A DNA stretch of 64,000 bases from an uncultured Pelagibacteraceae bacterium (GCA_902532525.1 CACAIK010000004.1:1-64000), one strand, 5' to 3'. Numbered from the stretch's first letter, positions 1 to 64,000 are shown. Made by a program: numbers and translations. Notes: generated by a model not told the origin, from the sequence alone.

Positions 1-2
1 TT

Positions 3-947
3 CAGACATTTTATAATGATAAAATACAATATAATGAATTTGATAAAATGCCATTTATTTCTACACCTATCTTTAAAGAAATAGATCTAAAAAGTATTAA
101 AGAAAGTAATATATTAAAGGAAATGAATTCATCTGGAACTTCAGGAAAAAGTTTGTCAAAGATATATCTTGATAAAATAAATGCAAGTAATCAAGTTAAA
201 ACTTTAAAAAACATTGTCCAATCAGAAATAGGAGATAAAAGATTACCAATGTTGATTGTTGACAGTGATCCAAGGGAATATAAAAAAAAATATTCTAAAA
301 TTAACGCTAGACTGGCAGCAATTAATGGCTTCTCTATTTTTGGAAAAAATCACACTTACATTCTAAAAACAAATATGGAGATTAATTTTGAAAAATTATT
401 AAATTTTTTAAAATTAAATGGAAATAAACCATTTTTAATTTTTGGTTTCACAAGTTTAATCTATGAATTTTTTGTAAAAAAACTAAATAATACATTAAGT
501 AACAATGCGTTAAAAAACGGTATTATTATTCATGGAGGTGGGTGGAAAAAATTAGAAAATATGAATATTTCTAATAAAAAGTTTAATGAAATTTTACGAA
601 AAAAAACTGGGGTGGATAATATAATAAATTATTATGGTTTAGTTGAGCAAACAGGATCCATATTTATGGAGTGCAAAAAATGTAAAAATTTTATTACCTC
701 TAATTTTTCAAAAATTATTATTAGAACTAAAGAATTAAAACCTCAAAAAGATAATAGTATTGGATTAATTCAGTTGTTTTCTTTAATACCAACTAGTTAT
801 GCTGGTCATATTTTGCTTACGGAAGATGAAGGAAAAATTGTAAAAAGAGGTAAATGCAAATATTGCAAACAAAAAAAAGGAACTAGATTTAAAGTTTTTG
901 GTAGAACTAAAATGGCTGAATTAAGAGGTTGCAGTGACACCATCTAA
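3..947 (+). CDS. LuxE-like acyl-protein synthetase (5' end outside window)
   Basis: The protein resembles LuxE-family acyl-protein synthetases, which adenylate an acyl group and pass it to a cysteine. Counting from the first in-window ATG (48), it has a Ser/Thr/Gly-rich adenylate-binding loop at residues 27-35 (NSSGTSGKS), a YGLVEQ motif near 197 that matches the YGxTE motif of adenylating enzymes, paired cysteines (CKKC, CKYC), and a C-terminal ELRGCSD typical of LuxE. In LuxE the acyl-accepting cysteine lies near the C-terminus, so this one is a candidate. The frame is open upstream of 48 to the window edge, and LuxE proteins are about 360 residues, so roughly 50 N-terminal residues are missing. 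It overlaps the LuxC-like gene by 14 bp. Confidence 0.8.
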   Translation, partial: QTFYNDKIQYNEFDKMPFISTPIFKEIDLKSIKESNILKEMNSSGTSGKSLSKIYLDKINASNQVKTLKNIVQSEIGDKRLPMLIVDSDPREYKKKYSKINARLAAINGFSIFGKNHTYILKTNMEINFEKLLNFLKLNGNKPFLIFGFTSLIYEFFVKKLNNTLSNNALKNGIIIHGGGWKKLENMNISNKKFNEILRKKTGVDNIINYYGLVEQTGSIFMECKKCKNFITSNFSKIIIRTKELKPQKDNSIGLIQLFSLIPTSYAGHILLTEDEGKIVKRGKCKYCKQKKGTRFKVFGRTKMAELRGCSDTI

Positions 948-2124
948 TAAAAAAATTAAAATTGTATTAGGAGAAAAAAAATTCAAATTAAATATATTTA
1001 AAAATTACGATGATCTAATTTTAAATTTTTTGTCAGACCTTTCCAAAATAATTTTTGAAGAAAAAAATATTAAAATTTATCCAGATCTTTTGTCTTTTGC
1101 GTTTTGGATAAGAAAATCTAATTTATTAGCTAATAAAAATAAAAATATTAAAGCAAACTCTTTGGGTTTGGGACTAGCATTTCATGTTCCACCATCAAAT
1201 ATACCTTTAAATTTTGCCTACTCATTAGTTTTTGGTATGATTGGTGGAAATTCAAATATAGTAAGAATTCCTAGCAAAGAGAATCCACAAAGTGAAATTT
1301 TAATTAATTCTTTAAAAAAAATTTTAAAAAAAAAAAAATATTTAAATATCAAAAAATCGCTTCTTTTAGTTAAGTATGATCATGATGATGAGATAAACAA
1401 ATTTTATTCGAAAATATGTGATTGCAGACTAATTTGGGGAGGAGACTCTACCATTCAAATATTTAAGAATTATGAGACTAAACCAACTAATTTAGATATA
1501 CTATTCCCCGATAAATATTCTTTAAGTATTATAAATTCGGATAAATTGGTAAAATTAAGAAAACAAGATATTAATACACTTATAAAAAATTTCTATAACG
1601 ACACTTATCTTTTTGATCAAAATGCTTGCACTTCTCCTCACCTAATTTTATGGTTCGGTAGAAATATTAAAAGTGGAAAAACATTATTCTGGAATAATCT
1701 TCACAAATATTTAAAGAAAAAATATGAATATAATAATTATGTATCTATTAGAAAATATTCAACATTATTAAAATTATTATTAAAATTAAATAAAATTGAA
1801 AAACTAAATAATTTATCCAATTTATTATATGTTGCAGAATTAAATAAACTTCCGAGTAACATAGATGAATTCAAAGGATACGCAGGAATTTTCTTTGAAT
1901 TTAATATTAAAAATTTAAATAGTCTATCAGGAATACTTAATAGAAGATTTCAGACTTTATTATATCATGGATTTGAAAAAAAAAAATTATTGGACATTTT
2001 GATAAATAATAAATTTAGAGGTATCGATAGGATAGTTCCTATTGGTAGGGGATTGGATATGAATTTTTTGTGGGATGGATATAGACTTGACAAAGTTTTA
2101 TCCAGAGAAATTGAAATTTTATAA
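934..2124 (+). CDS. LuxC-like acyl-CoA/acyl-protein reductase
   Basis: This 396-residue protein resembles the LuxC branch of the aldehyde dehydrogenase superfamily, which reduces acyl thioesters to aldehydes with NADPH. It has the PPSNIPLNFAYS segment near residues 86-97, the GGNSNIVRIPS cofactor-binding region, and a likely nucleophile, Cys232, in DQNACTSPH. It starts with GTG inside the end of the LuxE-like gene, so translational coupling is likely. LuxC and LuxE form a fatty-acid reductase complex in luminous bacteria. No luciferase is present here, so the aldehyde probably feeds another pathway, perhaps with the nearby transketolase and carrier protein. Confidence 0.82.
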   Translation: MTPSNKKIKIVLGEKKFKLNIFKNYDDLILNFLSDLSKIIFEEKNIKIYPDLLSFAFWIRKSNLLANKNKNIKANSLGLGLAFHVPPSNIPLNFAYSLVFGMIGGNSNIVRIPSKENPQSEILINSLKKILKKKKYLNIKKSLLLVKYDHDDEINKFYSKICDCRLIWGGDSTIQIFKNYETKPTNLDILFPDKYSLSIINSDKLVKLRKQDINTLIKNFYNDTYLFDQNACTSPHLILWFGRNIKSGKTLFWNNLHKYLKKKYEYNNYVSIRKYSTLLKLLLKLNKIEKLNNLSNLLYVAELNKLPSNIDEFKGYAGIFFEFNIKNLNSLSGILNRRFQTLLYHGFEKKKLLDILINNKFRGIDRIVPIGRGLDMNFLWDGYRLDKVLSREIEIL

Positions 2125-2126
2125 AG

Positions 2127-2585
2127 ATGAAAAATATCAAATTAAATAGAGATGAAATATTAAAAATTCAAATGAATAGAGATCCTTATTTAATGATTGA
2201 TCATGCAGATGAAATTATTATTGGGAAAAAATCACGAGGCTACAAACATTTAAAAAATGATGAATGGTTTTTTAAGGTTCATTGGCCCGGCGATCCAAAT
2301 ATGCCAGGAATGTTACAACTAGAAGCTATGACACAAATGGCATCTTTGATAATTCTTTCAAAAAAAGAAAATCATAAAAAACTTATGTATTTAGTTTCTA
2401 TGGATAAAATACGTTTTTTTAAAAAAGTAGTACCCGAAAATAAATTACAAATTGAAACAGAATTGATTAATTGGAATAGAGGTATAGGCAAATTTGTAGG
2501 TAAATGCATGATAAATAATGATATTGTAAGTAAAGCAGAATTTAAGTTAATGTTGCTTGACGAATTAAGAAAGTATAATAAATAA
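2127..2585 (+). CDS. FabZ-like hot-dog dehydratase
   Basis: This 152-residue protein has the hot-dog fold signature of beta-hydroxyacyl-ACP dehydratases. The motif HWPGDPNMPGMLQLEAMTQ at residues 52-70 corresponds to the FabZ consensus HFPGxPxMPGVLxxEAxAQ, with catalytic His52 and Glu66 kept. The length is normal for FabZ. The family dehydrates 3-hydroxyacyl-ACP. Because it sits 2 bp after the LuxC-like gene and upstream of a FabG-like reductase and an ACP gene, it is probably a pathway-specific paralogue and not the housekeeping FabZ. The exact acyl substrate cannot be read from the sequence. Confidence 0.8.
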   Translation: MKNIKLNRDEILKIQMNRDPYLMIDHADEIIIGKKSRGYKHLKNDEWFFKVHWPGDPNMPGMLQLEAMTQMASLIILSKKENHKKLMYLVSMDKIRFFKKVVPENKLQIETELINWNRGIGKFVGKCMINNDIVSKAEFKLMLLDELRKYNK

Positions 2586-2598
2586 GGGTATATAAATT

Positions 2599-3660
2599 AT
2601 GCCAATTGCTTCATCACTTTTAAACAAACCAAGACTGGTAAAAAAATTAAGAGATTTTTATACTTATGTCCAAAAAAATAATGGACGTGTTGGAACTAAA
2701 ACAAGAGGTATTGATCTTAATTTTAACAATGCCTGTAATTTAAGATGTAAATATTGTTTCACTAATTCCCCTAAAGGTGACCATGTAAAAGAATATTTAG
2801 ATTATGATGCAATTGCTAAACTTGCCAATGAAGCAGATGAACTAGGTTATTTTGAGTTTGATCTTCAAGGTGGAGAGCTTTTGCTGCAACCAAAAAAACT
2901 TTTTAAAGTTTTAGAGGCAATAAAACCTGAAAGATTTTATCTTTATCTTACAACTAATGGTTTTTATCTAGATAAAGAAATGGCTCAAAAACTTGCAGAT
3001 GCTAATGTGAGTAGAGTTTCAGTTAGCATTGATAGTATGGATGAAAAAATTCATGATGAAATTAGAGGAAGAAAAGACTCTTGGAGAAGAGCGATAGAGG
3101 CTTTAAAGCATGTTAAAGATGCAGGAATGGATCCTTATCTGAATATTACTGTTGGCCATTATAATGCTAATACTGATCATTTTAAACAATTACTAGATTA
3201 TTCGAAAGATCAAAAATATAAAACATTGTTGAATGTTGCGGTGCCAGCAGGCATGTGGCAAAAAATGGATGAAATTATTTGTGATGACAAAGATAGAGAG
3301 TATTTAAGAAAAATTAGAAAAGAATATAAAAATTTAGTAAGAAATGTTTGGAATCCTTTTGATAAGAATCATGAAAAAATATTAGGATGCACTACAGTAA
3401 ATAGACTTTATGTTACACCAATAGGAGATGTTTTAGTTTGTCCTTATGTTCATATAAAAATAGGAAATATATTTAATAGTTCTCTTAAGGACATTGTTCA
3501 CAATGGTTTTAAAATAAAATACTTTAGAAATCACAGCGATTTATGTCTTGCTGGTGAGGATAAAGAATTTATTTCTAAATTTATGACAAAGTCAGGTCAA
3601 ACAATATTTAAACCTGCTCTGGCAGAGGATATTTTCTCTAAAGAAGATTACGTAGAATAA
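2599..3660 (+). CDS. Radical SAM enzyme with C-terminal cysteine region
   Basis: This 353-residue protein carries the radical SAM CxxxCxxC motif as Cys46, Cys50 and Cys53, which bind the 4Fe-4S cluster that cleaves S-adenosylmethionine. GGEL near residue 92 matches the SAM-binding GGE motif. Further cysteines in GCTT, LVCPY and DLCL (about residues 264, 283 and 314) suggest an auxiliary SPASM/twitch-like cluster domain. The family ranges from peptide maturases to sugar-modifying enzymes, so the reaction is unknown. It lies between the FabZ-like and FabG-like genes and is presumably part of the same acyl or sugar pathway. Its lower density of A/T runs compared with later genes suggests a better conserved gene. 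Confidence 0.78.
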   Translation: MPIASSLLNKPRLVKKLRDFYTYVQKNNGRVGTKTRGIDLNFNNACNLRCKYCFTNSPKGDHVKEYLDYDAIAKLANEADELGYFEFDLQGGELLLQPKKLFKVLEAIKPERFYLYLTTNGFYLDKEMAQKLADANVSRVSVSIDSMDEKIHDEIRGRKDSWRRAIEALKHVKDAGMDPYLNITVGHYNANTDHFKQLLDYSKDQKYKTLLNVAVPAGMWQKMDEIICDDKDREYLRKIRKEYKNLVRNVWNPFDKNHEKILGCTTVNRLYVTPIGDVLVCPYVHIKIGNIFNSSLKDIVHNGFKIKYFRNHSDLCLAGEDKEFISKFMTKSGQTIFKPALAEDIFSKEDYVE

Positions 3661-3663
3661 ATT

Positions 3664-4404
3664 ATGCTTCTAAAAAACAAAACAGCTTTACTAACAGGCT
3701 GTAATAGAGGGATAGGAAAAGAAATTTTAAAAATATTTGCAAATAATAAATCAAATCTAGTTTGTTGTGTAAGGCAAGCAGATGAGGCCTTTTCGAATTT
3801 AATTAACCAACTTAAAATTGAAAATAATATTAAGATAGACGTCTATTATATAGATTTTGAGAAGGAAAAAAATATAAAAGAAATTGCAAGTGATATTATT
3901 AAGAATCATCAAATAAATATTTTGGTAAATAATATTGGGTACTTAGAAAATTCATTATTTCAAATGACAACAAGTCAAAACCTTAAGAAACACTTTGATG
4001 TCAATTTTTTTTCACAGTTCGAATTTACCCAATATATTATAAAATCTATGATTAAAATTAAAAATGGTAGTATAATCTTCATTTCTTCAAGCGCATCTTT
4101 AGATGGTAACATTGGAAGATCATCTTATTCGTCAAGCAAATCTGCAATAAATGCATTATCAAAAGTCTTATCAAGGGAACTAGGAAGATATAATATTAGA
4201 GTAAACACAATAGCTCCAGGACTAGCAGATACTGATATGATGAGAAATACAACTGATGAAAAAGTTTTAAACGACATTGTTAAAAATCTGTCTTTAAAAA
4301 GGATTGCAGATCCTGCGGAAATAGCTAACGTTGTGTTATTTTTAGCTTCAGATTTATCATCATATTTAACTGGCCAATTGATACGAGTTGACGGAGGCAT
4401 CTAA
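3664..4404 (+). CDS. FabG-like short-chain dehydrogenase/reductase
   Basis: This 246-residue protein is a classical SDR. It has the TGxxxGxG nucleotide-binding motif at residues 11-18 (TGCNRGIG), a NNIG motif near residue 90, a catalytic serine in ISSSASL and the YxxxK pair in SYSSSK. The C-terminal part (IAPGLADTDM and YLTGQLIRVDGG) is most like FabG 3-ketoacyl-ACP reductases. The neighbouring dehydratase and ACP genes support reduction of a carrier-bound keto group, although a sugar substrate is possible. The stop codon overlaps the next start, so it is probably cotranscribed and coupled with the transketolase genes. Confidence 0.8.
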   Translation: MLLKNKTALLTGCNRGIGKEILKIFANNKSNLVCCVRQADEAFSNLINQLKIENNIKIDVYYIDFEKEKNIKEIASDIIKNHQINILVNNIGYLENSLFQMTTSQNLKKHFDVNFFSQFEFTQYIIKSMIKIKNGSIIFISSSASLDGNIGRSSYSSSKSAINALSKVLSRELGRYNIRVNTIAPGLADTDMMRNTTDEKVLNDIVKNLSLKRIADPAEIANVVLFLASDLSSYLTGQLIRVDGGI

Positions 4405-5228
4405 TGAAAAATAAAGATAAAATTGAAAGTATAAAAAATTTAGCTAAGAAATTAAGAAAAAATATATTAGATATGTCCTTATATGCAGGTTCAAGTAGTG
4501 CTCATTTTGGAGGGGCCCTGTCATCTGTTGAAATAGTCTCTACTCTTTTTAATGGAATTATGGAATTAGATAAAAACGTTGAGTCAGAAAGTAGGGACCG
4601 TTTTATTTTAAGCAAAGGGCATGGTTGCCTAGTGTATTATGCTGTTTTAGCTGAGTTAGGTTATATTTCATATGATGAGCTAAAAACATTTGAAAAAAAC
4701 GACTCAGATTTATTAGGTCATCCAGTTATTAATCGAAAAAAAGGTATTGAATTTAGCAATGGAAGTTTAGGCATGGGATTATCATTGGGTATCGGAGTTG
4801 CAAAAGCTTTAAAAATTAAAAACTTAAAAAATAAAGTTTTTGTTCTAATGGGAGATGGAGAATGCAACGAAGGATCAGTTTGGGAGTCGGCAATGTCAGC
4901 TGTTCATTTATCAATAGACAACATTACTCTTATTATTGATAATAATAACTTTCAACAAACTGGATCAAATTCAGAAATAATGAATTTGGGTGATATCAAA
5001 AAAAAATGGGAAAGTTTTGGATGGTATACTGAAAAGTGTAATGGACATGATGTTGAAGATTTAATATCGAAGTTTGAGAATTTTAAAAAAGTAAGTAAAC
5101 CAAAAGTTTTGATTTGTGAGACAATTAAAGGAAAGGGTTTTAAATTTTCTGAAAATAATAACAAATGGCATCATTCAGTATTATCCAAGTCTCAATATGA
5201 AGAGGCTTTAAAAGAATTAAATTTGTAA
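4404..5228 (+). CDS. Transketolase, N-terminal (TPP-binding) subunit
   Basis: This 274-residue protein is the N-terminal half of a split transketolase. It has SKGHG at residues 70-74 and the thiamine-pyrophosphate signature GDGECNEG at 150-157, followed by the NN pair near 180. A full transketolase is about 650 residues. Here the second half is the next gene, which overlaps by one base, so the two form a heterodimeric enzyme. Transketolases move a two-carbon ketol unit from a ketose to an aldehyde. The position between a fatty-acid-like reductase set and an ACP suggests a specialised acceptor aldehyde in place of pentose-phosphate turnover. That role is inferred. Confidence 0.88.
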   Translation: MKNKDKIESIKNLAKKLRKNILDMSLYAGSSSAHFGGALSSVEIVSTLFNGIMELDKNVESESRDRFILSKGHGCLVYYAVLAELGYISYDELKTFEKNDSDLLGHPVINRKKGIEFSNGSLGMGLSLGIGVAKALKIKNLKNKVFVLMGDGECNEGSVWESAMSAVHLSIDNITLIIDNNNFQQTGSNSEIMNLGDIKKKWESFGWYTEKCNGHDVEDLISKFENFKKVSKPKVLICETIKGKGFKFSENNNKWHHSVLSKSQYEEALKELNL

Positions 5229-6205
5229 TGTTAGATAAGAGTTTTTTTAATAGTAAAAATATAAATATTTGGTCAGCTGTAGGCCCAAGAGCTAGTTATG
5301 GTTTAGCTATGTATGAAATGGCTAAAACTAGAGATGATTTGATGATTATAACTGCAGATGTTTCTACATCTGCTGGACTAGATAGATACAGAAGAGATTT
5401 TCCAGAAAAGTATCTTGATGTTGGAATAGCTGAACAAAATATGATTGGTATCGCCGCGGGTATTGCAAGTGAAAATTTTAAAGTTTACACAACGACTTTT
5501 GCTCCATTTCAAACAGCAAGATGTCTAGAGCAAATAAAAGTTAATTTAGGTTACATGAAACATAAAGTCTGCATGACTGGGCTTGCTAGTGGATTGGTTC
5601 TTGGAACACTTGGTTATACCCATTGTTCAATTGAAGATATCGGTATGATTAGATCTATACCAAATATTTCAATTGTATCTCCCGCAGACTCTTTTGAGAC
5701 AATAAAAACGTTAAATGCTTTCATTGATCATGATCAATCATTATATATTAGATTAACAGGAGGCTCCCCAAATCCTAAAGTTTATGAAAGTGATTATGAA
5801 TTCAAAATAGGTAAAGGCATTGTTCTGAACAAAGGCGAGGATATTGCAATTATTTCATGCGGTTCAAGCGTCAATATTGCTACGGAGGTTGTAAAAGATT
5901 TAAAAAATATTAATAAAATAAATGCTAAGCTAATAAATATGCATACTATAAAACCAATAGATGCTGAAGTATTAAATGAAATAAATGATACAACAAAATT
6001 AATTGTTACAATTGAAGAACATAATATTATTGGAGGTCTAGGCTCAGCTGTTTGTGAAGCCTTATCAGATTTAAACAAAAAAAATAAACATATAATGATT
6101 GGTCACCCAGATAGTTATGGTAAGGGAGGAGAGTACAAATTTTTGTTGAATAAGTATGGATTTTCAAAAGAAAATATTATAGGTAAGATTTTAAAAAATT
6201 TATGA
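5228..6205 (+). CDS. Transketolase, C-terminal (pyrimidine-binding) subunit
   Basis: This 325-residue partner of the upstream gene carries the TPP pyrimidine-binding domain. The proton-relay glutamate is Glu69 in GIAEQNMIGIAAG, as in transketolases and 1-deoxyxylulose-5-phosphate synthase. A C-terminal transketolase domain follows (IISCGSSV, then TIEEHNIIGGLGSAV near residues 260-273). The two-gene form is common in archaea and in polysaccharide or secondary-metabolite loci. Its 3' end overlaps the ACP start by 4 bp (ATGA), which points to coordinated translation. The sugar or acyl aldehyde it works on is not evident. Confidence 0.88.
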   Translation: MLDKSFFNSKNINIWSAVGPRASYGLAMYEMAKTRDDLMIITADVSTSAGLDRYRRDFPEKYLDVGIAEQNMIGIAAGIASENFKVYTTTFAPFQTARCLEQIKVNLGYMKHKVCMTGLASGLVLGTLGYTHCSIEDIGMIRSIPNISIVSPADSFETIKTLNAFIDHDQSLYIRLTGGSPNPKVYESDYEFKIGKGIVLNKGEDIAIISCGSSVNIATEVVKDLKNINKINAKLINMHTIKPIDAEVLNEINDTTKLIVTIEEHNIIGGLGSAVCEALSDLNKKNKHIMIGHPDSYGKGGEYKFLLNKYGFSKENIIGKILKNL

Positions 6206-6444
6206 GTGATAATTTATCTATTTATAAAGAATGTTTTTCTGAAAGTCTTTCTATTTCAAGTGAGATAGTAAATAAGAATTTAAAATATAACGAAATTGAC
6301 GAATGGGACTCCATAGGTCATATGACTTTGATATCTTCACTAGAGGAGAAATTCAACATATCTTTTGAAACTGACGATGTAATTGATTTTAGTTCATATA
6401 CCAAGGGTATAGAAATTCTAAAAAAATATAAAATAGAAATTTAA
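6202..6444 (+). CDS. Acyl carrier protein
   Basis: This is an 80-residue acidic protein with the phosphopantetheine attachment motif DSIGHM, where Ser37 is the expected carrier residue. The spacing and the following helix (TLISSLEEKFNISFETDDV) match bacterial ACPs. It overlaps both neighbours (ATGA with transketolase, TAATG with the pseB-like gene), so it is embedded in the operon. It is likely a dedicated carrier for the intermediate handled by the LuxE/LuxC, FabZ and FabG-like proteins. A housekeeping acpP would normally sit beside fabF/fabG, which is not the case here. Confidence 0.85.
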   Translation: MSDNLSIYKECFSESLSISSEIVNKNLKYNEIDEWDSIGHMTLISSLEEKFNISFETDDVIDFSSYTKGIEILKKYKIEI

Positions 6445-7427
6445 TGTTAAACAATAAATCTATTTTAATTACCGGGGGAACAGGTACTTTTGGAAAACAT
6501 TTTGTAAGTTATATAATTGATAATTTCAAACCAAAAAAGTTGGTAATTTTTTCTAGAGATGAAATGAAGCAATATTTAATGGAAGAAGATTTCCCTATAA
6601 AAAAATATAAATTTTTAAGGTATTTTGTTGGTGATATAAGAGATGAAAAAAGATTAAAATTAGCAATTAGAGATATAGATATTGTAATTCATGCTGCAGC
6701 TTTAAAAATAGTACCGACCGCTGAATATAATCCAATTGAGTGTATTAAGACAAATATTTATGGAGCGGAAAACATTGTTAATTGTTGTATAAATAGTGGT
6801 GTAAAAAAAGTATTAGCACTATCAACTGATAAAGCTGTAAATCCAATAAATCTTTATGGTGCCTCAAAACTGGCTGCTGATAAAATTTTTATAGCTGCGA
6901 ATAATTTAACAAGAAAATTTGAAACGAGATTCTCAGTAGTTAGATATGGAAATGTTGTTGGATCTCGAGGGTCAATTGTGAATCTTTTTCAAGATTTGGC
7001 AAAAAAAAAATCAAGCATTATTCCAATCACACACAAAGAAATGACAAGGTTTTTTATTACAGCTAATGATGCAGTTAAATTTGTTTTGAATAGCCTTAAT
7101 AAAATGAAAGGTGGAGAAATATTTGTTCCTAAACTTGGATCGTTTAAAATTGTTGATTTAGCGAAAGTTATTGCACCAAAAAATAAAATTAAAATTATTG
7201 GAATTAGACCTGGAGAAAAAATTCATGAAGTTCTTTGTTCTTATGATGAAAGCAGGAATATAAAAGAATATTCAAATTATTATCAAATAAATCCAAATTC
7301 AAAAAACTCAAGTGCTCTTACTGGAAAAATGTTTGAATACAACTCTAGAGATAATAAAAATTTTTATAATCTAATTAAAATTAAAAATATACTTAACAAG
7401 TCAAAATTGTTTGACAAAAAATTTTGA
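6444..7427 (+). CDS. pseB: UDP-GlcNAc 4,6-dehydratase (inverting), PseB-like
   Basis: This 327-residue extended SDR has GGTGTFGKHF at residues 11-20 (NAD binding), LSTDKA near 126-131, and Tyr138/Lys142 in YGASK. The block from FSRDE through HAAALKIVPTAEYNP is characteristic of PseB/FlaA1 enzymes, which convert UDP-GlcNAc to UDP-2-acetamido-2,6-dideoxy-beta-L-arabino-hexos-4-ulose. A PseC-like aminotransferase at 10,152-11,324 would be the next step. The gene is one base downstream-coupled to the ACP gene. The rest of the pseudaminate pathway (PseG, PseH, PseI) is absent, so the end product is probably a 4-amino-4,6-dideoxy sugar or a derivative. Confidence 0.87.
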   Translation: MLNNKSILITGGTGTFGKHFVSYIIDNFKPKKLVIFSRDEMKQYLMEEDFPIKKYKFLRYFVGDIRDEKRLKLAIRDIDIVIHAAALKIVPTAEYNPIECIKTNIYGAENIVNCCINSGVKKVLALSTDKAVNPINLYGASKLAADKIFIAANNLTRKFETRFSVVRYGNVVGSRGSIVNLFQDLAKKKSSIIPITHKEMTRFFITANDAVKFVLNSLNKMKGGEIFVPKLGSFKIVDLAKVIAPKNKIKIIGIRPGEKIHEVLCSYDESRNIKEYSNYYQINPNSKNSSALTGKMFEYNSRDNKNFYNLIKIKNILNKSKLFDKKF

Positions 7428-7439
7428 CCACTTCAAAAA

Positions 7440-8552
7440 GTGAATTTTATTTCAAAATTTTTTTACTCTTTAATTTCTTTGATCTACTTAAATATTTTTT
7501 TTTTTATAAAAAGAATAATCAAAAATAAAAAAACCTCATTTTTTTATCACTCAGAAAATAAAATAAATGACATATCGATAGATTATATAAATTTTTTTTT
7601 TCATAAAAAATTAAGTAATATAAATATTCTTTTTGGATATAATGGTAACAAATTAGCTATAGATAAATATTTTTATATAAATGAGAGATTTTTAAAATAT
7701 TTATATAATGTAGATTATTTTATAACAAATTATTTAACAAATGTTCATCCAATAAAATCTAAAATTATTTATATTCATCATGATATATATGATACCCCTC
7801 TCGTTGCAAAAAAAATTGAAAAAAAAACTTTTTATCAACTATCAAAAATAGATTATATATTTTTATCCTCAGAAATTGCTGAACAAATATTTAAAAATGG
7901 TTTTAATAAATATAAAATCAATAATAGACCAAAAACCATTATTTCTGGCTATCTCAAATTGTCATTTTTAGAAAATAAAAAAAAGAAAATTAAAATTTTT
8001 AAACAAAATAAAAAAATAATTATTGCCCCAACTCAATATAAATCTTTTAAAAATCTTAGCATAATTACTGATCTTAAAAAATTAATTTTAAAACTTTTGA
8101 GAAATGGATATATGGTGACATTGAGACCACATCCTTTAAATAGAGATGATAGTAGATTTATATATTTAAAAAATTTTTTTAATACCGAACAAAAATTTGT
8201 TTATGATGACTCTTCTAATTATTTAAAAAGTTATTTAAATTCTTTTGTTATGATAACCGATATATCTGGAACAGCTTATACCTATTCGTTTCTAACATTA
8301 AACCCAGTTATATTTTATTCATCGTTAAAAAAAGAAAAGTTAATTAATAATTATTTTGGTCAAAATCTTAATTATTTCAAAAATAGAGAAAAAATTGGTT
8401 TAATTAATTTAAAAGAAAAAGAAATACTTAAATCAATCAAGAAAATGAAAAGTAAAAAAATTAAATCGTCAATTCTAAAACAAAAAAAAAAAATAATTTC
8501 TGGTAAAGATGTTCAAAAAAGAATTAACTTAATATTTAATAAACTAATTTAA
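7440..8552 (+). CDS. CDP-glycerol glycerophosphotransferase-like protein
   Basis: This 370-residue protein starts with GTG. The N-terminus is hydrophobic, so membrane association is likely. The C-terminal half carries LRPHPL near residue 228 and a DISGTAYTYSFLTLNPVIFY block near 273. These match the RxHP and DYSS...PVIFY motifs of TagB/TagF-type polyol-phosphate transferases and related glycosyltransferases. Those enzymes move glycerol- or ribitol-phosphate, or similar groups, onto a surface polymer. In this setting it may add a phosphodiester-linked group to the glycan. It ends 9 bp inside a convergent gene. The fold assignment is moderate and the substrate is unknown. Confidence 0.6.
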   Translation: MNFISKFFYSLISLIYLNIFFFIKRIIKNKKTSFFYHSENKINDISIDYINFFFHKKLSNINILFGYNGNKLAIDKYFYINERFLKYLYNVDYFITNYLTNVHPIKSKIIYIHHDIYDTPLVAKKIEKKTFYQLSKIDYIFLSSEIAEQIFKNGFNKYKINNRPKTIISGYLKLSFLENKKKKIKIFKQNKKIIIAPTQYKSFKNLSIITDLKKLILKLLRNGYMVTLRPHPLNRDDSRFIYLKNFFNTEQKFVYDDSSNYLKSYLNSFVMITDISGTAYTYSFLTLNPVIFYSSLKKEKLINNYFGQNLNYFKNREKIGLINLKEKEILKSIKKMKSKKIKSSILKQKKKIISGKDVQKRINLIFNKLI

Positions 8553-9317
8553 CGACCAACCTCCATCTATAATAAAATTTTGCCCTGTAACATAATTTGA
8601 TGAGTCATTAATTAAATAATTTATAATACCTTTTAAATCACTATTATTTGCCATTCTCTTGAGAGTAGTAAATTTTTCATAATTCTTTTTGAAATATTTG
8701 GGTTGTTTTGCATCCAAACCACCAGGAGAGATACAATTAATTCTAATATTTTTTGGTACAATTGATGCAAAATATTTGGTTAAATAAATTACACCTGCTT
8801 TAGAAACTCCGTAAATTAAAGGACTATTTATTTTAGAGTTTCCGTAAATAAAATGTTTTGGTGGCTTTATTCCATAAATAGAAGATATGTTTATTATTCT
8901 ACCTATTTTTTTTTTATCCATTATTTTTAAAATCTCTCTTGTAATTTTTATATTTGAAATAATATTTATTCCTAAAACATTATTCCAATCTCTATATGTT
9001 TGTTTATCAAAAGGTTTTAGGCAATTAGCGGCTGCATTATTTATTAAAACATCTATTTTTCTGTATTTATCTTTAATTTTTTTAATAAAAATATTTATGT
9101 TTTTTTCACTACTCAAATTAACTCTAAATTCATCTATTTGACTAATATTATATTTGTTTGATTTTGTTAAACTTAAAAGTTTACTTTTGTACCTTGATGT
9201 TATTACTACTTGATAATTATTTTCTAAAAGTGTCGTCAATATTTGTCTTCCGTATCCTTGTCCAGCACCCCCAATTATTAAACAAATTTTTTTTTTATTT
9301 TTTTTCATATCTTCCAT
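8544..9317 (-). CDS. SDR oxidoreductase, PtmA-like
   Basis: This 257-residue SDR has a slightly altered nucleotide-binding loop (GGAGQGYG near residues 16-23), NNAAANC, a catalytic serine in INISSIYG, and YGVSK with the catalytic Tyr/Lys. The stretch SSIYG...INSPLIYGVSKAG...RINCISPGG resembles PtmA-type reductases found in flagellin-glycosylation and legionaminate loci. It is the last gene of a minus-strand set with the PseC-like and aldo/keto reductase genes. It overlaps the upstream reductase by 13 bp, so it is probably cotranscribed. A reduction of a sugar-nucleotide intermediate is likely. The precise substrate is not known. Confidence 0.75.
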   Translation of the reverse strand: MEDMKKNKKKICLIIGGAGQGYGRQILTTLLENNYQVVITSRYKSKLLSLTKSNKYNISQIDEFRVNLSSEKNINIFIKKIKDKYRKIDVLINNAAANCLKPFDKQTYRDWNNVLGINIISNIKITREILKIMDKKKIGRIINISSIYGIKPPKHFIYGNSKINSPLIYGVSKAGVIYLTKYFASIVPKNIRINCISPGGLDAKQPKYFKKNYEKFTTLKRMANNSDLKGIINYLINDSSNYVTGQNFIIDGGWSLN

Positions 9318-10165
9318 TTATATGGACTAAGAAATTTATCATTATTTAATTTAATTTTAAGAATTTTATTTATGACATCTTTTTTTTCTTTGGTACTTCT
9401 GATATTTAAATTTTCTTTTAACTGATTTATATTATTAACACCAACTATAACATTATCTATATATTTTAATCCATTAACCCAAATAAAAGATAATTCATAT
9501 AACTTAATTTGTTTATAATTTTTTAATATATCTGTTATTTTATCTAATATAATTTTAGTTTTTTTGTCATAAAAACGGTATTTTTTTAAAAAAAACATCC
9601 CCTGAAAAAAAACTGATCTTGCATATATTTTTATATTTTTTTTCTTACAGTAACTTATAGTTTTTTTCTCAATAAATCTTCTATCAAAAATATTTATTGG
9701 TATTTGAATAATTGAAATATTTTTTAATTTACTGATATATTTTAAATCATAAACTCTATGGAAAGATACTCCAATCTCTTTAATTTTATACCTCTTACAA
9801 AGTGTAAATACTATTCTGCGTTTATCTTTATTTAGATAATCTTTAAAGTAATGAAAATATAATACTTTAGGTGGTTTACCCAACCTTTTGATCATTGATT
9901 TTATTTGTTCCTCAACTTGAAATTTGCTTTTAATTGAAATTTTCGTGTGAATATTCCATCTTTGTTGTTTTTGTTTTTTTATATATTCACCTATTATTTT
10001 TTCACTATTTGGATAATTGATCGAAGTATCAATGGTATTTATATTGTTTTTAAAACAAAAACTTAAAAGCTTAAAACATTCATGAGCTCTTAATTTTTTT
10101 TTATTTGATATACCATAATTACTTCCTATCTGTGCACCCCCCAAAATAATTTTATTTTTGTACAT
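9305..10165 (-). CDS. Aldo/keto reductase family protein
   Basis: This 286-residue protein resembles aldo/keto reductases with a TIM-barrel fold. It has GGAQIGSNYG at the N-terminus, NTIDTSINYP with the catalytic Asp/Tyr region near residues 40-50, and a conserved lysine in IHTKI. Members of this subgroup lie in surface-sugar loci beside PseC-like aminotransferases and cytidylyltransferases, as here. The usual role is NADPH-dependent reduction of a carbonyl. The N-terminal residues overlap the PseC-like gene end by 14 bp and the C-terminus overlaps the SDR gene, which indicates a tightly coupled three-gene operon. The substrate is unassigned. Confidence 0.75.
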   Translation of the reverse strand: MYKNKIILGGAQIGSNYGISNKKKLRAHECFKLLSFCFKNNINTIDTSINYPNSEKIIGEYIKKQKQQRWNIHTKISIKSKFQVEEQIKSMIKRLGKPPKVLYFHYFKDYLNKDKRRIVFTLCKRYKIKEIGVSFHRVYDLKYISKLKNISIIQIPINIFDRRFIEKKTISYCKKKNIKIYARSVFFQGMFFLKKYRFYDKKTKIILDKITDILKNYKQIKLYELSFIWVNGLKYIDNVIVGVNNINQLKENLNIRSTKEKKDVINKILKIKLNNDKFLSPYKWKI

Positions 10166-11324
10166 ATTTTTTTAATAATCTAATAAATTTCAGTTGTTCT
10201 TTTTTTTTTAAACCTACATAATTGGGAATGGAGAACACATCATCATAAAATTTATTTGTATTAGGAAAATCATTTTCTTTAAATTTATATTTATCTTTAT
10301 AATATGGGTGTTTATAAATAGGTATATAGTGAACTTGAAGCTTAAAACCACTTTTAAAAAAGTAATTGAAAAATTTAATTTTATTTAATTTTAATTTTTT
10401 AAAATTAATTCTTAGAGGGTATAAATGATATGCATGTGAAGTATTAGAAATTTTTTTTGGAGTATGTATATAATCTATATTTCTAAGTGTATCGTCGTAA
10501 ATGCTTGCAATTTTCTTCCTAATTTTAACAAATTTATTTAATTTTTTAAGTTGTGAAATACCTAGCGCACAATTAATGTCTGATATCCTAAAGTTTAGTG
10601 ATAGGTCTTGAACTTCATAGTACCAATTGGGGACGTTTTTTTTCTTTCTAAAATTACTTCTATTTCTCTCTATACCATGAGATCTTAGAATATTGACTTT
10701 ATCAGAAATATCTTTTTTATTTGTCAAAATTGATCCTCCTTCACCTGTAGTTATATTTTTTACAGGATGATAACTCTGACAAACTAGATCAGCATATTTT
10801 GAAGCGTATCCCAGTGAGCTATTATATTTTGCACCCATGGAGTGACAATTATCATTTATTACTTGGAATTCATATTTGTTAGCTAAATATCTAATACTTT
10901 CCCAATCACATGGTTGCCCAGCGTAGTCTACTGCAATCAAACCCCTAACTAATTTATTTTTTTTTCTTAGATTAATGATTTTATTTTCTAATTTATTAGG
11001 ATCTATGCAATTATCTAATTCATTTATATCTACTAGTTCTGTAATCCCACCTACAGACTCAATTGCATTTGCTGAAGCAATAAACGTATTTGGTGTTGTA
11101 ATAATTATATCATTTTTGCTCCAACCTAAAGATTTACAGCCAATATATAGAGCTGCAGTTCCATTAGAAACAGCAAATGCATATTTTGCATTGAAGTAAT
11201 TTTTTAAGTCTTTCTCGAACTTTTTGACGAAATCTCCTTGAGTTATTAAATCAGAATTAAGTGATTTAATTACTAATTTGATATCGTTTTTGTCAATATT
11301 TTGTCTTGAGTAATTAATTTTCAT
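10152..11324 (-). CDS. pseC: UDP-4-keto-6-deoxy-sugar aminotransferase, PseC-like
   Basis: This 390-residue protein is a DegT/DnrJ/EryC1/StrS aminotransferase. The opening YSRQNIDKNDIKLVIKSL and DLITQG are typical of PseC. PLP-binding features include SNGTAAL near residues 53-59, DNCHSMG at 158-164, and Lys189 in YHPVKNITTGEGG as the Schiff-base lysine. PseC adds an amino group to C4 of the PseB product, using glutamate. It is the first gene of a minus-strand operon with the aldo/keto reductase and the PtmA-like SDR, and diverges from the PhyH-type gene across 95 bp. I am confident of the family and fairly confident of the PseC subgroup. Confidence 0.85.
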   Translation of the reverse strand: MKINYSRQNIDKNDIKLVIKSLNSDLITQGDFVKKFEKDLKNYFNAKYAFAVSNGTAALYIGCKSLGWSKNDIIITTPNTFIASANAIESVGGITELVDINELDNCIDPNKLENKIINLRKKNKLVRGLIAVDYAGQPCDWESIRYLANKYEFQVINDNCHSMGAKYNSSLGYASKYADLVCQSYHPVKNITTGEGGSILTNKKDISDKVNILRSHGIERNRSNFRKKKNVPNWYYEVQDLSLNFRISDINCALGISQLKKLNKFVKIRKKIASIYDDTLRNIDYIHTPKKISNTSHAYHLYPLRINFKKLKLNKIKFFNYFFKSGFKLQVHYIPIYKHPYYKDKYKFKENDFPNTNKFYDDVFSIPNYVGLKKKEQLKFIRLLKKYVQK

Positions 11325-11419
11325 TTTTTTAATTTTAGTTTTTCTATGATAAATAAATTGATTTAATTATCAATTACTATTAAGTGTAGAAACCATATTA
11401 TAACAATATTAATAAATAT
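11325..11419. promoter_or_regulatory. Divergent intergenic region with inverted repeat
   Basis: This 95-bp gap separates the divergent pseC-like and PhyH-type starts and must carry at least one promoter for each. It contains an inverted repeat with 7-bp arms, AATTGAT at 11,356-11,362 and ATCAATT at 11,369-11,375, separated by 6 bp. The position fits an operator, but such arms arise easily in A+T-rich DNA. No clear -35/-10 pair could be chosen by eye. Confidence 0.35.
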
Positions 11420-12148
11420 ATGTCAAAAATTGATCTATTTAAAAAAAATGGATTTATAGTGCTCAGGAATATTATTGATAAAAAAATAATTAACGAGTGT
11501 TTAAAAACTGCAAAAAAAATAAATCCCAAAAATTTTACAAAAAATAAATATGTAATTTTCGATGAAGCCAAAAACAAAAAAAAATACTTAAAATATTTTC
11601 AGCATATTGAAATATTTTTTCCGGAATTTTATAAATTACAAAATCAAAAAATTCTTGAAATTTCAAAAAACTTGTTTAATCAAAATACATATTTTTGTTC
11701 AATGGGTTTGCATAATAAAGCTCCTTCTCAAGGTACCTCAACACCTTTTCATCAGGATAACTTTTTTAACAGGAAAAAACCCCCATTCGAATTAACCGCT
11801 TACATACCACTTGAAAAACAAGACAAAACTAATGGTTCAATTATTTACGTAAAGGGTTCACATAAAAAAGGTGTTTTGAAACATGTTCCAAGTAACGCAA
11901 AAGCTTTTTCGGCCACATTACAAGACTTCAAATCAGTAAAAAAAAATAAAATTTATAGAACTAGATTAAATAAAGGTGATATAATTTTTCATCATACTAA
12001 TGTTATTCATGGAGCAGAAAAAAATAATTCAAAAAGTAAAACTAGATTTGCTGTTTCTGTGAGTATAGTTGGTATAAAATCAAAAATTGATAATAAATTG
12101 AATAAAATTTATCAAAAGTTTTTAAAATCTAATAGAAAATTATCTTAA
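11420..12148 (+). CDS. PhyH-type Fe(II)/2-oxoglutarate dioxygenase
   Basis: This 242-residue protein resembles the phytanoyl-CoA dioxygenase family. The iron-binding triad is visible as His111-x-Asp113 (HQD) and His197 (IHGAE), with Arg209 placed to hold 2-oxoglutarate. NGSIIYVKGSHKKG near residues 138-151 is also typical. Family members hydroxylate many small molecules, including sugars and polyketides, in biosynthetic clusters. Here it leads a + strand operon with the SpsF-like gene, whose start overlaps its stop region, so it may hydroxylate a sugar or an acyl group of the glycan. The substrate is unknown. Confidence 0.8.
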   Translation: MSKIDLFKKNGFIVLRNIIDKKIINECLKTAKKINPKNFTKNKYVIFDEAKNKKKYLKYFQHIEIFFPEFYKLQNQKILEISKNLFNQNTYFCSMGLHNKAPSQGTSTPFHQDNFFNRKKPPFELTAYIPLEKQDKTNGSIIYVKGSHKKGVLKHVPSNAKAFSATLQDFKSVKKNKIYRTRLNKGDIIFHHTNVIHGAEKNNSKSKTRFAVSVSIVGIKSKIDNKLNKIYQKFLKSNRKLS

Positions 12149-12898
12149 ATGATAAATGCCACATTGGAGGCCAGGTTAGGCTCTAAACGATTTCCAAATA
12201 AATTGTTTAGAAATCTTGGTAAAATAACCTTCTTGCAATTTCAAGTAAAGAGAATTTTAAAATCTAAACATTTAAAAAAATTAATAATTGCAACAACTAA
12301 AAAAAAACAAGATAAAAAAATTTTAAATTTATCGAAAAAATTAAAAATCGATTGTTATTCTGGAGAAAGTGAAAATGTTCTTAAACGTATTTATAATATA
12401 CATAAAAAAAATAAAACAAAAGTATTAGTGAGATTATGTGGTGATAACCCATTTCAAGATCCAAAAATGATCGATGATGCAATAAAGATCTATTTGAAAG
12501 GCAAATATGATATAGTTTGTTATGGTGGTCCTCCAGGTATAAGAAAAATACCTTATGGTTTCGATATTGAGGTATTATCTTTTGATTTGCTTGCTTTAGC
12601 TTTTAAGAAAGCTAGAAAAAAAATTCACTTAGAACATCCAACAAAGTATTTGTATGATAAAGAAAAAAATTTAAAAATAAATTATCTTAGACCTAAGAAC
12701 AAAAAATTTTTTGAACCTAAAATGACTTTTGCTTTAGATTATCCTGATCAAGAAAAATTTTTGAATAGTGTTCTGTTGGCTGTAAAAGATAAAAATGCCA
12801 GCTATAAAAAGATAATTACTACAGTAAAAAGAACGAAAAAATTAAATCACATGGCTAAAATTTTAACAAAAAAATATGTATTGAAAAGGAAATTTTAA
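12149..12898 (+). CDS. SpsF-like cytidylyltransferase family protein
   Basis: This 249-residue protein has the nucleotidyltransferase N-terminal motif EARLGSKRFPNK near residues 7-18 and VRLCGDNPFQDPKMID near 94-109, as in SpsF/COG1861 CMP-sugar synthases. These enzymes activate a sugar acid or other sugar with CTP. A nonulosonate synthase (PseI/NeuB) would usually accompany such a gene, but none is present in this window. The N-terminal loop is slightly unlike the classical R-x-G-S-x-R-x-P pattern because RLGSKRFP follows an unusual NATLEA start. The family call is good and the substrate is uncertain. Confidence 0.7.
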   Translation: MINATLEARLGSKRFPNKLFRNLGKITFLQFQVKRILKSKHLKKLIIATTKKKQDKKILNLSKKLKIDCYSGESENVLKRIYNIHKKNKTKVLVRLCGDNPFQDPKMIDDAIKIYLKGKYDIVCYGGPPGIRKIPYGFDIEVLSFDLLALAFKKARKKIHLEHPTKYLYDKEKNLKINYLRPKNKKFFEPKMTFALDYPDQEKFLNSVLLAVKDKNASYKKIITTVKRTKKLNHMAKILTKKYVLKRKF

Positions 12899-12902
12899 TT
12901 AA

Positions 12903-14624
12903 ATGTTGAATAATTACAAAAAAATTATTTCCCTTTTAACACTAAAAGAAAAAACTTTATATAAATTTTTAATAATTTTAATTTTAATTGGAGGCATTAT
13001 AGAGATTTTGTCTTTAACACTTGCATACCAAATAATAAGAATTTTTTCGCTTGGAAATGAATTTTTACAGGATAGCTTTACAAATATTATTAAAAATTTT
13101 TACGAAATTAATAATTTTAACGATATTTTATTAATTTCCTCTTTTTTATTACTAATTATATTTTTAATAAAATTAGTTTACTTGTTATTTCAAAATTTTT
13201 ATCAAAATAAATTTATATTTAATCTTCAGTCAAATTTGATCTCGAGGCTATATAATATGTATTTAAATCAAGATTATTCTTATCATTTAAAATCTAGCTC
13301 GCCAAGGATGATAAGAAACTTAAAAGATGAAATTAGTTTATTTTGTGTTGGTGTTGTTCAGCCATTAATAAGTATAATTCTTGAAGTATTTTTAATTTTA
13401 CTCATATTCATTTTAATTCTATATATTGAACCAATTATAGTCATATCATCAATAAGTTTTTTAATTTTTTTATCAGTAATTTATTTTTTTATAATTAAAC
13501 AAAAGCTCTCAAATTTTGGATTAGAACGACAAAATTTAACTGAAAGAATACTTAAAATTATTCAAGAAGGGATTAATGGTATTAGAGACATTAAAATATT
13601 TAGCAAAGAAATTTTTTTTGTTGATTTCTTAAAACAAAGAACCAATCGTATGGCAACTGTCAGCACCTATTTGATTACTCTTCAACAATTTCCAAGAATT
13701 GCTTTAGAATTTCTTATAATATTAGTCTTTGTATCATTGGTATTAATCACTGATATAAACGAAAAAAACTATTCTAACACAATTAAAACAATTGGATTGT
13801 TTGCCATTGCGTCTTTTAGAATGCTACCATCAATTAATAAAATTTTAATGTCTCTACAAAATATAAGGACACATTTTCCTGCTGTTAATGTTTTAAATCA
13901 AGAACTGAATTTAGAGAAAGTTACAGAATACAATCAAATATATGAAAATGATGTGAAATTTAATAATACTATTGAATTAAAAAATATTAATTTTAAATAT
14001 TCCCCTGAGAGAAAATTTGAATTTCAAAATTTTAATTTAACAATTAATAAAAATCAGATGATTGGCCTAATAGGTATATCAGGTTCTGGTAAATCAACTT
14101 TAGTAGATTTATTGGTAGGTTTGCTAAAACCAGATGATGGAGAAGTTAAAGTTGATAATGAAAGTATAAAAAGCAATCTAAGAAGCTGGAGGTCTAAAAT
14201 AGGATATGTATCACAATCAACATATCTAATGGATGAAAGCCTTGAAAATAATATTGCCTATAACTTAAACAGTGATGCAATTGATAGTAAAAGAATTAAT
14301 GAAGTAATTGAATTGGCAGAGTTAAACGAATTAGTTACAAATTTACCTAATTCTACAAAGACAATAGTTGGAGAAAGAGGATCGCAGCTTTCAGGAGGAC
14401 AAATTCAAAGAATAGGTATCGCAAGAGCTTTATATAGAAATCCAGATATTTTAATTTTAGATGAGGCAACAAGTTCTTTAGATATAAATACTGAAAGCAA
14501 AATTATAAATACTATAAAAAAATTTAAAGGAAAAAAAACAATAATTATAATATCTCATAGACAATCATCCGTTGTTCATTGTGATAAGATCTACGAAATT
14601 AAAAACGGAAAATTAATATATTGA
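12903..14624 (+). CDS. ABC transporter, fused membrane and ATPase domains
   Basis: This 573-residue half-transporter has about six membrane segments in residues 1-330 and an ATPase domain after about 345. The Walker A motif is GISGSGKST near residue 391, the signature LSGGQIQRIGIARAL begins near 496, and Walker B LILDEATSSLD is near 518, followed by the H-loop in ISHR. The organisation matches exporters such as MsbA and the glycan flippase PglK. In a glycan locus a lipid-linked oligosaccharide flippase is the most likely role. Protein or lipid export is the alternative. It overlaps the next reading frame by 4 bp if that gene starts at TTG. Confidence 0.88.
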   Translation: MLNNYKKIISLLTLKEKTLYKFLIILILIGGIIEILSLTLAYQIIRIFSLGNEFLQDSFTNIIKNFYEINNFNDILLISSFLLLIIFLIKLVYLLFQNFYQNKFIFNLQSNLISRLYNMYLNQDYSYHLKSSSPRMIRNLKDEISLFCVGVVQPLISIILEVFLILLIFILILYIEPIIVISSISFLIFLSVIYFFIIKQKLSNFGLERQNLTERILKIIQEGINGIRDIKIFSKEIFFVDFLKQRTNRMATVSTYLITLQQFPRIALEFLIILVFVSLVLITDINEKNYSNTIKTIGLFAIASFRMLPSINKILMSLQNIRTHFPAVNVLNQELNLEKVTEYNQIYENDVKFNNTIELKNINFKYSPERKFEFQNFNLTINKNQMIGLIGISGSGKSTLVDLLVGLLKPDDGEVKVDNESIKSNLRSWRSKIGYVSQSTYLMDESLENNIAYNLNSDAIDSKRINEVIELAELNELVTNLPNSTKTIVGERGSQLSGGQIQRIGIARALYRNPDILILDEATSSLDINTESKIINTIKKFKGKKTIIIISHRQSSVVHCDKIYEIKNGKLIY

Positions 14625-15814
14625 CTTTCATGAATAGTATTCTTGTTCTTATAAATTTGGATAACAAAAATACTTATGAGTTTGAAAAAAAAAATTTAAC
14701 AAATTTATCTAATTATTTACAAAAAATAATTATTATAAATGTAGGGAAAATATTGGGTAATAACAAACTAAACATAAATCATAATTTTAACGAAAAATTT
14801 GAGGTTTTAAACCCTGTAAACTATAATGAATTGTATAAATTATTGAAATTTTACAATATCCCAATTTTATATTGTCTATCTCTAGATTTACAGTTCTTTA
14901 AGATTAACTTTTTTCTTGCAAAATTAAAAAATAAAAAATTTGTTATAAGCAATCTGGGATATCAACCACAAAATTTTAATTATGTAAATCAAACTTTTAT
15001 AAATAATTTTATTTTTTTTTTCAAATTTAGAATAAATTATTATTTAAAAAGGTTATTGTTACTTTTTGGAATATTTCCAAAAATTGACTATTTTTTTGAA
15101 TCAAGCCAATACATTATCGATAATATAAACCAAGGGTTAAGTAAAAAATTAGATGCTTTAAATTTTGGAGTTAATTTTTCTTATTATAAAAATGTTATAA
15201 AAATTAATAGCAGGGTATGGGATAATCATTTTTATAAGAAGTTTGAGCAAACTGAGGAATATATAGTTTTTATTGACGGAATGATTTTTGATCATCCAGA
15301 CAGAATTATGAGAGAAGGTCCTGTAAATTTAAAAAATCGTAATAATTATTATCAACAAATTAATAAATTATTGATCCATCTATCTGAGAAGTATAAGAAA
15401 GAGGTTATTATTTGTTTGCACCCAAAAAATAATTTATCTGAAAATAACAAAGATTTTAAAAAATTTAAATGTATTAAGTTTCAAACAGACAAGTATATCA
15501 ATAGATCGTATATCGTATTATTTCATGAAGGAAGCTCAATAATCGAAGCAGTACTACTGAAAAAAAAAATAATTAATATTGATGGAAAAAGTCTTGGTCC
15601 CTATATAAATAATAGGGCCAAATTATATAGAGATCTTTTAAACTTAAAAAAAGTGGATTTAGATAATTATCTAATCGATATAGAAAATATTAAAGATAAA
15701 GATTTTAATAATCTCTCAAATTTTGAAGAGTATATTAAAAAAAATATAGTATTCGACAAAGGTGTATCTGGAGCTTATCAAATTATTAATCATTTAAAAA
15801 ATAAAGATATTTAA
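14621..15814 (+). CDS. Unrecognised protein of the glycan locus, possible transferase
   Basis: I do not recognise this protein. It is 397 residues from a TTG overlapping the previous stop, or 394 from ATG at 14,630, which would give the cleaner start MNSILVLINLD. The C-terminal half has ICLHPKNN near residue 266 and LFHEGSSIIEAVLLKKKIINIDG near 306-328. These resemble the HP motif and the terminal EGSS...EA...K nucleotide-binding block of glycosyltransferase-B and polyol-phosphate transferase folds. A role as a transferase adding a group to the surface polymer is plausible. It is the last gene before the regulator and probably belongs to the operon starting at 11,420. Confidence 0.5.
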   Translation: MTFMNSILVLINLDNKNTYEFEKKNLTNLSNYLQKIIIINVGKILGNNKLNINHNFNEKFEVLNPVNYNELYKLLKFYNIPILYCLSLDLQFFKINFFLAKLKNKKFVISNLGYQPQNFNYVNQTFINNFIFFFKFRINYYLKRLLLLFGIFPKIDYFFESSQYIIDNINQGLSKKLDALNFGVNFSYYKNVIKINSRVWDNHFYKKFEQTEEYIVFIDGMIFDHPDRIMREGPVNLKNRNNYYQQINKLLIHLSEKYKKEVIICLHPKNNLSENNKDFKKFKCIKFQTDKYINRSYIVLFHEGSSIIEAVLLKKKIINIDGKSLGPYINNRAKLYRDLLNLKKVDLDNYLIDIENIKDKDFNNLSNFEEYIKKNIVFDKGVSGAYQIINHLKNKDI

Positions 15815-15833
15815 AAGAAAATTAACTATTTAC

Positions 15834-15870
15834 TGTTCATTATTTGAACGTTATGTTCAACTTATGAACA
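15834..15870. promoter_or_regulatory. Tandem palindromic operator over the regulator start codon
   Basis: Two copies of the dyad GTTCA-N5-TGAAC lie at 15,835-15,849 and 15,855-15,869, with centres 20 bp apart, close to two helical turns. Together they form a nearly perfect 16-bp inverted repeat (arms 15,834-15,849 and 15,855-15,870, two mismatches, 5-bp spacer). The start codon of the MarR-type regulator at 15,864 is inside the right copy. In DNA this A+T-rich the repeated G/C positions stand out. The simplest reading is an autorepression site. An RNA hairpin that hides the start is an alternative. Confidence 0.7.
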
Positions 15871-16175
15871 TTTTAAAAAATAATAATAAAGATCAGTTGG
15901 ACATTATGAGAAAAGTTGGAAAAAAAACAAACATGTCCCAAAGGGAATTAGCGACAGAATTAGGATTTAGCTTAGGAAAATTAAATTATTGTTTAAAAGA
16001 ATTAAGAAAAAAAGGATTTATTAAAATTAAAAATTTTAGAAATAGTAGTAGTAAATCTGATTATATGTATGCATTAACACCTGCGGGGTTAATTACAAAA
16101 AAAAGATTGATCGTAGCATTCATGAAATTAAAAATGAAAGAGTATGATGAATTAAAATTAGAAATTGATAATTAA
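15864..16175 (+). CDS. MarR family EPS-associated transcriptional regulator
   Basis: This 103-residue winged-helix protein has MSQRELATELGFSLGKLNYCLKELRKKGFIKIKNFRNS at about residues 24-61, followed by YALTPAGLITKKRL and a lysine/glutamate-rich C-terminal helix. This matches the small MarR-like regulators found in exopolysaccharide and O-antigen loci (the EPS-associated family). They are thought to control the surrounding polysaccharide genes, probably as dimers. The start lies inside a tandem GTTCA-N5-TGAAC palindrome, which suggests self-regulation and perhaps control of the radical SAM gene 3 bp downstream. It is the only regulator in the 58-kb glycan region. Confidence 0.85.
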   Translation: MNILKNNNKDQLDIMRKVGKKTNMSQRELATELGFSLGKLNYCLKELRKKGFIKIKNFRNSSSKSDYMYALTPAGLITKKRLIVAFMKLKMKEYDELKLEIDN

Positions 16176-16178
16176 ATA

Positions 16179-17081
16179 ATGAGTAATATAGGTCATAATA
16201 ATCCTCCCCTAGATCCTAAGGAAACTATACAAAAAAATATTGAGAGAAAAAAACCAATTCTAGATAGAATTCCTCAATATTTTAAATCAGTTCCACTTCC
16301 AAGTTGGATAGAGTTAAGTTTAATAGATAATTGCAATAGATCTTGTAGTTTTTGCCCAAAATCAGACGAGAAAGTTGCACCTAACACACATCAAAAAATG
16401 GAAGAAATCTTAATAGACAAATTATACAAAGATTTGAAAGATATAAATTTTCAAGGAGCATTTTGTTTTTGTGGATATGGAGAACCTATGCTGCATAAAA
16501 AAACTTTACAGTATGCTAATAAATTAGGAGAGTTAGGGGGAGTTGAAATTATAACTAATGGAGATACATTAAATGAAAAACAATTAGTTGAAATTTATCA
16601 GTCAAAAACTACTAGACTCTTAATAAGCCTTTACGATGGAGAACATCAAATAACAAAGTTTAAACAAATGATTAAAAATTCTCAAATACCTGAGGATTTT
16701 GTTATTTTAAGGGACAGATGGTATTCAGATAAAATAGACTTTGGAGTGAAATTAACAAATAGAGTAGGCACAATAGAAGTTGGAAAACAAAATGAAATAA
16801 ATGTCAAAAAAAAATGTTATTACACAAGTTATCAAGTTTTAATTGATTGGAATGGTGATGTTTTTTTATGTCCTCAAGACTGGCAAAGAAGAGTAACAAT
16901 GGGAAACATTATGCAAAGAAGTTTTTTTGATATTTGGAATGGAAAGATTTTAAATAAGTTTAGAAAAATTCACCAGACACAAAGAAATATTAACCCTTGT
17001 AATTCATGTAATGCTAATGGTGATGTTTACGGGGAGAAACATTTTTCAGCATGGAAAGAATATTATAGTCCATCTAAATAA
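16179..17081 (+). CDS. Radical SAM/SPASM-domain enzyme
   Basis: This 300-residue protein has CxxxCxxC as Cys52, Cys56 and Cys59 (NCNRSCSFCP) for the S-adenosylmethionine cluster. GYGEPML near residue 102 is the GGE-like SAM motif. The C-terminal half has KKCYYTSY, DVFLCPQDW and NPCNSCNANGD, a SPASM-like set of cysteines for auxiliary iron-sulfur clusters. Related enzymes act on peptides or on aminoglycoside-like sugars. Here, 3 bp after the EPS regulator and 4 bp before an aminotransferase, a sugar dehydrogenation or rearrangement is plausible. The reaction is unassigned. Confidence 0.8.
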   Translation: MSNIGHNNPPLDPKETIQKNIERKKPILDRIPQYFKSVPLPSWIELSLIDNCNRSCSFCPKSDEKVAPNTHQKMEEILIDKLYKDLKDINFQGAFCFCGYGEPMLHKKTLQYANKLGELGGVEIITNGDTLNEKQLVEIYQSKTTRLLISLYDGEHQITKFKQMIKNSQIPEDFVILRDRWYSDKIDFGVKLTNRVGTIEVGKQNEINVKKKCYYTSYQVLIDWNGDVFLCPQDWQRRVTMGNIMQRSFFDIWNGKILNKFRKIHQTQRNINPCNSCNANGDVYGEKHFSAWKEYYSPSK

Positions 17082-17085
17082 TTAA

Positions 17086-18312
17086 ATGACAAATATACTA
17101 AATGAAAATTATAGAAATGCCAAAATTTTTTTTGATAAAGCAAAAAAAGATTATATATATTCCGGCAAAAAAAAATATATTGATTTATCTTTTGCATCTG
17201 GAACAGCTATACTTGGCCATTCGTCAACCATCCAAACAAAAATTTTTAAAGATTTCACAAAAAAAAATTTATCTTTATTCGCCCCTAATAAATACACTTT
17301 AGATCTATTAAAAACTTTAAAAAAATTTTTACCAGATCATTATACTAATATTATATTTTGCAATACTGGTACAGAAGCAGTAATAAAATCACTTAGAATT
17401 TCTAGAGCAATATCTGATAAAAAAGTTATTGCGAATGTTTCAGGTAGTTGGCACGGTTCAGTTGATCAACTTCTATACATGCCGAAAAAAAATTTATTGC
17501 CTAGGCAGATTTCAGATGGATTGAATAAAGATGATAAAAAAAACTTAATATTTATTCCATATAATAATATAATTGAAACTAAACAAATTTTAGATAAAGT
17601 TAAAAAAAAATTGGCTTGTGTCATAATTGAGCCAATCCAAGGAAGTCTTCCTAACGAAATATCGTTTAATTACCTTAAATTTTTACATAATTACACAAAA
17701 AAGAATAAAATTATTTTAGTTTTTGATGAAATGATAACTGGTGTTAGAACGGGATGTAAAAGTGTTCAAGAAATCTATAAATTAAAACCAGATATATCTA
17801 CATTTGGTAAAATTTTTGGAGGAGGTATGCCTATTGGGTTTTTGGCTTTGAATAATAAAATTTCAAAAAAAATTAAAAAAAGAAAGTTAAATATACATTT
17901 TGGAGGAACTTTTACCTCAAACCCCTTTACCATGTACTCATCTAACGAAACGCTAAAATATATTTACAAAAACAAAAATAAAATTTTTAAAAAAATAGAA
18001 AAGTACTCAAAAATATTTCAAGAAAGTATTAATGATTTTTGTTTAAAAAATGAACTAGATATAAAAGTTTACAGATTTCAATCTATGTTAAGAATAATAT
18101 TCACAAAAGATAAGATAAATAATAGGTTTCAAAGAGATCAATTAGAAAAAAACAAAAATTTAAAAATAGAAAACTTCAAAAATTTCTTATTACAAAAAAA
18201 AATATATTATCCAAATAATGGAATTATTTTTTTCTCAAATCAATCCAGTAAAGAAAACTTAAATTACTTACTAAAAAATTTTAAAATAGGATTAAAAAAA
18301 TATTTTGGATAA
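17086..18312 (+). CDS. Class III PLP-dependent aminotransferase
   Basis: This 408-residue protein resembles class III aminotransferases close to glutamate-1-semialdehyde aminomutase. It has FCNTGTEAVIKSLRISRA near residue 92, FDEMITGVRTG near 220 with the PLP-ring-binding Asp, and STFGKIFGGGMPIG with Lys242 as the Schiff-base lysine. It lacks any sign of being part of a heme operon. In polysaccharide loci such enzymes can aminate or racemise an unusual precursor. The placement directly after a radical SAM enzyme suggests a two-step conversion, oxidation then amination. That coupling is inferred from order only. Confidence 0.82.
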   Translation: MTNILNENYRNAKIFFDKAKKDYIYSGKKKYIDLSFASGTAILGHSSTIQTKIFKDFTKKNLSLFAPNKYTLDLLKTLKKFLPDHYTNIIFCNTGTEAVIKSLRISRAISDKKVIANVSGSWHGSVDQLLYMPKKNLLPRQISDGLNKDDKKNLIFIPYNNIIETKQILDKVKKKLACVIIEPIQGSLPNEISFNYLKFLHNYTKKNKIILVFDEMITGVRTGCKSVQEIYKLKPDISTFGKIFGGGMPIGFLALNNKISKKIKKRKLNIHFGGTFTSNPFTMYSSNETLKYIYKNKNKIFKKIEKYSKIFQESINDFCLKNELDIKVYRFQSMLRIIFTKDKINNRFQRDQLEKNKNLKIENFKNFLLQKKIYYPNNGIIFFSNQSSKENLNYLLKNFKIGLKKYFG

Positions 18313-18346
18313 AATTATTTAATAACAAATTATATTTTATTAATTA

Positions 18347-18829
18347 ATGAAAAATGTTTGGAAAAAAATTGACAGTATAAATTTAAACAGCTCAAAAGAA
18401 TGTTTGGATATGTTATTAAAAAAAAAATATGTCATAAGTCCATGGATAAATAATATTTTTAAAGGTAATCAATTTAAATTTGATAAAATTAATTTTCCTG
18501 TCTCTTTAGTAAGATACTCCTTAAAAGAGCTTAATTTTAATAATCAAACTGAATTGTTAAAAGTTTATGAAAAATCTAAAGATATGGGATTAGAATTAGT
18601 ACCTCCTCAAATAGCATTATATACTAGGCTCATTTATGATGAACAGCCAAAAGGTGAATGGCTTAGATTTGCTACACCTTTAAAATCCATGATAGACACT
18701 GATGGAGTACCTCATCTTCCAAAATTTGGAAATGCTCTTGGCTTGTATTTTATAGAGACTTATTGGGCATATGAAAAAGCTATTTTTCATCCACACAACG
18801 AATTTGTTTTTGTTAAAAAAAATACATGA
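18347..18829 (+). CDS. Unrecognised 160-residue protein
   Basis: I do not recognise a named function. The protein is soluble, with no membrane segment or signal peptide. A conserved-looking core at about residues 83-105 contains LVPPQIALYTRLIYDEQPKGEWLRFATP, and the end has aromatic ETYWAYEKAIFHPHNEFVF. The PP...LRL.Y..QPKGEW pattern looks like a small conserved family seen in various bacteria, and that is a weak impression. The gene lies 34 bp after the aminotransferase and overlaps the flavin oxidoreductase by 4 bp (ATGA), so it is probably translated with it. Confidence 0.7.
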   Translation: MKNVWKKIDSINLNSSKECLDMLLKKKYVISPWINNIFKGNQFKFDKINFPVSLVRYSLKELNFNNQTELLKVYEKSKDMGLELVPPQIALYTRLIYDEQPKGEWLRFATPLKSMIDTDGVPHLPKFGNALGLYFIETYWAYEKAIFHPHNEFVFVKKNT

Positions 18830-19893
18830 TTCTAAAAAGAACTAAAATTAATAAAATTAATTTAGCAAATAGATTTGTTATTTCTCCAATGTGCCAATAT
18901 TCTGCAAATAACGGCAATCCATCAGAGTGGCACTATGAGCACCTTTTAAGACTCGCTCGTACAGGAGCAGGTATGTTAATGATAGAATCTACATCCGTTA
19001 ACAAAATTGGAAGAATATCAAAAAAAGATTTAACTTTAGCAAATAATAAAAATGAGAAAAGTATATCTAAGCTTGTCAAATTTTTAAAAAAAAAAACAAA
19101 TATTCCACTAGGAATTCAAATTTCTCACTCTGGCAGAAAAGGTTCATCCGAAATACCATGGATAAAATCTAACCAAAGTTTAAAAAAAAATGCTTGGAAT
19201 ACAATTGCGCCATCACCGATAAAAAGAACAAAATTATGGCCCATTCCCAAAGAAATGACCTTAAGTGATATTAAGAAATTAATAAATGACTTTAAGAAAA
19301 CTGCTCAAAGAGCTAATAGAGCAAAATTGGATTGTTTAGAAATACACATGGCTCATGGTTATCTTTTACATCAGTTTTTCTCAAAATTATCAAATATTAG
19401 AAAAGATGAATACGGTGGAAGCTTGGCTAATAGATCAAGACTTTTAATAGAAATATCTGATGCAGTAAGAAAAGTTTGGCCAAAAGGTAAGATTTTGGGA
19501 GCAAGAGTTACAGGTTCAGATTGGATGAAAAATGGCATTACAGAAAAAGATACAATTTATCTTGTAAAAAAGCTAAAAAAAATAGGTTTTGATTATGTTT
19601 GTGTTTCAAGCGGCGGGATTGTACCTAAAACTAATCTAGTTTTTAAAAAAGGATATAATGTCAAATTTGCAATTAAAATTAAAAAAGAAACTGGCATTGT
19701 TACACGGGTTGGAGGAATTATTAATGATTTCAAATATGCTAATTCATTGATAAAACAAAAAAAAGTTGATTTTATTGCAAATGCTAGAAAATTCATAAAT
19801 GACCCAAATTGGTTATTGAAAGAGTATGCTAAAAAGAAAAAAAACAAAAAATTTATATTAAACCAATACAAAAGGTGCATCAGTTTTGATTAA
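18826..19893 (+). CDS. Old Yellow Enzyme family NADH:flavin oxidoreductase
   Basis: This 355-residue TIM-barrel flavoprotein has SPMCQYSANNG near residues 20-30, QISHSGRKG near 98-106 and YGGSLANRSRLLIEI near 196-210, all signatures of the Old Yellow Enzyme family. HMAHGYLLHQF near 174-184 carries conserved active-site histidines. Members reduce activated C=C bonds with NAD(P)H and FMN. Its location among sugar and acyl genes suggests a tailoring reduction. A general detoxification enoate reductase carried in the locus is the alternative. It is shorter than the fused 2,4-dienoyl-CoA reductase type, so it is a single-domain member. Confidence 0.85.
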   Translation: MILKRTKINKINLANRFVISPMCQYSANNGNPSEWHYEHLLRLARTGAGMLMIESTSVNKIGRISKKDLTLANNKNEKSISKLVKFLKKKTNIPLGIQISHSGRKGSSEIPWIKSNQSLKKNAWNTIAPSPIKRTKLWPIPKEMTLSDIKKLINDFKKTAQRANRAKLDCLEIHMAHGYLLHQFFSKLSNIRKDEYGGSLANRSRLLIEISDAVRKVWPKGKILGARVTGSDWMKNGITEKDTIYLVKKLKKIGFDYVCVSSGGIVPKTNLVFKKGYNVKFAIKIKKETGIVTRVGGIINDFKYANSLIKQKKVDFIANARKFINDPNWLLKEYAKKKKNKKFILNQYKRCISFD

Positions 19894-20767
19894 ATTTTTA
19901 AAAAGAAATATAAAAAATTATCTGGAAAAATTGTTAGGCTTGGATAAATATCTTTCAAAACAGAATCAAATTAAACTATTACTAGGAAATATTTTAGAAA
20001 AAAATAACAATTTAACTGATATAAATAAGGCTGAGTTTAAAGTATTTTCGCAATTTGGAGAAGATGGTATTATAGATTTTATCATTAAAAATATTTCGTT
20101 AAAAAATAAAGTATTTCTAGAGATAGGTACTGAGAATTATGAAGAGGCAAATACAAGATTTTTATTAGAGAATGGTCACTGGTCAGGTTTGATTATAGAT
20201 GGCGAAAAAGAACATATAAATTACATTAAGAAACAAGATTATTATTGGAAATATGATCTTAATGTAATAAATAATTTTGTTACTATTGAAAATATTAATA
20301 ATTTAATAGAAAATTATAAAAATTATAAAAATATTTCTTTATTATCTATAGACATTGATGGTAATGATTACTGGTTATGGAAAGAAATAAATATAGATCC
20401 TGCTATAGTTGTAATTGAATATAATTCAAGATATGGCAAGGATAGATCAGTCACAATCCCATACAAGAGTGATTTTACTAGACCAAAATTTGGAAAAAAA
20501 AAAATTTATTATGGAGCTTCGTTACAAGCTCTTAATAAATTAGGAAATTCAAAAGGTTACTCATTAGTTGCAACAAATGTAGCAGGAAATAACGCGTTTT
20601 TTGTAAAAAAAAATTGTTTATCAAAAGTTTTAAAAGAACAATCAGTAAATAATTGTTATACGGAAAATAAATTTTCTGAAATTTTAAATAAAAATAATGA
20701 AATTGAAAAATATAGTGCTAATGAAGAAAAAGAATATCTATTTAGCTTGCCATTAGAAGAAGTTTAA
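19886..20767 (+). CDS. FkbM/methyltransferase-like protein
   Basis: This 293-residue protein starts with TTG inside the end of the flavoprotein gene. The central part has FSQFGEDGIIDFI near residues 51-63, FLEIGTENYEEANTRFLLENGHWSGLIIDGE near 77-107 and LLSIDIDGNDYWLWKEI near 150-166. The pattern is that of a Rossmann SAM-binding fold related to FkbM methyltransferases, where the acidic IDIDG corresponds to KIDVEG. It is probably an O-methyltransferase of the glycan or a lipid precursor. The SAM-binding GxGxG loop is only partly recognisable (EIGTENYEE), so catalytic activity is not certain. Confidence 0.6.
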   Translation: MIKFLKRNIKNYLEKLLGLDKYLSKQNQIKLLLGNILEKNNNLTDINKAEFKVFSQFGEDGIIDFIIKNISLKNKVFLEIGTENYEEANTRFLLENGHWSGLIIDGEKEHINYIKKQDYYWKYDLNVINNFVTIENINNLIENYKNYKNISLLSIDIDGNDYWLWKEINIDPAIVVIEYNSRYGKDRSVTIPYKSDFTRPKFGKKKIYYGASLQALNKLGNSKGYSLVATNVAGNNAFFVKKNCLSKVLKEQSVNNCYTENKFSEILNKNNEIEKYSANEEKEYLFSLPLEEV

Positions 20768-21801
20768 TGAAAAATTTAATAATTACTGGATCTGGGGGAT
20801 TTGTTGGGTTCAGTTTAGCTAAACATTTTTTAAGCAATAAATTTAATGTCATTGGGATTGATAATTTATCTAGAAAAGGATCAATTAATAGAATTAAAAT
20901 TTTAAAAAAAAATTTTAAAAATTTCTTATTTTATAAGTGTGATGTAACTAATCATAATATGTTAAATCATATTTTCAGTAATGTTAAAAAAGTACATGCA
21001 ATAATGCATACTGCTGGTCAGGTTACTGTTACTGAAAGTTTGGTAGATCCAATTAAAGATTTTAAAATAAATGGTTTAGGAACTCTAAATCTTTTGGATT
21101 TAACAAAAAAATATCATAGCAAATCAAAATTTATTTTTTCTTCGACTAACAAAGTTTATGGAAACTTAAATAATATAAAGGTTAAAAAAATAAAAAGTAA
21201 ATATTATTTAAAGCAAAATATGAAAGGTATTTCTGAAAATTTAAATGTAGATTACTGCTCTCCTTATGGATGCTCCAAAGGATCTGCCGATCAATATGTA
21301 AAAGATTTTGGGAGAATATTTAAAATGAACACAATAGTATTAAGAAAATCGTGTATTTATGGGCAAGATCAGCTAGGCATAAAAGGACAAGGATGGATAT
21401 CTTATATTATTAACCAAGCCATTATGAAAAAAAAAATAACTATCTTTGGCAATGGTTACCAGACAAGAGATATCCTTTATATCGATGATTTAGTTGAACT
21501 CTATAATAAAATTGTAAATAAGAATATCAAGGGATACAAGGTATATAACGTTGGAGGCGGTAAAAAAAATTTATTAAGTGTTCATGATTTGATAGATTTT
21601 TTAAGAAAACAAAAAATTTTAAAAAATAAACCTAGATATTCAAAAGAAAGACTGGGAGATCAAAAAACATATTATAGTGACTTATCTAAAGTCAAAAAAG
21701 AATTAAATTGGAGTCCTAAAATTTCAAAAATAAGTGGTTTAAATAAAATACTCAAGTATTCTATAAATAATTTAAACACTTTAAAAAAGATTTATCGTTA
21801 A
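20767..21801 (+). CDS. CDP-paratose/tyvelose 2-epimerase-like enzyme
   Basis: This 344-residue extended SDR has TGSGGFVGFSLA at residues 7-18 and SPYGCSKGSADQYV near 160-173 with the catalytic Tyr/Lys. The block from there to LRKSCIYGQDQLGIKGQGW is typical of CDP-paratose 2-epimerases (RfbE). The genes that make CDP-paratose (CDP-glucose synthase, 4,6-dehydratase and the E1/E3 deoxygenation genes) are not in this window. It may epimerise another nucleotide sugar, or the partners may be elsewhere in the genome. It is coupled to the previous gene by a one-base TAATG overlap. Confidence 0.75.
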   Translation: MKNLIITGSGGFVGFSLAKHFLSNKFNVIGIDNLSRKGSINRIKILKKNFKNFLFYKCDVTNHNMLNHIFSNVKKVHAIMHTAGQVTVTESLVDPIKDFKINGLGTLNLLDLTKKYHSKSKFIFSSTNKVYGNLNNIKVKKIKSKYYLKQNMKGISENLNVDYCSPYGCSKGSADQYVKDFGRIFKMNTIVLRKSCIYGQDQLGIKGQGWISYIINQAIMKKKITIFGNGYQTRDILYIDDLVELYNKIVNKNIKGYKVYNVGGGKKNLLSVHDLIDFLRKQKILKNKPRYSKERLGDQKTYYSDLSKVKKELNWSPKISKISGLNKILKYSINNLNTLKKIYR

Positions 21802-21802
21802 A

Positions 21803-22723
21803 TTGAAGAAAAAAAATAAAAAATTTACTTTTATAGACATAGAATTCCACAAAAAAACAAAAAGTGGTTTTTTTTTATTTAATTTGATTTCTGATTACTA
21901 TGAAACAAATTTTTTGTGGGTAAAATCTCAAAATAAAAAATTTATATTCAATTATAAAAAAAAAAATCTAAAAAAAAACTTATTTTTTTTTCAATTTTTA
22001 CCTAATATTAGAGAATTATTAAGTTTGCGAAATAAAAACCTTTTCTGGGCACCAATGTATGACGATATAAAAAACAAAAATTATTTTTTTTGGCTCATTG
22101 TTTCGTTTTTTAATATAAGAGTAATATCATTTTCAAGAAGAATTAACAAACTTTGTAAGATTTTTAAAATTAAATTTATATATCTAAAATATTTTCCTGA
22201 TATTAAAAAAAAATATAGCAAATTAAAAAAGAAAAAAATATCAATTTTTTTTTGGTATAGGGGTACTGTTAAATTATATGACTGGATTAATTCGATCGAT
22301 CCAGAATATATAAATGAAATTATCTATTTTAATCTAAAAGATCCAGCTTTCAAAAATGAAAAGATTAAAAATGAAGATAAAATTAAATATAAAATTAAAT
22401 TTTATTACGGGAGATTTGGTAAAAAAGATAAAATATATAAATCTCTAGTAGACAAATGTGATGTATATGTTGCGCCACGAGAGAGAGAAGGTATTGGACA
22501 CAGTTTTTTAGAAGCCATGGCAAAAGGTAAATATATATTATCAAAAAATGAAGAGACTATGAATGAATACATATTATCAAAAAAAATTGGAAATTATTTT
22601 GAACAAAAAATGCAAATAGAAAACATTTTAAATTATAGATATGAAAGATATAAAAATGCTTTGAAACTGAGCAATAATTGGAACAAAAAAAAAATAAAAT
22701 TAATTAATTTCCTAAAAAAATAA
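21803..22723 (+). CDS. GT-B fold glycosyltransferase (GT4-like)
   Basis: This 306-residue protein starts with TTG one base after the preceding stop. It is lysine-, isoleucine- and asparagine-rich. The C-terminal third has DVYVAPREREGIGHSFLEAMAKGKYIL near residues 217-243. This is the nucleotide-sugar-binding E-x7-E block of GT4 glycosyltransferases (here EGIGHSFLE). The N-terminal domain is shorter than usual, since the family is commonly 350 or more residues. It probably adds one sugar of the repeating unit. It ends 3 bp from a convergent membrane-protein gene. Confidence 0.7.
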   Translation: MKKKNKKFTFIDIEFHKKTKSGFFLFNLISDYYETNFLWVKSQNKKFIFNYKKKNLKKNLFFFQFLPNIRELLSLRNKNLFWAPMYDDIKNKNYFFWLIVSFFNIRVISFSRRINKLCKIFKIKFIYLKYFPDIKKKYSKLKKKKISIFFWYRGTVKLYDWINSIDPEYINEIIYFNLKDPAFKNEKIKNEDKIKYKIKFYYGRFGKKDKIYKSLVDKCDVYVAPREREGIGHSFLEAMAKGKYILSKNEETMNEYILSKKIGNYFEQKMQIENILNYRYERYKNALKLSNNWNKKKIKLINFLKK

Positions 22724-22726
22724 ATT

Positions 22727-23851
22727 TTAATTAAAAAAGTTTTTTAGATATCCCCAAATCTCAATTTTTGAGAAAGTTGGGTGCAATGACCAAAGGAAAA
22801 AAATGATAAATAAAAACAAAAATTTTGTTTCTGATTTTTCAAATTTACTATAATTAGAAAAAATAAGATTGATTGACACTACCAAATAAATGTAAGCAAA
22901 ATTTGACAACCTTATCAAATTTTTTCCTGTTGTCGTTGGACCCCCAACAAACGCTATGCCAATTAAAATTACTGCTGTTAGAAATAAAAAAACTAAAAAT
23001 TCATTCATTATAATTTTTATATTTCTTGTTCTATAAAAAAGTAAAATTGAATAAACTATTAATGGACCGAATCCAATTAAAGGAAACAAGAGATATTTAA
23101 ATAAATCATTTAAAGTATAATCAATTATAAAAATACCTACTAAAGTGGTTATGTATAAATTTCCAACTTCTGTCGTATCTCCCATTGAATTTGTTGCATA
23201 AAAGGTGTTTAAGCTGAATATACATATAAAAGATATGATACTTATAATTATATCCTTAGTTGAAAATATTGATTTCTTCTTAAAAAAAAATTTTACAACA
23301 AAAAAAATTACCAAAATTATAAAAGCGTTTTGTCTACTTATGACAGACAATATTAATCCATAATAAAAGTAGTTTTTATTTTTGGTCAAAAATCCAAGAC
23401 AAATTAATTCTAATGAAATAATAAATCCTAAATCTACAATAATTGTTGGTACAGCAATATAGTATCTTATTAAATAAGGATTAAATATTAATAATAATAA
23501 AGATATATAATATGAAAAATAATCTAGTTTTAAAAAATCAAGAATTTTTTTATATAAAAAAATTATAACAATAACAAAAAAAATTGTGACTATCTGATAA
23601 AGCAAATATACATCTAAAAATGTTAATTTACTTAAAACACCAATTAAATATGGTAATAAAAACCTTTCACCCTTAATGTATTCAATGTTATTACCAAAAC
23701 TTGGTGCATACTCTGAAATTAATTTGTAAAACTTTCCGTCGTTTCCTCCATAAATCAAAGATTCTTCGAAATTATAGAAATTATTTGTAGCTATAATAAA
23801 AATATAAGAAATAATTATTAAAAAAAATTCTTTATTAAATTTTCTTTCCAT
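22727..23851 (-). CDS. Integral membrane protein, GT-C-like
   Basis: This 374-residue protein has about nine to ten hydrophobic segments. Near the N-terminus is GGNDGKFYKLISEY (about residues 34-47), an acidic motif in the first external loop, as in GT-C glycosyltransferases that use polyprenyl-phosphate sugars. I do not recognise a named family. Its start overlaps the end of the dolichol-phosphate-mannose-synthase-like gene by 17 bp. Such a GT2/GT-C pair is the arrangement of Gtr-type O-antigen modification systems, where the first protein charges the lipid and the second transfers the sugar outside the inner membrane. Confidence 0.6.
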   Translation of the reverse strand: MERKFNKEFFLIIISYIFIIATNNFYNFEESLIYGGNDGKFYKLISEYAPSFGNNIEYIKGERFLLPYLIGVLSKLTFLDVYLLYQIVTIFFVIVIIFLYKKILDFLKLDYFSYYISLLLLIFNPYLIRYYIAVPTIIVDLGFIISLELICLGFLTKNKNYFYYGLILSVISRQNAFIILVIFFVVKFFFKKKSIFSTKDIIISIISFICIFSLNTFYATNSMGDTTEVGNLYITTLVGIFIIDYTLNDLFKYLLFPLIGFGPLIVYSILLFYRTRNIKIIMNEFLVFLFLTAVILIGIAFVGGPTTTGKNLIRLSNFAYIYLVVSINLIFSNYSKFEKSETKFLFLFIIFFLWSLHPTFSKIEIWGYLKNFFN

Positions 23852-24554
23852 CTATCCTAGCTCTAATCCATCCTAAAATTAATGGAACCCAGTCTATTAC
23901 AGGTCTTATTTTTGAATAGTTTTTTTTTGTGTATTTCATTGTAACAGGTACTTCTGTAAATCGAATTTTTTTGTTAATAAGAACTTTTCCTAATGAATAG
24001 TATTCATAACCGTAGGTATAAAGATTTTTTTTGTCGAATATTTTAATGTTTTTTTGGAATAGTTTTACCTCGAATGCTCTATAACCACATGTAGCGTCGG
24101 TAATTTTTCTAAAGTATAAAATTGAAATCATCAAACTTAAAATTTTTATCATTATAATTCTAGACAATGGATTTGTTTTAAACTTTCCTTTTGGCAAAAA
24201 TCTACTACCATTAACAAAGTTATAATTTTCATATAAAATTTTCCTTCTAAATTTCTCAATTTCTGAAGGCAGCATTTTACCATTTCCTGCAATATGTATT
24301 AAAAATTTGTATTTTTTTTTTATACAATATTTCAATCCATATATTAAAGCATAGCCAACTCCATAATTTTTGTTGAAATTTATAAAATTTATTCCTGAAG
24401 CTCTTATATATTTAAGGGAATTATCAGATGAGCCATTATTAATAAGTAAGAAACTTAAATTCTTAATTTTTTTTTGTGATGATTTAATTTTTTTAATTAA
24501 GTTCTTTAATTTTCTTTCTTCATTATATATAGGTACTATACATAAAAATCTCAT
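23835..24554 (-). CDS. GT2 polyprenyl-phosphate sugar synthase-like
   Basis: This GT2 enzyme (239 residues) begins at MRFLCIVPIYNEE. An upstream in-frame ATG at 24,671 would run through the divergent oxidoreductase gene and is unlikely. It has the GT2 opening IVPIYNEERKL, INNGSSDNS, a GNGKM segment where most relatives have a DADG-like acidic motif (near residue 90), and NGSRFLPKG near 116. It resembles dolichol-phosphate-mannose synthases and GtrB. The GNG in place of DAD at the metal-binding site is odd and could reduce activity. It is paired with the overlapping GT-C-like membrane protein. Confidence 0.7.
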   Translation of the reverse strand: MRFLCIVPIYNEERKLKNLIKKIKSSQKKIKNLSFLLINNGSSDNSLKYIRASGINFINFNKNYGVGYALIYGLKYCIKKKYKFLIHIAGNGKMLPSEIEKFRRKILYENYNFVNGSRFLPKGKFKTNPLSRIIMIKILSLMISILYFRKITDATCGYRAFEVKLFQKNIKIFDKKNLYTYGYEYYSLGKVLINKKIRFTEVPVTMKYTKKNYSKIRPVIDWVPLILGWIRARIDGKKI

Positions 24555-24567
24555 TTTAAGACTTATA

Positions 24568-25572
24568 ATGAATATAAAACAATTTAAAAAGCATAATATT
24601 GGCATATGTGGGTGCGGATATTGGGGAACAAATATTATAAAATCTTTGGAGGAGGAAAAATTCGAAAACATACATGTATTTGATTATGATAAAAAAAAAT
24701 TATTAATTGCAAAAAAAAAATTTCCTTTCATAAAAATTTGTAAAAATTTTGATGATTTTTTATTAAAACAACTTTATTGTGTTCTGTTAGTAACACCTTC
24801 AAATACTCATTTTTCTCTTGCAAAGAAAATACTAAAAAAAAATATAAATTTATTTATTGAAAAGCCAAGTACTTTAAAATCCTCAGATTTAAACAAATTA
24901 ATCAAAATTTCAGAAAAAAAAAGATTAACTTTGATGTCTGGCTATATTTATCTCTATAATACTTATGTTGAATACATAAAAAAAATTATTAAATCAAAAA
25001 AACTTGGAGAAATTAAGTACATGTATTTTGAAAGATCTAATTTAGGCCCTATTAGAAATGATACATCATGTTTATATGATTTAGCATCTCATGATTTATC
25101 TACATCTTTATATTTACTAGGGACTACACCAAAAATTTCTTACGTAAAGACATATAATTTTCTAAAAAAAAATTTATATGATATCTCATCAGTAGGTCTT
25201 GATTTCAAAAAAGTTAAAGTTGAAATAAAATCAAGTTGGATAAACCCTGAAAAAATAAGAAAAATTATAATCATAGGAACAAAAAAAATGCTTCAGTTTG
25301 ATGAAATGGATAAACATAATAAAATCAAAATTTATAATAAATACGCAAGTTATCCAGATATTAAAGATTTTAAAAAAAGTTTTTTTACACCAAAAGCAAA
25401 CATATATCTTGGAAAAACTTTTGCGCCTAAAATAAAATTTTTATCTCCCATGAAAAAAGAATTAGAACATTTTTTTAATGCTGTAAAATCAAAAAAAACT
25501 CCCCTATCATCTGGTAGATATGCTTTAAAAATTTTAAAACTTCTTGAAAAAATTAAAAATAAAATTAATTAA
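24568..25572 (+). CDS. Gfo/Idh/MocA sugar-nucleotide oxidoreductase (WbpB/WlbA-like role)
   Basis: This 334-residue protein starts at MNIKQFKKHN. A longer in-frame start at 24,370 would overlap the divergent glycosyltransferase. It has the NAD-binding GICGCGYWG near residues 13-21, LVTPSNTHF near 77-85, FIEKPS near 100 (catalytic lysine of the EKP motif) and SNLGPIRNDTSCLYDLASHD near 150-169. Family members oxidise sugar nucleotides, often at C3. With the neighbouring aminotransferase and hexapeptide acetyltransferase it gives the WbpB-WbpE-WbpD order of steps for a 3-acetamido sugar. That pathway assignment is inferred from context. Confidence 0.78.
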   Translation: MNIKQFKKHNIGICGCGYWGTNIIKSLEEEKFENIHVFDYDKKKLLIAKKKFPFIKICKNFDDFLLKQLYCVLLVTPSNTHFSLAKKILKKNINLFIEKPSTLKSSDLNKLIKISEKKRLTLMSGYIYLYNTYVEYIKKIIKSKKLGEIKYMYFERSNLGPIRNDTSCLYDLASHDLSTSLYLLGTTPKISYVKTYNFLKKNLYDISSVGLDFKKVKVEIKSSWINPEKIRKIIIIGTKKMLQFDEMDKHNKIKIYNKYASYPDIKDFKKSFFTPKANIYLGKTFAPKIKFLSPMKKELEHFFNAVKSKKTPLSSGRYALKILKLLEKIKNKIN

Positions 25573-26659
25573 AATTATTTATTATATTACAAATTTTTGT
25601 AATATCCATTTTAGTTAATAAGGGGTTAATTGGTAAGCTAGTACCATATTTGCTCAATCGTTCAGAATTTATAAAATTTTCTTTTCTAAACATTTTTTTT
25701 ACTGCTTTCAAATTATTGATTGATTGAGGATAATGCCTTCCAAATGGTATTTTATTTTTTTTTAAATACTTTCTAAATTTTTCTGGTTTATTTGATAAAA
25801 TTACATACTGATGAAATACACAACCCTTTGAATATGATAATTTACTTATATTCTTATTATCAATAAGTTTATTGTAAAGTTTTGCCAATTGCCTTCTTTT
25901 ATCGTTTAAACGATCTAATTTTTTTATTTTATTTTGAAGTACAGCTGCTTGGATACTATCTAGCCTGCTATTAATACCAACAATGTCATGTTCATGTTTA
26001 AATTTTGAACCCATATTGTGAAATTTTTGAATAAAATTATAAATTTTTTTTTTATTTGTAACAATAGCTCCTGCATCTCCGTATGCTCCTAAATTTTTTC
26101 CTGGGTAAAAGCTAAAACAGGCTAAATGACCAAATGAACCAACATAATTTTTCTTTTTTCCCGCAATTTCGTAACTTCCATGAGCTTGGGCAGCATCTTC
26201 GATAATATAAACTTTTTTATTTTTTAATATTCTTTTTAATTGTGAAAATTTACAACAATCTCCATACAGATGAACCAATATTATAGCTTTTGTCCGTTTA
26301 TTTATTTTTTTTCTTATACCATCTATTGATATTGTTGGTGAATTGGGCTCTATATCAACTAACACTGGTTTTAATCCAGCTTGTAAAACTGAAAAAAGTG
26401 TTGAGCACCAAGTCATTGCAGGCAAGATCACTTCTGAACCTTCTTTTAAGTTCAAAGATTTTAAAGCTATATAAAGTGCATCTGTGCCATTTCCACAACC
26501 AATTGCAAATTTTGTCTTACAGTATTTAGCAAATTCCTCTTCAAATTCTCTAGTTTTTTGACCATTTATAAAATCTGATTTTGTAATTATTTTTTTTATA
26601 TCTTTATAAATTTTGTTTAGTATAGGTTTATCTTGAGAATATATGTCTAAAAATTTCAC
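25565..26659 (-). CDS. DegT/DnrJ/EryC1 sugar aminotransferase (WbpE-like)
   Basis: This 364-residue PLP enzyme has GCGNGTDALYIALKSL at residues 54-69, the PLP-contact EDAAQAHG near 154-161 and the Schiff-base Lys188 in SFYPGKNLGAYGDAG. This form is typical of aminotransferases that act on 3-keto (WbpE, QdtB) or 4-keto sugar nucleotides. Next to an acetyltransferase and a Gfo/Idh oxidoreductase, a 3-aminotransferase is the best guess. It ends 8 bp inside the convergent oxidoreductase gene, and its start is only 9 bp from the divergent acetyltransferase start. Confidence 0.82.
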   Translation of the reverse strand: MKFLDIYSQDKPILNKIYKDIKKIITKSDFINGQKTREFEEEFAKYCKTKFAIGCGNGTDALYIALKSLNLKEGSEVILPAMTWCSTLFSVLQAGLKPVLVDIEPNSPTISIDGIRKKINKRTKAIILVHLYGDCCKFSQLKRILKNKKVYIIEDAAQAHGSYEIAGKKKNYVGSFGHLACFSFYPGKNLGAYGDAGAIVTNKKKIYNFIQKFHNMGSKFKHEHDIVGINSRLDSIQAAVLQNKIKKLDRLNDKRRQLAKLYNKLIDNKNISKLSYSKGCVFHQYVILSNKPEKFRKYLKKNKIPFGRHYPQSINNLKAVKKMFRKENFINSERLSKYGTSLPINPLLTKMDITKICNIINNFN

Positions 26660-26668
26660 AAAATCATT

Positions 26669-27139
26669 ATGATAATAAAAAATAAAGTTTCAATAAAAAA
26701 TGTATCTTTAGGAAAAAACGTAAAAATTATTGAGCCAACAAATATTTATGGATGTAAGTTAGGCAGCAATTGTTTTGTAGGTCCATTTGTAGAAATTCAA
26801 AAAAATGTAATTATTGGAAAAAATACAAGAATATCTAGTCACTCATTTATTTGTGAACTAGTAAAAATTGGTCAAAATTGTTTTATAGGTCACGGGGTTT
26901 TTTTCACAAACGATTTATTCAAAAATGACAAATTAAATAGAAAAGAAAAAAATTGGAAAAAAACTAATATTGGTAACAACGTATTAATTGGAAGTAATTC
27001 AACTATATTGCCAGTTAAGATTACCTCAGGTTGTATAATTGGAGCAGGCAGTGTTGTTACAAAAAATTTGTTAATAAAGGGAGTTTACGCTGGTAATCCC
27101 GCAAAACTCTTAAGGAAAATTTCTATTAAGAATAAATAA
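26669..27139 (+). CDS. Hexapeptide-repeat sugar N-acetyltransferase (WbpD/WlbB-like)
   Basis: This 156-residue protein consists almost wholly of left-handed beta-helix hexapeptide repeats (for example SLGKNVKI, KLGSNCFVG, IGKNTRIS, IGQNCFIG, IGNNVLIG, IGAGSVV) and ends with the typical GVYAGNPAKLLRK. The likely catalytic histidine lies in SSHSFI or GHGVFF near residues 57-76. It transfers acetyl from acetyl-CoA to an amino sugar, probably as a trimer. The neighbours suggest a 3-amino sugar nucleotide as acceptor (WbpD-like). It leads the acetamidino-sugar gene run, 21 bp before the HisH-like gene. Confidence 0.82.
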   Translation: MIIKNKVSIKNVSLGKNVKIIEPTNIYGCKLGSNCFVGPFVEIQKNVIIGKNTRISSHSFICELVKIGQNCFIGHGVFFTNDLFKNDKLNRKEKNWKKTNIGNNVLIGSNSTILPVKITSGCIIGAGSVVTKNLLIKGVYAGNPAKLLRKISIKNK

Positions 27140-27160
27140 TTATAAAGAGAGATTTACTAG

Positions 27161-27763
27161 ATGATTGCAATTATTGATTACGATGGGGGAAACACAAAAT
27201 CAATATTAAATGTTTTAAATAGATGTAAAATTGAATACTGCGTAACAAATAAAGAAAGTGAAATAATCAAATCATCAAAAATAGTATTACCTGGTGTATC
27301 AAATTTTTCATACTGTATGAATAGTCTGAAAAAGTATAACTTGGACATTATTATTAAAAATCAAATTTTGATAGATAAAAAACCATATCTAGGAATATGT
27401 TCTGGAATGCAAGTACTTGGAACATTTAGTGAAGAGGGTAATACCGAGGGATTAAATATTATACCTGGAAAAATTAAAAAGTTACCAATTAATAAATCTA
27501 AAATAGTCCCGCATGTTGGTTGGAATAAAATTTTTTTTAAGGATAATATCTTATGTAATAATATACTAAATCAAACAAGATTTTATTTCTGCCACTCTTA
27601 TTATTTTGAAGTAGAGAATCAAAATCATGTTCTGATGAATGCTAATTATGGTATTAATTTTTGCTGTGGTTTAAGAAACGATAATATATTTGGTATACAG
27701 TTTCATCCTGAAAAAAGTTTATTAGATGGAATGAAAATATTACAAAATTTTGCAAAAATTTGA
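27161..27763 (+). CDS. hisH: HisH-type glutamine amidotransferase for sugar amidination
   Basis: This 200-residue class I glutaminase has DYDGGNTKSI near residues 6-15, the nucleophile Cys80 in GICSGMQ, and FHPEKS near 183-188 with the His/Glu pair. These are the features of HisH. It lies directly before a HisF-like gene (4-bp ATGA overlap) and close to an N-acetyl-sugar amidotransferase gene. The trio is known from P. aeruginosa (WbpG, HisH, HisF) and makes acetamidino groups, with ammonia from glutamine passed to WbpG. Histidine biosynthesis is unlikely because no other his gene is present. Confidence 0.83.
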   Translation: MIAIIDYDGGNTKSILNVLNRCKIEYCVTNKESEIIKSSKIVLPGVSNFSYCMNSLKKYNLDIIIKNQILIDKKPYLGICSGMQVLGTFSEEGNTEGLNIIPGKIKKLPINKSKIVPHVGWNKIFFKDNILCNNILNQTRFYFCHSYYFEVENQNHVLMNANYGINFCCGLRNDNIFGIQFHPEKSLLDGMKILQNFAKI

Positions 27764-28539
27764 ATATGAAATTAATAAGAATTATCCCATCTTTGCTTGT
27801 TAAGGATAATTTTTTAGTTAAAGGTGAAAATTTTAAAAAACATTCATATATAGGAGATGTTTATAATGCAGTAAAAATTTTTTCTGAAAAAAATTCTCAT
27901 GAAATTATTTTACTTGATATAGATGCAAGACGAAATAAAAAGTCGTTTAATTTGGATTTAATAAAAAAAATTAAAAAAGAAATATTTGTTCCATTAACAA
28001 TAGGTGGGGGCATTGAAAATATTGATCAGGTATCTGCAATAATTGATGAAGGAGTTGAAAAAGTTTCCTTAAATTCGAATATAGAAAAAAATTTTAATCT
28101 AGTTGAACAAGTGTCAAAAAAATTCGGAAGTCAAAGCTCGATTGCCTCTATAGACGTAAGAAAGATAGACAATAAGTATAAAGTTTATTTTAGAAATGGA
28201 GAAAAATTTTCAGACCTAGATTTAATTAAATATATCAAAAATCTTGAAAATGCTGGATGCGGTGAAATTATTTTGACCTCTATTGATAATGAAGGAAAGA
28301 GATGTGGATTTGACATTGAACTTTACAAACTATGTCATGAATTAGTAAGTATACCAATAATTGCTCATGGAGGTGCAGCAAATTTAAACTCATTTACTGA
28401 ATTATTTGATAACACTAAAATATCAGCAGCATCAGGTGGCAGTTGTTTTGTTTATTATGGAAAAAGAAAAGCAGTATTAATTAATTATCCAAATAAATTA
28501 GAAATTAATGAATTAATGAATAAATATGAAAAGAACTAA
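27760..28539 (+). CDS. hisF: HisF-like partner for acetamidino synthesis
   Basis: This 259-residue beta/alpha barrel resembles imidazole-glycerol-phosphate synthase HisF. RIIPSLLVKDNFLVKG at residues 7-22 aligns with the HisF opening RIIPCLDVKDGRVVKG. Leucine 13 occupies the place of the essential cyclase aspartate (Asp11 in the Thermotoga enzyme). The barrel phosphate loops (GGGIEN near 84, GGAA near 204) remain. Loss of that aspartate is typical of HisF paralogues that pass ammonia to a sugar amidotransferase. It overlaps the HisH gene by 4 bp and is followed by a membrane protein and WbpG-like enzyme. Confidence 0.82.
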   Translation: MNMKLIRIIPSLLVKDNFLVKGENFKKHSYIGDVYNAVKIFSEKNSHEIILLDIDARRNKKSFNLDLIKKIKKEIFVPLTIGGGIENIDQVSAIIDEGVEKVSLNSNIEKNFNLVEQVSKKFGSQSSIASIDVRKIDNKYKVYFRNGEKFSDLDLIKYIKNLENAGCGEIILTSIDNEGKRCGFDIELYKLCHELVSIPIIAHGGAANLNSFTELFDNTKISAASGGSCFVYYGKRKAVLINYPNKLEINELMNKYEKN

Positions 28540-28545
28540 TTTTAT

Positions 28546-29487
28546 ATGTTAAAAAAAATTTTACCTTTTTTGATATTAATTATTTTTATTTCTTTAATTT
28601 TATTTTTTTACAATGAAAATAAGAAGGATTTTACATATTTATATAATCTAAATTTAATATTCATTATCAAAATTTTAATTTTATGTTTTTTTTACTTAGT
28701 AACCGAAACTATTATATTTAAAAATATTACAAAATTTTTTTTTGTAAAAATTAATATTTTTAGTTCTTTTTTGATAATCTGTACCACATATTTATGTAAT
28801 ACTTTTGTACAATTTTCAGGATTAGGCTACAGAGCTTATTATTTAAAAAAGTTTAAAGGTATTGGTGTTACAAGGTTTATAATAAAAAGTGTTTTTATAA
28901 TTTTAATAGAAATTATGGTATTTTCACTTTTGAGTTTTTTGTTGTTATTAATTTTCGATAATATCAATAAAAATATAAATATTTATAATTTAATTTATTA
29001 TATTTTATTAATAATTTTTTTAATATCTGTAATCTCTCTAAAGTTTTACAGGCCCATAGTTAAATTATTTAAAAAATTTAAATTTATAACTAAATTTAAT
29101 TTAATTAATAAATTAATAAAAATATTAGAAAAATTTGAGCAAAAAAGATTTAATAAGTATTTTTTCAAATACTTTATTTTATTTTGTATTCAATTTTTGA
29201 TTTTATTTCTAATTTTTTATAACAGTTATGGAATATTCCAAAAAGATAATTCAATTTTATTTTCAATCATTTCTACAATGTCCACAGATTTTTCTTTTAT
29301 ATTTACATTAACACCGTACGCTGTTGGCATAAGTGAGACATTTATTTTTTTTTCAAGCAATAATTTTGATATAAAAATTTCTGAAATACTATTTTTAACT
29401 AATATATTTAGACTAAGTATGTTCGCTATTTATTTTGTTTTTGGTTTATTTAATTTATACTTTTTTTCTAGAAAACTAATTAAATAA
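28546..29487 (+). CDS. Flippase-like membrane protein (LPG synthase TM-region family)
   Basis: This 313-residue protein is highly hydrophobic, with about eight membrane segments, and looks like the UPF0104 or lysylphosphatidylglycerol-synthase transmembrane family (now called flippase-like). The middle has FVQFSGLGYRAYYLKKFKGI near residues 88-107 and STDFSFIFTLTPYAVGISE near 245-263, which fit that family. Members are thought to move lipid or glycolipid across the inner membrane. Here it sits between HisF and WbpG-like genes with gaps of about 6 and 4 bp, so it may transport a lipid-linked amidinated sugar. The function is not proven. Confidence 0.65.
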   Translation: MLKKILPFLILIIFISLILFFYNENKKDFTYLYNLNLIFIIKILILCFFYLVTETIIFKNITKFFFVKINIFSSFLIICTTYLCNTFVQFSGLGYRAYYLKKFKGIGVTRFIIKSVFIILIEIMVFSLLSFLLLLIFDNINKNINIYNLIYYILLIIFLISVISLKFYRPIVKLFKKFKFITKFNLINKLIKILEKFEQKRFNKYFFKYFILFCIQFLILFLIFYNSYGIFQKDNSILFSIISTMSTDFSFIFTLTPYAVGISETFIFFSSNNFDIKISEILFLTNIFRLSMFAIYFVFGLFNLYFFSRKLIK

Positions 29488-29491
29488 TAAT

Positions 29492-30634
29492 ATGGGTAAT
29501 ATTTGTAAAAAATGCGTATCTGATAAATCTATTATATCTTTAAAGCTAGACAAAAACGGCATATGCCAATTTTGTAAAATTCACGAGGAAATGGAAAAAG
29601 AGTACCCTTTAAATGAAAATTCATTTTCAAATTTATTAAAAATTTGTGAAAAAATTAAATTAGATGGAAAAAAGAAAAAATATGATTGTATTGTTGGTGT
29701 AAGTGGTGGCAAGGATAGTTCATATTTATTATATTTAGTTAAAAAAAAATTAAATTTAAGGCCTCTGGCTGTTCATTATGACAATGGATTTGACTCTGAT
29801 GCTTCGGTTAGCAATATTTTAAAAGTTTGTGAAAAATTAGATATTGATCTTGAGACAAAAGTTGCTGATTGGGAAAAATTTAAAAGTATTACCAAAGCTT
29901 TTTTTAAAGCTGGCGTTTCAGACCCAGATACTCCAACTGATGTTGGTATTTTTAAAACTATGTATGAAATAGCCTACAAAGAAAATATTAATTATGTTTT
30001 TAATGGACACTCATTTAGAACCGAGGGCATAGAGCCATTAGATTGGACATATATGGATGGATTATATGTCAAAGATATAAACAAAAAGTTTGGAGAAGGA
30101 AATTTAAAGAATTTTGATAATTTTGTCTTATCTGATCTTATAAAATATAATTTTTTAAGAGGTATAAAAACAATTTTACCTCTTAATTATATAAAATATG
30201 AGGAAAAAGAAGTTATCGAAACATTACAAAAAAACTTTGATTGGGTTAATTATGGAGGACACCATTATGAATCTTTGCTTACAAAGTTTGTAGTTTCTTA
30301 TTACCTGCCAAATAAATTTGGAATAGACAGAAGAAGAACTGGACTGTCTGCTCTAGTAAGATCTGGACAAATTCAAAGATCAAAGGCCTTAGAAATATTA
30401 GAAAGACCACCAATTTTGAATGATGAAAATGAACTCAAAAATTATATTTTAGACAAACTGGATTTAAATGGAGATGAATTTGATAAAATTATGAAAATGC
30501 AAAATAGAAACTTTCGTAATTTTCAAACCTACTACAAATATTTTAAGCATTTTAAAATATTTGCTAATTTGTTTTATAAGTTAGGTGTAATACCAAAAAT
30601 TTTATATTTAAGATATTTTGGTGATAAAACTTAA
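29492..30634 (+). CDS. wbpG: N-acetyl-sugar amidotransferase, WbpG/PseA/LegA family
   Basis: This 380-residue enzyme has a zinc-binding set (Cys5, Cys8, Cys25, Cys28), a PP-loop ATPase motif SGGKDS at residues 71-76, and the sugar-amidotransferase block HYDNGFDSDASVSN near 98-111. NGHSFRTEGIEP near 173-184 and YGGHHYESLLTKF near 254-266 also fit the family. Members use ATP and ammonia from HisH/HisF to convert an N-acetyl group to an acetamidino group. With the Gfo/Idh, aminotransferase and acetyltransferase genes upstream, this supports a 3-acetamidino sugar, but the exact nucleotide sugar is inferred. Confidence 0.88.
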   Translation: MGNICKKCVSDKSIISLKLDKNGICQFCKIHEEMEKEYPLNENSFSNLLKICEKIKLDGKKKKYDCIVGVSGGKDSSYLLYLVKKKLNLRPLAVHYDNGFDSDASVSNILKVCEKLDIDLETKVADWEKFKSITKAFFKAGVSDPDTPTDVGIFKTMYEIAYKENINYVFNGHSFRTEGIEPLDWTYMDGLYVKDINKKFGEGNLKNFDNFVLSDLIKYNFLRGIKTILPLNYIKYEEKEVIETLQKNFDWVNYGGHHYESLLTKFVVSYYLPNKFGIDRRRTGLSALVRSGQIQRSKALEILERPPILNDENELKNYILDKLDLNGDEFDKIMKMQNRNFRNFQTYYKYFKHFKIFANLFYKLGVIPKILYLRYFGDKT

Positions 30635-30646
30635 TATTAATTTTCA

Positions 30647-31654
30647 ATGATAAAATATTTTTCTTTAACACACATTCTGGCTTATCTTGCGCCAATTTTA
30701 ATTTGTATATATAGTAAAAAATTAGCTTACTATTTCAATCTTTTAGATAGCCCGGATAATCTGAGAAAATTTCATAAAGAAATTACCCCATTGACCGGAG
30801 GGATAATAGTATTTTCCTCTTTATTTATTTTTGTATTGTATGATTTTTTTAGTTTTTCAGTTTTAAATGCTCATAATTTTATTGATTATAAGAGTCATTA
30901 TTCTCTTTTGATTGGTTGTATAATTTTTTTCATAATAGGAATAGTTGATGATAAGATTAATTTAAAACCAAATATAAAACTATTTCTTTTTATATTTGCT
31001 ATTACTTTTTTGTTATCTATCGATTATCAATTGAATTTAAAAATATTATATATTTCTGTAATTCAATCAAAATTTTCTATTGGTAATTTTTCATATTTTT
31101 GGACTATCCTATGTTTTTTACTTTTCATAAATGCTTTAAATATGTTTGATGGGATCAATCTTCAAGTTGGTTCATATAGCATTTTAAGTATTTGTTATTT
31201 AATTTTTTTTTACAAATTTCTTGATGATTTCTTAATAATTACTTTATTTAGTTTAATCTGTTTCTCTGTATTAAATTTTTCATCTAAGTGTTTTCTGGGT
31301 AATAGTGGAAGTTATTTTTTAGGTTTTTTGTTAGGATATGTTTTTGTAAAAAATTATAATTTAAACCAGAACATATATGCGGACGAAGTCGTTTTAATGA
31401 TGATAATTCCAGGTATTGATATGATGAGGCTTTTTTTTCAGAGAATAATAAAAAAAAAACATCCTTTTTCACCTGATAGAAATCATATTCATCATATATT
31501 ATTAAATAAATTCAATAAAATTCAGACAGTTCTAATTATAGTAATATTAATATGGGTTCCGTTTTTTTTAGCAAAATTAACAAATTTATTTTTCATTTTT
31601 ATTTTGTTGCAGTTTATAATTTATACTTTTTTAATTATTAAGTTTAAAACTTAA
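30647..31654 (+). CDS. WecA/MraY-type polyprenyl-phosphate sugar-1-phosphate transferase
   Basis: This 335-residue membrane protein has about ten hydrophobic segments and resembles the WecA/MraY family. It has the PNxRKxH-like segment PDNLRKFHKEITPLTGG near residues 36-52, GIVDDKINLKPNIK near 98-111 for the catalytic Asp pair, NALNMFDGIN near 161-170, and the PDRNHIHH motif near 278-285. The family transfers a sugar-1-phosphate to undecaprenyl phosphate and starts O-antigen or enterobacterial-type glycan repeats. In this locus it is probably the initiating transferase. It ends 4 bp inside the convergent carbamoyltransferase gene. Confidence 0.85.
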   Translation: MIKYFSLTHILAYLAPILICIYSKKLAYYFNLLDSPDNLRKFHKEITPLTGGIIVFSSLFIFVLYDFFSFSVLNAHNFIDYKSHYSLLIGCIIFFIIGIVDDKINLKPNIKLFLFIFAITFLLSIDYQLNLKILYISVIQSKFSIGNFSYFWTILCFLLFINALNMFDGINLQVGSYSILSICYLIFFYKFLDDFLIITLFSLICFSVLNFSSKCFLGNSGSYFLGFLLGYVFVKNYNLNQNIYADEVVLMMIIPGIDMMRLFFQRIIKKKHPFSPDRNHIHHILLNKFNKIQTVLIIVILIWVPFFLAKLTNLFFIFILLQFIIYTFLIIKFKT

Positions 31655-33390
31655 TCAGATCTATAAATCAAAAAACTCTCTATTGATAAACAATCCATAT
31701 CAGTTCTTAAAAAACAATCTAAAGCCTCATCTGGCTTGCAAACAATTGGTTCATTTTCATTAAAAGATGTATTTAATAATATTGGTATACCAGTTATTTT
31801 ATAAAACTCTTGAATCAGATTATAAAAATTTTTGTTAAGTCTTTTTTCAACAGTTTGTAGTCTACCTGATCCATCAACATGCACAACTGAAGGTATTAGA
31901 GATTTCTTATCGTTTTTCACCTGAAATACTTTTGACATAAAAGGAACTTCGTCGTCGTGCTCAAACCACTCTTTTACAAATTCTCTTATAATTGAAGGAG
32001 CAAAGGGTCTAAAACTTTCTCTACGTTTTATTTTTAAGTTTATGATATCCCTGATATTTTTATTTCTTGGGTCTGCTAAAATAGATCTATTACCTAAAGC
32101 TCTCGGCCCCCATTCCATTCTATCATTAAAAAAACCAATTATTTTGTTTTCAGAAATTTTCTTTGCTAATTTTTTTAATTGAATATTCTTATCCTCAAAA
32201 TATTCGAACTTTATATTTTTTTTTTTAAATTCCAATTCATTATTTTTTATTAGTTTCTCAATATCACCATTTTTGAAGCAAGGTCCAAGGTAAGGATTAT
32301 CGTCAAAACTATTTATCTTTTCAATTTTAACAATTGTTGTAACAGCCGCTCCAATAGCTCCCCCGGAATCACCAGGCGATGGCGGTATATATATTTTTTT
32401 GTAAGGAGTTTTTTTATGAATTTTACCATTTGCAACAGAATTCATCGCACAGCCTCCAGATAAACATAAATTATAAGAGTTTTTTTTTTTAAATAACTCA
32501 TTTGCTATTTCGTTTAAAATATCTTCAAATAATTTTTGAGCTGAACTTGCTATATCCATATGAAATTGATTTATCCTTTGATTTTCTTTTCGTTCATCTC
32601 CTAATAATTTAATTAATTCATCGTTGTAGACATTACTAATTTGTGGATTTGATTTTAACCAGGTCATGTCAATTTTACTATTGTGGTGTTTGAAATATTT
32701 CAAATTTAACATAAATTTTTTATTTTTTTCTTTTATTAAGATTTGTTTCATTTTTTCGTAATATTTTGGCTGACCATAAGGAGCTAACCCCATAACTTTA
32801 TATTCATCTCCATAATTTTTAAATCCCAGGTATTGTGTTATTGCCGTATAGAACAACCCTAATGAATGAGGAAATAAAACTTCATAAAATTTTTTTACTT
32901 TTTTACCATCATAATATCCCGCAATTGTGCTTGCAAAATCCCCAAAGCCGTCAATAGATATAAAGTTACATTCATTAAAATTAGAAAAATATATTGAACT
33001 GGATATATGAGCTATATGATGATCTACAAAATTAAATTTAGCTCTTATTTTTTCCTTAAAATGTAATTTAAATTCATCTTTTATAGATCCTATTTTTTGT
33101 AAATTATTTAATCTTTCTTTTAAAAAATTAATTTTAAAAATTTTTTTTGATGAATATAGTATTTTTGAAAATAATCTCTGTTTTGGATCTCGGTTTATTG
33201 CAATATGATCGATCTGATTAATATCAATTTTTGCGTATTTTAAACAATAATTTATAGCCTTTAATGGAAACCCCGCCGAATGTTTAACTCTATTAATCCT
33301 TTCTTCCTCTATCGCTACAATCAATTTACCATTAATAAAAATGCATGCAGAAGCATCACCATGGTAAGCGTTTATACCTAAAACGTTCAT
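31651..33390 (-). CDS. NodU/CmcH/TobZ-type carbamoyltransferase
   Basis: This 579-residue protein starts at MNVLGINAYHGDASA. A longer in-frame ATG at 33,420 would overlap the upstream gene. The N-terminal Kae1-like domain has FVDHHIAHISSSIYFS near residue 123, IDGFGDFAS near 144 and GGCAMNSVANG near 311. The C-terminal part has EWGPRALGNRSILADPRN near 426-443 and FRPFAPSII near 458-466, typical of carbamoyltransferases. They move a carbamoyl group from carbamoyl phosphate via an adenylate to a sugar or antibiotic hydroxyl. It probably carbamoylates a glycan sugar. It is last in a four-gene minus-strand operon. Confidence 0.87.
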   Translation of the reverse strand: MNVLGINAYHGDASACIFINGKLIVAIEEERINRVKHSAGFPLKAINYCLKYAKIDINQIDHIAINRDPKQRLFSKILYSSKKIFKINFLKERLNNLQKIGSIKDEFKLHFKEKIRAKFNFVDHHIAHISSSIYFSNFNECNFISIDGFGDFASTIAGYYDGKKVKKFYEVLFPHSLGLFYTAITQYLGFKNYGDEYKVMGLAPYGQPKYYEKMKQILIKEKNKKFMLNLKYFKHHNSKIDMTWLKSNPQISNVYNDELIKLLGDERKENQRINQFHMDIASSAQKLFEDILNEIANELFKKKNSYNLCLSGGCAMNSVANGKIHKKTPYKKIYIPPSPGDSGGAIGAAVTTIVKIEKINSFDDNPYLGPCFKNGDIEKLIKNNELEFKKKNIKFEYFEDKNIQLKKLAKKISENKIIGFFNDRMEWGPRALGNRSILADPRNKNIRDIINLKIKRRESFRPFAPSIIREFVKEWFEHDDEVPFMSKVFQVKNDKKSLIPSVVHVDGSGRLQTVEKRLNKNFYNLIQEFYKITGIPILLNTSFNENEPIVCKPDEALDCFLRTDMDCLSIESFLIYRSD

Positions 33391-33392
33391 AT

Positions 33393-35249
33393 TCAATACA
33401 ATTTGTCGTAATCTAAGCAATTTGGTAGTTTTTTAGTATCTATTTCAAACAAATATCCGTTGTAAATATTTCCTCTACCAAATGGTTTTCTCGATGCATG
33501 ATTACCAACTTTTTCCCCCATTTTAACTAATTTTATCTGACACTTCTTAAATAATATATGATTTTGCTCATTATTTTCAGTTCCATAAGATAAGATATAT
33601 CTTGGATTTAAATTTTTAATTTCAGCAAGATAATCATTATATTTTTCTTCCTTTAAAAAAGTTAACCAAAAAACATCACTACTAATTGGCAAGTTATTAG
33701 ATAAGGAAATTGATCTATGCATACTAAAAATTGGTCCTTCATAATTCATTTTTTTAAGCTCATAATTCGCCCATTTAAATAAAGAGTAACCACTAGCATT
33801 CTTAGTAAGAACTTTATCTCTAAAATTTGAATTTATATTCCCTTGAGAAAGATTGTAAGCACCATAAATTATGGCTGGAATTACAAGAAAAAATTGACAA
33901 ACAACCAAAAACTTAAATAATTTTGGAACATCATTATTGGTATCACTTTTATTTAATACTATTAAAATCCATACAAATGGTTCAAAAAAAAATCTTGATG
34001 CAGGTTGCCCTTTAAAATACCCAATTATAAAAAAAGAAGTTATCAAAATTATTGGAATTAAATTTTTATTAAATTTTTTAAAAAGAACAAAATACAATAA
34101 AATTCCTATACCCAAAGCATTTGTCATTGTTGAAAAGTTATCAGGTATTATAATACCCAAAATAATATCATTACTTCTTCCTGCATTAATTAAGTAATTG
34201 TAGAAATTATCAAGTCCAGGTTTATCGATTGGAAAAGGATTTAAAATCAAATTAAAAATATCTGTTTCATATTTTATTTTTTTCCATACCATAGGTGGAA
34301 GCATAACAACTATATAAGTTAATATTGATATAAAAAAAGTTTTTATAAAAATTTTATTTTTAAAAGAATCATATAAAATATACAAACCAAGAATAAAATA
34401 ACTCAACATGAATGAAAATTTAACTTGTGTACAGATTGCTAAAATTAAGAAAGATAATAGATATTTTTTAATAATATCCTTTTTTGCAACATTATTTGCA
34501 AACAATAATATTGAAAAAACTAGACTTGTTGATGCAATTTGAAATAATTGTGGTTTCAAACTAGAGCAGAAAAATAATAAAACAGGACTACCAAGTAATA
34601 CAATTATATAAAATAGATTATCTTTGATTTTATCACTATTTTTTTTTAAAACACCTATTATACTTAAAATGCCTGTAAATTGAATTATAGAACCAAATTG
34701 CTCTGCACCAGATATAAGACCTAAAGTAATTATAATTTCACCTGCTCCACTTAATTTAGTGTGAAAATGATTTAAAGAATTTGGATATTCACCATTTTCT
34801 GCTAAAAATTTTGATACATATAAGTGATAATCAAGCGAGTCTGCACTAGTTATAGGCCCACTGCTTATTAGAAAGTATCCTAATATTGCAACAAAGACAA
34901 AAAAAATATTAATATTTTTTTTAATAGAAAATTCCAAATTTTTTAATTTTAATAATAATGCAACCAATTTATAGAATCCCAAAATTAGAACTATCACTGA
35001 TAATAAAATCAAATAATATTTTGCAAGCAGACCAAAAAATAATGTTATTGGGTAAGAAATTATTAATATAAAATTAACTGATATAATTATGTATTGATAT
35101 TTTATATCTGAAACTTCTATAAATATATTTCTTAAAGATTTATTGTAAAATATAATTTTACCAATTTGATAAAAGCCAAGTAATAGCGATATTGACAAAA
35201 ATAAACTTAAAATTGGTATAGTATTCCATGTATGAAAGATATTATTCAT
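33393..35249 (-). CDS. Large polytopic membrane protein, GT-C-like family
   Basis: This 618-residue protein has about 12 to 14 hydrophobic segments and a soluble C-terminal domain with NLPISSDVFWLTF and PRYILSYGTENN. ITSADSLDYHLYVSKFL near residues 130-146 contains the D-x-x-x-YH motif also seen in the membrane proteins at 48,280 and 54,399, so the three look like divergent paralogues. The layout, with an acidic motif in the first large external loop, fits GT-C glycosyltransferases that use polyprenyl-phosphate sugars. It ends 2 bp before the carbamoyltransferase start. The function is inferred from layout only. Confidence 0.6.
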   Translation of the reverse strand: MNNIFHTWNTIPILSLFLSISLLLGFYQIGKIIFYNKSLRNIFIEVSDIKYQYIIISVNFILIISYPITLFFGLLAKYYLILLSVIVLILGFYKLVALLLKLKNLEFSIKKNINIFFVFVAILGYFLISSGPITSADSLDYHLYVSKFLAENGEYPNSLNHFHTKLSGAGEIIITLGLISGAEQFGSIIQFTGILSIIGVLKKNSDKIKDNLFYIIVLLGSPVLLFFCSSLKPQLFQIASTSLVFSILLFANNVAKKDIIKKYLLSFLILAICTQVKFSFMLSYFILGLYILYDSFKNKIFIKTFFISILTYIVVMLPPMVWKKIKYETDIFNLILNPFPIDKPGLDNFYNYLINAGRSNDIILGIIIPDNFSTMTNALGIGILLYFVLFKKFNKNLIPIILITSFFIIGYFKGQPASRFFFEPFVWILIVLNKSDTNNDVPKLFKFLVVCQFFLVIPAIIYGAYNLSQGNINSNFRDKVLTKNASGYSLFKWANYELKKMNYEGPIFSMHRSISLSNNLPISSDVFWLTFLKEEKYNDYLAEIKNLNPRYILSYGTENNEQNHILFKKCQIKLVKMGEKVGNHASRKPFGRGNIYNGYLFEIDTKKLPNCLDYDKLY

Positions 35250-35262
35250 TTAAATTTTATAT

Positions 35263-36027
35263 TTAATTAATAGACTTTTTTATTTTATTAGCAAAATTTT
35301 TAGTTATAAATATTTTGATTACTCTCGACAAAATTTGATAACAAATTAATAAACTATATCTTATAAGTTTATAATTAATATTTTTATTGTATTTATTTAC
35401 AATATAAAACTCTCTTATAGCATTAATTCTTCTTTTGTCTGAAAGTCCACCAGCTTCATTTATTGAAAAAATCTGATTTACATAAATAAATTTTTTCTTG
35501 TTTCTCAGTAGATTTACAAAAAAATTGAAATCGGCAGCTATTTTGAATGAAGTATTAAATTTAGTTTTTTTTATTAATGATGTTTTTACAACACAAGATT
35601 GATGAGAAAATGACGACTCCAAGCTATTAACTAGAAGCTTTTTTGATTTTCTTTTTAAGAATATATTTCCATCATAAACGATTGAATTACCTACCAAAAC
35701 GTCAGTTTTTTTATTTTTTAAAAAATTTCTGATATTTTTTAAAGTATTCTTTCTGTAAAATATATCTCCTGAGTTCATAAATATCGTCCATTTTTTTGAA
35801 GCCATCTCTATACCTTTGTTCATTGCAAAATAAATTCCATTATCTCTACCTACATGCAATTTATTAATCTTTAAATCAAATTTCTTTATCAAGTGCAGCG
35901 TTCCATCTGTACTCTTCCCATCGATTACAATAATTTCATAATTTTTAATATTTTGCTTTAGAATAGATTTGATTGTTTTTTCAAATTTTTTTTTTGTATT
36001 CAAACTTACAACAATAATAGAAAACAT
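35263..36027 (-). CDS. GT2 glycosyltransferase (WcaA/WcaE-like)
   Basis: This 254-residue family 2 glycosyltransferase has FSIIVVSLNTKKKFEKTIKSIL at the N-terminus, EIIVIDGKSTDGT near residues 31-43, GRDNGIYFAMNKGIEMA near 60-76 and MNSGDIFYR near 84-92 (the DxD-equivalent). The C-terminus has a basic, hydrophobic segment. It is like enzymes that add one sugar to the lipid-linked repeat. It is one base upstream of the methyltransferase end, in the same minus-strand operon, so it probably works on the same repeat unit. The sugar is unknown. Confidence 0.82.
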   Translation of the reverse strand: MFSIIVVSLNTKKKFEKTIKSILKQNIKNYEIIVIDGKSTDGTLHLIKKFDLKINKLHVGRDNGIYFAMNKGIEMASKKWTIFMNSGDIFYRKNTLKNIRNFLKNKKTDVLVGNSIVYDGNIFLKRKSKKLLVNSLESSFSHQSCVVKTSLIKKTKFNTSFKIAADFNFFVNLLRNKKKFIYVNQIFSINEAGGLSDKRRINAIREFYIVNKYNKNINYKLIRYSLLICYQILSRVIKIFITKNFANKIKKSIN

Positions 36028-36783
36028 TTATTTTTTTTTTAAAATTATAGTTATATATTGAAAATTATTTGCAAAAAAATTTGGAAAAAAAAATTCTAGT
36101 TTAAATAATATTTTTAACATTAACTTTCCTAAATAATTATTTGGAAAAATTTTTTTTTGATGTTGGCTCGAAAATGACCTCCATGGATATATTTTTACAT
36201 CAGCAACTTTAGAAAACTGGTTCCACCAACTATTGGGATGACAATAAAAATACAAAATTTTTTTTCTTTTATTTTTTAAAAAATAAGGTTTCATTCTTGA
36301 AATTAAAGTTAATGGATTACTATATACAATTATAACAGGTTTATTTTTTTTAACTAATGACAAAAGTTTTTTTACAGCTAATTTTTGTTTATTCTTATCG
36401 ATATGATAAATTGTATGCATACTTAATGCACAATCAAAATAATTTTTTTTAAATTTTAATTTAAAAAAATCTCCACAAAAGTATTTGCCATTTTTTCCTA
36501 ATTTTTTTTTTGCCTCTTTTATTGCTGTATATGAAAAATCCACACAATATCTATATTTAAAATTTTTTGAATATTTTAAATACTCTTTGTATTGTATAGG
36601 GCCTGATGCAAAGTCTAGAATTTTTTTCCCCTTTTTTGGAATATATTTTAATATTCTTTTTCTACAGCTAGAAACATAATCACTTGCACATTTTCTGGTA
36701 TCTTCAAATAAAACAGAGTCAAGAGTCTGATGATTTTTGGATTTCCAACCATCCTTATTATAAAAAATTCGAACATCTCGCAT
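36028..36783 (-). CDS. Class I SAM-dependent methyltransferase
   Basis: This 251-residue protein carries SAM-binding motif I as KKILDFASGPIQYKEYL near residues 52-68, motif II-like YCVDFSYTAIKEAKKKLG near 77-94 and CGDFFKLKFKKNYFDCALSMHTIYHI near 100-125. It belongs to the Methyltransf_11/25 type, acting on a small substrate such as a sugar hydroxyl or amino group. Being first in the operon with a GT2, a GT-C-like membrane protein and a carbamoyltransferase, it likely methylates a sugar of the same repeat. The divergent fusion-protein gene starts 47 bp away. Confidence 0.75.
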   Translation of the reverse strand: MRDVRIFYNKDGWKSKNHQTLDSVLFEDTRKCASDYVSSCRKRILKYIPKKGKKILDFASGPIQYKEYLKYSKNFKYRYCVDFSYTAIKEAKKKLGKNGKYFCGDFFKLKFKKNYFDCALSMHTIYHIDKNKQKLAVKKLLSLVKKNKPVIIVYSNPLTLISRMKPYFLKNKRKKILYFYCHPNSWWNQFSKVADVKIYPWRSFSSQHQKKIFPNNYLGKLMLKILFKLEFFFPNFFANNFQYITIILKKK

Positions 36784-36830
36784 TTAATTTAAAGTTCTAT
36801 ATGATATTATTAATATTTATAAATTAATTT

Positions 36831-39158
36831 ATGAAAATCTTACATGTAACGGACGAATTATCAAAAAAAAATTATAGTATTTCATCATTAATTTTATTTT
36901 TATCTAACTTTTTTCAAAAAACGCAAAACTTTAAATACAATATTTTAGCATCAGATATACAAAAAGATATTTTTCAACAAGACGAAAAAATTAGCATTAT
37001 TAAATTTCAAAAATTTTCTGACATCTTTAACAATGATATTAATATTAAATCAGCTATAAAAAAATCTGATATTGTTCACATACATGGATTATGGAGAGCT
37101 ATTAATATCCTAGTTGTTTTTTATTGTATAACACTTAACAAAAATTTTTTTGTTCATCCTCATGGAATGCTACTGGAACCTTCTCTAAAAAATAAAGGAA
37201 TCTTAAATTATTATTTAAAAAAATTATCGTTAATACTAATCAACTTCACTTATGGAAGAAATTTAAATTTTATATCTATTACAAACGATGAAATTAAATC
37301 AATACTTAATTTTTTTCCAAATTCAAAAAATATTTTTATTCCAAATCCAGTAATCCAATCAAACTCCAATGCAAGTTCAGAAAAAATAAAAAAAAAATTT
37401 GTATATTTTGGAAGACTGCATTCAATAAAAAATATAGATCTGATGATCCTAGGTTTTATTAATGCTAAACTTGGAAAAGATTGGTATCTTGAAATTTATG
37501 GACTCCCTGATGACAAAGAATATGAAAAAAAATTAAAAATTCAGATTCAAGATATTGCAAATATAAAAATTTGCGAACCAATTTTTGGTGATGAAAAAAT
37601 AAAAGTTCTCAATTCGGCTTGGGCAAATCTACTTTTGTCTAAAAGTGAGGTTTTAAGTTTGTCTGTATTAGAATCCGCTAGTCTTGGTTTGCCAAGTTTG
37701 GTTAATAAAAACATTCAAATTGACAAATTTGATGAAAACGAAGGTGAAGTTACAAGTTTAAAAATCGATGAAATTTCAAAAAAAATAAATCAGATTTCTA
37801 ATTGGAGCGAAGAGACTAGAATTCAAAAAGGATCAAAATTAAAAAATTTTATCAAAGAAAATTATAGCATGAATAAAATAAATGAAATGTACATGCCGAT
37901 TTACAATAAACTAAGCAATTTCCAGAACAATAGAAAAAATTATAACATAGTTAATTATTTATTTTTATTTTTATTTAACTCAACTTTTATAAATACATCT
38001 ATCTCATACCTGTTTAATTTAATGGTACCCACATTCATAATGTTAGTCACGACTTTTGCTTATGATAAATCACTTGCAGCAGATATAGCCATAACATCAA
38101 GTATCTTAATTACAATTACTCAAATTTTTGCTAGTAATATGAAGGCTCAAGTCTTAGCTAATAATGATCCCAATTTAGCTATTGATGCATTATTATTTAG
38201 AGTTGGATTTTCAATTGTATTTGCAATCTTTTTTTTAGTGATTTACTTCAATCAAAACTTTTTCGTTTATGAAAATTTTAAAACAATTTTTCTTATTGTG
38301 TTTTTAATTCTGATTCAGTGGATTTATGAGATGGTTTTATGTTTAAAAGAACTTAGAAAAAAAAATTCAACTTTCCTTTTATACAACATGCTAAATTTTA
38401 TTTTTTTTATTTTATTTCTTTTAGTAGTTTTATTTTTTGATAATTATTTAGATTTAATTTTATCTATTTACATAGTAAGTATTTTATTATTAGCATTATA
38501 TGGAATTAAAAATGAATTTATTAAAGGAAACAGGATTGATATAATTAGAGTTATTAATTTAAATCTTAAATCCTTAGCTTTTTTGTCTTCATTATCTTTA
38601 ATTGCCAGCAGTTTAATTTGGAGATTAACAATTTTTAATTTATTCTCAAAAGAAATATCTGCAATACTTTTTGCTTGTTTTGCTATTGGATCTTTTCCTG
38701 GAACAGCTTTTAATCTTGCAATAGGCCCAACATATGTAAAAAAAAATATTATTCTACCTAAGATTATTAAAATTTACATATACAGCTTTTACATATTTCT
38801 TTTTTTAGTTTCAATTTTCAGTGCATATTTAGTTTTTGTAAATCTAGAAGTAAAACCACCTAATAACTACTTTATATTGTACACTTTATCTTTCTCTCTC
38901 CTTGGATCACTATTTATGACTTATGCAATGTATATCAGGCAAAAATCTATGAAATTTGTTTACGAACTTAAGTCAAATGTATTTTTTTATGATGTATTTT
39001 ATGGGATATTTATAACTTTTTATTGCCCGGTTCTATATTTTATTGGAAACGTATATGGAACATCGCTTAGTTTTTTTCTTGCATCAGTAACTGCCTTTTT
39101 AATTTATACAATTGTACTAAAAAAAAGAGAAGATAATGTCCCATCTATTAAAGTTTAA
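36831..39158 (+). CDS. Glycosyltransferase-flippase fusion (GT4 plus Wzx-like membrane domain)
   Basis: This 775-residue protein is a fusion. Residues 1 to about 365 are a GT-B glycosyltransferase with HIHGLWRA and HPHGML near 84-109, KFVYFGRLHSIKN near 188-200 and KSEVLSLSVLESASLGLPSLV near 272-292 (the E-x7-E block). Residues from about 380 to 770 contain roughly ten to twelve hydrophobic segments, and APTYVKK-type ends and repeated long helices recall MATE/Wzx polysaccharide flippases. One protein would build the repeat and then flip it. The membrane part is less certain in family than the first. I found no frameshift or internal start separating the halves. Confidence 0.65.
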   Translation: MKILHVTDELSKKNYSISSLILFLSNFFQKTQNFKYNILASDIQKDIFQQDEKISIIKFQKFSDIFNNDINIKSAIKKSDIVHIHGLWRAINILVVFYCITLNKNFFVHPHGMLLEPSLKNKGILNYYLKKLSLILINFTYGRNLNFISITNDEIKSILNFFPNSKNIFIPNPVIQSNSNASSEKIKKKFVYFGRLHSIKNIDLMILGFINAKLGKDWYLEIYGLPDDKEYEKKLKIQIQDIANIKICEPIFGDEKIKVLNSAWANLLLSKSEVLSLSVLESASLGLPSLVNKNIQIDKFDENEGEVTSLKIDEISKKINQISNWSEETRIQKGSKLKNFIKENYSMNKINEMYMPIYNKLSNFQNNRKNYNIVNYLFLFLFNSTFINTSISYLFNLMVPTFIMLVTTFAYDKSLAADIAITSSILITITQIFASNMKAQVLANNDPNLAIDALLFRVGFSIVFAIFFLVIYFNQNFFVYENFKTIFLIVFLILIQWIYEMVLCLKELRKKNSTFLLYNMLNFIFFILFLLVVLFFDNYLDLILSIYIVSILLLALYGIKNEFIKGNRIDIIRVINLNLKSLAFLSSLSLIASSLIWRLTIFNLFSKEISAILFACFAIGSFPGTAFNLAIGPTYVKKNIILPKIIKIYIYSFYIFLFLVSIFSAYLVFVNLEVKPPNNYFILYTLSFSLLGSLFMTYAMYIRQKSMKFVYELKSNVFFYDVFYGIFITFYCPVLYFIGNVYGTSLSFFLASVTAFLIYTIVLKKREDNVPSIKV

Positions 39159-40629
39159 TTTAAAATTAAAAAAAACTTTTACTATTTTTTTTTCTTCTAT
39201 AATCTTTTTAATAATTCTTTTTACTGTTTATAATTATGAAGGTAATAAAATTATTTTATTTTGTTACTCTATTTTAATTAATTTAATTTTAATAAATTGT
39301 TTTAAAAAAAATGTATTTTTTTTTGAATTCTTTTTCGGCATTTTATTATGGCTTGGTTTCTGGCTTAAATTAGTTTTTATAATTAATTATTATGACTATA
39401 AGTTCTTCGAGGGGGCTGGAGAAAAGTTTGAAATCATTCCTAAAGCGGAAAGATTAAGTTTATTAGATTCCGGTTTAATTGTGTCTATCATAGCTTTTAT
39501 TGGTTATTTATCAGCAATTATTTTAAAAGAATGGTTTATTAAAAAATTTAAAATGCAGTTTAATATTTCAGATTATAATAATAAAAAAATTTTTCTTAAA
39601 ATTCAAAATTTTTTTATTATTATACTTTTCCTGCTTATTTTATTTTTAGCTTATTTTAATTTAGAAAATTTAATTTATCAAAGAGGTCTTAAATCACAAT
39701 CTCAATACAATTTTCTTGTAAATGGAATTGTTAAATGGCTTCTTCTTTTTGGCCTATCTTCATTTATATCAACATTGTTATTTATTAACCTAAAAAATAA
39801 AAAAAAAACTATACAACTTTCGCTATTATCAATATTTGAAACATTCATATCTAATATAAGTTTTTTAAGCAGAGGTATGATTTTTAATGCTTTTGCTATT
39901 TTTTATGGAATATATAAGTCAAATAAAATATTTGGTTTAAGGTTGAATTTAAAATATTTTATATCTTATTTTTTAGTAATTTTTATTTTTTTTTTTATAT
40001 CAGTATCTGTAATCAATTATTTAAGACATAACCATTTTTATTATCACAGTGTAGAAAGTATAGAAGTTGGGGAAAAAATTGAAATATTTAAAAAAAAATC
40101 GGCCACAAAGGCTATTGTGGAGAAAAGATATGATACTTTTTCAAAAGCAGTTAATGAGTTTTATTTTCTTGCAATTAATAGATGGGTGGGAATTGATGCG
40201 GTAGTTACCATAACAGCTAAATCAAACAAAAATTGGAAATTATTAATCGATTCATTTAAAGAAGAATATGACCCGTCTAAATTACCTTATTATGAAAGAG
40301 TGATGCAAGAAAGGACTACAAATATAAATGAAAATCAACTAAATTATGGAATAACGACACCAGGTATCGTTGCATTCTTATTTTACTCAGGATCTAAAGT
40401 ATTTTTGTTTGTTTCATTATTTTTTTTAGTAGTTATTTTTTTATATTTTGAAAAAAAGCTATTAGACAACACCTCAAATTTAATATTTTGTTCTTTAATA
40501 GCTCAACAAATTGCATATAGGTTAATTCATTTTGGATATATGCCATCTAATTCATATATGTTTTTTGGGACAATAATTTTCACAATTATAATTCATCAAT
40601 TTCTTTTATACTTGTCAAAAAAAATTTAA
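39136..40629 (+). CDS. Wzy-like O-antigen polymerase candidate
   Basis: This 497-residue membrane protein has about 11 to 12 hydrophobic segments and a long soluble loop near residues 295-400 with RHNHFYYHSVE, NRWVGIDAVVTIT and YGITTPGIVAFLFYSGS. A large periplasmic loop between late segments is the usual layout of Wzy polymerases, and the locus has a flippase domain gene directly before it. It overlaps the fusion gene by 23 bp. No strict Wzy motif exists, so the call rests on layout and context. An O-antigen ligase or GT-C enzyme are alternatives. Confidence 0.55.
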   Translation: MSHLLKFNLKLKKTFTIFFSSIIFLIILFTVYNYEGNKIILFCYSILINLILINCFKKNVFFFEFFFGILLWLGFWLKLVFIINYYDYKFFEGAGEKFEIIPKAERLSLLDSGLIVSIIAFIGYLSAIILKEWFIKKFKMQFNISDYNNKKIFLKIQNFFIIILFLLILFLAYFNLENLIYQRGLKSQSQYNFLVNGIVKWLLLFGLSSFISTLLFINLKNKKKTIQLSLLSIFETFISNISFLSRGMIFNAFAIFYGIYKSNKIFGLRLNLKYFISYFLVIFIFFFISVSVINYLRHNHFYYHSVESIEVGEKIEIFKKKSATKAIVEKRYDTFSKAVNEFYFLAINRWVGIDAVVTITAKSNKNWKLLIDSFKEEYDPSKLPYYERVMQERTTNINENQLNYGITTPGIVAFLFYSGSKVFLFVSLFFLVVIFLYFEKKLLDNTSNLIFCSLIAQQIAYRLIHFGYMPSNSYMFFGTIIFTIIIHQFLLYLSKKI

Positions 40630-40671
40630 ATTTGTAATTTAAAAAATTATCTTATAAATATTTTACGCTTA

Positions 40672-41625
40672 ATGTTAAAAAAAAACTCAAAAATTTATAT
40701 CGCTGGACACAATGGGCTTGTTGGTAATACTTTTTTTCAACTCTTGAAAAAAAGTGGCTATAAGAAAATAATAAAAGCAAATCGAAGTCAATTAGACTTG
40801 ACAAAAAAAAAAAATGTTGAAAATTTTTTTGCTAAAAAGAAACCTGAATTTGTAATCATTTGTGCAGCAAGAGTTGGAGGTATATTAGAAAATAAGAGTT
40901 ATCAATTAGATTTTCTATTACAAAATGTTAGTATACAAAATAATATTTTATTAGCCTCCAAAAAGCACAATGTAAAAAGAATAGTTTTTTTGGGGTCTTC
41001 TTGCATTTACCCAAAAATTTCAAAGATCCCAATAAAAGAGGAGTCCATAATGACAGGAAAACTGGAAAAAACAAATGAAGCATACGCAATGTCTAAGCTC
41101 TTTGGAATAAAATTATGCTCAATTCTTTATGAAGATTATGGAAAAGACATAATTTGTTTAATGCCTACAAATCTATACGGAAAAAATGATAATTTTGATA
41201 TAAAATCTAGCCATGTAATTCCAGGACTAATATCAAAATTTTTGTTTGCAAAAAAAAATAATTTGAACGTAACCGTTTGGGGTAGTGGTAAAGCTATAAG
41301 AGAATTCATGCATGTTGAGGATTTAGCAGATGCGATTTTAAAGTGTTTAAAGATATCAAAAAAAAAGTATTTAAAATTATTTCACAATCAAATGCCAATA
41401 ATAAATGTCGGGTCTGGTGAGAATATTTCAATTAGAAAACTTTCAGAACTTATAAGTAAGTTATGTAATTTTAAAAATAAATTTATTTTTGATAAAAGTT
41501 ATCCAGACGGGACTTTAATAAAAAATTTAGATAGTTCAAAAATAAGAAGATTAGGATGGAAACCTAAAATTAAGTTAAAAAATGGACTAAAAAAAATCAT
41601 TATTTATCGACAATCAAAAATATAA
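40672..41625 (+). CDS. fcl: GDP-L-fucose synthase (GDP-4-keto-6-deoxymannose epimerase/reductase)
   Basis: This 317-residue extended SDR has IYIAGHNGLVGNTFFQLL near residues 8-25, AARVGGI near 66-72, GSSCIYP near 107-113, and YAMSKLFGIKLC near 138-149 with the Tyr/Lys pair. These match Fcl/WcaG, the bifunctional enzyme that converts GDP-4-keto-6-deoxy-D-mannose to GDP-L-fucose. Two Gmd paralogues (46,066 and 56,107) can supply the substrate. It is slightly shorter than some bacterial Fcl proteins. It overlaps the FkbM-type methyltransferase gene by one base, which suggests O-methylation of the fucose or a related sugar. Confidence 0.85.
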   Translation: MLKKNSKIYIAGHNGLVGNTFFQLLKKSGYKKIIKANRSQLDLTKKKNVENFFAKKKPEFVIICAARVGGILENKSYQLDFLLQNVSIQNNILLASKKHNVKRIVFLGSSCIYPKISKIPIKEESIMTGKLEKTNEAYAMSKLFGIKLCSILYEDYGKDIICLMPTNLYGKNDNFDIKSSHVIPGLISKFLFAKKNNLNVTVWGSGKAIREFMHVEDLADAILKCLKISKKKYLKLFHNQMPIINVGSGENISIRKLSELISKLCNFKNKFIFDKSYPDGTLIKNLDSSKIRRLGWKPKIKLKNGLKKIIIYRQSKI

Positions 41626-42401
41626 TGAGCATCTCTAAGTCTATCACTCAACATAATCCGATAAATATTCTTATTGAAAAAATTATTAGATCTCATCCTC
41701 TTATATATTTATTTAGCAAAAAAATTTTATCTTATACTTCTATTTTTGAGGATGATATGAAAGGTGTTAAATATTTAAAATTTAAAAATACTAAAATTAA
41801 TTACATTGATGTTGGAGCAAGCGATGGAGTATCAGTAAGATTTTTTAATAAAATATTAAATTTTAATAAAATTTTATGCTATGAACCAAATCCAATATTT
41901 AAAAAAAGGCTTTCATCGATTAGATCACAAAAGATAAAAGTTTTTTTTTATGGGATTAGTAATAAATCAGGCTCTATTAATTTGTATGTCCCTGTATACT
42001 ATTTATTCAATATAAAATTATACTTACATACGTATATCTTCTATCAAAAAAAAGCTTTGATAAAACAATTAAATTTGGACTTTATTTTTAAAAAAAATAT
42101 TAAAATAGAAAAAATTTCCTTTAATTTAAAAAAACCTCAAATAAAAAATTTTAAAGCTGATTTAATTAAAATTGATGTAAATGGTCATGAGTATGAGGTT
42201 GTGAAATCATTAAAACACATAATATTTAGAAATAATCCAGCTCTTATTATAGAAAGAGGAAGCCATATAAAAAAAATTTCCAAGTTTTTGGCAAAAAAAA
42301 AATATTCAAAATATACTTATGATATTGTTAAAAAAAAGTTTGTTCGGGGTTCAAGAGAAATACCACTAAGTTATTACTATCTTACGGAAAATTATCTATA
42401 A
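41625..42401 (+). CDS. FkbM family methyltransferase
   Basis: This 258-residue protein has INYIDVGASDGVSVRFFNKI near residues 55-74 (SAM motif I), LCYEPNPIFKKRL near 83-95, and LIKIDVNGHEYEVVKSL near 182-198, the FkbM signature KIDVxGxE. FkbM-type enzymes O-methylate sugars or polyketides. Directly after GDP-L-fucose synthase, methylation of a fucose-derived unit is plausible. The gene ends 10 bp inside the convergent GT2 gene at 42,392, so the two 3' ends share bases. The substrate is unproven. Confidence 0.8.
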   Translation: MSISKSITQHNPINILIEKIIRSHPLIYLFSKKILSYTSIFEDDMKGVKYLKFKNTKINYIDVGASDGVSVRFFNKILNFNKILCYEPNPIFKKRLSSIRSQKIKVFFYGISNKSGSINLYVPVYYLFNIKLYLHTYIFYQKKALIKQLNLDFIFKKNIKIEKISFNLKKPQIKNFKADLIKIDVNGHEYEVVKSLKHIIFRNNPALIIERGSHIKKISKFLAKKKYSKYTYDIVKKKFVRGSREIPLSYYYLTENYL

Positions 42402-43102
42402 ATTTTTAAAATTCTCTTAAAAAAAAAGACTATAATCAGTATAAAAGATAGAATTATATCATTAAGCTTAATTTTTGATGATCCATTTTTTCTATATGGA
42501 AGATTTATAGGTATTTCAAAAATTTTATATTGTTTTTCTTTTAAAATAAAAAGACTTTCCCAAAAAAATGAATAGGAATTACCAGATGCCATAATCAAAT
42601 GTTCTTTTTTAATTTTCTTCAAGTTATAACTTCTAAATGCTCCAGAAGAATCCAGGCTTACTCCTAATAATATTTTATTTAAATAATATCTTGTGTAAGT
42701 AAATATTTTTCTGGTTAAGGGCCAGTCAATTAAAGAGTTTTTTTTTATAAATCGATTAGTATTTACTATGTCAAATTGATCCATCAATTTTATAAATGTT
42801 TCTATGCTTTCGGGTTCATGTGTTCCGTCCGCATCCATAGTTATTAAAAAATTATATTCGTGATTATAAGCATAATTTATTCCATCTTTATGGGCAGATC
42901 CAATTCCATCCTTTTTCTTTCTGATTATATGTGAAATTTTTTTATCTGATAAACTTTTTAAAAAACTTACTGTTCCGTCTGATGAATTATCATCGATAAC
43001 TAAAATATCAATATCAGGATAAAGATTTCTTATTTTTTTTAGAATATTATCAATATTGTTGATTTCATTATAAGTAGGTATGAATATTAAACAATATTTC
43101 AT
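42392..43102 (-). CDS. GT2 dolichol-phosphate-mannose-synthase-like enzyme
   Basis: This 236-residue GT2 protein has IFIPTYNEINNID at residues 6-18, VIDDNSSDGTV near 35-45, a complete MDADGTHEPE near 90-99 and a long hydrophobic tail (FILIIVFFFKRI). That layout matches polyprenyl-phosphate mannose or glucose synthases. It loads a lipid carrier for use by a GT-C enzyme. The same minus-strand operon has a GT-C-like membrane protein at 44,324 two genes upstream. It ends opposite the FkbM gene with a 10-bp overlap, and its start overlaps the C-methyltransferase end by 4 bp. Confidence 0.82.
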   Translation of the reverse strand: MKYCLIFIPTYNEINNIDNILKKIRNLYPDIDILVIDDNSSDGTVSFLKSLSDKKISHIIRKKKDGIGSAHKDGINYAYNHEYNFLITMDADGTHEPESIETFIKLMDQFDIVNTNRFIKKNSLIDWPLTRKIFTYTRYYLNKILLGVSLDSSGAFRSYNLKKIKKEHLIMASGNSYSFFWESLFILKEKQYKIFEIPINLPYRKNGSSKIKLNDIILSFILIIVFFFKRILKIYR

Positions 43103-44319
43103 TTAATATATATTTTTGGTAAAGGAAAAATAAATTTAGATCCTTTTGAAATAATTTTCTTCTCCCTGATTAAAATTTCTTTTTTAAAATGCCAAGGAAG
43201 AACAAAATAATAATTAGGCTTCATTAGCCTAGACTTATTTTCTGAAATTATTTTAATTTTAGTGCCTGGAGTATATTTATTATATTTATTAGGATTCCTT
43301 TCAGCAATATACTTAATTTCTTTATTAGAGATATTCATAAGTTGTAAAAGAACATTACCCTTGGTAGATGCCCCGTAACCATGTATCATCATCTTCTGTT
43401 TTAACAACTTTTTTATTAAATCTTTTAGTTTTCTCTTTATATTGACTATTTTTTTTTCAAATTTCTTAAATGTAATAATTTTTTCTAATTTAATTTTATT
43501 TTCTAAATTGATTGCATTATTAATATTTTTTTTATTTATTTTATAAGATGAGTTTTTGTGACATATAAAATACTGTGAGCTACCGCCATTAATATCGTTA
43601 AATTTGTGGTCAAATAACTTAAGTCCTACATGATCAATCATTCTAATAATCACTTTTGTAGAATAATATTCTAAGTGTTCGTGGCAAATAGTATCAAAAA
43701 CATTATTTTTAATTATTAAATACAAGTCAGCTTGTTCAATAAGTAAAACTCCGTCTTTATGTAATACTTTTTTAATATCTTTTAAAAAATCACGCGGTTT
43801 TTCCAAGTCATAAAACATAGATAATGCAGAAATTATTTTGAACTTTTTTTTGCGGATATTTTTTGGTAATTTATTATAGGAAAAAAAGCTTGGGATTGCA
43901 TAGTCAATATTTTTATAAAATTTTTTATATTTTTTTATTAATGGGTCAATTCCAATTTTAGTAATGTTTTTTTTATAAAATTTAAGTAGAGTTGCATCAT
44001 TACTTCCTATATCAAGTACCTGATCAAAATCGTTTAATTTAACTTTTTTAGACAAGATTTTATTTACTGCTTTTACATGTTCTGTCATAGTTTTATTGAT
44101 ACCTGTCCTATAACCATAATCATTACCATACAGATAATTCTTGTTAAAATTTCTATCTAACTGAACCAATTTGCATGAGTCACACATTACAAGATTTAGT
44201 AATGCCTTAGGTATATTTTTATTTTTTTTAGGAAATTTGCCTGTGAAAGACAAATTTCCTAATGAAAACAAGTTCTTTAGATTGTTCGAATTACAATTTC
44301 TACATTTTTTTATTTTCAT
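43099..44319 (-). CDS. NDP-hexose C-methyltransferase-like enzyme
   Basis: This 406-residue protein has an N-terminal zinc site (C-x2-C at KKCRNCNSNN and C-x2-C at MCDSCKLVQLD), a SAM motif QVLDIGSNDATLLKFY near residues 96-111, LLIEQADL near 187-194, a central ICHEHLEYYS near 206-215, and a C-terminal GYGASTKGNVLLQ near 309-321. The order zinc domain, methyltransferase domain and C-terminal Rossmann-like domain matches TylC3-type sugar C-methyltransferases. It adds a methyl branch to a 4-keto-6-deoxy sugar. With two Gmd enzymes nearby, a C-methylated GDP- or dTDP-hexose is a candidate. The nucleotide is not known. Confidence 0.83.
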   Translation of the reverse strand: MKIKKCRNCNSNNLKNLFSLGNLSFTGKFPKKNKNIPKALLNLVMCDSCKLVQLDRNFNKNYLYGNDYGYRTGINKTMTEHVKAVNKILSKKVKLNDFDQVLDIGSNDATLLKFYKKNITKIGIDPLIKKYKKFYKNIDYAIPSFFSYNKLPKNIRKKKFKIISALSMFYDLEKPRDFLKDIKKVLHKDGVLLIEQADLYLIIKNNVFDTICHEHLEYYSTKVIIRMIDHVGLKLFDHKFNDINGGSSQYFICHKNSSYKINKKNINNAINLENKIKLEKIITFKKFEKKIVNIKRKLKDLIKKLLKQKMMIHGYGASTKGNVLLQLMNISNKEIKYIAERNPNKYNKYTPGTKIKIISENKSRLMKPNYYFVLPWHFKKEILIREKKIISKGSKFIFPLPKIYIK

Positions 44320-44323
44320 TTTT

Positions 44324-45988
44324 TTAATCTAATGTTTTATAAAGTTTCAAAACGTAATTATGTGTTTTTCCCTCATATTTTATTGGTTCTTTTATATTGT
44401 CATAATTAATTTTAACTAATTTCTCACATTTACCAAAAAATTCTGTTTGTAAATAACAAAAATTTTTTGGTAAATTTTTTGAAAATTCTTCTGTACCAAA
44501 AAACAATATATAAGTATTCTTAAACTTATTTTTATCAAATTTTATACTGTTTATATAATTAAAATCCTTTTTTAAATATTTTTTTGACAAATCATAAACA
44601 GATGGTGTTGAGTAAATTTTGTAATATTTTTCTTTTTGATTATAAACAGATAAAAATACATCTCTAGCTAAATATTGATAGAAAACTATATTTTCTTTTT
44701 TTACTACATTAATTATTTTATCTAACTTTTCATTCCAGATTTTGTTATTCGGATATTTATTTAAAATATCTTTCTCAAAGTTATTTTTATTTTTAAATGG
44801 TAGATTTAAAGAAATATTTGAAAAGATAATTAATATAAAAATTATATTAACTATTCTTATATAAATTTTATTTTTATACTCTAATTTTATCAAATTTTGA
44901 CACATCAAAAAAATACATAAAATTAAAAAGTAATTAAATAATCTATCAATATATGCATTAAGTGGTAAAACTAAAAAAATTAAAAATGTAGAAAATAAGT
45001 AAACTTTTACAGTTTTATTTTTTAAATTTAATAAACTTATTAAAAATAAAATTGCACCCAAATAACCTAAATTATTTTTAAAATAATATAAAAAGTCTTT
45101 TAAAGAAGTTACTAAATAATTTATAATTTGAAAAATAAAGTTAATATCTGAACTTCCATTTGAATTATCAATATTTAGTGAAAAGAATATTTTCAATAAT
45201 TCTAAATTTCTGGTTCCAAAAAATGAGAAAAAAATTAAAGGTAATAAAATAATAATAGATGTAAATATGAAAAGAAAAACATCTCTTTTTATTTTTTTAT
45301 TTTGCAAATATCTTAAGAATATAATTAAAAATACAGAGAGAAGAATAATTGGAACATTAAATTTATGGGAAAAACATGGGATCAAAATCCCAAGAAATAT
45401 AGTTTGTAAATCTAATAAATTATTTTTGTAAATTCTACTTTCCAAAATCAAAACAGATGAAACTAAAAAAAATAATCCGTAGTTGTGAATACCTAGGGGG
45501 GCTAAATAAAAAATTGATAAATAAGAGGAAATAAAAACGTAAAATAATAAAGAAAGATAAATCTTTAAATACTTCTTTCCATTAATACTAGAAACTAAAT
45601 AGTATGAAATTAAGAATGGAATTAAACAATTTACAAAAATCGAAAAAAAATTAAATACTAGATTGTTATAGTTTATAAATTTTCCAATTAAAAAATTAAA
45701 AAAAATTGGAACTAAATTGTATATCACACCTACATCATTGTATATGCGTCTAAAATAATTGTGTAAAAGTGAATTGCTATCCATTAGCAATTTAGAATAA
45801 AATTCGTCTTTCCCGGATGGAAAAAAAGTTATTGAATTAGTTAAGTCAATTATCCATTTAATATAAAAAGACTGATCTGTCCTCGGAAATAAATCTATAA
45901 AAATATTATATTTTAAATAAAAAAAAATTAGTGAAATTATAATTAATATAATAAAGCTTAAATTTAATTTATTATATATTAATTTCAT
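44324..45988 (-). CDS. Polytopic membrane protein, GT-C-like
   Basis: This 554-residue protein has about 12 hydrophobic segments and a soluble C-terminal domain from about residue 400 with YQYLARDVFLSVYN and YILFFGTEEFSKNLP. The first external loop holds FPRTDQSFYIKWI near residues 34-46, an acidic motif in the position used by GT-C glycosyltransferases. I do not recognise a named family. It heads a minus-strand operon with the sugar C-methyltransferase and a polyprenyl-phosphate-sugar-synthase-like GT2, so transfer of a methylated sugar from a lipid carrier outside the inner membrane is plausible. Confidence 0.55.
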   Translation of the reverse strand: MKLIYNKLNLSFIILIIISLIFFYLKYNIFIDLFPRTDQSFYIKWIIDLTNSITFFPSGKDEFYSKLLMDSNSLLHNYFRRIYNDVGVIYNLVPIFFNFLIGKFINYNNLVFNFFSIFVNCLIPFLISYYLVSSINGKKYLKIYLSLLFYVFISSYLSIFYLAPLGIHNYGLFFLVSSVLILESRIYKNNLLDLQTIFLGILIPCFSHKFNVPIILLSVFLIIFLRYLQNKKIKRDVFLFIFTSIIILLPLIFFSFFGTRNLELLKIFFSLNIDNSNGSSDINFIFQIINYLVTSLKDFLYYFKNNLGYLGAILFLISLLNLKNKTVKVYLFSTFLIFLVLPLNAYIDRLFNYFLILCIFLMCQNLIKLEYKNKIYIRIVNIIFILIIFSNISLNLPFKNKNNFEKDILNKYPNNKIWNEKLDKIINVVKKENIVFYQYLARDVFLSVYNQKEKYYKIYSTPSVYDLSKKYLKKDFNYINSIKFDKNKFKNTYILFFGTEEFSKNLPKNFCYLQTEFFGKCEKLVKINYDNIKEPIKYEGKTHNYVLKLYKTLD

Positions 45989-46000
45989 CGTAAATTTTTT

Positions 46001-46041
46001 ATCTATTTTATAGATTTAATTTCTCTTTTTTTTAATATAAT
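46001..46041 (+). promoter_or_regulatory. Putative gmd promoter element and small dyad
   Basis: In the 77-bp divergent gap between the GT-C-like and gmd genes there is a perfect TATAAT hexamer at 46,036-46,041, 24 bp before the gmd start. This suits a sigma70-type -10 site with a short leader. A -35 partner is not convincing. A dyad ATCTAT-N3-ATAGAT lies at 46,002-46,016 just upstream. Both are easy to find by chance in A+T-rich DNA, so confidence is low. Confidence 0.35.
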
Positions 46042-46065
46042 TATATACACATCCAAAATAAATTT

Positions 46066-47094
46066 ATGAAAAAAATTGCATTAATATACGGAGCAACAGG
46101 CCAAGATGGCTCGTATCTTGCAGACTTCCTCTTAAAAAAAAAATATCATGTGCATGCTATAAAAAGAAAATCTTCTTCTTTAAACACAGAAAGAATTGAT
46201 CATATATATGAAAAAAATACAAAAAATTTTTTTTTACATTATGGGGATATTACCGATCCTATTTCTGTTAATGAAATCATTCATTCAGTAAATCCAGATG
46301 AGATATATAATTTAGCAGCACAATCTCATGTAGCTGTCTCTTTCAAAATCCCAAATTACACAGCACAAGTAAACGCATTAGGAGCGCTTAATATACTAGA
46401 AGCTATTAAATCATCCAAAAAAAGAAATAAAATTAAGTATTATCAGGCGGGAACTTCTGAGATGTACGGCAAGGTGCAAGAAAATCCCCAATCTGAAAAC
46501 ACGCCTTTTTATCCAAGAAGTCCCTATGGAGTTGCAAAATTATTTGCTCATTGGATTACAATTAATTATAGGGAAGCATATGATCTTTTTGCATGCAATG
46601 GAATTTTATTTAATCATGAAAGCCCAAGACGAGGTGAAACTTTTGTGACAAGAAAAATTACTATAGGCTTATGTAAAATTAAATTAGGCATACAAAAAAA
46701 ACTAATATTAGGAAATTTATATGCAAAAAGAGATTGGGGTCATGCCAAAGATTATGTCGAGGCTCAGTGGTTAATGATGCAACAAAAAAAACCTGAGGAC
46801 TTTGTTATTGCCACTGGACACACGCATACTGTTAAATCGTTTATCATTGAATGTGCCAAACAACTTAATTTAAAAATAATTTGGAAAGGTAAAGGAATAA
46901 AAACTAAAGGGTATGATAAAAATGGTAAATGCATTATAGAATGCAGTAAAAAATATTTCAGACCAAGCGAAGTAGATTTTCTTCTTGGAAACGCAAAAAA
47001 AGCAAGATCTAAACTTAAATGGAAACCAAATTTTAATTTTTCTAAATTAGTAAAAGATATGATTACTAATGATTATGAGAAATTAAAATCATAA
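46066..47094 (+). CDS. gmd: GDP-mannose 4,6-dehydratase
   Basis: This 342-residue SDR has [15 protein letters not shown] near residues 9-23, [12 protein letters not shown] near 84-95, a catalytic region GTSEMYGK near 127-134, [10 protein letters not shown] near 155-164 and [17 protein letters not shown] near 182-198. These are diagnostic of Gmd, which turns GDP-D-mannose to GDP-4-keto-6-deoxy-D-mannose with NADP. The product is the substrate of the Fcl-like enzyme at 40,672 and possibly of the C-methyltransferase pathway. A second, more divergent Gmd is encoded at 56,107. It heads a long + strand operon of membrane proteins and glycosyltransferases. Confidence 0.9.
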
Positions 47095-47103
47095 AAAAAT
47101 TTT

Positions 47104-48270
47104 ATGGCTAATATAAAGCCGAAATTGTTAATACTTTTAATCACTATAATATTAATCTTCGCAGTATATCTTTCTTACATAGGTGGTTACGGATCCGATG
47201 AAGATACTTTACCAATGATATATGTCTTTGAGAGAAGATTAAGTGATGGCTCCTTTGTAACCTCTAGATTTACTGGTAATCCAGTTGCTGAATTAGGCAT
47301 TGGCTTTCTATCATATTATTTTGGAAGTTTTGTAGTTAATATAATTACTTTTTTATTTTTCTTTTCTGGCATTATTTTCATTTATTATTCGTTATCAAAA
47401 AATTTAGATAATAATTTATATATATTTTTATTATTATGCTTATCTAGCCATGTCCTTTTTTTTGATAATATTGAACCTATAGATTATTCTTGGGCATTAT
47501 TACCTTTTGCATTAGGAATTTTCTTTTTAAAAAAAAAACTAATCGAGCTATCAGTTATCTTTTTTGCAATCAGCGTTGGTGTAAGACTTAATTACTTAAT
47601 TTTTATCTTACCAGTCATTTACTTTTATCCATATAATTACTCAATTAGTTTAACAAGAAAAAGTATTATTTTTATATCAATTTTTTTTGTCAGCGGATTA
47701 TTTTATTTACCAATTTGGTATGACTATTCATTTTCATTGGAATGGTTAACTTCAGCAAGACCTACCGAGCAAGGATTTCTGGGTCTACTTGCCAGATTTA
47801 CGTACAAAATACTTGTAGCATTTGGTATTTTGCAATTTATTATAATTTTATCAAATATTATTACATCAAAGATTTTAATTCTAAACTTTTACAAACAAAA
47901 ATTAATTTTTTTTTTAATTTTGCTTAATTTGGGATTATTCCTATATATACCTGCCGAACTATCATATTTGCAGCCAGCAATTATAATTCTATATTTTTTT
48001 GTTTCTAAATATTTCAATTCAAAACTGATTTACTTAATAATCTGTTTAAATTTTTTAACATGGATTATAAGTTTTAATTTTTTAGAAATAGAGTACAAAA
48101 ACCAGGATGTATGTAAGACAAGAGAAGCAATTAGTGCTAACTTTAAACTTTCAATAGATAAAGGAGCAATACAAAATTTTATTGATACAAGAAGTATGAT
48201 CGAGTGCTGGGCGTATGATACATATGAAGAAAGAACAAAAAAAATATTATCTGGAAAAGCTCTAAAGTAA
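47104..48270 (+). CDS. Integral membrane protein, GT-C-like
   Basis: This 388-residue protein has about nine to ten hydrophobic segments and a soluble C-terminal tail. GGYGSDEDTLPMIYVFERRL near residues 21-40 is an acidic motif in the first external loop, and similar DED-type motifs are found in GT-C enzymes. The remainder gives no further family signature. It lies 9 bp after gmd and 9 bp before another large membrane protein, so it is probably part of the same operon. A glycosyltransferase using a polyprenyl-linked sugar is plausible but unproven. Confidence 0.5.
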   Translation: MANIKPKLLILLITIILIFAVYLSYIGGYGSDEDTLPMIYVFERRLSDGSFVTSRFTGNPVAELGIGFLSYYFGSFVVNIITFLFFFSGIIFIYYSLSKNLDNNLYIFLLLCLSSHVLFFDNIEPIDYSWALLPFALGIFFLKKKLIELSVIFFAISVGVRLNYLIFILPVIYFYPYNYSISLTRKSIIFISIFFVSGLFYLPIWYDYSFSLEWLTSARPTEQGFLGLLARFTYKILVAFGILQFIIILSNIITSKILILNFYKQKLIFFLILLNLGLFLYIPAELSYLQPAIIILYFFVSKYFNSKLIYLIICLNFLTWIISFNFLEIEYKNQDVCKTREAISANFKLSIDKGAIQNFIDTRSMIECWAYDTYEERTKKILSGKALK

Positions 48271-48279
48271 CATTCAAAA

Positions 48280-49935
48280 ATGATTATATCTTTTTTTGCT
48301 ACATTTATTATTTATATAGTTTTAGTTGGTTTTTCATATCCTTTTAAAAAACTTATATTTATAAAAAAATATAAAAATATTTACATAAAAAATATTGATG
48401 TAGTGTATGGAATTTTTTTTTTAACTTTTATTTCAATCTTATTCAATTTCTTACTACCTTTACAAAAAATATTTCCTTTAATAATAATTTTTGGCTTAAT
48501 TTCATTTTCATATTTAATATTTCAAAAAAAATTAAAAATTAATATAATTATTTTCTCATTAATACTTCTATTTTTTATTTTTATTAATTTTGAAAATGGT
48601 CATAATGTTGACTCTCCAGTTTATCACACTCAAACAATAAGATGGTCTTATTCAAATAAAATTGTTTTTGGATTATCTAATTTAGATTGGTTGTATAGTT
48701 TGAATTCATCATGGCATATTTTCTTGTCTTTATTGAAATTTAAATTTAAAGATGTTGATACAATATATTTAATTAGTTTTATTCCTCTAAGTATTATCTA
48801 TTATCAGATTTATTTAAGTATATTTAAAAAGAGAAATTTAAGTGAAATATCAATCTTTCTATCAGGTTCTTATATATTATTTTTTTCGATAATTCATCCA
48901 TTTAAAAATGGAGTAATATTTAATCACCTTGGGAATCCTGAAGTAGATACTGTTGCAATGATGTTTTATATAGTTTCATTTTATAGTTTTTTAAAATTCT
49001 ATGAACAGGAAAATAATTATAATTATTTTTTTATTTTAATTACCTCGTCTTTGTTATGTGTTCTAACTAAAATTACATATATAGGTATCTTAATTTTACC
49101 AATTTATTTGATTATAAATAATTTAGGTTTAATTAAAAAAGAACTTTTAAATTTTTTTCTTATTTCCTTTTTAGGTTTCTTATGGATGTGTAGAAATTAT
49201 ATTTTAAGCTCATGTCTTATATATCCTGTAAAATTTACGTGTTTAAAATCTAATTGGTATTTTGGAGATGAGCGAATTGATCTATTAGTCAATGCTACAA
49301 AGGGTTTTTCTCGAGATACAAGAGCAAGAGATAGGTACCTAGATTTTGACCATACTATTTATAGTTTTGACTGGTTTAAACCTTGGTTCAATGATTATTT
49401 TTTAAATACATCTTTATTAAAAATAAGCACTTTTATAATTGTATTATCATTTCTTGCAATTTGCATTCAAGTTTTTTTAAAAAAATATAATAAAATATAT
49501 TTTAACAAAAAATTTATACTTTTAATAATATTAAGTTTTTTTATTAATATTTATTTTTGGATGCAGGCTCCAGAGATTAGATTTGGTTGGGGATTTTTAA
49601 TATTTTATCCTTGTATGTTCTTAGGTTATGCAATTTTGAATATCAAAAATATAAAATTTATTTTAAGTAGAAGAATACTTTTAATTTCTTTCTCGTTACT
49701 TTTTGCTTTATCAATTAACAAAAATTATAAAAATTTAACTTTTGATAATTTATTTAATCAATATAAACACGAATATAATTATAAAAATATAAAAAGCATC
49801 GGCACTTTTAACGGTTACGAAATATTTGTATCAGAAGATTGGAAATGTTCTGATTTTGAGAAGATATGTGTAAATAGTCCAAAAAAAAATTATAATATTA
49901 CAGAAAAATTTGGTTATACATTCTTTAATAATTAA
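48280..49935 (+). CDS. Polytopic membrane protein, GT-C-like family
   Basis: This 551-residue protein has about 12 hydrophobic segments. NVDSPVYHTQTIRWSY near residues 109-124 matches the YH motif of the proteins at 33,393 and 54,399, which carry comparable D-x-x-x-YH blocks. SCLIYPVKFTCLKSNWYFG near 310-328 also resembles SGCALYPIKITCLKSL of the 54,399 protein. This supports shared ancestry. The ends have short soluble tails with paired cysteines (KCSDFEKICVNS). The family name is not clear. A GT-C glycosyltransferase is the leading idea, and it could act on the same carrier lipid as its paralogues. Confidence 0.55.
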   Translation: MIISFFATFIIYIVLVGFSYPFKKLIFIKKYKNIYIKNIDVVYGIFFLTFISILFNFLLPLQKIFPLIIIFGLISFSYLIFQKKLKINIIIFSLILLFFIFINFENGHNVDSPVYHTQTIRWSYSNKIVFGLSNLDWLYSLNSSWHIFLSLLKFKFKDVDTIYLISFIPLSIIYYQIYLSIFKKRNLSEISIFLSGSYILFFSIIHPFKNGVIFNHLGNPEVDTVAMMFYIVSFYSFLKFYEQENNYNYFFILITSSLLCVLTKITYIGILILPIYLIINNLGLIKKELLNFFLISFLGFLWMCRNYILSSCLIYPVKFTCLKSNWYFGDERIDLLVNATKGFSRDTRARDRYLDFDHTIYSFDWFKPWFNDYFLNTSLLKISTFIIVLSFLAICIQVFLKKYNKIYFNKKFILLIILSFFINIYFWMQAPEIRFGWGFLIFYPCMFLGYAILNIKNIKFILSRRILLISFSLLFALSINKNYKNLTFDNLFNQYKHEYNYKNIKSIGTFNGYEIFVSEDWKCSDFEKICVNSPKKNYNITEKFGYTFFNN

Positions 49936-49971
49936 ACTTAGAGTATATTTTAATCAAATTAAAAAACATTT

Positions 49972-51282
49972 ATGAAAATATTAGATTTGAAAAGTCAAAT
50001 ATTTGAAAAGTATATATTTTTATTAGCAGTCACAAGCTCCTTATTTTTCTGGAGCATAAGTTACGGTTTTTTTAATTTTAGATATTTAATTTTAATTTTG
50101 ATAATTCATTTAATTTTTTTTTTTAGAAAATTCGAAAATCAAATTAAGAAAAAATTTATCTTAAGTTTGTTACTTATTTCTATTTTTTTAATTTCCCATT
50201 ATTTGGTAAATATATATTATGAAAAACAGTCAATAAATTTTTATATAATACAAAGTATAATTTATTTTTTGTGTATTTTCACAATTGCTCATTTTTATAA
50301 TAATCAGATCATTTCCAATATAGTGAATATTGTAAAACTTTTTTTCTATATTTTTTTTATAGTAACAATTTTTAATCTAATAAATTATGAGTATGAAAAT
50401 CAATTTTTTTGTGGAGGCTTACCCAATTTTTTTAAAGATAGTTTTGAAAATAAAATATCTAATTTTTCATTCAAACATTCTCTTTTTAGTGAAAATTCAC
50501 ATTTGGGAATGATAGCCCCTGGTATAATTTTATTTTCTCTTAATAGGCTTGTTTTACAAAAAAATAGTAATTTAGTAAATTTGATGCTCATATTTTTTAT
50601 ATTAGTTTGCTATATAAAATCGTCTACAACACTGTTTGTTGGGCTTGCGACAAGTATATTCCTAATTATTTTATTTAACTACAAGTTGATTAATAGAAAA
50701 AGTTTACTAGCATTTTTAGTTTTGATGTTTGGAGCTTTATTTATAATTTTTTCTAATGATGAATGTAAAACAAGATTTATACCTAAATATTCTGGTGAGT
50801 TGTTATTAAGCAAAAAATCCAATGATTTTATATACGATAAATTATTTAAGGATAATAATAAAAGCAAAGATGGTTCGGCATCATCTGGAATTTTTTTTAG
50901 AAATTTAAAAATTTCAAAAGATTCATTTTTTAATAAACCACTAGGATGGGGTATTAATAGATATTATGAAAAATTAGACCAATATAACACGGACAACCCT
51001 CCAAAAATAGGAATTTATAATTATGTGAATAGAAAAGACGCAGTAAATAATTTTTTTAAATTAACAGTCGAATTTGGAATATTTTCATTATTAATTTATT
51101 TTTTAATATTTTTTTATTTAATAAATCAAAAAATTCCAATAGAACAAAAATTGTTTTTTGTCCCATTTATTATTACTCAATTAATCAGAGGTGCAGGATA
51201 TTTTAATGGAGGATTTATATTAATTATCCTATTAATGTTATATAGTTTATACTCAAAAAATAATAACCATAATAAATTATAA
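49972..51282 (+). CDS. O-antigen ligase/polymerase-like membrane protein
   Basis: This 436-residue protein has about 11 to 12 hydrophobic segments and a long loop near residues 260-360 with RNLKISKDSFFNKPLGWGINRYY (about residues 304-326), a pattern like the G-x-G-x-N loop of Wzy and WaaL proteins. SFKHSLFSENSHLGMIAPGIILF near 164-186 resembles the conserved SHLG segment found in such proteins. The locus already has other candidates at 39,136 and 51,301, so this could be a second Wzy. The call is based on layout and motif style and the exact role is not known. Confidence 0.55.
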   Translation: MKILDLKSQIFEKYIFLLAVTSSLFFWSISYGFFNFRYLILILIIHLIFFFRKFENQIKKKFILSLLLISIFLISHYLVNIYYEKQSINFYIIQSIIYFLCIFTIAHFYNNQIISNIVNIVKLFFYIFFIVTIFNLINYEYENQFFCGGLPNFFKDSFENKISNFSFKHSLFSENSHLGMIAPGIILFSLNRLVLQKNSNLVNLMLIFFILVCYIKSSTTLFVGLATSIFLIILFNYKLINRKSLLAFLVLMFGALFIIFSNDECKTRFIPKYSGELLLSKKSNDFIYDKLFKDNNKSKDGSASSGIFFRNLKISKDSFFNKPLGWGINRYYEKLDQYNTDNPPKIGIYNYVNRKDAVNNFFKLTVEFGIFSLLIYFLIFFYLINQKIPIEQKLFFVPFIITQLIRGAGYFNGGFILIILLMLYSLYSKNNNHNKL

Positions 51283-51300
51283 ATTTTATATAAAATTAAT

Positions 51301-52848
51301 ATGTTGAATTTGTTTTCAAAAAGAAATTTTATTCCCGAAATATTAATTATTTTATTTCCAGTAGCGCTAGTAAGTGGTCCTTTAATACCAGAAATTTTTA
51401 TGCTGATTATAAATATATTTTTTTTGTATTTTTTAATAAGAAATAAAAACTTCGAAATTCTTAATAATAAACTATTATTTATGCTCTTTTTTTTTACGAT
51501 TTATATTTTAATTCTTAGCTATTTTTCTAAATATAGTGATGAAATCTTCTTTAGAAATATCTTTTACTTTAGATTTATAATTTTTGTTACTGCAATTTAT
51601 TATTTTATTCGTGAAAATGTTAAGTTAATGAAGTTAATTTTTTTAAGCATTATGATGTGCTTTACTGTGTTAGCAATTGATGGAAGTTATCAATTTTATT
51701 TTAATGAAAACATTTTAGGTTTCAAAAAAATAAGAGCAGACCGTATATCAAGCTTTTTTGAGGATAAATTAGTTTTAGGCAGTTATATTTCAAGATACTT
51801 CTTTATTTTTATTGGACTATATTTTTATCTAGAAAAAAATTTAAGCAAAACACTAAAAATCTTTTCTGTTGCTATAATATTCCTATCATTTCTGATTATT
51901 GTCCTTTCAGGAGAAAGAGCTGCACTTTTCTTGACTATTATTGGTTTATTAGCATTGTATATTTTAATCAATATATCTTATAAAAAAAAATTATTAATAT
52001 TATTAGTATCCTCAATATTAATAGTGCCAACATTAGTATTTAATAATACTTTGAATGACAGATATATAAAACAAACTTTGTCACAAGTATTGCTGACAGA
52101 AAAAAATCAAGAAAATTTTTTTGAAAGATTTGTATATTACAGTTCGAGTTGGCAAACAGCATATAAAGCTTTTTTAGATAATAAATTTTTTGGTCAAGGC
52201 CCTAAATCATTTAAATATTTTTGCTCAGACCCAGAATTCGTGACTTACAATAAAAGAGGTAATCCATTTTTTAATAATTACCAGTTTCTTAACATTCACA
52301 AAAAATTTTTAAATGTGCAGATTGTTGAGATCAGTAAAAAAGTAGGTGATGAAATAAATCACGGTGATTTAATCCTCAAATTTAAACATAGAAAAAAAAT
52401 TTATAATTTTTACGCTGATCGAATAGGCAAAATTAAAACAGTGAATGTATCCGAAGGACAAAGTGTAAGCACTGGATTAAATTTATTTACACTTGATCTT
52501 AGTCTGACAGGATTACCAGATACAAAATTAGTTTATAAAAATGGATGCACGACACATCCTCACCAGCTTTATTTACAGTTGTTATCTGAAACCGGGTTTG
52601 TAGGTGCTTTAACAATTTTATCCTTATTTTTAACCATAACTTACATTTTTGTTAAGCATCTGATTGAAAGAATATTTTTTAAATCAGAATATTTGCAAAA
52701 TTCACAAATTTCTATTTTAATAAGCTTTTTTTTATTACTTTTCCCTTTTACTACGTTTGGTAGTTTTTTTAATAATTGGTTTGTTATGTCTTTTAGTATG
52801 CAAGTTGGTATATTATTTTATTTTTTGAAAATTAAAAAAAACAAATAA
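51301..52848 (+). CDS. O-antigen ligase-like protein with inserted lipoyl-like domain
   Basis: This 515-residue membrane protein resembles WaaL/O-antigen ligase family members. It has about ten to eleven hydrophobic segments, GERAALFLT near residues 204-212, GQGPKSFKYFC near 298-308 and HPHQLYLQLLSETGFVG near 419-435, the last two belonging to the large periplasmic loop. Between them, about residues 335-400, is an extra stretch (VQIVEISKKVGDEINHGDLILKF and GKIKTVNVSEGQSVSTG) that looks like a barrel-sandwich biotinyl/lipoyl or HlyD-type domain without an obvious lipoylated Lys. Ligases of this size usually lack it. It may bind or position the glycan. The ligase call is good and the insert call moderate. 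Confidence 0.75.
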   Translation: MLNLFSKRNFIPEILIILFPVALVSGPLIPEIFMLIINIFFLYFLIRNKNFEILNNKLLFMLFFFTIYILILSYFSKYSDEIFFRNIFYFRFIIFVTAIYYFIRENVKLMKLIFLSIMMCFTVLAIDGSYQFYFNENILGFKKIRADRISSFFEDKLVLGSYISRYFFIFIGLYFYLEKNLSKTLKIFSVAIIFLSFLIIVLSGERAALFLTIIGLLALYILINISYKKKLLILLVSSILIVPTLVFNNTLNDRYIKQTLSQVLLTEKNQENFFERFVYYSSSWQTAYKAFLDNKFFGQGPKSFKYFCSDPEFVTYNKRGNPFFNNYQFLNIHKKFLNVQIVEISKKVGDEINHGDLILKFKHRKKIYNFYADRIGKIKTVNVSEGQSVSTGLNLFTLDLSLTGLPDTKLVYKNGCTTHPHQLYLQLLSETGFVGALTILSLFLTITYIFVKHLIERIFFKSEYLQNSQISILISFFLLLFPFTTFGSFFNNWFVMSFSMQVGILFYFLKIKKNK

Positions 52849-52910
52849 AGTAATATTTTTTTATTGAAATCATTATATATGATTTAACAAAGATAGTTTT
52901 AAAGAATTAA

Positions 52911-52920
52911 AAGGAGTAAT
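52911..52920 (+). promoter_or_regulatory. Strong Shine-Dalgarno before a TTG start
   Basis: AAGGAG at 52,911-52,916 lies 4 bp before TTG at 52,921, where the GT2 protein must begin (KFSIITPTFN is the usual N-terminus). Most genes in the window show no clear Shine-Dalgarno site and start from overlapping codons, so this one stands out. The 72-bp gap before it may also hold a promoter. Confidence 0.55.
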
Positions 52921-53694
52921 TTGAAATTCTCAATCATAACACCAACATTTAATAGTGAAAAAACCATTTCAAAAAATATAAATTCAATTATTTCTCAAAG
53001 CTTTAAAGATTGGGAACAAATTATAATTGATAACTCCTCAACAGATAATACGATTGACCTTGTAAAAAAATTTAAAAATACAAACATTAAAATAATTTCT
53101 GAAAAAGATGATGGTATCTATAATGCTATCAATAAAGGTATTCTGAATTCAAAGGGTGAAATTATATCTATTTTACATTCAGATGATTATTTTCATTCAG
53201 ATGATGTATTAAATTCTATTAATGATATTTATCAAAATAGAAACATTGATATTGTCTATGGCGACTTATTGTATGTTAATAAAAACTACAAACCTTTAAG
53301 ATATTGGAAAAGTAACAAATACCATGAAAAATCCTTTTTGTTAGGTTGGTCTCCCCCACATCCAAGTTTTTTTGTAAAAAAAAAATTACACGATCTTTAT
53401 GGTTTGTATTCTGAAAACCTAGGCAATCCTGCAGATTTTGAAATGATGTATAGATTTTTATACAAAAATAATATTAGTAATTATTATTTTAATAAAATTC
53501 TTGTAGAAATGAGATATGGAGGGGTTTCTAATAATAAAATTTTTAATATTATATCTCAAAATATTACAATTTTAAAAATTTTAAATATACATTTAAAACC
53601 AGTAAAGGTTTTTAAATTTTTAATATTTAAAATTATTAATAGATTAAAACAGTTTAAAGACATAAACAAAGTAACAAAAAATGAAATAATTTAA
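52921..53694 (+). CDS. GT2 glycosyltransferase (WcaE-like)
   Basis: This 257-residue GT2 enzyme starts with TTG behind a strong Shine-Dalgarno site. It has FSIITPTFNSEKTISKNINSI at the N-terminus, QIIIDNSSTDNTI near residues 34-46, EKDDGIYNAINKGI near 61-74 and LHSDDYFHSDD near 84-94 for metal binding. SPPHPSFFVKKKLHD near 144-158 is typical of acceptor-region motifs in this subgroup. It probably adds a single sugar to the lipid-linked repeat. Its stop is 4 bp from the next GT2 gene, and the 72-bp gap upstream may hold a separate promoter. Confidence 0.83.
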   Translation: MKFSIITPTFNSEKTISKNINSIISQSFKDWEQIIIDNSSTDNTIDLVKKFKNTNIKIISEKDDGIYNAINKGILNSKGEIISILHSDDYFHSDDVLNSINDIYQNRNIDIVYGDLLYVNKNYKPLRYWKSNKYHEKSFLLGWSPPHPSFFVKKKLHDLYGLYSENLGNPADFEMMYRFLYKNNISNYYFNKILVEMRYGGVSNNKIFNIISQNITILKILNIHLKPVKVFKFLIFKIINRLKQFKDINKVTKNEII

Positions 53695-53698
53695 TAAA

Positions 53699-54397
53699 AT
53701 GAAAATATCAATAGTTATACCTTGTTTTAATGAAGAAAGAACTTTAGTTAAAGTTATAGACAAAATATTGAAACAAGAAAAAATAGAAAAAGAGATCATT
53801 ATAATTAATGATGGATCAACTGACAAAACAAAGACCATTATAAATGAGCTGTGTAAAAAACATTCAATAATAAAAGCTATTCATCACGATGCTAATAAAG
53901 GAAAAGGGGCTGCATTAAAAACTGGTTTTTTAAAAGCAACAGGCGATATTATTTTGATTCAAGATGCAGATTTAGAATATGATCCAGATGATTATAAAAA
54001 ATTGATTACCCCATTTGTTAAAACTGATGCACAAATTGTTTATGGATCTAGATTTATGGGAGGTGATTATGTAAGATTACATTATTTTTGGCATTATATT
54101 GCAAATAAATTATTAACATTCTTGACAAATATTTTTACAAATTTGAATATGTCAGATATGGAAACTGGGTATAAAGTTTTTAGATCAGAGTGTTTAAATC
54201 AAATTAACCTTAAAGAAAAAAGCTTTGGCATTGAACCAGAAATCACAATTAAACTAGCTAAACAAAAGTTCATTTTTTATGAAGTTCCGATTAGTTACAG
54301 TGGAAGGTCGTATGATGAAGGTAAAAAAATTACAATTAAAGATGCTTTTAGGGCAGTATATTGTATTATAAAATACAGTATTTTTGATAGATCATAA
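53699..54397 (+). CDS. GT2 polyprenyl-phosphate-sugar synthase-like enzyme
   Basis: This 232-residue enzyme has ISIVIPCFNEERTLVKVID near residues 3-21, IIINDGSTDKTK near 37-48, GKGAALKTGF near 71-80, IQDADLEYDPDD near 90-101 and YGSRFMGG near 118-125. The second half, DMETGYKVFRSE near 155-166, matches the DPM1/GtrB-type subgroup. It lacks large C-terminal membrane segments, so it may be the peripheral kind. It converges with the GT-C-like membrane gene at 54,399 with one base between them. A GT2/GT-C pairing is therefore possible even though they are on opposite strands. Confidence 0.85.
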   Translation: MKISIVIPCFNEERTLVKVIDKILKQEKIEKEIIIINDGSTDKTKTIINELCKKHSIIKAIHHDANKGKGAALKTGFLKATGDIILIQDADLEYDPDDYKKLITPFVKTDAQIVYGSRFMGGDYVRLHYFWHYIANKLLTFLTNIFTNLNMSDMETGYKVFRSECLNQINLKEKSFGIEPEITIKLAKQKFIFYEVPISYSGRSYDEGKKITIKDAFRAVYCIIKYSIFDRS

Positions 54398-54398
54398 A

Positions 54399-56057
54399 TT
54401 ATTCTACCCAAAATATTTTATATCCAAATTTTTTTATGTAATTTAATTTCTCATTTTTATAATAACTACATGGAGAGGGGCTATACATGCATTGCTCTCC
54501 TTCACTGAAATATATAAATCCATTGTCACTTATTTTTAATTTTTTGAATTCTTTGTTTGGAAATATTTTAGGCCAGTAAGTATTTTCCACAAAATTATTT
54601 TTATCCAAGATTCTTATAATATTTTTTCCAAAAAAACCTACTGATGATAAAATCATAAAAAAAACAACGTATTTACTTATATATTTTATATTAATATTTA
54701 ATATTCTATTTTTTAATATAACTAAAAAAAGAAAAGTCATTAAACAAAATATGTATGATGTTCCAAATCTATATAATGGGAATTTTACAAACCATATTAT
54801 GGAGCAAAATAAAATGAAAAAAATTATTCTGTATAAACCTTTAATTTCTTCTTTTTTATGTTTTTCAAAATTTTTATTACTATAAAAAAATAATAATAAA
54901 GTAATTATTATTAAAAATACAAAAAAAGGTGAAACTTTTTCTATAATATATTTTAAGTGGTTTGCTTTCCAAGTTTCTAACCAGTTAAAGTTTGAATTGA
55001 AATTTTTGTAATTTTTAACTTTTATTTTTTGATCAGGCCAACCTTTAGACCAAGCTTCACTCATATCAGCGATATTACCAGTCTCAATACTATTGTGAAT
55101 TTTTAACGATTTTAAACAAGTTATTTTAATTGGATAAAGTGCACACCCACTGGTTAAAAATGATTTTAATAATAAAATTAAAAAAAATATAGCACTTAAA
55201 TAAATCATCTTATTTTTGAATAAAATTATTTTATTCTTAAACAATAAAAAAAAATAAATTGCTGGAATAGCTGAAATAACCATAAATAGTTTTGTTCCCA
55301 CTAAGAATACAGAAGTTAAAATTAATTTTGATAAATCTAATTCATTAATATGGTCTTTGTTCAACAAGAAAAAAATAGATAAAATAAAATAAAAATAATA
55401 AATATGAGCTACAGCATCGTTGCCATAATTACTGTATCTATTAAATAGATAAATCGAAAATACAAAAAATATAAATATTAATATAAAACTAAAATTATTA
55501 TCTTGAGCAAAAGCTTTAATTAATTTTTGATACAAATAATAAATGTAAAAAGCGAAAATACTCGCCGCTGGTATTGTAATAAAAGATTTATCAATAAATG
55601 GGATATTAAATAATGCTGAGAAATACTGAATAATTGAACCATGGGCAAATCTAAAATGTATGTTTGAAGAACCCAAGATAATTCTGTTTTCATTAATCAT
55701 ACTGACAATGGGTAAATGATATAGCCCAGCATCTGGTCTATTAATATTTGAGTTAAGTATTAAAATAAAAGCAATAATAGAGGAAATAATAATAATTTTT
55801 GTGTTTTTGTATGTTTTATTTAAAATTCCATAAATAAATATAAAAATAAATAAAATACTACATACATATGTATTTAAAGGAAATAACAAATTAATAATCA
55901 ATGCTAAGAATGACAAAATTATTATACCTAGCAATGTTGTTTCAGCTATGCTTAGCTCCTTATAATAATTAGTTGGAAAAACAAATTTACAAAATAAATT
56001 TCCTGAGGTTATTAAAAAAAAAGAACAAAGTATTGTTGCAACTAATATTTCTAACAT
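54399..56057 (-). CDS. Polytopic membrane protein, GT-C-like family
   Basis: This 552-residue protein has about 12 hydrophobic segments. INRPDAGLYHLPIVSMI near residues 105-121 carries the D-x-x-x-YH motif seen at 48,280 and 33,393, and SGCALYPIKITCLKSL near 307-322 and a C-terminal GEQCMYSPSPCSYYK resemble parts of the 48,280 protein. These support a paralogous family of probable GT-C glycosyltransferases. It is separated by 49 bp from the second Gmd gene upstream on the same strand and so may be cotranscribed with it. The function is inferred from layout. Confidence 0.55.
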   Translation of the reverse strand: MLEILVATILCSFFLITSGNLFCKFVFPTNYYKELSIAETTLLGIIILSFLALIINLLFPLNTYVCSILFIFIFIYGILNKTYKNTKIIIISSIIAFILILNSNINRPDAGLYHLPIVSMINENRIILGSSNIHFRFAHGSIIQYFSALFNIPFIDKSFITIPAASIFAFYIYYLYQKLIKAFAQDNNFSFILIFIFFVFSIYLFNRYSNYGNDAVAHIYYFYFILSIFFLLNKDHINELDLSKLILTSVFLVGTKLFMVISAIPAIYFFLLFKNKIILFKNKMIYLSAIFFLILLLKSFLTSGCALYPIKITCLKSLKIHNSIETGNIADMSEAWSKGWPDQKIKVKNYKNFNSNFNWLETWKANHLKYIIEKVSPFFVFLIIITLLLFFYSNKNFEKHKKEEIKGLYRIIFFILFCSIIWFVKFPLYRFGTSYIFCLMTFLFLVILKNRILNINIKYISKYVVFFMILSSVGFFGKNIIRILDKNNFVENTYWPKIFPNKEFKKLKISDNGFIYFSEGEQCMYSPSPCSYYKNEKLNYIKKFGYKIFWVE

Positions 56058-56106
56058 AAAAGTAATCTTTTAAAGATTGTATAGTTCAAATAATACCTGT
56101 CATATT

Positions 56107-57114
56107 TTACCGATTTAAAAAATCATCAACTAAAATTTTTATAAGTTGGTCAAAATTTACTTTGGGGCTCCATTTTAGGTCTTTTTTTGCTTTAGAAATA
56201 TCACCTCTAGTACAATTAACTTCTGAAGGTCTAATAAGATTTTTATCTATTGTGATTATCACTTTATTATTTGCTAAATTTATTAGTTTGAGTTTATAAC
56301 CTTTCCCTATCCATTTTGTATTCATTCCAAGTTGTCTAGATACAGTTTTAATAAACTTTTTCAATGAATGTGCTTTCCCAGTTGCGATTATATAGTCTTG
56401 AGGTTTTTTTACTTGCAACATTTTCCACATTTGTATTACATATTCTTTTGAGTATCCCCAATCTCTTTTAATATTTACATTTCCTAAACTTATTTTTTTT
56501 TTCTTATTTTTTTTTATATCAATGAGACCTTTAATAACTTTAGAAGTTACAAATCTTTTATTTCTTAAAGGAGACTCATGATTAAATAAAATTCCAGATA
56601 CAGCAAACATTTTGAACGACTCTCTATAATTTTTAGTCATAAAATGTGCATAAAGTTTACTAACTGCATAAGGGCTTTGGGGATCAAATTTTGTTTTTTC
56701 AGATTGTTTATAAACTTTACTATTTCCAAACATCTCTGAAGACGATGCTTGATAAAATTTAATATTTTTGCTTTTTTGCTTGATTGCTTCTAACAACCTT
56801 AAAACTCCAAGTGCATTTATATTTGAAGTTTCTACTGGATCATTAAAAGATTTATCTATATATGATTGTGAAGCTAAATTGTATACTTCAGACATATTAT
56901 AACTTTTAAATATTCTTTTAATATCTATTAAATTAGCTAGATCCATCTTTTTTAGAATTATTTTTTTATGTATATTTAATTTTTTTAAATTAGTTAAGTT
57001 AGGTTTTTTATATCTATGAGTTCCAATAATTTGATATTTTTTCTTTAACAAAAATTCTGCAAGGTAAGACCCATCTTGTCCTGTAACACCAGTTATTAAT
57101 GCAATTTTTCTCAT
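56107..57114 (-). CDS. Second GDP-mannose 4,6-dehydratase paralogue
   Basis: This 335-residue extended SDR has [15 protein letters not shown] near residues 9-23, NLASQSYIDKSF near 78-89, SSSEMFGN near 123-130, YAVSKLYAHFMTKNYRE near 148-164 and FNHESPLRNKRFVTSKV near 174-190. These are Gmd motifs, but several differ from the 46,066 enzyme (SPLRNKRF for [13 protein letters not shown] for AQSHV). It may be a Gmd for a second glycan or a related dehydratase with altered specificity. It is encoded on the opposite strand from the first gmd. Confidence 0.82.
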   Translation of the reverse strand: MRKIALITGVTGQDGSYLAEFLLKKKYQIIGTHRYKKPNLTNLKKLNIHKKIILKKMDLANLIDIKRIFKSYNMSEVYNLASQSYIDKSFNDPVETSNINALGVLRLLEAIKQKSKNIKFYQASSSEMFGNSKVYKQSEKTKFDPQSPYAVSKLYAHFMTKNYRESFKMFAVSGILFNHESPLRNKRFVTSKVIKGLIDIKKNKKKKISLGNVNIKRDWGYSKEYVIQMWKMLQVKKPQDYIIATGKAHSLKKFIKTVSRQLGMNTKWIGKGYKLKLINLANNKVIITIDKNLIRPSEVNCTRGDISKAKKDLKWSPKVNFDQLIKILVDDFLNR

Positions 57115-57183
57115 TTAATTTCTATTATGATTATATAAAGATAATATAAAATAAAACATTAAAATTCTGTTAGATATATTAAA

Positions 57184-57876
57184 ATGGTATCAGTAATAAT
57201 TCCCACATTCAATGAAAAGAAAAATATTAATAAAATAATTAAACGATTGTTAAATATAAAAATTATTTCTGAAATTATTTTTGTAGACGATAATTCTACC
57301 GATGGAACGTTTTATATAATAAAAAAATTTTTTAGAAATAAAAAAATAAAAGGATATCTGAGAAATTCTCCAATAAGAGATTTATCTAAATCAGTTTTAT
57401 ATGGAATAAATAAATCAAACTATCAAATAATTGTAGTAATGGATTGTGATTTACAGCATGACCCTAAGTATATAATCAATATGGTAAAAAAATTAAACAA
57501 CAATAAATCTGATATTGTAATTGCAAGCAGGTTTGAAAATAAATTTTTTGAAGGAAATCTCGGTTTTTTTAGAAGCTTTTTGTCTAATATAGCAATAATA
57601 ATAATTAACTTAATTTTAGGAAAAAAATCATCTGATCCTCTCTCTGGTTTTTTTGTATGTAAAAAGAAAATTGTATCCAATCACAAAAAATTTTTTTTTA
57701 AAAAAGGATATAAAATACTATTTGATATTATTTATAACGGAAAAAAAAAAATTAATATCTCACATCAAAAAATTAAATTTAAAAAAAGAACTTTTGAAAA
57801 CTCAAAATTTAATTTTAAAGTAATTCTGCTGTTTTTAGCACAAATTAAACATACAATATTTGTTGTAAAAAAATAA
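57184..57876 (+). CDS. GT2 DPM1-like glycosyltransferase
   Basis: This 230-residue enzyme has VSVIIPTFNEKKNINKIIKRLL at the N-terminus, IFVDDNSTDGT near residues 34-44, VMDCDLQHDPKYI near 83-95 and ASRFENKFFEGNLGFFRSFLSN near 117-138. It resembles DPM1-type polyprenyl-phosphate mannose synthases. The C-terminus has hydrophobic segments near 134-147 and 213-226. It is the last gene of the variable region, ending about 19 bp before the 5S rRNA gene. Its GT-C partner, if any, is not adjacent. Confidence 0.83.
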   Translation: MVSVIIPTFNEKKNINKIIKRLLNIKIISEIIFVDDNSTDGTFYIIKKFFRNKKIKGYLRNSPIRDLSKSVLYGINKSNYQIIVVMDCDLQHDPKYIINMVKKLNNNKSDIVIASRFENKFFEGNLGFFRSFLSNIAIIIINLILGKKSSDPLSGFFVCKKKIVSNHKKFFFKKGYKILFDIIYNGKKKINISHQKIKFKKRTFENSKFNFKVILLFLAQIKHTIFVVKK

Positions 57877-57879
57877 AAA

Positions 57880-57890
57880 TATACTATAAG
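57880..57890 (+). promoter_or_regulatory. Possible -10 element for the 5S rRNA
   Basis: TATACT at 57,880-57,885, overlapped by TATAAG at 57,885-57,890, lies about 10 bp upstream of the 5S start and would put transcription near 57,892. This overlaps the 3' end of and spacer after the GT2 gene. A -35 site is unclear (TTGTTG at 57,860 is too close for the first hexamer). A dedicated promoter would make sense because the 5S gene is not beside 16S and 23S. Confidence 0.4.
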
Positions 57891-57894
57891 AGCG

Positions 57895-58013
57895 TTGCCT
57901 GGTAATTATTGCGAAAGGGTAATACCCGATCCCATTCCGAACTCGGAAGTCAAGCCTTTCAGCGCCAATGGTACTTTGTCTTAAGACATGGAAGAGTAGG
58001 TCATTGCCAGGCT
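57895..58013 (+). rRNA. rrf: 5S ribosomal RNA
   Basis: The sequence has the 5S terminal stem (GCCTGG at 57,897-57,902 pairs with CCAGGC at 58,007-58,012), the CCGATCCCATTCCGAACTCG loop region and the AGCGCC-ATGGTA segment in the expected order, within about 119 nt. No 16S or 23S gene precedes it within the window. In SAR11 genomes the 5S gene is separated from the rest of the rRNA operon by a hypervariable region. The end positions are estimates, good to a few bases. A protein gene starts 8 bp after the estimated 3' end. Confidence 0.95.
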
Positions 58014-58021
58014 AATTCTCA

Positions 58022-58909
58022 ATGACTAAATTAATTGTTGTAACTGGAGGAGCTGGCTTTGTTGGTTCAAATTTGATTGAATACTTAATCAAGAAAACAA
58101 AATTTAAAATAATAAGTATAGATAACTATTCTACTGGATCCAAAAGCAATCACTTTATTTCAAAACGTGTAAAATATTTAAATGGCAATACTTCAGATAT
58201 AAAAAAATTATTAAAAAATAAGAAAAAAAAAATAAACTCAATTTTTCATTTTGGTGAGTTTTCTAGAATATATCAAAGTTTTAAGAAACTTGATGAATGC
58301 TTAGACTCAAATCTTATAGGAAGTAAAAATGTTTTTAGTTTTTGTTTAGAAAATAATATAAGATTAATCTATTCAGCCACGTCTGCTTCTCTAGGCAATA
58401 AAGGACAAGACAAGAATTTATCTCCTTATGCTTTTTCAAAAGCAAAGAATTTAGAATTATTAGAAAATTTAAAAAAATGGTTTAATTTAAAGTATGAAAT
58501 AATTTATTTTTATAATGTATATGGAAATAGACAAATTAAGAAAGGTGAAATGGCTACAGTAATAGGAATTTTCGAAAATCAGTATAAGAATAATAAGCCA
58601 TTAACAGTAGTTAAACCAGGAAATCAAACAAGAAGATTCACACATATATCTGATACTATAAAAGTATGCTATTTAGCATGGAAAAAAAAAAATTGTAATC
58701 ATTATAGTATTACACATAGAGAAAGTTTTTCTATAATGGCTGTGGCAAAGATGTTCAAATCAAAAATTAAAATGCTTCCAGAAAGGCCAGGCGAGAGATA
58801 TGCATCATCATTAACAAAAATGTCAAATAATAATCAAATAATTCGTAAATATGGAAGAATAAGTTTGAAAGATTACATCACTTCGTTTATTAAAGAAAAA
58901 AAAAAATGA
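58022..58909 (+). CDS. NAD-dependent epimerase/dehydratase (UDP-sugar 4-epimerase-like)
   Basis: This 295-residue extended SDR has [17 protein letters not shown] near residues 7-23, [12 protein letters not shown] near 36-47, SATSASLG near 118-125, [10 protein letters not shown] near 136-145 with Tyr/Lys, FYNVYGNRQ near 162-170 and RRFTHISD near 201-208. This matches the GalE/WbpP-like branch. GEFSRIYQS replaces the usual AAQ-type loop, so the substrate may be unusual. It starts 8 bp after the 5S rRNA and overlaps rpmJ by 4 bp, so it belongs to the conserved flank and not to the variable island. Confidence 0.78.
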
Positions 58910-59031
58910 AAATTGCAAGTTCCTTAAAATCTTTAAAAAAAAGAGATATTAACTCAAAGTTAGTTAGAAGAAGGGGTAGAGTCTACATAATAAATAAAAA
59001 AAATCCTAAATTTAAAGCTAGACAAAAATAA
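58906..59031 (+). CDS. rpmJ: Ribosomal protein L36 (bL36, cysteine-free type)
   Basis: This 41-residue basic protein, [14 protein letters not shown] followed by [25 protein letters not shown], matches bL36. It lacks the zinc-binding cysteines of the C+ type and resembles the form with MKVLSSLKSAKKR at the N-terminus. It is a component of the large ribosomal subunit near helices of 23S rRNA. It overlaps the epimerase stop by 4 bp (ATGA) and lies 3 bp before the tiny cytochrome oxidase gene. The position downstream of 5S is part of the housekeeping flank. Confidence 0.92.
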
Positions 59032-59034
59032 TTT

Positions 59035-59145
59035 ATGGATAATGAAAATCACAAGCAAACCTGGAACAATTTTACAAAATTTGTTCTTTGGGGCTCAGTT
59101 GTGGTTATAATAATATTAATTTTAATGGCAATATTTCTTCTATAA
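59035..59145 (+). CDS. aa3-type cytochrome c oxidase subunit IV (small)
   Basis: This 36-residue protein has a short polar start (MDNENHKQTWNNFTKFVLWGS) and one hydrophobic segment (VVVIIILILMAIFLL). The W-x-x-F-x-K-F-x-x-W pattern is typical of the tiny bacterial aa3-type cytochrome c oxidase subunit IV, which in alphaproteobacteria is often encoded just before pntA. It is a single-pass inner-membrane protein whose loss in related bacteria does not abolish oxidase activity. Its stop is one base before the pntAA start. The identification rests on pattern and context. Confidence 0.75.
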   Translation: MDNENHKQTWNNFTKFVLWGSVVVIIILILMAIFLL

Positions 59146-59146
59146 A

Positions 59147-60232
59147 ATGATTATTGGTTCTATTTCTGAAGATATAAATATTGAAAAGAGAGTTGCAATA
59201 ACACCTGATGTAATAAAAAAGTATAAATCTTTAAATCTAGAAGTTTATTTATCTGAAAATTACGCTTCTCATCTGGGTATAGATGATAAAGAGTATGAGA
59301 CCGAAGGCGCTCAAATATCAAATATTGACAATATAATTAATAACTCAAACGCTATTTTACAATTAGGAATTCTTGATGATCAAAATTTAAATAAATTAAA
59401 AAAAAATCAAAATTTAATTGGTGTGTTAAATCCTTACGCTAATGAAAAAAAATTAAAAGAAATCATTTCAAAAAATGTAAACTGCTTTTCTCTTGAACTT
59501 TTACCTAGAATAACAAGAGCTCAGTCTATGGATATACTATCGTCACAAGCCAATTTAGCTGGGTATAAAGCTGTGGTTGATTCATTTGCTTACTTTCAAA
59601 AAGCAATACCAATGATGATGACAGCAGCAGGTACAATTTCAGCAGCTAAAGTATTGGTTGTTGGTGCAGGAGTTGCCGGATTGCAAGCAATAGCAACAGC
59701 AAAAAGAATGGGAGCAATTGTATTTGCCACAGATGTACGGTTAGCCTCTAAGGAACAAGTTGAAAGTTTAGGAGGTAAATTTTTAACAGTTGAGGGTGCG
59801 GAAAATCTCGAAACAGAGGGTGGTTATGCAAAAGAGGCTACTGAAGATTTTAAAAAAAAACAAGAGGAACTATTAAAAGAAACATTGAAGAAAACTGATA
59901 TAGTTATTTGTACAGCTTTAATACCTGGAAAGAAAGCTCCAATAATCATAAAAAAAGATATGATAGATGTTATGTCAAGTGGATCTGTTATATATGATTT
60001 AGCGGCTATACAAGGTGGAAACTCAGAATTAACAAAAGTAAACGAAATTATTAATAGCAATGGAGTAAATATAATGGGAGAATCAAACATTTTAAATAAA
60101 TTGCCAGTTTCAGCCTCAAATCTATATGCAAAAAATATGTTTAATTTTGTAAATAATTTATTTGATAAAGACAAAAAAGCTTTTGAAATAAATTTAGAAG
60201 ATGAAATAATTGAAAAAACAAAAATAAAATAA
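59147..60232 (+). CDS. pntAA: NAD(P) transhydrogenase subunit alpha, part 1 (NAD-binding)
   Basis: This 361-residue protein is the NAD(H)-binding domain I of proton-translocating transhydrogenase. It has KRVAITPDVI near residues 13-22, RITRAQSMDILSSQANLAGYKAV near 118-140 and the nucleotide-binding fold VLVVGAGVAGLQAIATAKRMGA near 169-190. It ends with the domain boundary before the short membrane subunit, the three-gene arrangement found in alphaproteobacteria. The enzyme couples proton entry to hydride transfer from NADH to NADP. It is peripheral on the cytoplasmic side. It ends where pntAB starts (one-base overlap). Confidence 0.95.
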   Translation: MIIGSISEDINIEKRVAITPDVIKKYKSLNLEVYLSENYASHLGIDDKEYETEGAQISNIDNIINNSNAILQLGILDDQNLNKLKKNQNLIGVLNPYANEKKLKEIISKNVNCFSLELLPRITRAQSMDILSSQANLAGYKAVVDSFAYFQKAIPMMMTAAGTISAAKVLVVGAGVAGLQAIATAKRMGAIVFATDVRLASKEQVESLGGKFLTVEGAENLETEGGYAKEATEDFKKKQEELLKETLKKTDIVICTALIPGKKAPIIIKKDMIDVMSSGSVIYDLAAIQGGNSELTKVNEIINSNGVNIMGESNILNKLPVSASNLYAKNMFNFVNNLFDKDKKAFEINLEDEIIEKTKIK

Positions 60233-60537
60233 TGGAAATTGATCCTTTTATATTTAGATTAAGTATATTCATTTTATCAATATTTGTTGGATATTATGTT
60301 GTTTGGAGTGTTACTCCATCATTACATACACCGTTAATGTCAGTAACAAATGCAATTTCATCTGTTATAATTGTTGGAGCCATTATAGCAGCCTTAGCAG
60401 GTGCATCTGATACTATTTTCGAAACTTCAAATATTTTTGGTTTTCTTGCAATATTATTAGCTGCTGTAAATATTTTTGGAGGATTTCTTGTGACCCAAAG
60501 AATGCTCCAAATGTATAAAAAAAAAAAAAATAAGTAA
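60232..60537 (+). CDS. pntAB: NAD(P) transhydrogenase subunit alpha, part 2 (membrane)
   Basis: This 101-residue protein has about three hydrophobic segments and the conserved VWSVTPSLHTPLMSVTNAISSV near residues 24-45, typical of the C-terminal membrane part of transhydrogenase alpha. Near the end GGFLVTQRMLQMYK is followed by a lysine tail. It forms part of the proton channel with PntB. It lies between pntAA (one-base overlap) and pntB (2-bp gap). The length is normal for this split form. Confidence 0.95.
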   Translation: MEIDPFIFRLSIFILSIFVGYYVVWSVTPSLHTPLMSVTNAISSVIIVGAIIAALAGASDTIFETSNIFGFLAILLAAVNIFGGFLVTQRMLQMYKKKKNK

Positions 60538-60539
60538 CT

Positions 60540-61934
60540 ATGTCAGCTAATCTATCAGCATTTTTTTATTTAGTTTCAGGCATATTGTTTATATTGGCTT
60601 TAAGAGGACTATCATCTCCAGAAACTTCAAGACAAGGTAATTATTTTGGAATTGCTGGAATGACAATATCAATAATAATTACTTTTTTATCAGTTGGAAA
60701 TTTTGGAGAAGGATTTATTTATGTATTAATTTTTCTTTTAATCGGAGGAACAATTGGCGCTGTAATAGCTTTTAAAATTCCAATGACAGCTATGCCAGAA
60801 CTTGTAGCAGGTTTCCATAGTCTTGTAGGATTAGCAGCAGTTTTTGTAGCAATTTCTGCATTTCTTAAACCTGAAGCATTTAATTTAGGTGTTATAGGAA
60901 ATATAAGACTTGCAAGTTTAATTGAAATGTCACTTGGTGCAGCTATTGGAGCAATAACATTCTCTGGTTCAATAATTGCTTTTTTGAAGCTTAGAGGAAT
61001 AATGTCTGGTGCGCCTATAACTTTTAAGGGTCAACATATACTTAATTTGATTTTAGGTTTGACAATAATTTTCTTAATTTATTATTTATGTGTATCACAA
61101 TCAGCTAATATATTTTGGACAATAGTTTTAATATCTTTCATTGTTGGTGTTCTTTTAATTATACCAATCGGCGGAGCTGATATGCCTGTTGTTATCTCTA
61201 TGTTAAATTCATATTCAGGTTGGGCGGCTGCTGGGATTGGATTTACTTTAGAGAATACAGCTTTAATAATTACAGGCGCTTTAGTTGGATCATCGGGAGC
61301 TATTCTCTCTTACATAATGTGTAAAGGCATGAACAGGTCATTTTTTAATGTAATTCTTGGTGGTTGGGGAGCAACTGATCAAACAACTACTTCTGCGGCA
61401 AAGGAACAAAAGCCTGTAAAAAATGGAAACGCAGATGATGCGGCCTTTTTAATGAAAAACGCATCTTCAGTCATTATAGTACCGGGATATGGAATGGCTG
61501 TTGCTCAAGCTCAACACGCTTTAAGAGAAATGGTAGATGTCTTAAAAAAAAATGGAGTAAAAGTTTCATATGCAATCCATCCAGTTGCTGGGAGAATGCC
61601 GGGTCATATGAATGTTTTATTAGCTGAAGCAAATGTACCTTACGATGAAGTTTTTGAATTAGAAGAAATTAATAATGATTTTGCAAATTGCGATGTAGCT
61701 TATGTGATAGGTGCGAATGATGTAACGAATCCAGTAGCCAAGTCAGACCCCCAAAGTCCAATTTACGGAATGCCAGTTTTAGATGTCGAAAAAAGTAAAT
61801 CAGTTTTATTTGTTAAAAGAAGTTTGTCTCCTGGATATGCCGGCATTGATAATGATCTATTTTATAGAGATAATACATTGATGTTATTTGCTGATGCAAA
61901 AAAAATGACAGAAGAAATAGTTAAGAGTTTATAG
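60540..61934 (+). CDS. pntB: NAD(P) transhydrogenase subunit beta
   Basis: This 464-residue protein has about eight to nine membrane segments in the first 270 residues, with GFHSLVGLAA near 91-100 (channel histidine) and GADMPVVISMLNSYSGWAAAGIGF near 213-236. The cytoplasmic NADP-binding domain has VIIVPGYGMAVAQAQHALREM near 314-334, AGRMPGHMNVLLAEA near 350-364 and IGANDVTNPVAKSDP near 393-407. These are characteristic PntB motifs. It completes the inner-membrane transhydrogenase with PntAA and PntAB. It ends directly before the transaldolase-like gene. Confidence 0.96.
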   Translation: MSANLSAFFYLVSGILFILALRGLSSPETSRQGNYFGIAGMTISIIITFLSVGNFGEGFIYVLIFLLIGGTIGAVIAFKIPMTAMPELVAGFHSLVGLAAVFVAISAFLKPEAFNLGVIGNIRLASLIEMSLGAAIGAITFSGSIIAFLKLRGIMSGAPITFKGQHILNLILGLTIIFLIYYLCVSQSANIFWTIVLISFIVGVLLIIPIGGADMPVVISMLNSYSGWAAAGIGFTLENTALIITGALVGSSGAILSYIMCKGMNRSFFNVILGGWGATDQTTTSAAKEQKPVKNGNADDAAFLMKNASSVIIVPGYGMAVAQAQHALREMVDVLKKNGVKVSYAIHPVAGRMPGHMNVLLAEANVPYDEVFELEEINNDFANCDVAYVIGANDVTNPVAKSDPQSPIYGMPVLDVEKSKSVLFVKRSLSPGYAGIDNDLFYRDNTLMLFADAKKMTEEIVKSL

Positions 61935-62627
61935 TTGACTAAAATTTTTTGTGATATTGCCGACATTAATCAAATAAAAATTTTTAATAAAAGAAAAATT
62001 GTAAAAGGCTTTACCACAAATCCAAGCTTGATGAGAAAAGCTGGGGCTAAGAATTATTTAAATTATTCAAAAAAAATTCTTCAAATTACAAGAAAACCTG
62101 TTTCTTTTGAGGTTTTTGCTGATGAAACTAAAGAAATGATTTTGCAAGGAATGAAAATTAATACATGGGGAAAAAATGTGTATGTCAAAGTTCCAGTTAC
62201 AAATTCTAGGGGTAAATTCATGGGTAAAGTTATTAAAAAATTAAATAATGAAAAAATAAAACTCAATATAACAGCAGTTTATACATCAAAACATACAAAA
62301 CAGATTTTAAGAAATATTGATAAAAAAACTAAAGTAATTATTTCTATATTTGCAGGAAGAATGGGTGATGCTGGTATAGATCCATTACCTCAGATTGAAG
62401 AAAGTATAAAACTTTCTAAAAAATTCAAAAATGTAGAAATTCTTTGGGCTAGTACACGAGAGCCATACAATTACTTAGAGGCAAAAAAATTAGGCTGCCA
62501 CATAATAACTGCTCCTCCACCTATAATAAAAAAAATAGAGAAATTTGGAAAGACTTTTCAAAAATTAACAATTGCTACAGTAAAAGGGTTTTTGATAGAC
62601 TCAAAAAAATCAAAATTTTATTTGTAA
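61935..62627 (+). CDS. Transaldolase-like protein (TalC/fructose-6-phosphate aldolase type)
   Basis: This 230-residue protein starts with TTG directly after the pntB stop. It has FCDIADINQIKIF near residues 5-17 (catalytic Asp region), GFTTNPSLMRKAG near 25-37, VYVKVPVTN near 80-88 with the Schiff-base lysine and SIFAGRMGDAGIDP near 136-149. It belongs to the short transaldolase or fructose-6-phosphate aldolase group, a TIM-barrel enzyme of central carbon metabolism. The length is close to the short family members. It ends 3 bp before the tRNA gene's 3' end on the opposite strand. Confidence 0.88.
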   Translation: MTKIFCDIADINQIKIFNKRKIVKGFTTNPSLMRKAGAKNYLNYSKKILQITRKPVSFEVFADETKEMILQGMKINTWGKNVYVKVPVTNSRGKFMGKVIKKLNNEKIKLNITAVYTSKHTKQILRNIDKKTKVIISIFAGRMGDAGIDPLPQIEESIKLSKKFKNVEILWASTREPYNYLEAKKLGCHIITAPPPIIKKIEKFGKTFQKLTIATVKGFLIDSKKSKFYL

Positions 62628-62630
62628 AAT

Positions 62631-62707
62631 TGGTTGCGGGGGACGGATTTGAACCGCCGACCTCAAGGTTATGAGCCTTGCGAGCTACCAGGCTGCTCCA
62701 CCCCGCG
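62631..62707 (-). tRNA. Initiator tRNA-Met (CAT anticodon)
   Basis: The 77-nt minus-strand gene folds as a tRNA with CAT anticodon and encoded CCA. The first base C1 lies opposite A72, the unpaired acceptor end that marks bacterial initiator tRNA. The anticodon stem reads CAAGG/CCTTG, so the usual three G:C pairs of initiators (29-31 with 39-41) are A-T, G-C, G-C. The loop has CTCATAA. No second tRNA is adjacent. It lies 4 bp downstream of the rpsU stop on the same strand and could be cotranscribed with rpsU. Confidence 0.95.
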
Positions 62708-62711
62708 ATAA

Positions 62712-62918
62712 TTAAATCCTATTTTTGAGTTTGTTAAGTTTTTTTACTCTTTTAATGTTTTCTTGAAGAATTCTTTTCTTTTTTTCAGATGGTTTCTCGT
62801 AGTTATTCTTTAGTTTAATAATTTTAAAAAAACCATCTCTCTGGAGTTTTCTTTTTAAAACTCTCAGTGCCTGTTCAACATTATTATCTTTTACTTCTAT
62901 TTTAATAACAACCTCCAA
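62712..62918 (-). CDS. rpsU: Ribosomal protein S21
   Basis: This 68-residue basic protein has MEVVIKIEVKDNNVEQALRVLKRKLQRDG, followed by a lysine-rich helix (KPSEKKKRILQENIKRVKKL), which is bS21. It binds the 30S subunit near the anti-Shine-Dalgarno end of 16S rRNA. It lies 4 bp upstream of the initiator tRNA gene on the same strand, with 44 bp to the TrcR gene. The length matches alphaproteobacterial S21. Confidence 0.92.
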   Translation of the reverse strand: MEVVIKIEVKDNNVEQALRVLKRKLQRDGFFKIIKLKNNYEKPSEKKKRILQENIKRVKKLNKLKNRI

Positions 62919-62962
62919 AAAGTGCGATTTGTTAGCATGTTAAATAATATTTGTCCATTATT

Positions 62963-63544
62963 TTAAATTTGATTTTTATTTGAAAGGCTTATTTTTTCCT
63001 TATCCTTTTTTTCTTTAATTAACCTTCTTTCGGCTTTTTCTATGGCGTTGAGTAATTCTTTTTGTGCAAATAATCCCATAGCTACAGGATCTTTTGCATT
63101 TAAATTATTGTAATTCCAATAACTTTTATTTCTTATTGAAGTAACTGAGTTTTTAGTTATTCCAACTAATTTTGCAATTTGTGAATCTTTTAAGATTGAA
63201 TGATTTTTTAATAACCACAAAGCCGAGTCGGGCTTATCTTGACGCTTTGATAACGGTACATATTTTTTTACTTTGGTTTCGTTACTTTTTATTTCAACTT
63301 CTATGTCTGTAATATTTAATGGTCTGTTCTTATCAGCTGATGATTTATCTATTTCGTCTCTTGTCAACTGTCCGGAAATTATAGGATTATAGCCTACAAT
63401 ACCTTTCGCAACTTCACCATCAGCAATTCCTTGAACCTCAACCTCATGAAGATTACAAAATGTAGCTATCTGATTGAATGTTAAAGATGTATTTTCAACA
63501 AGCCATACAGCTGTAGCCATTGGCATTAGAGGGGCTTTTGACAT
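62963..63544 (-). CDS. trcR: DUF1013/TrcR cell-cycle transcriptional regulator
   Basis: This 193-residue protein has APLMPMATAVWLVENTSLTFNQIATFCNLHEVEVQGIADGEVAKGIVGYNPI near residues 4-55 and DSALWLLKNHSILKDSQIAKLVGITKNSVTSIRNKSYWN near 106-144. Two helix-turn-helix-like regions are visible. It matches the alphaproteobacterial DUF1013 family, named TrcR for a cell-cycle role in rhizobia and Caulobacter. The family is restricted to Alphaproteobacteria, which supports the taxonomic call. Its start overlaps the rpmE stop by one base. Confidence 0.88.
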   Translation of the reverse strand: MSKAPLMPMATAVWLVENTSLTFNQIATFCNLHEVEVQGIADGEVAKGIVGYNPIISGQLTRDEIDKSSADKNRPLNITDIEVEIKSNETKVKKYVPLSKRQDKPDSALWLLKNHSILKDSQIAKLVGITKNSVTSIRNKSYWNYNNLNAKDPVAMGLFAQKELLNAIEKAERRLIKEKKDKEKISLSNKNQI

Positions 63545-63774
63545 TAGTTTTTCTTCTCGGATCTAAAGTTTTGAAATTTTTTGTTAAATTTACTTATTCT
63601 TCCCTTATCTAAAATCTTCTGTTTTCCACCTGTCCAAGCTGAGTGAGATATAGGATCAATTTCTAGTTTTAAAACTTCATTTTCATTACCCCAAGTAGAT
63701 TTTGTCTCAAATTGCGAGCCATCAGTCATCTCTACTTTAATAGGATGATATTTAGGATGTATATTTTTTTTCAT
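63544..63774 (-). CDS. rpmE: Ribosomal protein L31
   Basis: This 76-residue protein starts [29 protein letters not shown] and has [33 protein letters not shown], the bL31 signature. It lacks the CxxC pair of zinc-binding L31, as is common in alphaproteobacteria. It bridges the two ribosomal subunits. It lies one base from the TrcR gene, with 35 bp to the upstream phosphatase gene on the same strand, so all of these may be cotranscribed. Confidence 0.94.
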
Positions 63775-63809
63775 GGGCTGCCTTATAACAAAAAATATTT
63801 TAAAAACAA

Positions 63810-64000
63810 TTAAAAGTTAGTTAGTTTTTTGAGCATTTTATCATAAATATTTGGATTTCCTGCTCTTATATTTATTTTATTAATATCAAAATTATTTATC
63901 TCGTTAACTTCTCCTCCAGCCTCTTCTATGATTATTTTTCCCGCAGCTATGTCCCATATATTTATATTGTTATGGAAATATCCATCAAATCTTCCACATC
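63810..64000 (-). CDS. Inositol monophosphatase family protein (partial, C-terminus)
   Basis: Only the last 62 codons plus stop are in the window. The translated end has [20 protein letters not shown] followed by [15 protein letters not shown], which is the C-terminal WDxAAG...EEAGG block of the inositol monophosphatase family (SuhB, CysQ and related). The aspartate in WDIAAG belongs to the second metal site. Enzymes of this group hydrolyse sugar or inositol phosphates or PAP. The rest of the gene continues beyond position 64,000. Confidence 0.85.

Follow-up and report, generated by a model that had tools for sequence, protein, structure and literature searches.

A conserved gene cassette of LuxE, LuxC, split transketolase and acyl carrier protein associated with pseudaminic acid genes in a Pelagibacteraceae bacterium

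The beginning of contig C4 of an uncultured Pelagibacteraceae bacterium carries genes for acyl activation, acyl reduction, fatty-acid-type redox steps and ketol transfer in a single string, which raises the question of what such a combination may produce. The window analyzed is the first 64,000 nucleotides of this contig (GCA_902532525.1, CACAIK010000004.1:1-64000); the host genome, 1.18 Mb in 38 contigs, is of the SAR11 type, and the nearest named loci are from Pelagibacteraceae. Between positions 3 and 6444, eight genes were found on the same (+) strand, in the order LuxE, LuxC, FabZ, radical SAM, FabG, TKN, TKC and ACP, neighbors overlapping or lying at most 13 bases apart, so that the tight coupling reported in a preliminary description is confirmed.

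The first gene (3..947), a LuxE-like acyl-protein synthetase (PF04443, 149 bits), is truncated at its 5' end, because the window and the contig share their first base; 314 amino acids are kept and, when aligned to LuxE of the 7xc6 structure (7xc6_E), show the acyl-accepting cysteine within a C-terminal RGCSD motif. In the LuxC-like acyl-thioester reductase (934..2124; PF05893, 81 bits) Cys232, within DQNACTS, aligns with the cysteine of DQQACFS in 7xc6 LuxC, which is presumably the active-site residue. They are followed by a FabZ-like 3-hydroxyacyl-ACP dehydratase (2127..2585; FabA/FabZ, 77 bits) with intact His and Glu, by a radical SAM/SPASM-Twitch enzyme (2599..3660; Radical_SAM and SPASM domains) and by a FabG-like SDR reductase (3664..4404; SDR/FabG) with an intact Ser-Tyr-Lys set. 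A split transketolase is encoded by an N-terminal, ThDP-binding chain, TKN (4404..5228; Transketolase_N, 136 bits), and a C-terminal chain, TKC (5228..6205; Transket_pyr and Transketolase_C), in which D469 and R520 (E. coli numbering) are replaced by Leu and Gly. The last gene encodes an acyl carrier protein (6202..6444), with a weak NCBIfam match (25 bits), a DS motif and a phosphopantetheine site at Ser37. The catalytic residues intact in the window are also conserved in the respective families: the cysteine in 115/115 LuxE and 109/109 LuxC sequences, the serine in 99/99 ACPs, His and Glu in 68/69 and 69/69 FabZ sequences, and Ser-Tyr-Lys in 90/90 FabG sequences. A tblastn search with E. coli FabH and FabF as queries detected no ketosynthase in the 64 kb of the window, in agreement with the preliminary description. 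As to LuxAB luciferase and LuxD, the genes up to 18.8 kb match other Pfam families, or none, and the other contig end carries ligase, PseI and PseG.

The gene string extends beyond position 6444, since the ACP stop is overlapped by the start of PseB (6444..7427, +), the inverting UDP-GlcNAc 4,6-dehydratase which performs the first step of pseudaminic acid synthesis (TIGR03589, 448 bits against a cut-off of 408). Further downstream, a PseC-like aminotransferase of the DegT family (10152..11324, minus strand) scores 405 bits with TIGR03588, just under the cut-off of 423.5, and a CMP-sugar cytidylyltransferase (12149..12898, +) is a candidate PseF. The contig start also removes what would precede LuxE: in 18 of the 19 relatives' loci having upstream sequence, an AMP-binding ligase of about 460 amino acids is located directly 5' of LuxE. 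In the genome under study the ligase occupies the extreme end of contig C25, where it follows PseI (414.7 bits against a cut-off of 340) and PseG (slightly below cut-off), and the gene order in relatives suggests that C25 and C4 are probably adjacent. PseG, PseI and the ligase on C25, taken together with PseB, the PseC-like protein and the CMP transferase in the window, place the cassette within a pseudaminic acid cluster. The gene list of the preliminary description thus holds for the eight families, but lacked the pseudaminic context and the putative ACP-loading ligase, which lies on C25. The best or good PDB matches of this ligase are enzymes acting on small acids (oxalate, succinylbenzoate, malonate).

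Other genes of the neighborhood deserve mention. The PseG homologue on C25 (L197:2345-3898) is 517 amino acids long, and its C-terminal portion of about 240 residues, without a Pfam match, is possibly a fused acyltransferase. Genes for GATase, HisF-like and PP-loop ATPase proteins are located at 27161-28539 and 29492-30634 of the window and presumably resemble the WbpG/HisH2/HisF2 system, which produces acetamidino sugars of surface glycans. A second radical SAM/SPASM gene is found at 16179-19893, with a class III aminotransferase and an oxidoreductase of the old yellow enzyme type as neighbors.

The preliminary description had suggested looking for this grouping in other genomes. LuxC homologues were detected in 26 of 297 sampled Pelagibacterales, and in 15 of 150 good genomes; all eight families occur together in 20 of the 23 Pelagibacterales LuxC loci read, and related forms were found in many phyla. 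The grouping is therefore not due to chance, and the cassette is real, conserved and functionally coherent. Its composition was evaluated on the 80 best of more than 570 LuxE matches, drawn from many phyla; since these loci include some from SAR11 and are skewed to close relatives, the following counts are not population frequencies: ligase 79, LuxC 73-74, ACP 66, FabG 60, TKN 45, TKC 44, FabZ 33, radical SAM 18 and GMC oxidoreductase 7, along with NeuB 27, DegT 35 and an acyltransferase-like hexapeptide protein 19. A core devoid of transketolase, made up of LuxE, LuxC, ligase, ACP and FabG, is widespread. A relation between transketolase and absence of ketosynthase was considered and rejected, as 12 of the 114 loci have FabH nearby, and the transketolase is present in roughly half of these 12. 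No LuxE relatives were found in viral contigs, and LuxC, used as single-protein query against genome contigs, gave no match.

Some loci show additional arrangements. In L088, L119, L140, L141 and L149, from several Bacillota and other bacteria, parts of the module are duplicated, LuxE-LuxC or TKN-TKC being present in two pairs, as though the module were used twice or gave two products. On a plasmid of Rhizobium anhuiense (L076, 6137-18320), a transketolase cassette with GMC oxidoreductase and FabZ is located near siderophore and amino-acid transport genes.

As to the transketolase, in a tree of 88 sequences 54 of the 55 LuxE-linked TKC form one clade (SH-aLRT 99), which includes none of the 29 control transketolase-like sequences. 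Residues for ThDP binding and catalysis are kept in the cassette proteins, both in TKC (E411 69/69, H473 67/69, D381 69/69) and in TKN (H26, H66, N185 and H261, each 63/63). By contrast, the substrate contacts H461, D469 and R520 of transketolases using sugar-phosphate acceptors are lost, being replaced by A/G, L/F/S and G, respectively. Gly replaces R520 in 65 of the 69 cassette sequences, while R or K is present in 28 of 29 controls. D469 is lost in all 69, but was rejected as a marker on its own, because Asp is also absent from 21 of the 29 controls; only the R520 to Gly change is cassette-specific and, being confined to one clade, it may represent a single event. The split transketolase of Carboxydothermus hydrogenoformans (6yaj/6yak) shares the two-chain layout and the ThDP residues with the cassette, but retains the equivalents of H461, D469 and R520. 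Changes at the same positions are known from enzyme engineering: on propionaldehyde, E. coli transketolase is improved 5-fold by D469T and 9.6-fold by D469T/R520Q (PMC6310800), and in the yeast enzyme, where R528 is a phosphate ligand, D477E increases the use of aliphatic aldehydes 50-100-fold (PMC5573996). Given these precedents, the loss of Asp469 and of the phosphate-binding Arg520 suggests an acceptor pocket suited to a non-phosphorylated aldehyde, such as LuxC would make. The lost phosphate contacts also serve to bind donor ketose phosphates, so that the cassette enzyme and ordinary transketolases may use different donors.

The radical SAM enzyme contains six invariant cysteines, a CX3CX2C motif and three more (264, 281, 316) in the C-terminal SPASM/Twitch region, as found in the BtrN-like radical SAM alcohol dehydrogenase. 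Its fold is of the SPASM/Twitch type, and BtrN is matched with Z 14.3, ranking under SkfB, viperin, BlsE and anSME; no one function was singled out by the fold search. In the loci read, the variable position of the series FabZ-X-FabG-TKN-TKC is occupied either by the radical SAM gene or by a GMC oxidoreductase, never by both. The exchange suggests an oxidation step, and by analogy with GMC the radical SAM enzyme may oxidize an alcohol. The radical SAM and GMC loci, however, fall mostly in two subclades of the transketolase tree, so that their mutual exclusion may reflect one replacement event. Among SAR11 loci (2599-3660 of the window; L044-L064) the median amino-acid identity is 0.86 for the radical SAM protein, compared with 0.39-0.62 for the other seven. 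Recent recombination was rejected as the cause, as divergence at fourfold sites is 0.40 against 0.37-0.41 in the other genes; high protein identity with equally saturated fourfold sites indicates that the enzyme is under unusual constraint. It was also rejected as a core SAR11 gene, since, of the 61 near genomes, only that of the window carries it, and elsewhere it accompanies the cassette.

The core of this gene combination is already on record. In clusters of the Dickeya zeae type, here compared by description, LuxC, LuxE, AMP ligase, split transketolase, FabG and ACP are found together, as in SAR11, beside amino-sugar genes, and a putative role in forming a flagellin 'liposugar' has been proposed. 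These clusters contain two FabG, lie beside fliC and have a VioA aminotransferase in place of pse genes, with FabZ and radical SAM unnamed; the SAR11 cassette contains both and has no flagellin in the window. Flagellin glycosylation islands provide further parallels. Those of Aeromonas group II polar flagella (PMC7874193) contain ACP, 3-oxoacyl-ACP reductase, AMP synthetase, LuxE and LuxC among pse genes, as here, but neither transketolase nor radical SAM is named, and the core list is without FabZ. Enterobacterial islands (PMC4875605), for which the 'liposugar' idea is also put forward, list Acp, LuxE, LuxC, CaiC, FabG and one FabZ, transketolase and radical SAM being unnamed among the fatty-acid enzymes. 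The five-enzyme core of such islands and the pseudaminic genes are both found in the genome under study, if the ligase, PseG and PseI of C25 are counted. A neighborhood of flagellar genes was not found: FliC and FliD have no match in the window, and FliC is present in only 2 of 114 loci. With the fatty acid reductase of bioluminescence (7xc6) the cassette shares the LuxC and LuxE families and the catalytic cysteines, but NCBIfam equivalog scores are far below cut-off (56.7 against 550 bits for the LuxE fragment, 41.9 against 750 for LuxC), and in the cassette LuxCE is accompanied by ligase and ACP. In the open-access literature, no description was found of the version with FabZ and radical SAM, or of its pseudaminic context in SAR11, nor was a publication found which tests the chemistry of the cassette. 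The claim that no pathway with exactly this set is described therefore stands, within the open-access literature, for the FabZ and radical SAM version, not for the set of LuxC, LuxE, ligase, transketolase, FabG and ACP; FabZ and radical SAM, the SAR11 host and the pse context are what is new.

From these elements we infer the catalytic steps, their order, the donor and the product of a tentative route. The AMP ligase located 5' of LuxE would charge the dedicated ACP with a carboxylic acid, whose oxidation state would be adjusted by FabG, FabZ and the radical SAM enzyme. The acyl group would then move onto the C-terminal cysteine of LuxE, to be reduced to an aldehyde by LuxC, and the split transketolase, with its acceptor pocket changed for a non-phosphorylated aldehyde, would add a two-carbon ketol unit, thus forming a C-C bond without a ketosynthase. 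Finally the SDR, or the radical SAM enzyme replacing the GMC oxidoreductase of other lineages, would set the redox state before transfer to a sugar. That the operon serves a carrier-protein pathway for an unusual acyl- or alkyl-derived substituent on a surface glycan containing pseudaminic acid is the reading preferred here, although it is given slightly less than an even chance. Its more specific form is held with a little more reserve: acyl-ACP would be converted by LuxCE to an aldehyde and lengthened by the dedicated transketolase rather than by a ketosynthase, with tailoring by FabG, FabZ and radical SAM (or GMC), to give sugar substituents of a new class. The sequence from acyl group to aldehyde to ketol, already put forward in the preliminary description, is favored by the intact active sites of LuxE, LuxC and ACP and by a transketolase clade which has lost Arg520 and Asp469, while neither product nor donor is proved. 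Against this route, it is not obvious how acyl transfer would attach an aldehyde or a ketol to an amino sugar; in addition, the loci in which the core works without transketolase indicate that LuxCE need not feed it.

The same widespread core fits a different route, rather unlikely on balance, in which ligase, ACP, LuxE and LuxC would reduce one carboxyl of a small (di)acid, the SDR would yield the alcohol, and the product would N-acylate an amino sugar, the transketolase only varying the carbon skeleton. The model is the synthesis of 3-deoxytetronate by RfbK-RfbL of V. cholerae O1, set beside the cassette by description, where a carrier protein and an acid ligase are also encoded in an O-antigen cluster; RfbL is a 2,4-dihydroxybutanoate ligase, putatively acting with the carrier RfbK, and transketolase, FabZ and radical SAM are not mentioned (PMC12208996; Morona et al. 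1995, cited there). The matches of the cassette ligase to small-acid ligases are consistent with this. Moreover, the flagellin glycan of A. piscicola AH-3, which carries the core without transketolase, contains a pseudaminic derivative of 376.14 Da and an unknown unit of 102 Da (PMC7874193); by mass arithmetic 102.03 corresponds to C4H6O3 (dihydroxybutanoyl) and 376.15 to Pse with one acetyl swapped for a C4H6O3 acyl group, a fit which is not proof, but makes a small hydroxy acid more likely than a long fatty chain. An iron alcohol dehydrogenase of the RfbM type was not seen in the cassette, and the dedicated transketolase clade would be left unexplained.

LuxC and LuxE could also work in the oxidative direction: the transketolase would take C2 off a ketose, LuxC would turn the shortened aldehyde into a thioester and LuxE would pass it to ACP, delivering a sugar-derived acyl group to the glycan. 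LuxC does belong to the aldehyde dehydrogenase superfamily, and acyltransferase-like hexapeptide and DegT genes are frequent neighbors (19 and 35 of the best 80 of more than 570 matches). The direction is nevertheless improbable, since the ligase, present in 79 of these best 80 loci, would be redundant, LuxCE acts reductively in bioluminescence, and a sugar phosphate is less to be expected in a pocket that has lost R520. Still less probable is a lipid route, in which a long-chain aldehyde and a ketol unit would give a 1,3-dihydroxy-2-alkanone, a sphingoid-like or ether-lipid precursor: LuxE and LuxC of bioluminescence work on long chains, and transamination would yield the sphingoid skeleton, but the loci are mostly sugar or glycan clusters (NeuB 27 and DegT 35 of the best 80 of more than 570 matches), and no ketosynthase is found in the 64 kb window. 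Finally, that the transketolase is just a local supplier of sugar precursors, chemically unrelated to LuxCE, is very improbable given a distinct clade found in the sample only beside LuxE and with an altered acceptor pocket, even if linkage alone cannot prove a shared intermediate and cores without transketolase are common.

If the preferred route, with transketolase acting on carrier-derived aldehydes, is true, a chain-building chemistry would be common to many phyla (Pseudomonadota including SAR11, Bacillota, Bacteroidota, Synergistota, Elusimicrobiota and others), and would account for the unexplained 'fatty acid' genes of flagellin and surface-glycan clusters. Nature would have altered the same two active-site positions as engineers did in E. 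coli transketolase, and the cassette would constitute a directly testable enzyme set. Some SAR11, a group among the most abundant bacteria of the ocean, possess its version with FabZ and radical SAM.
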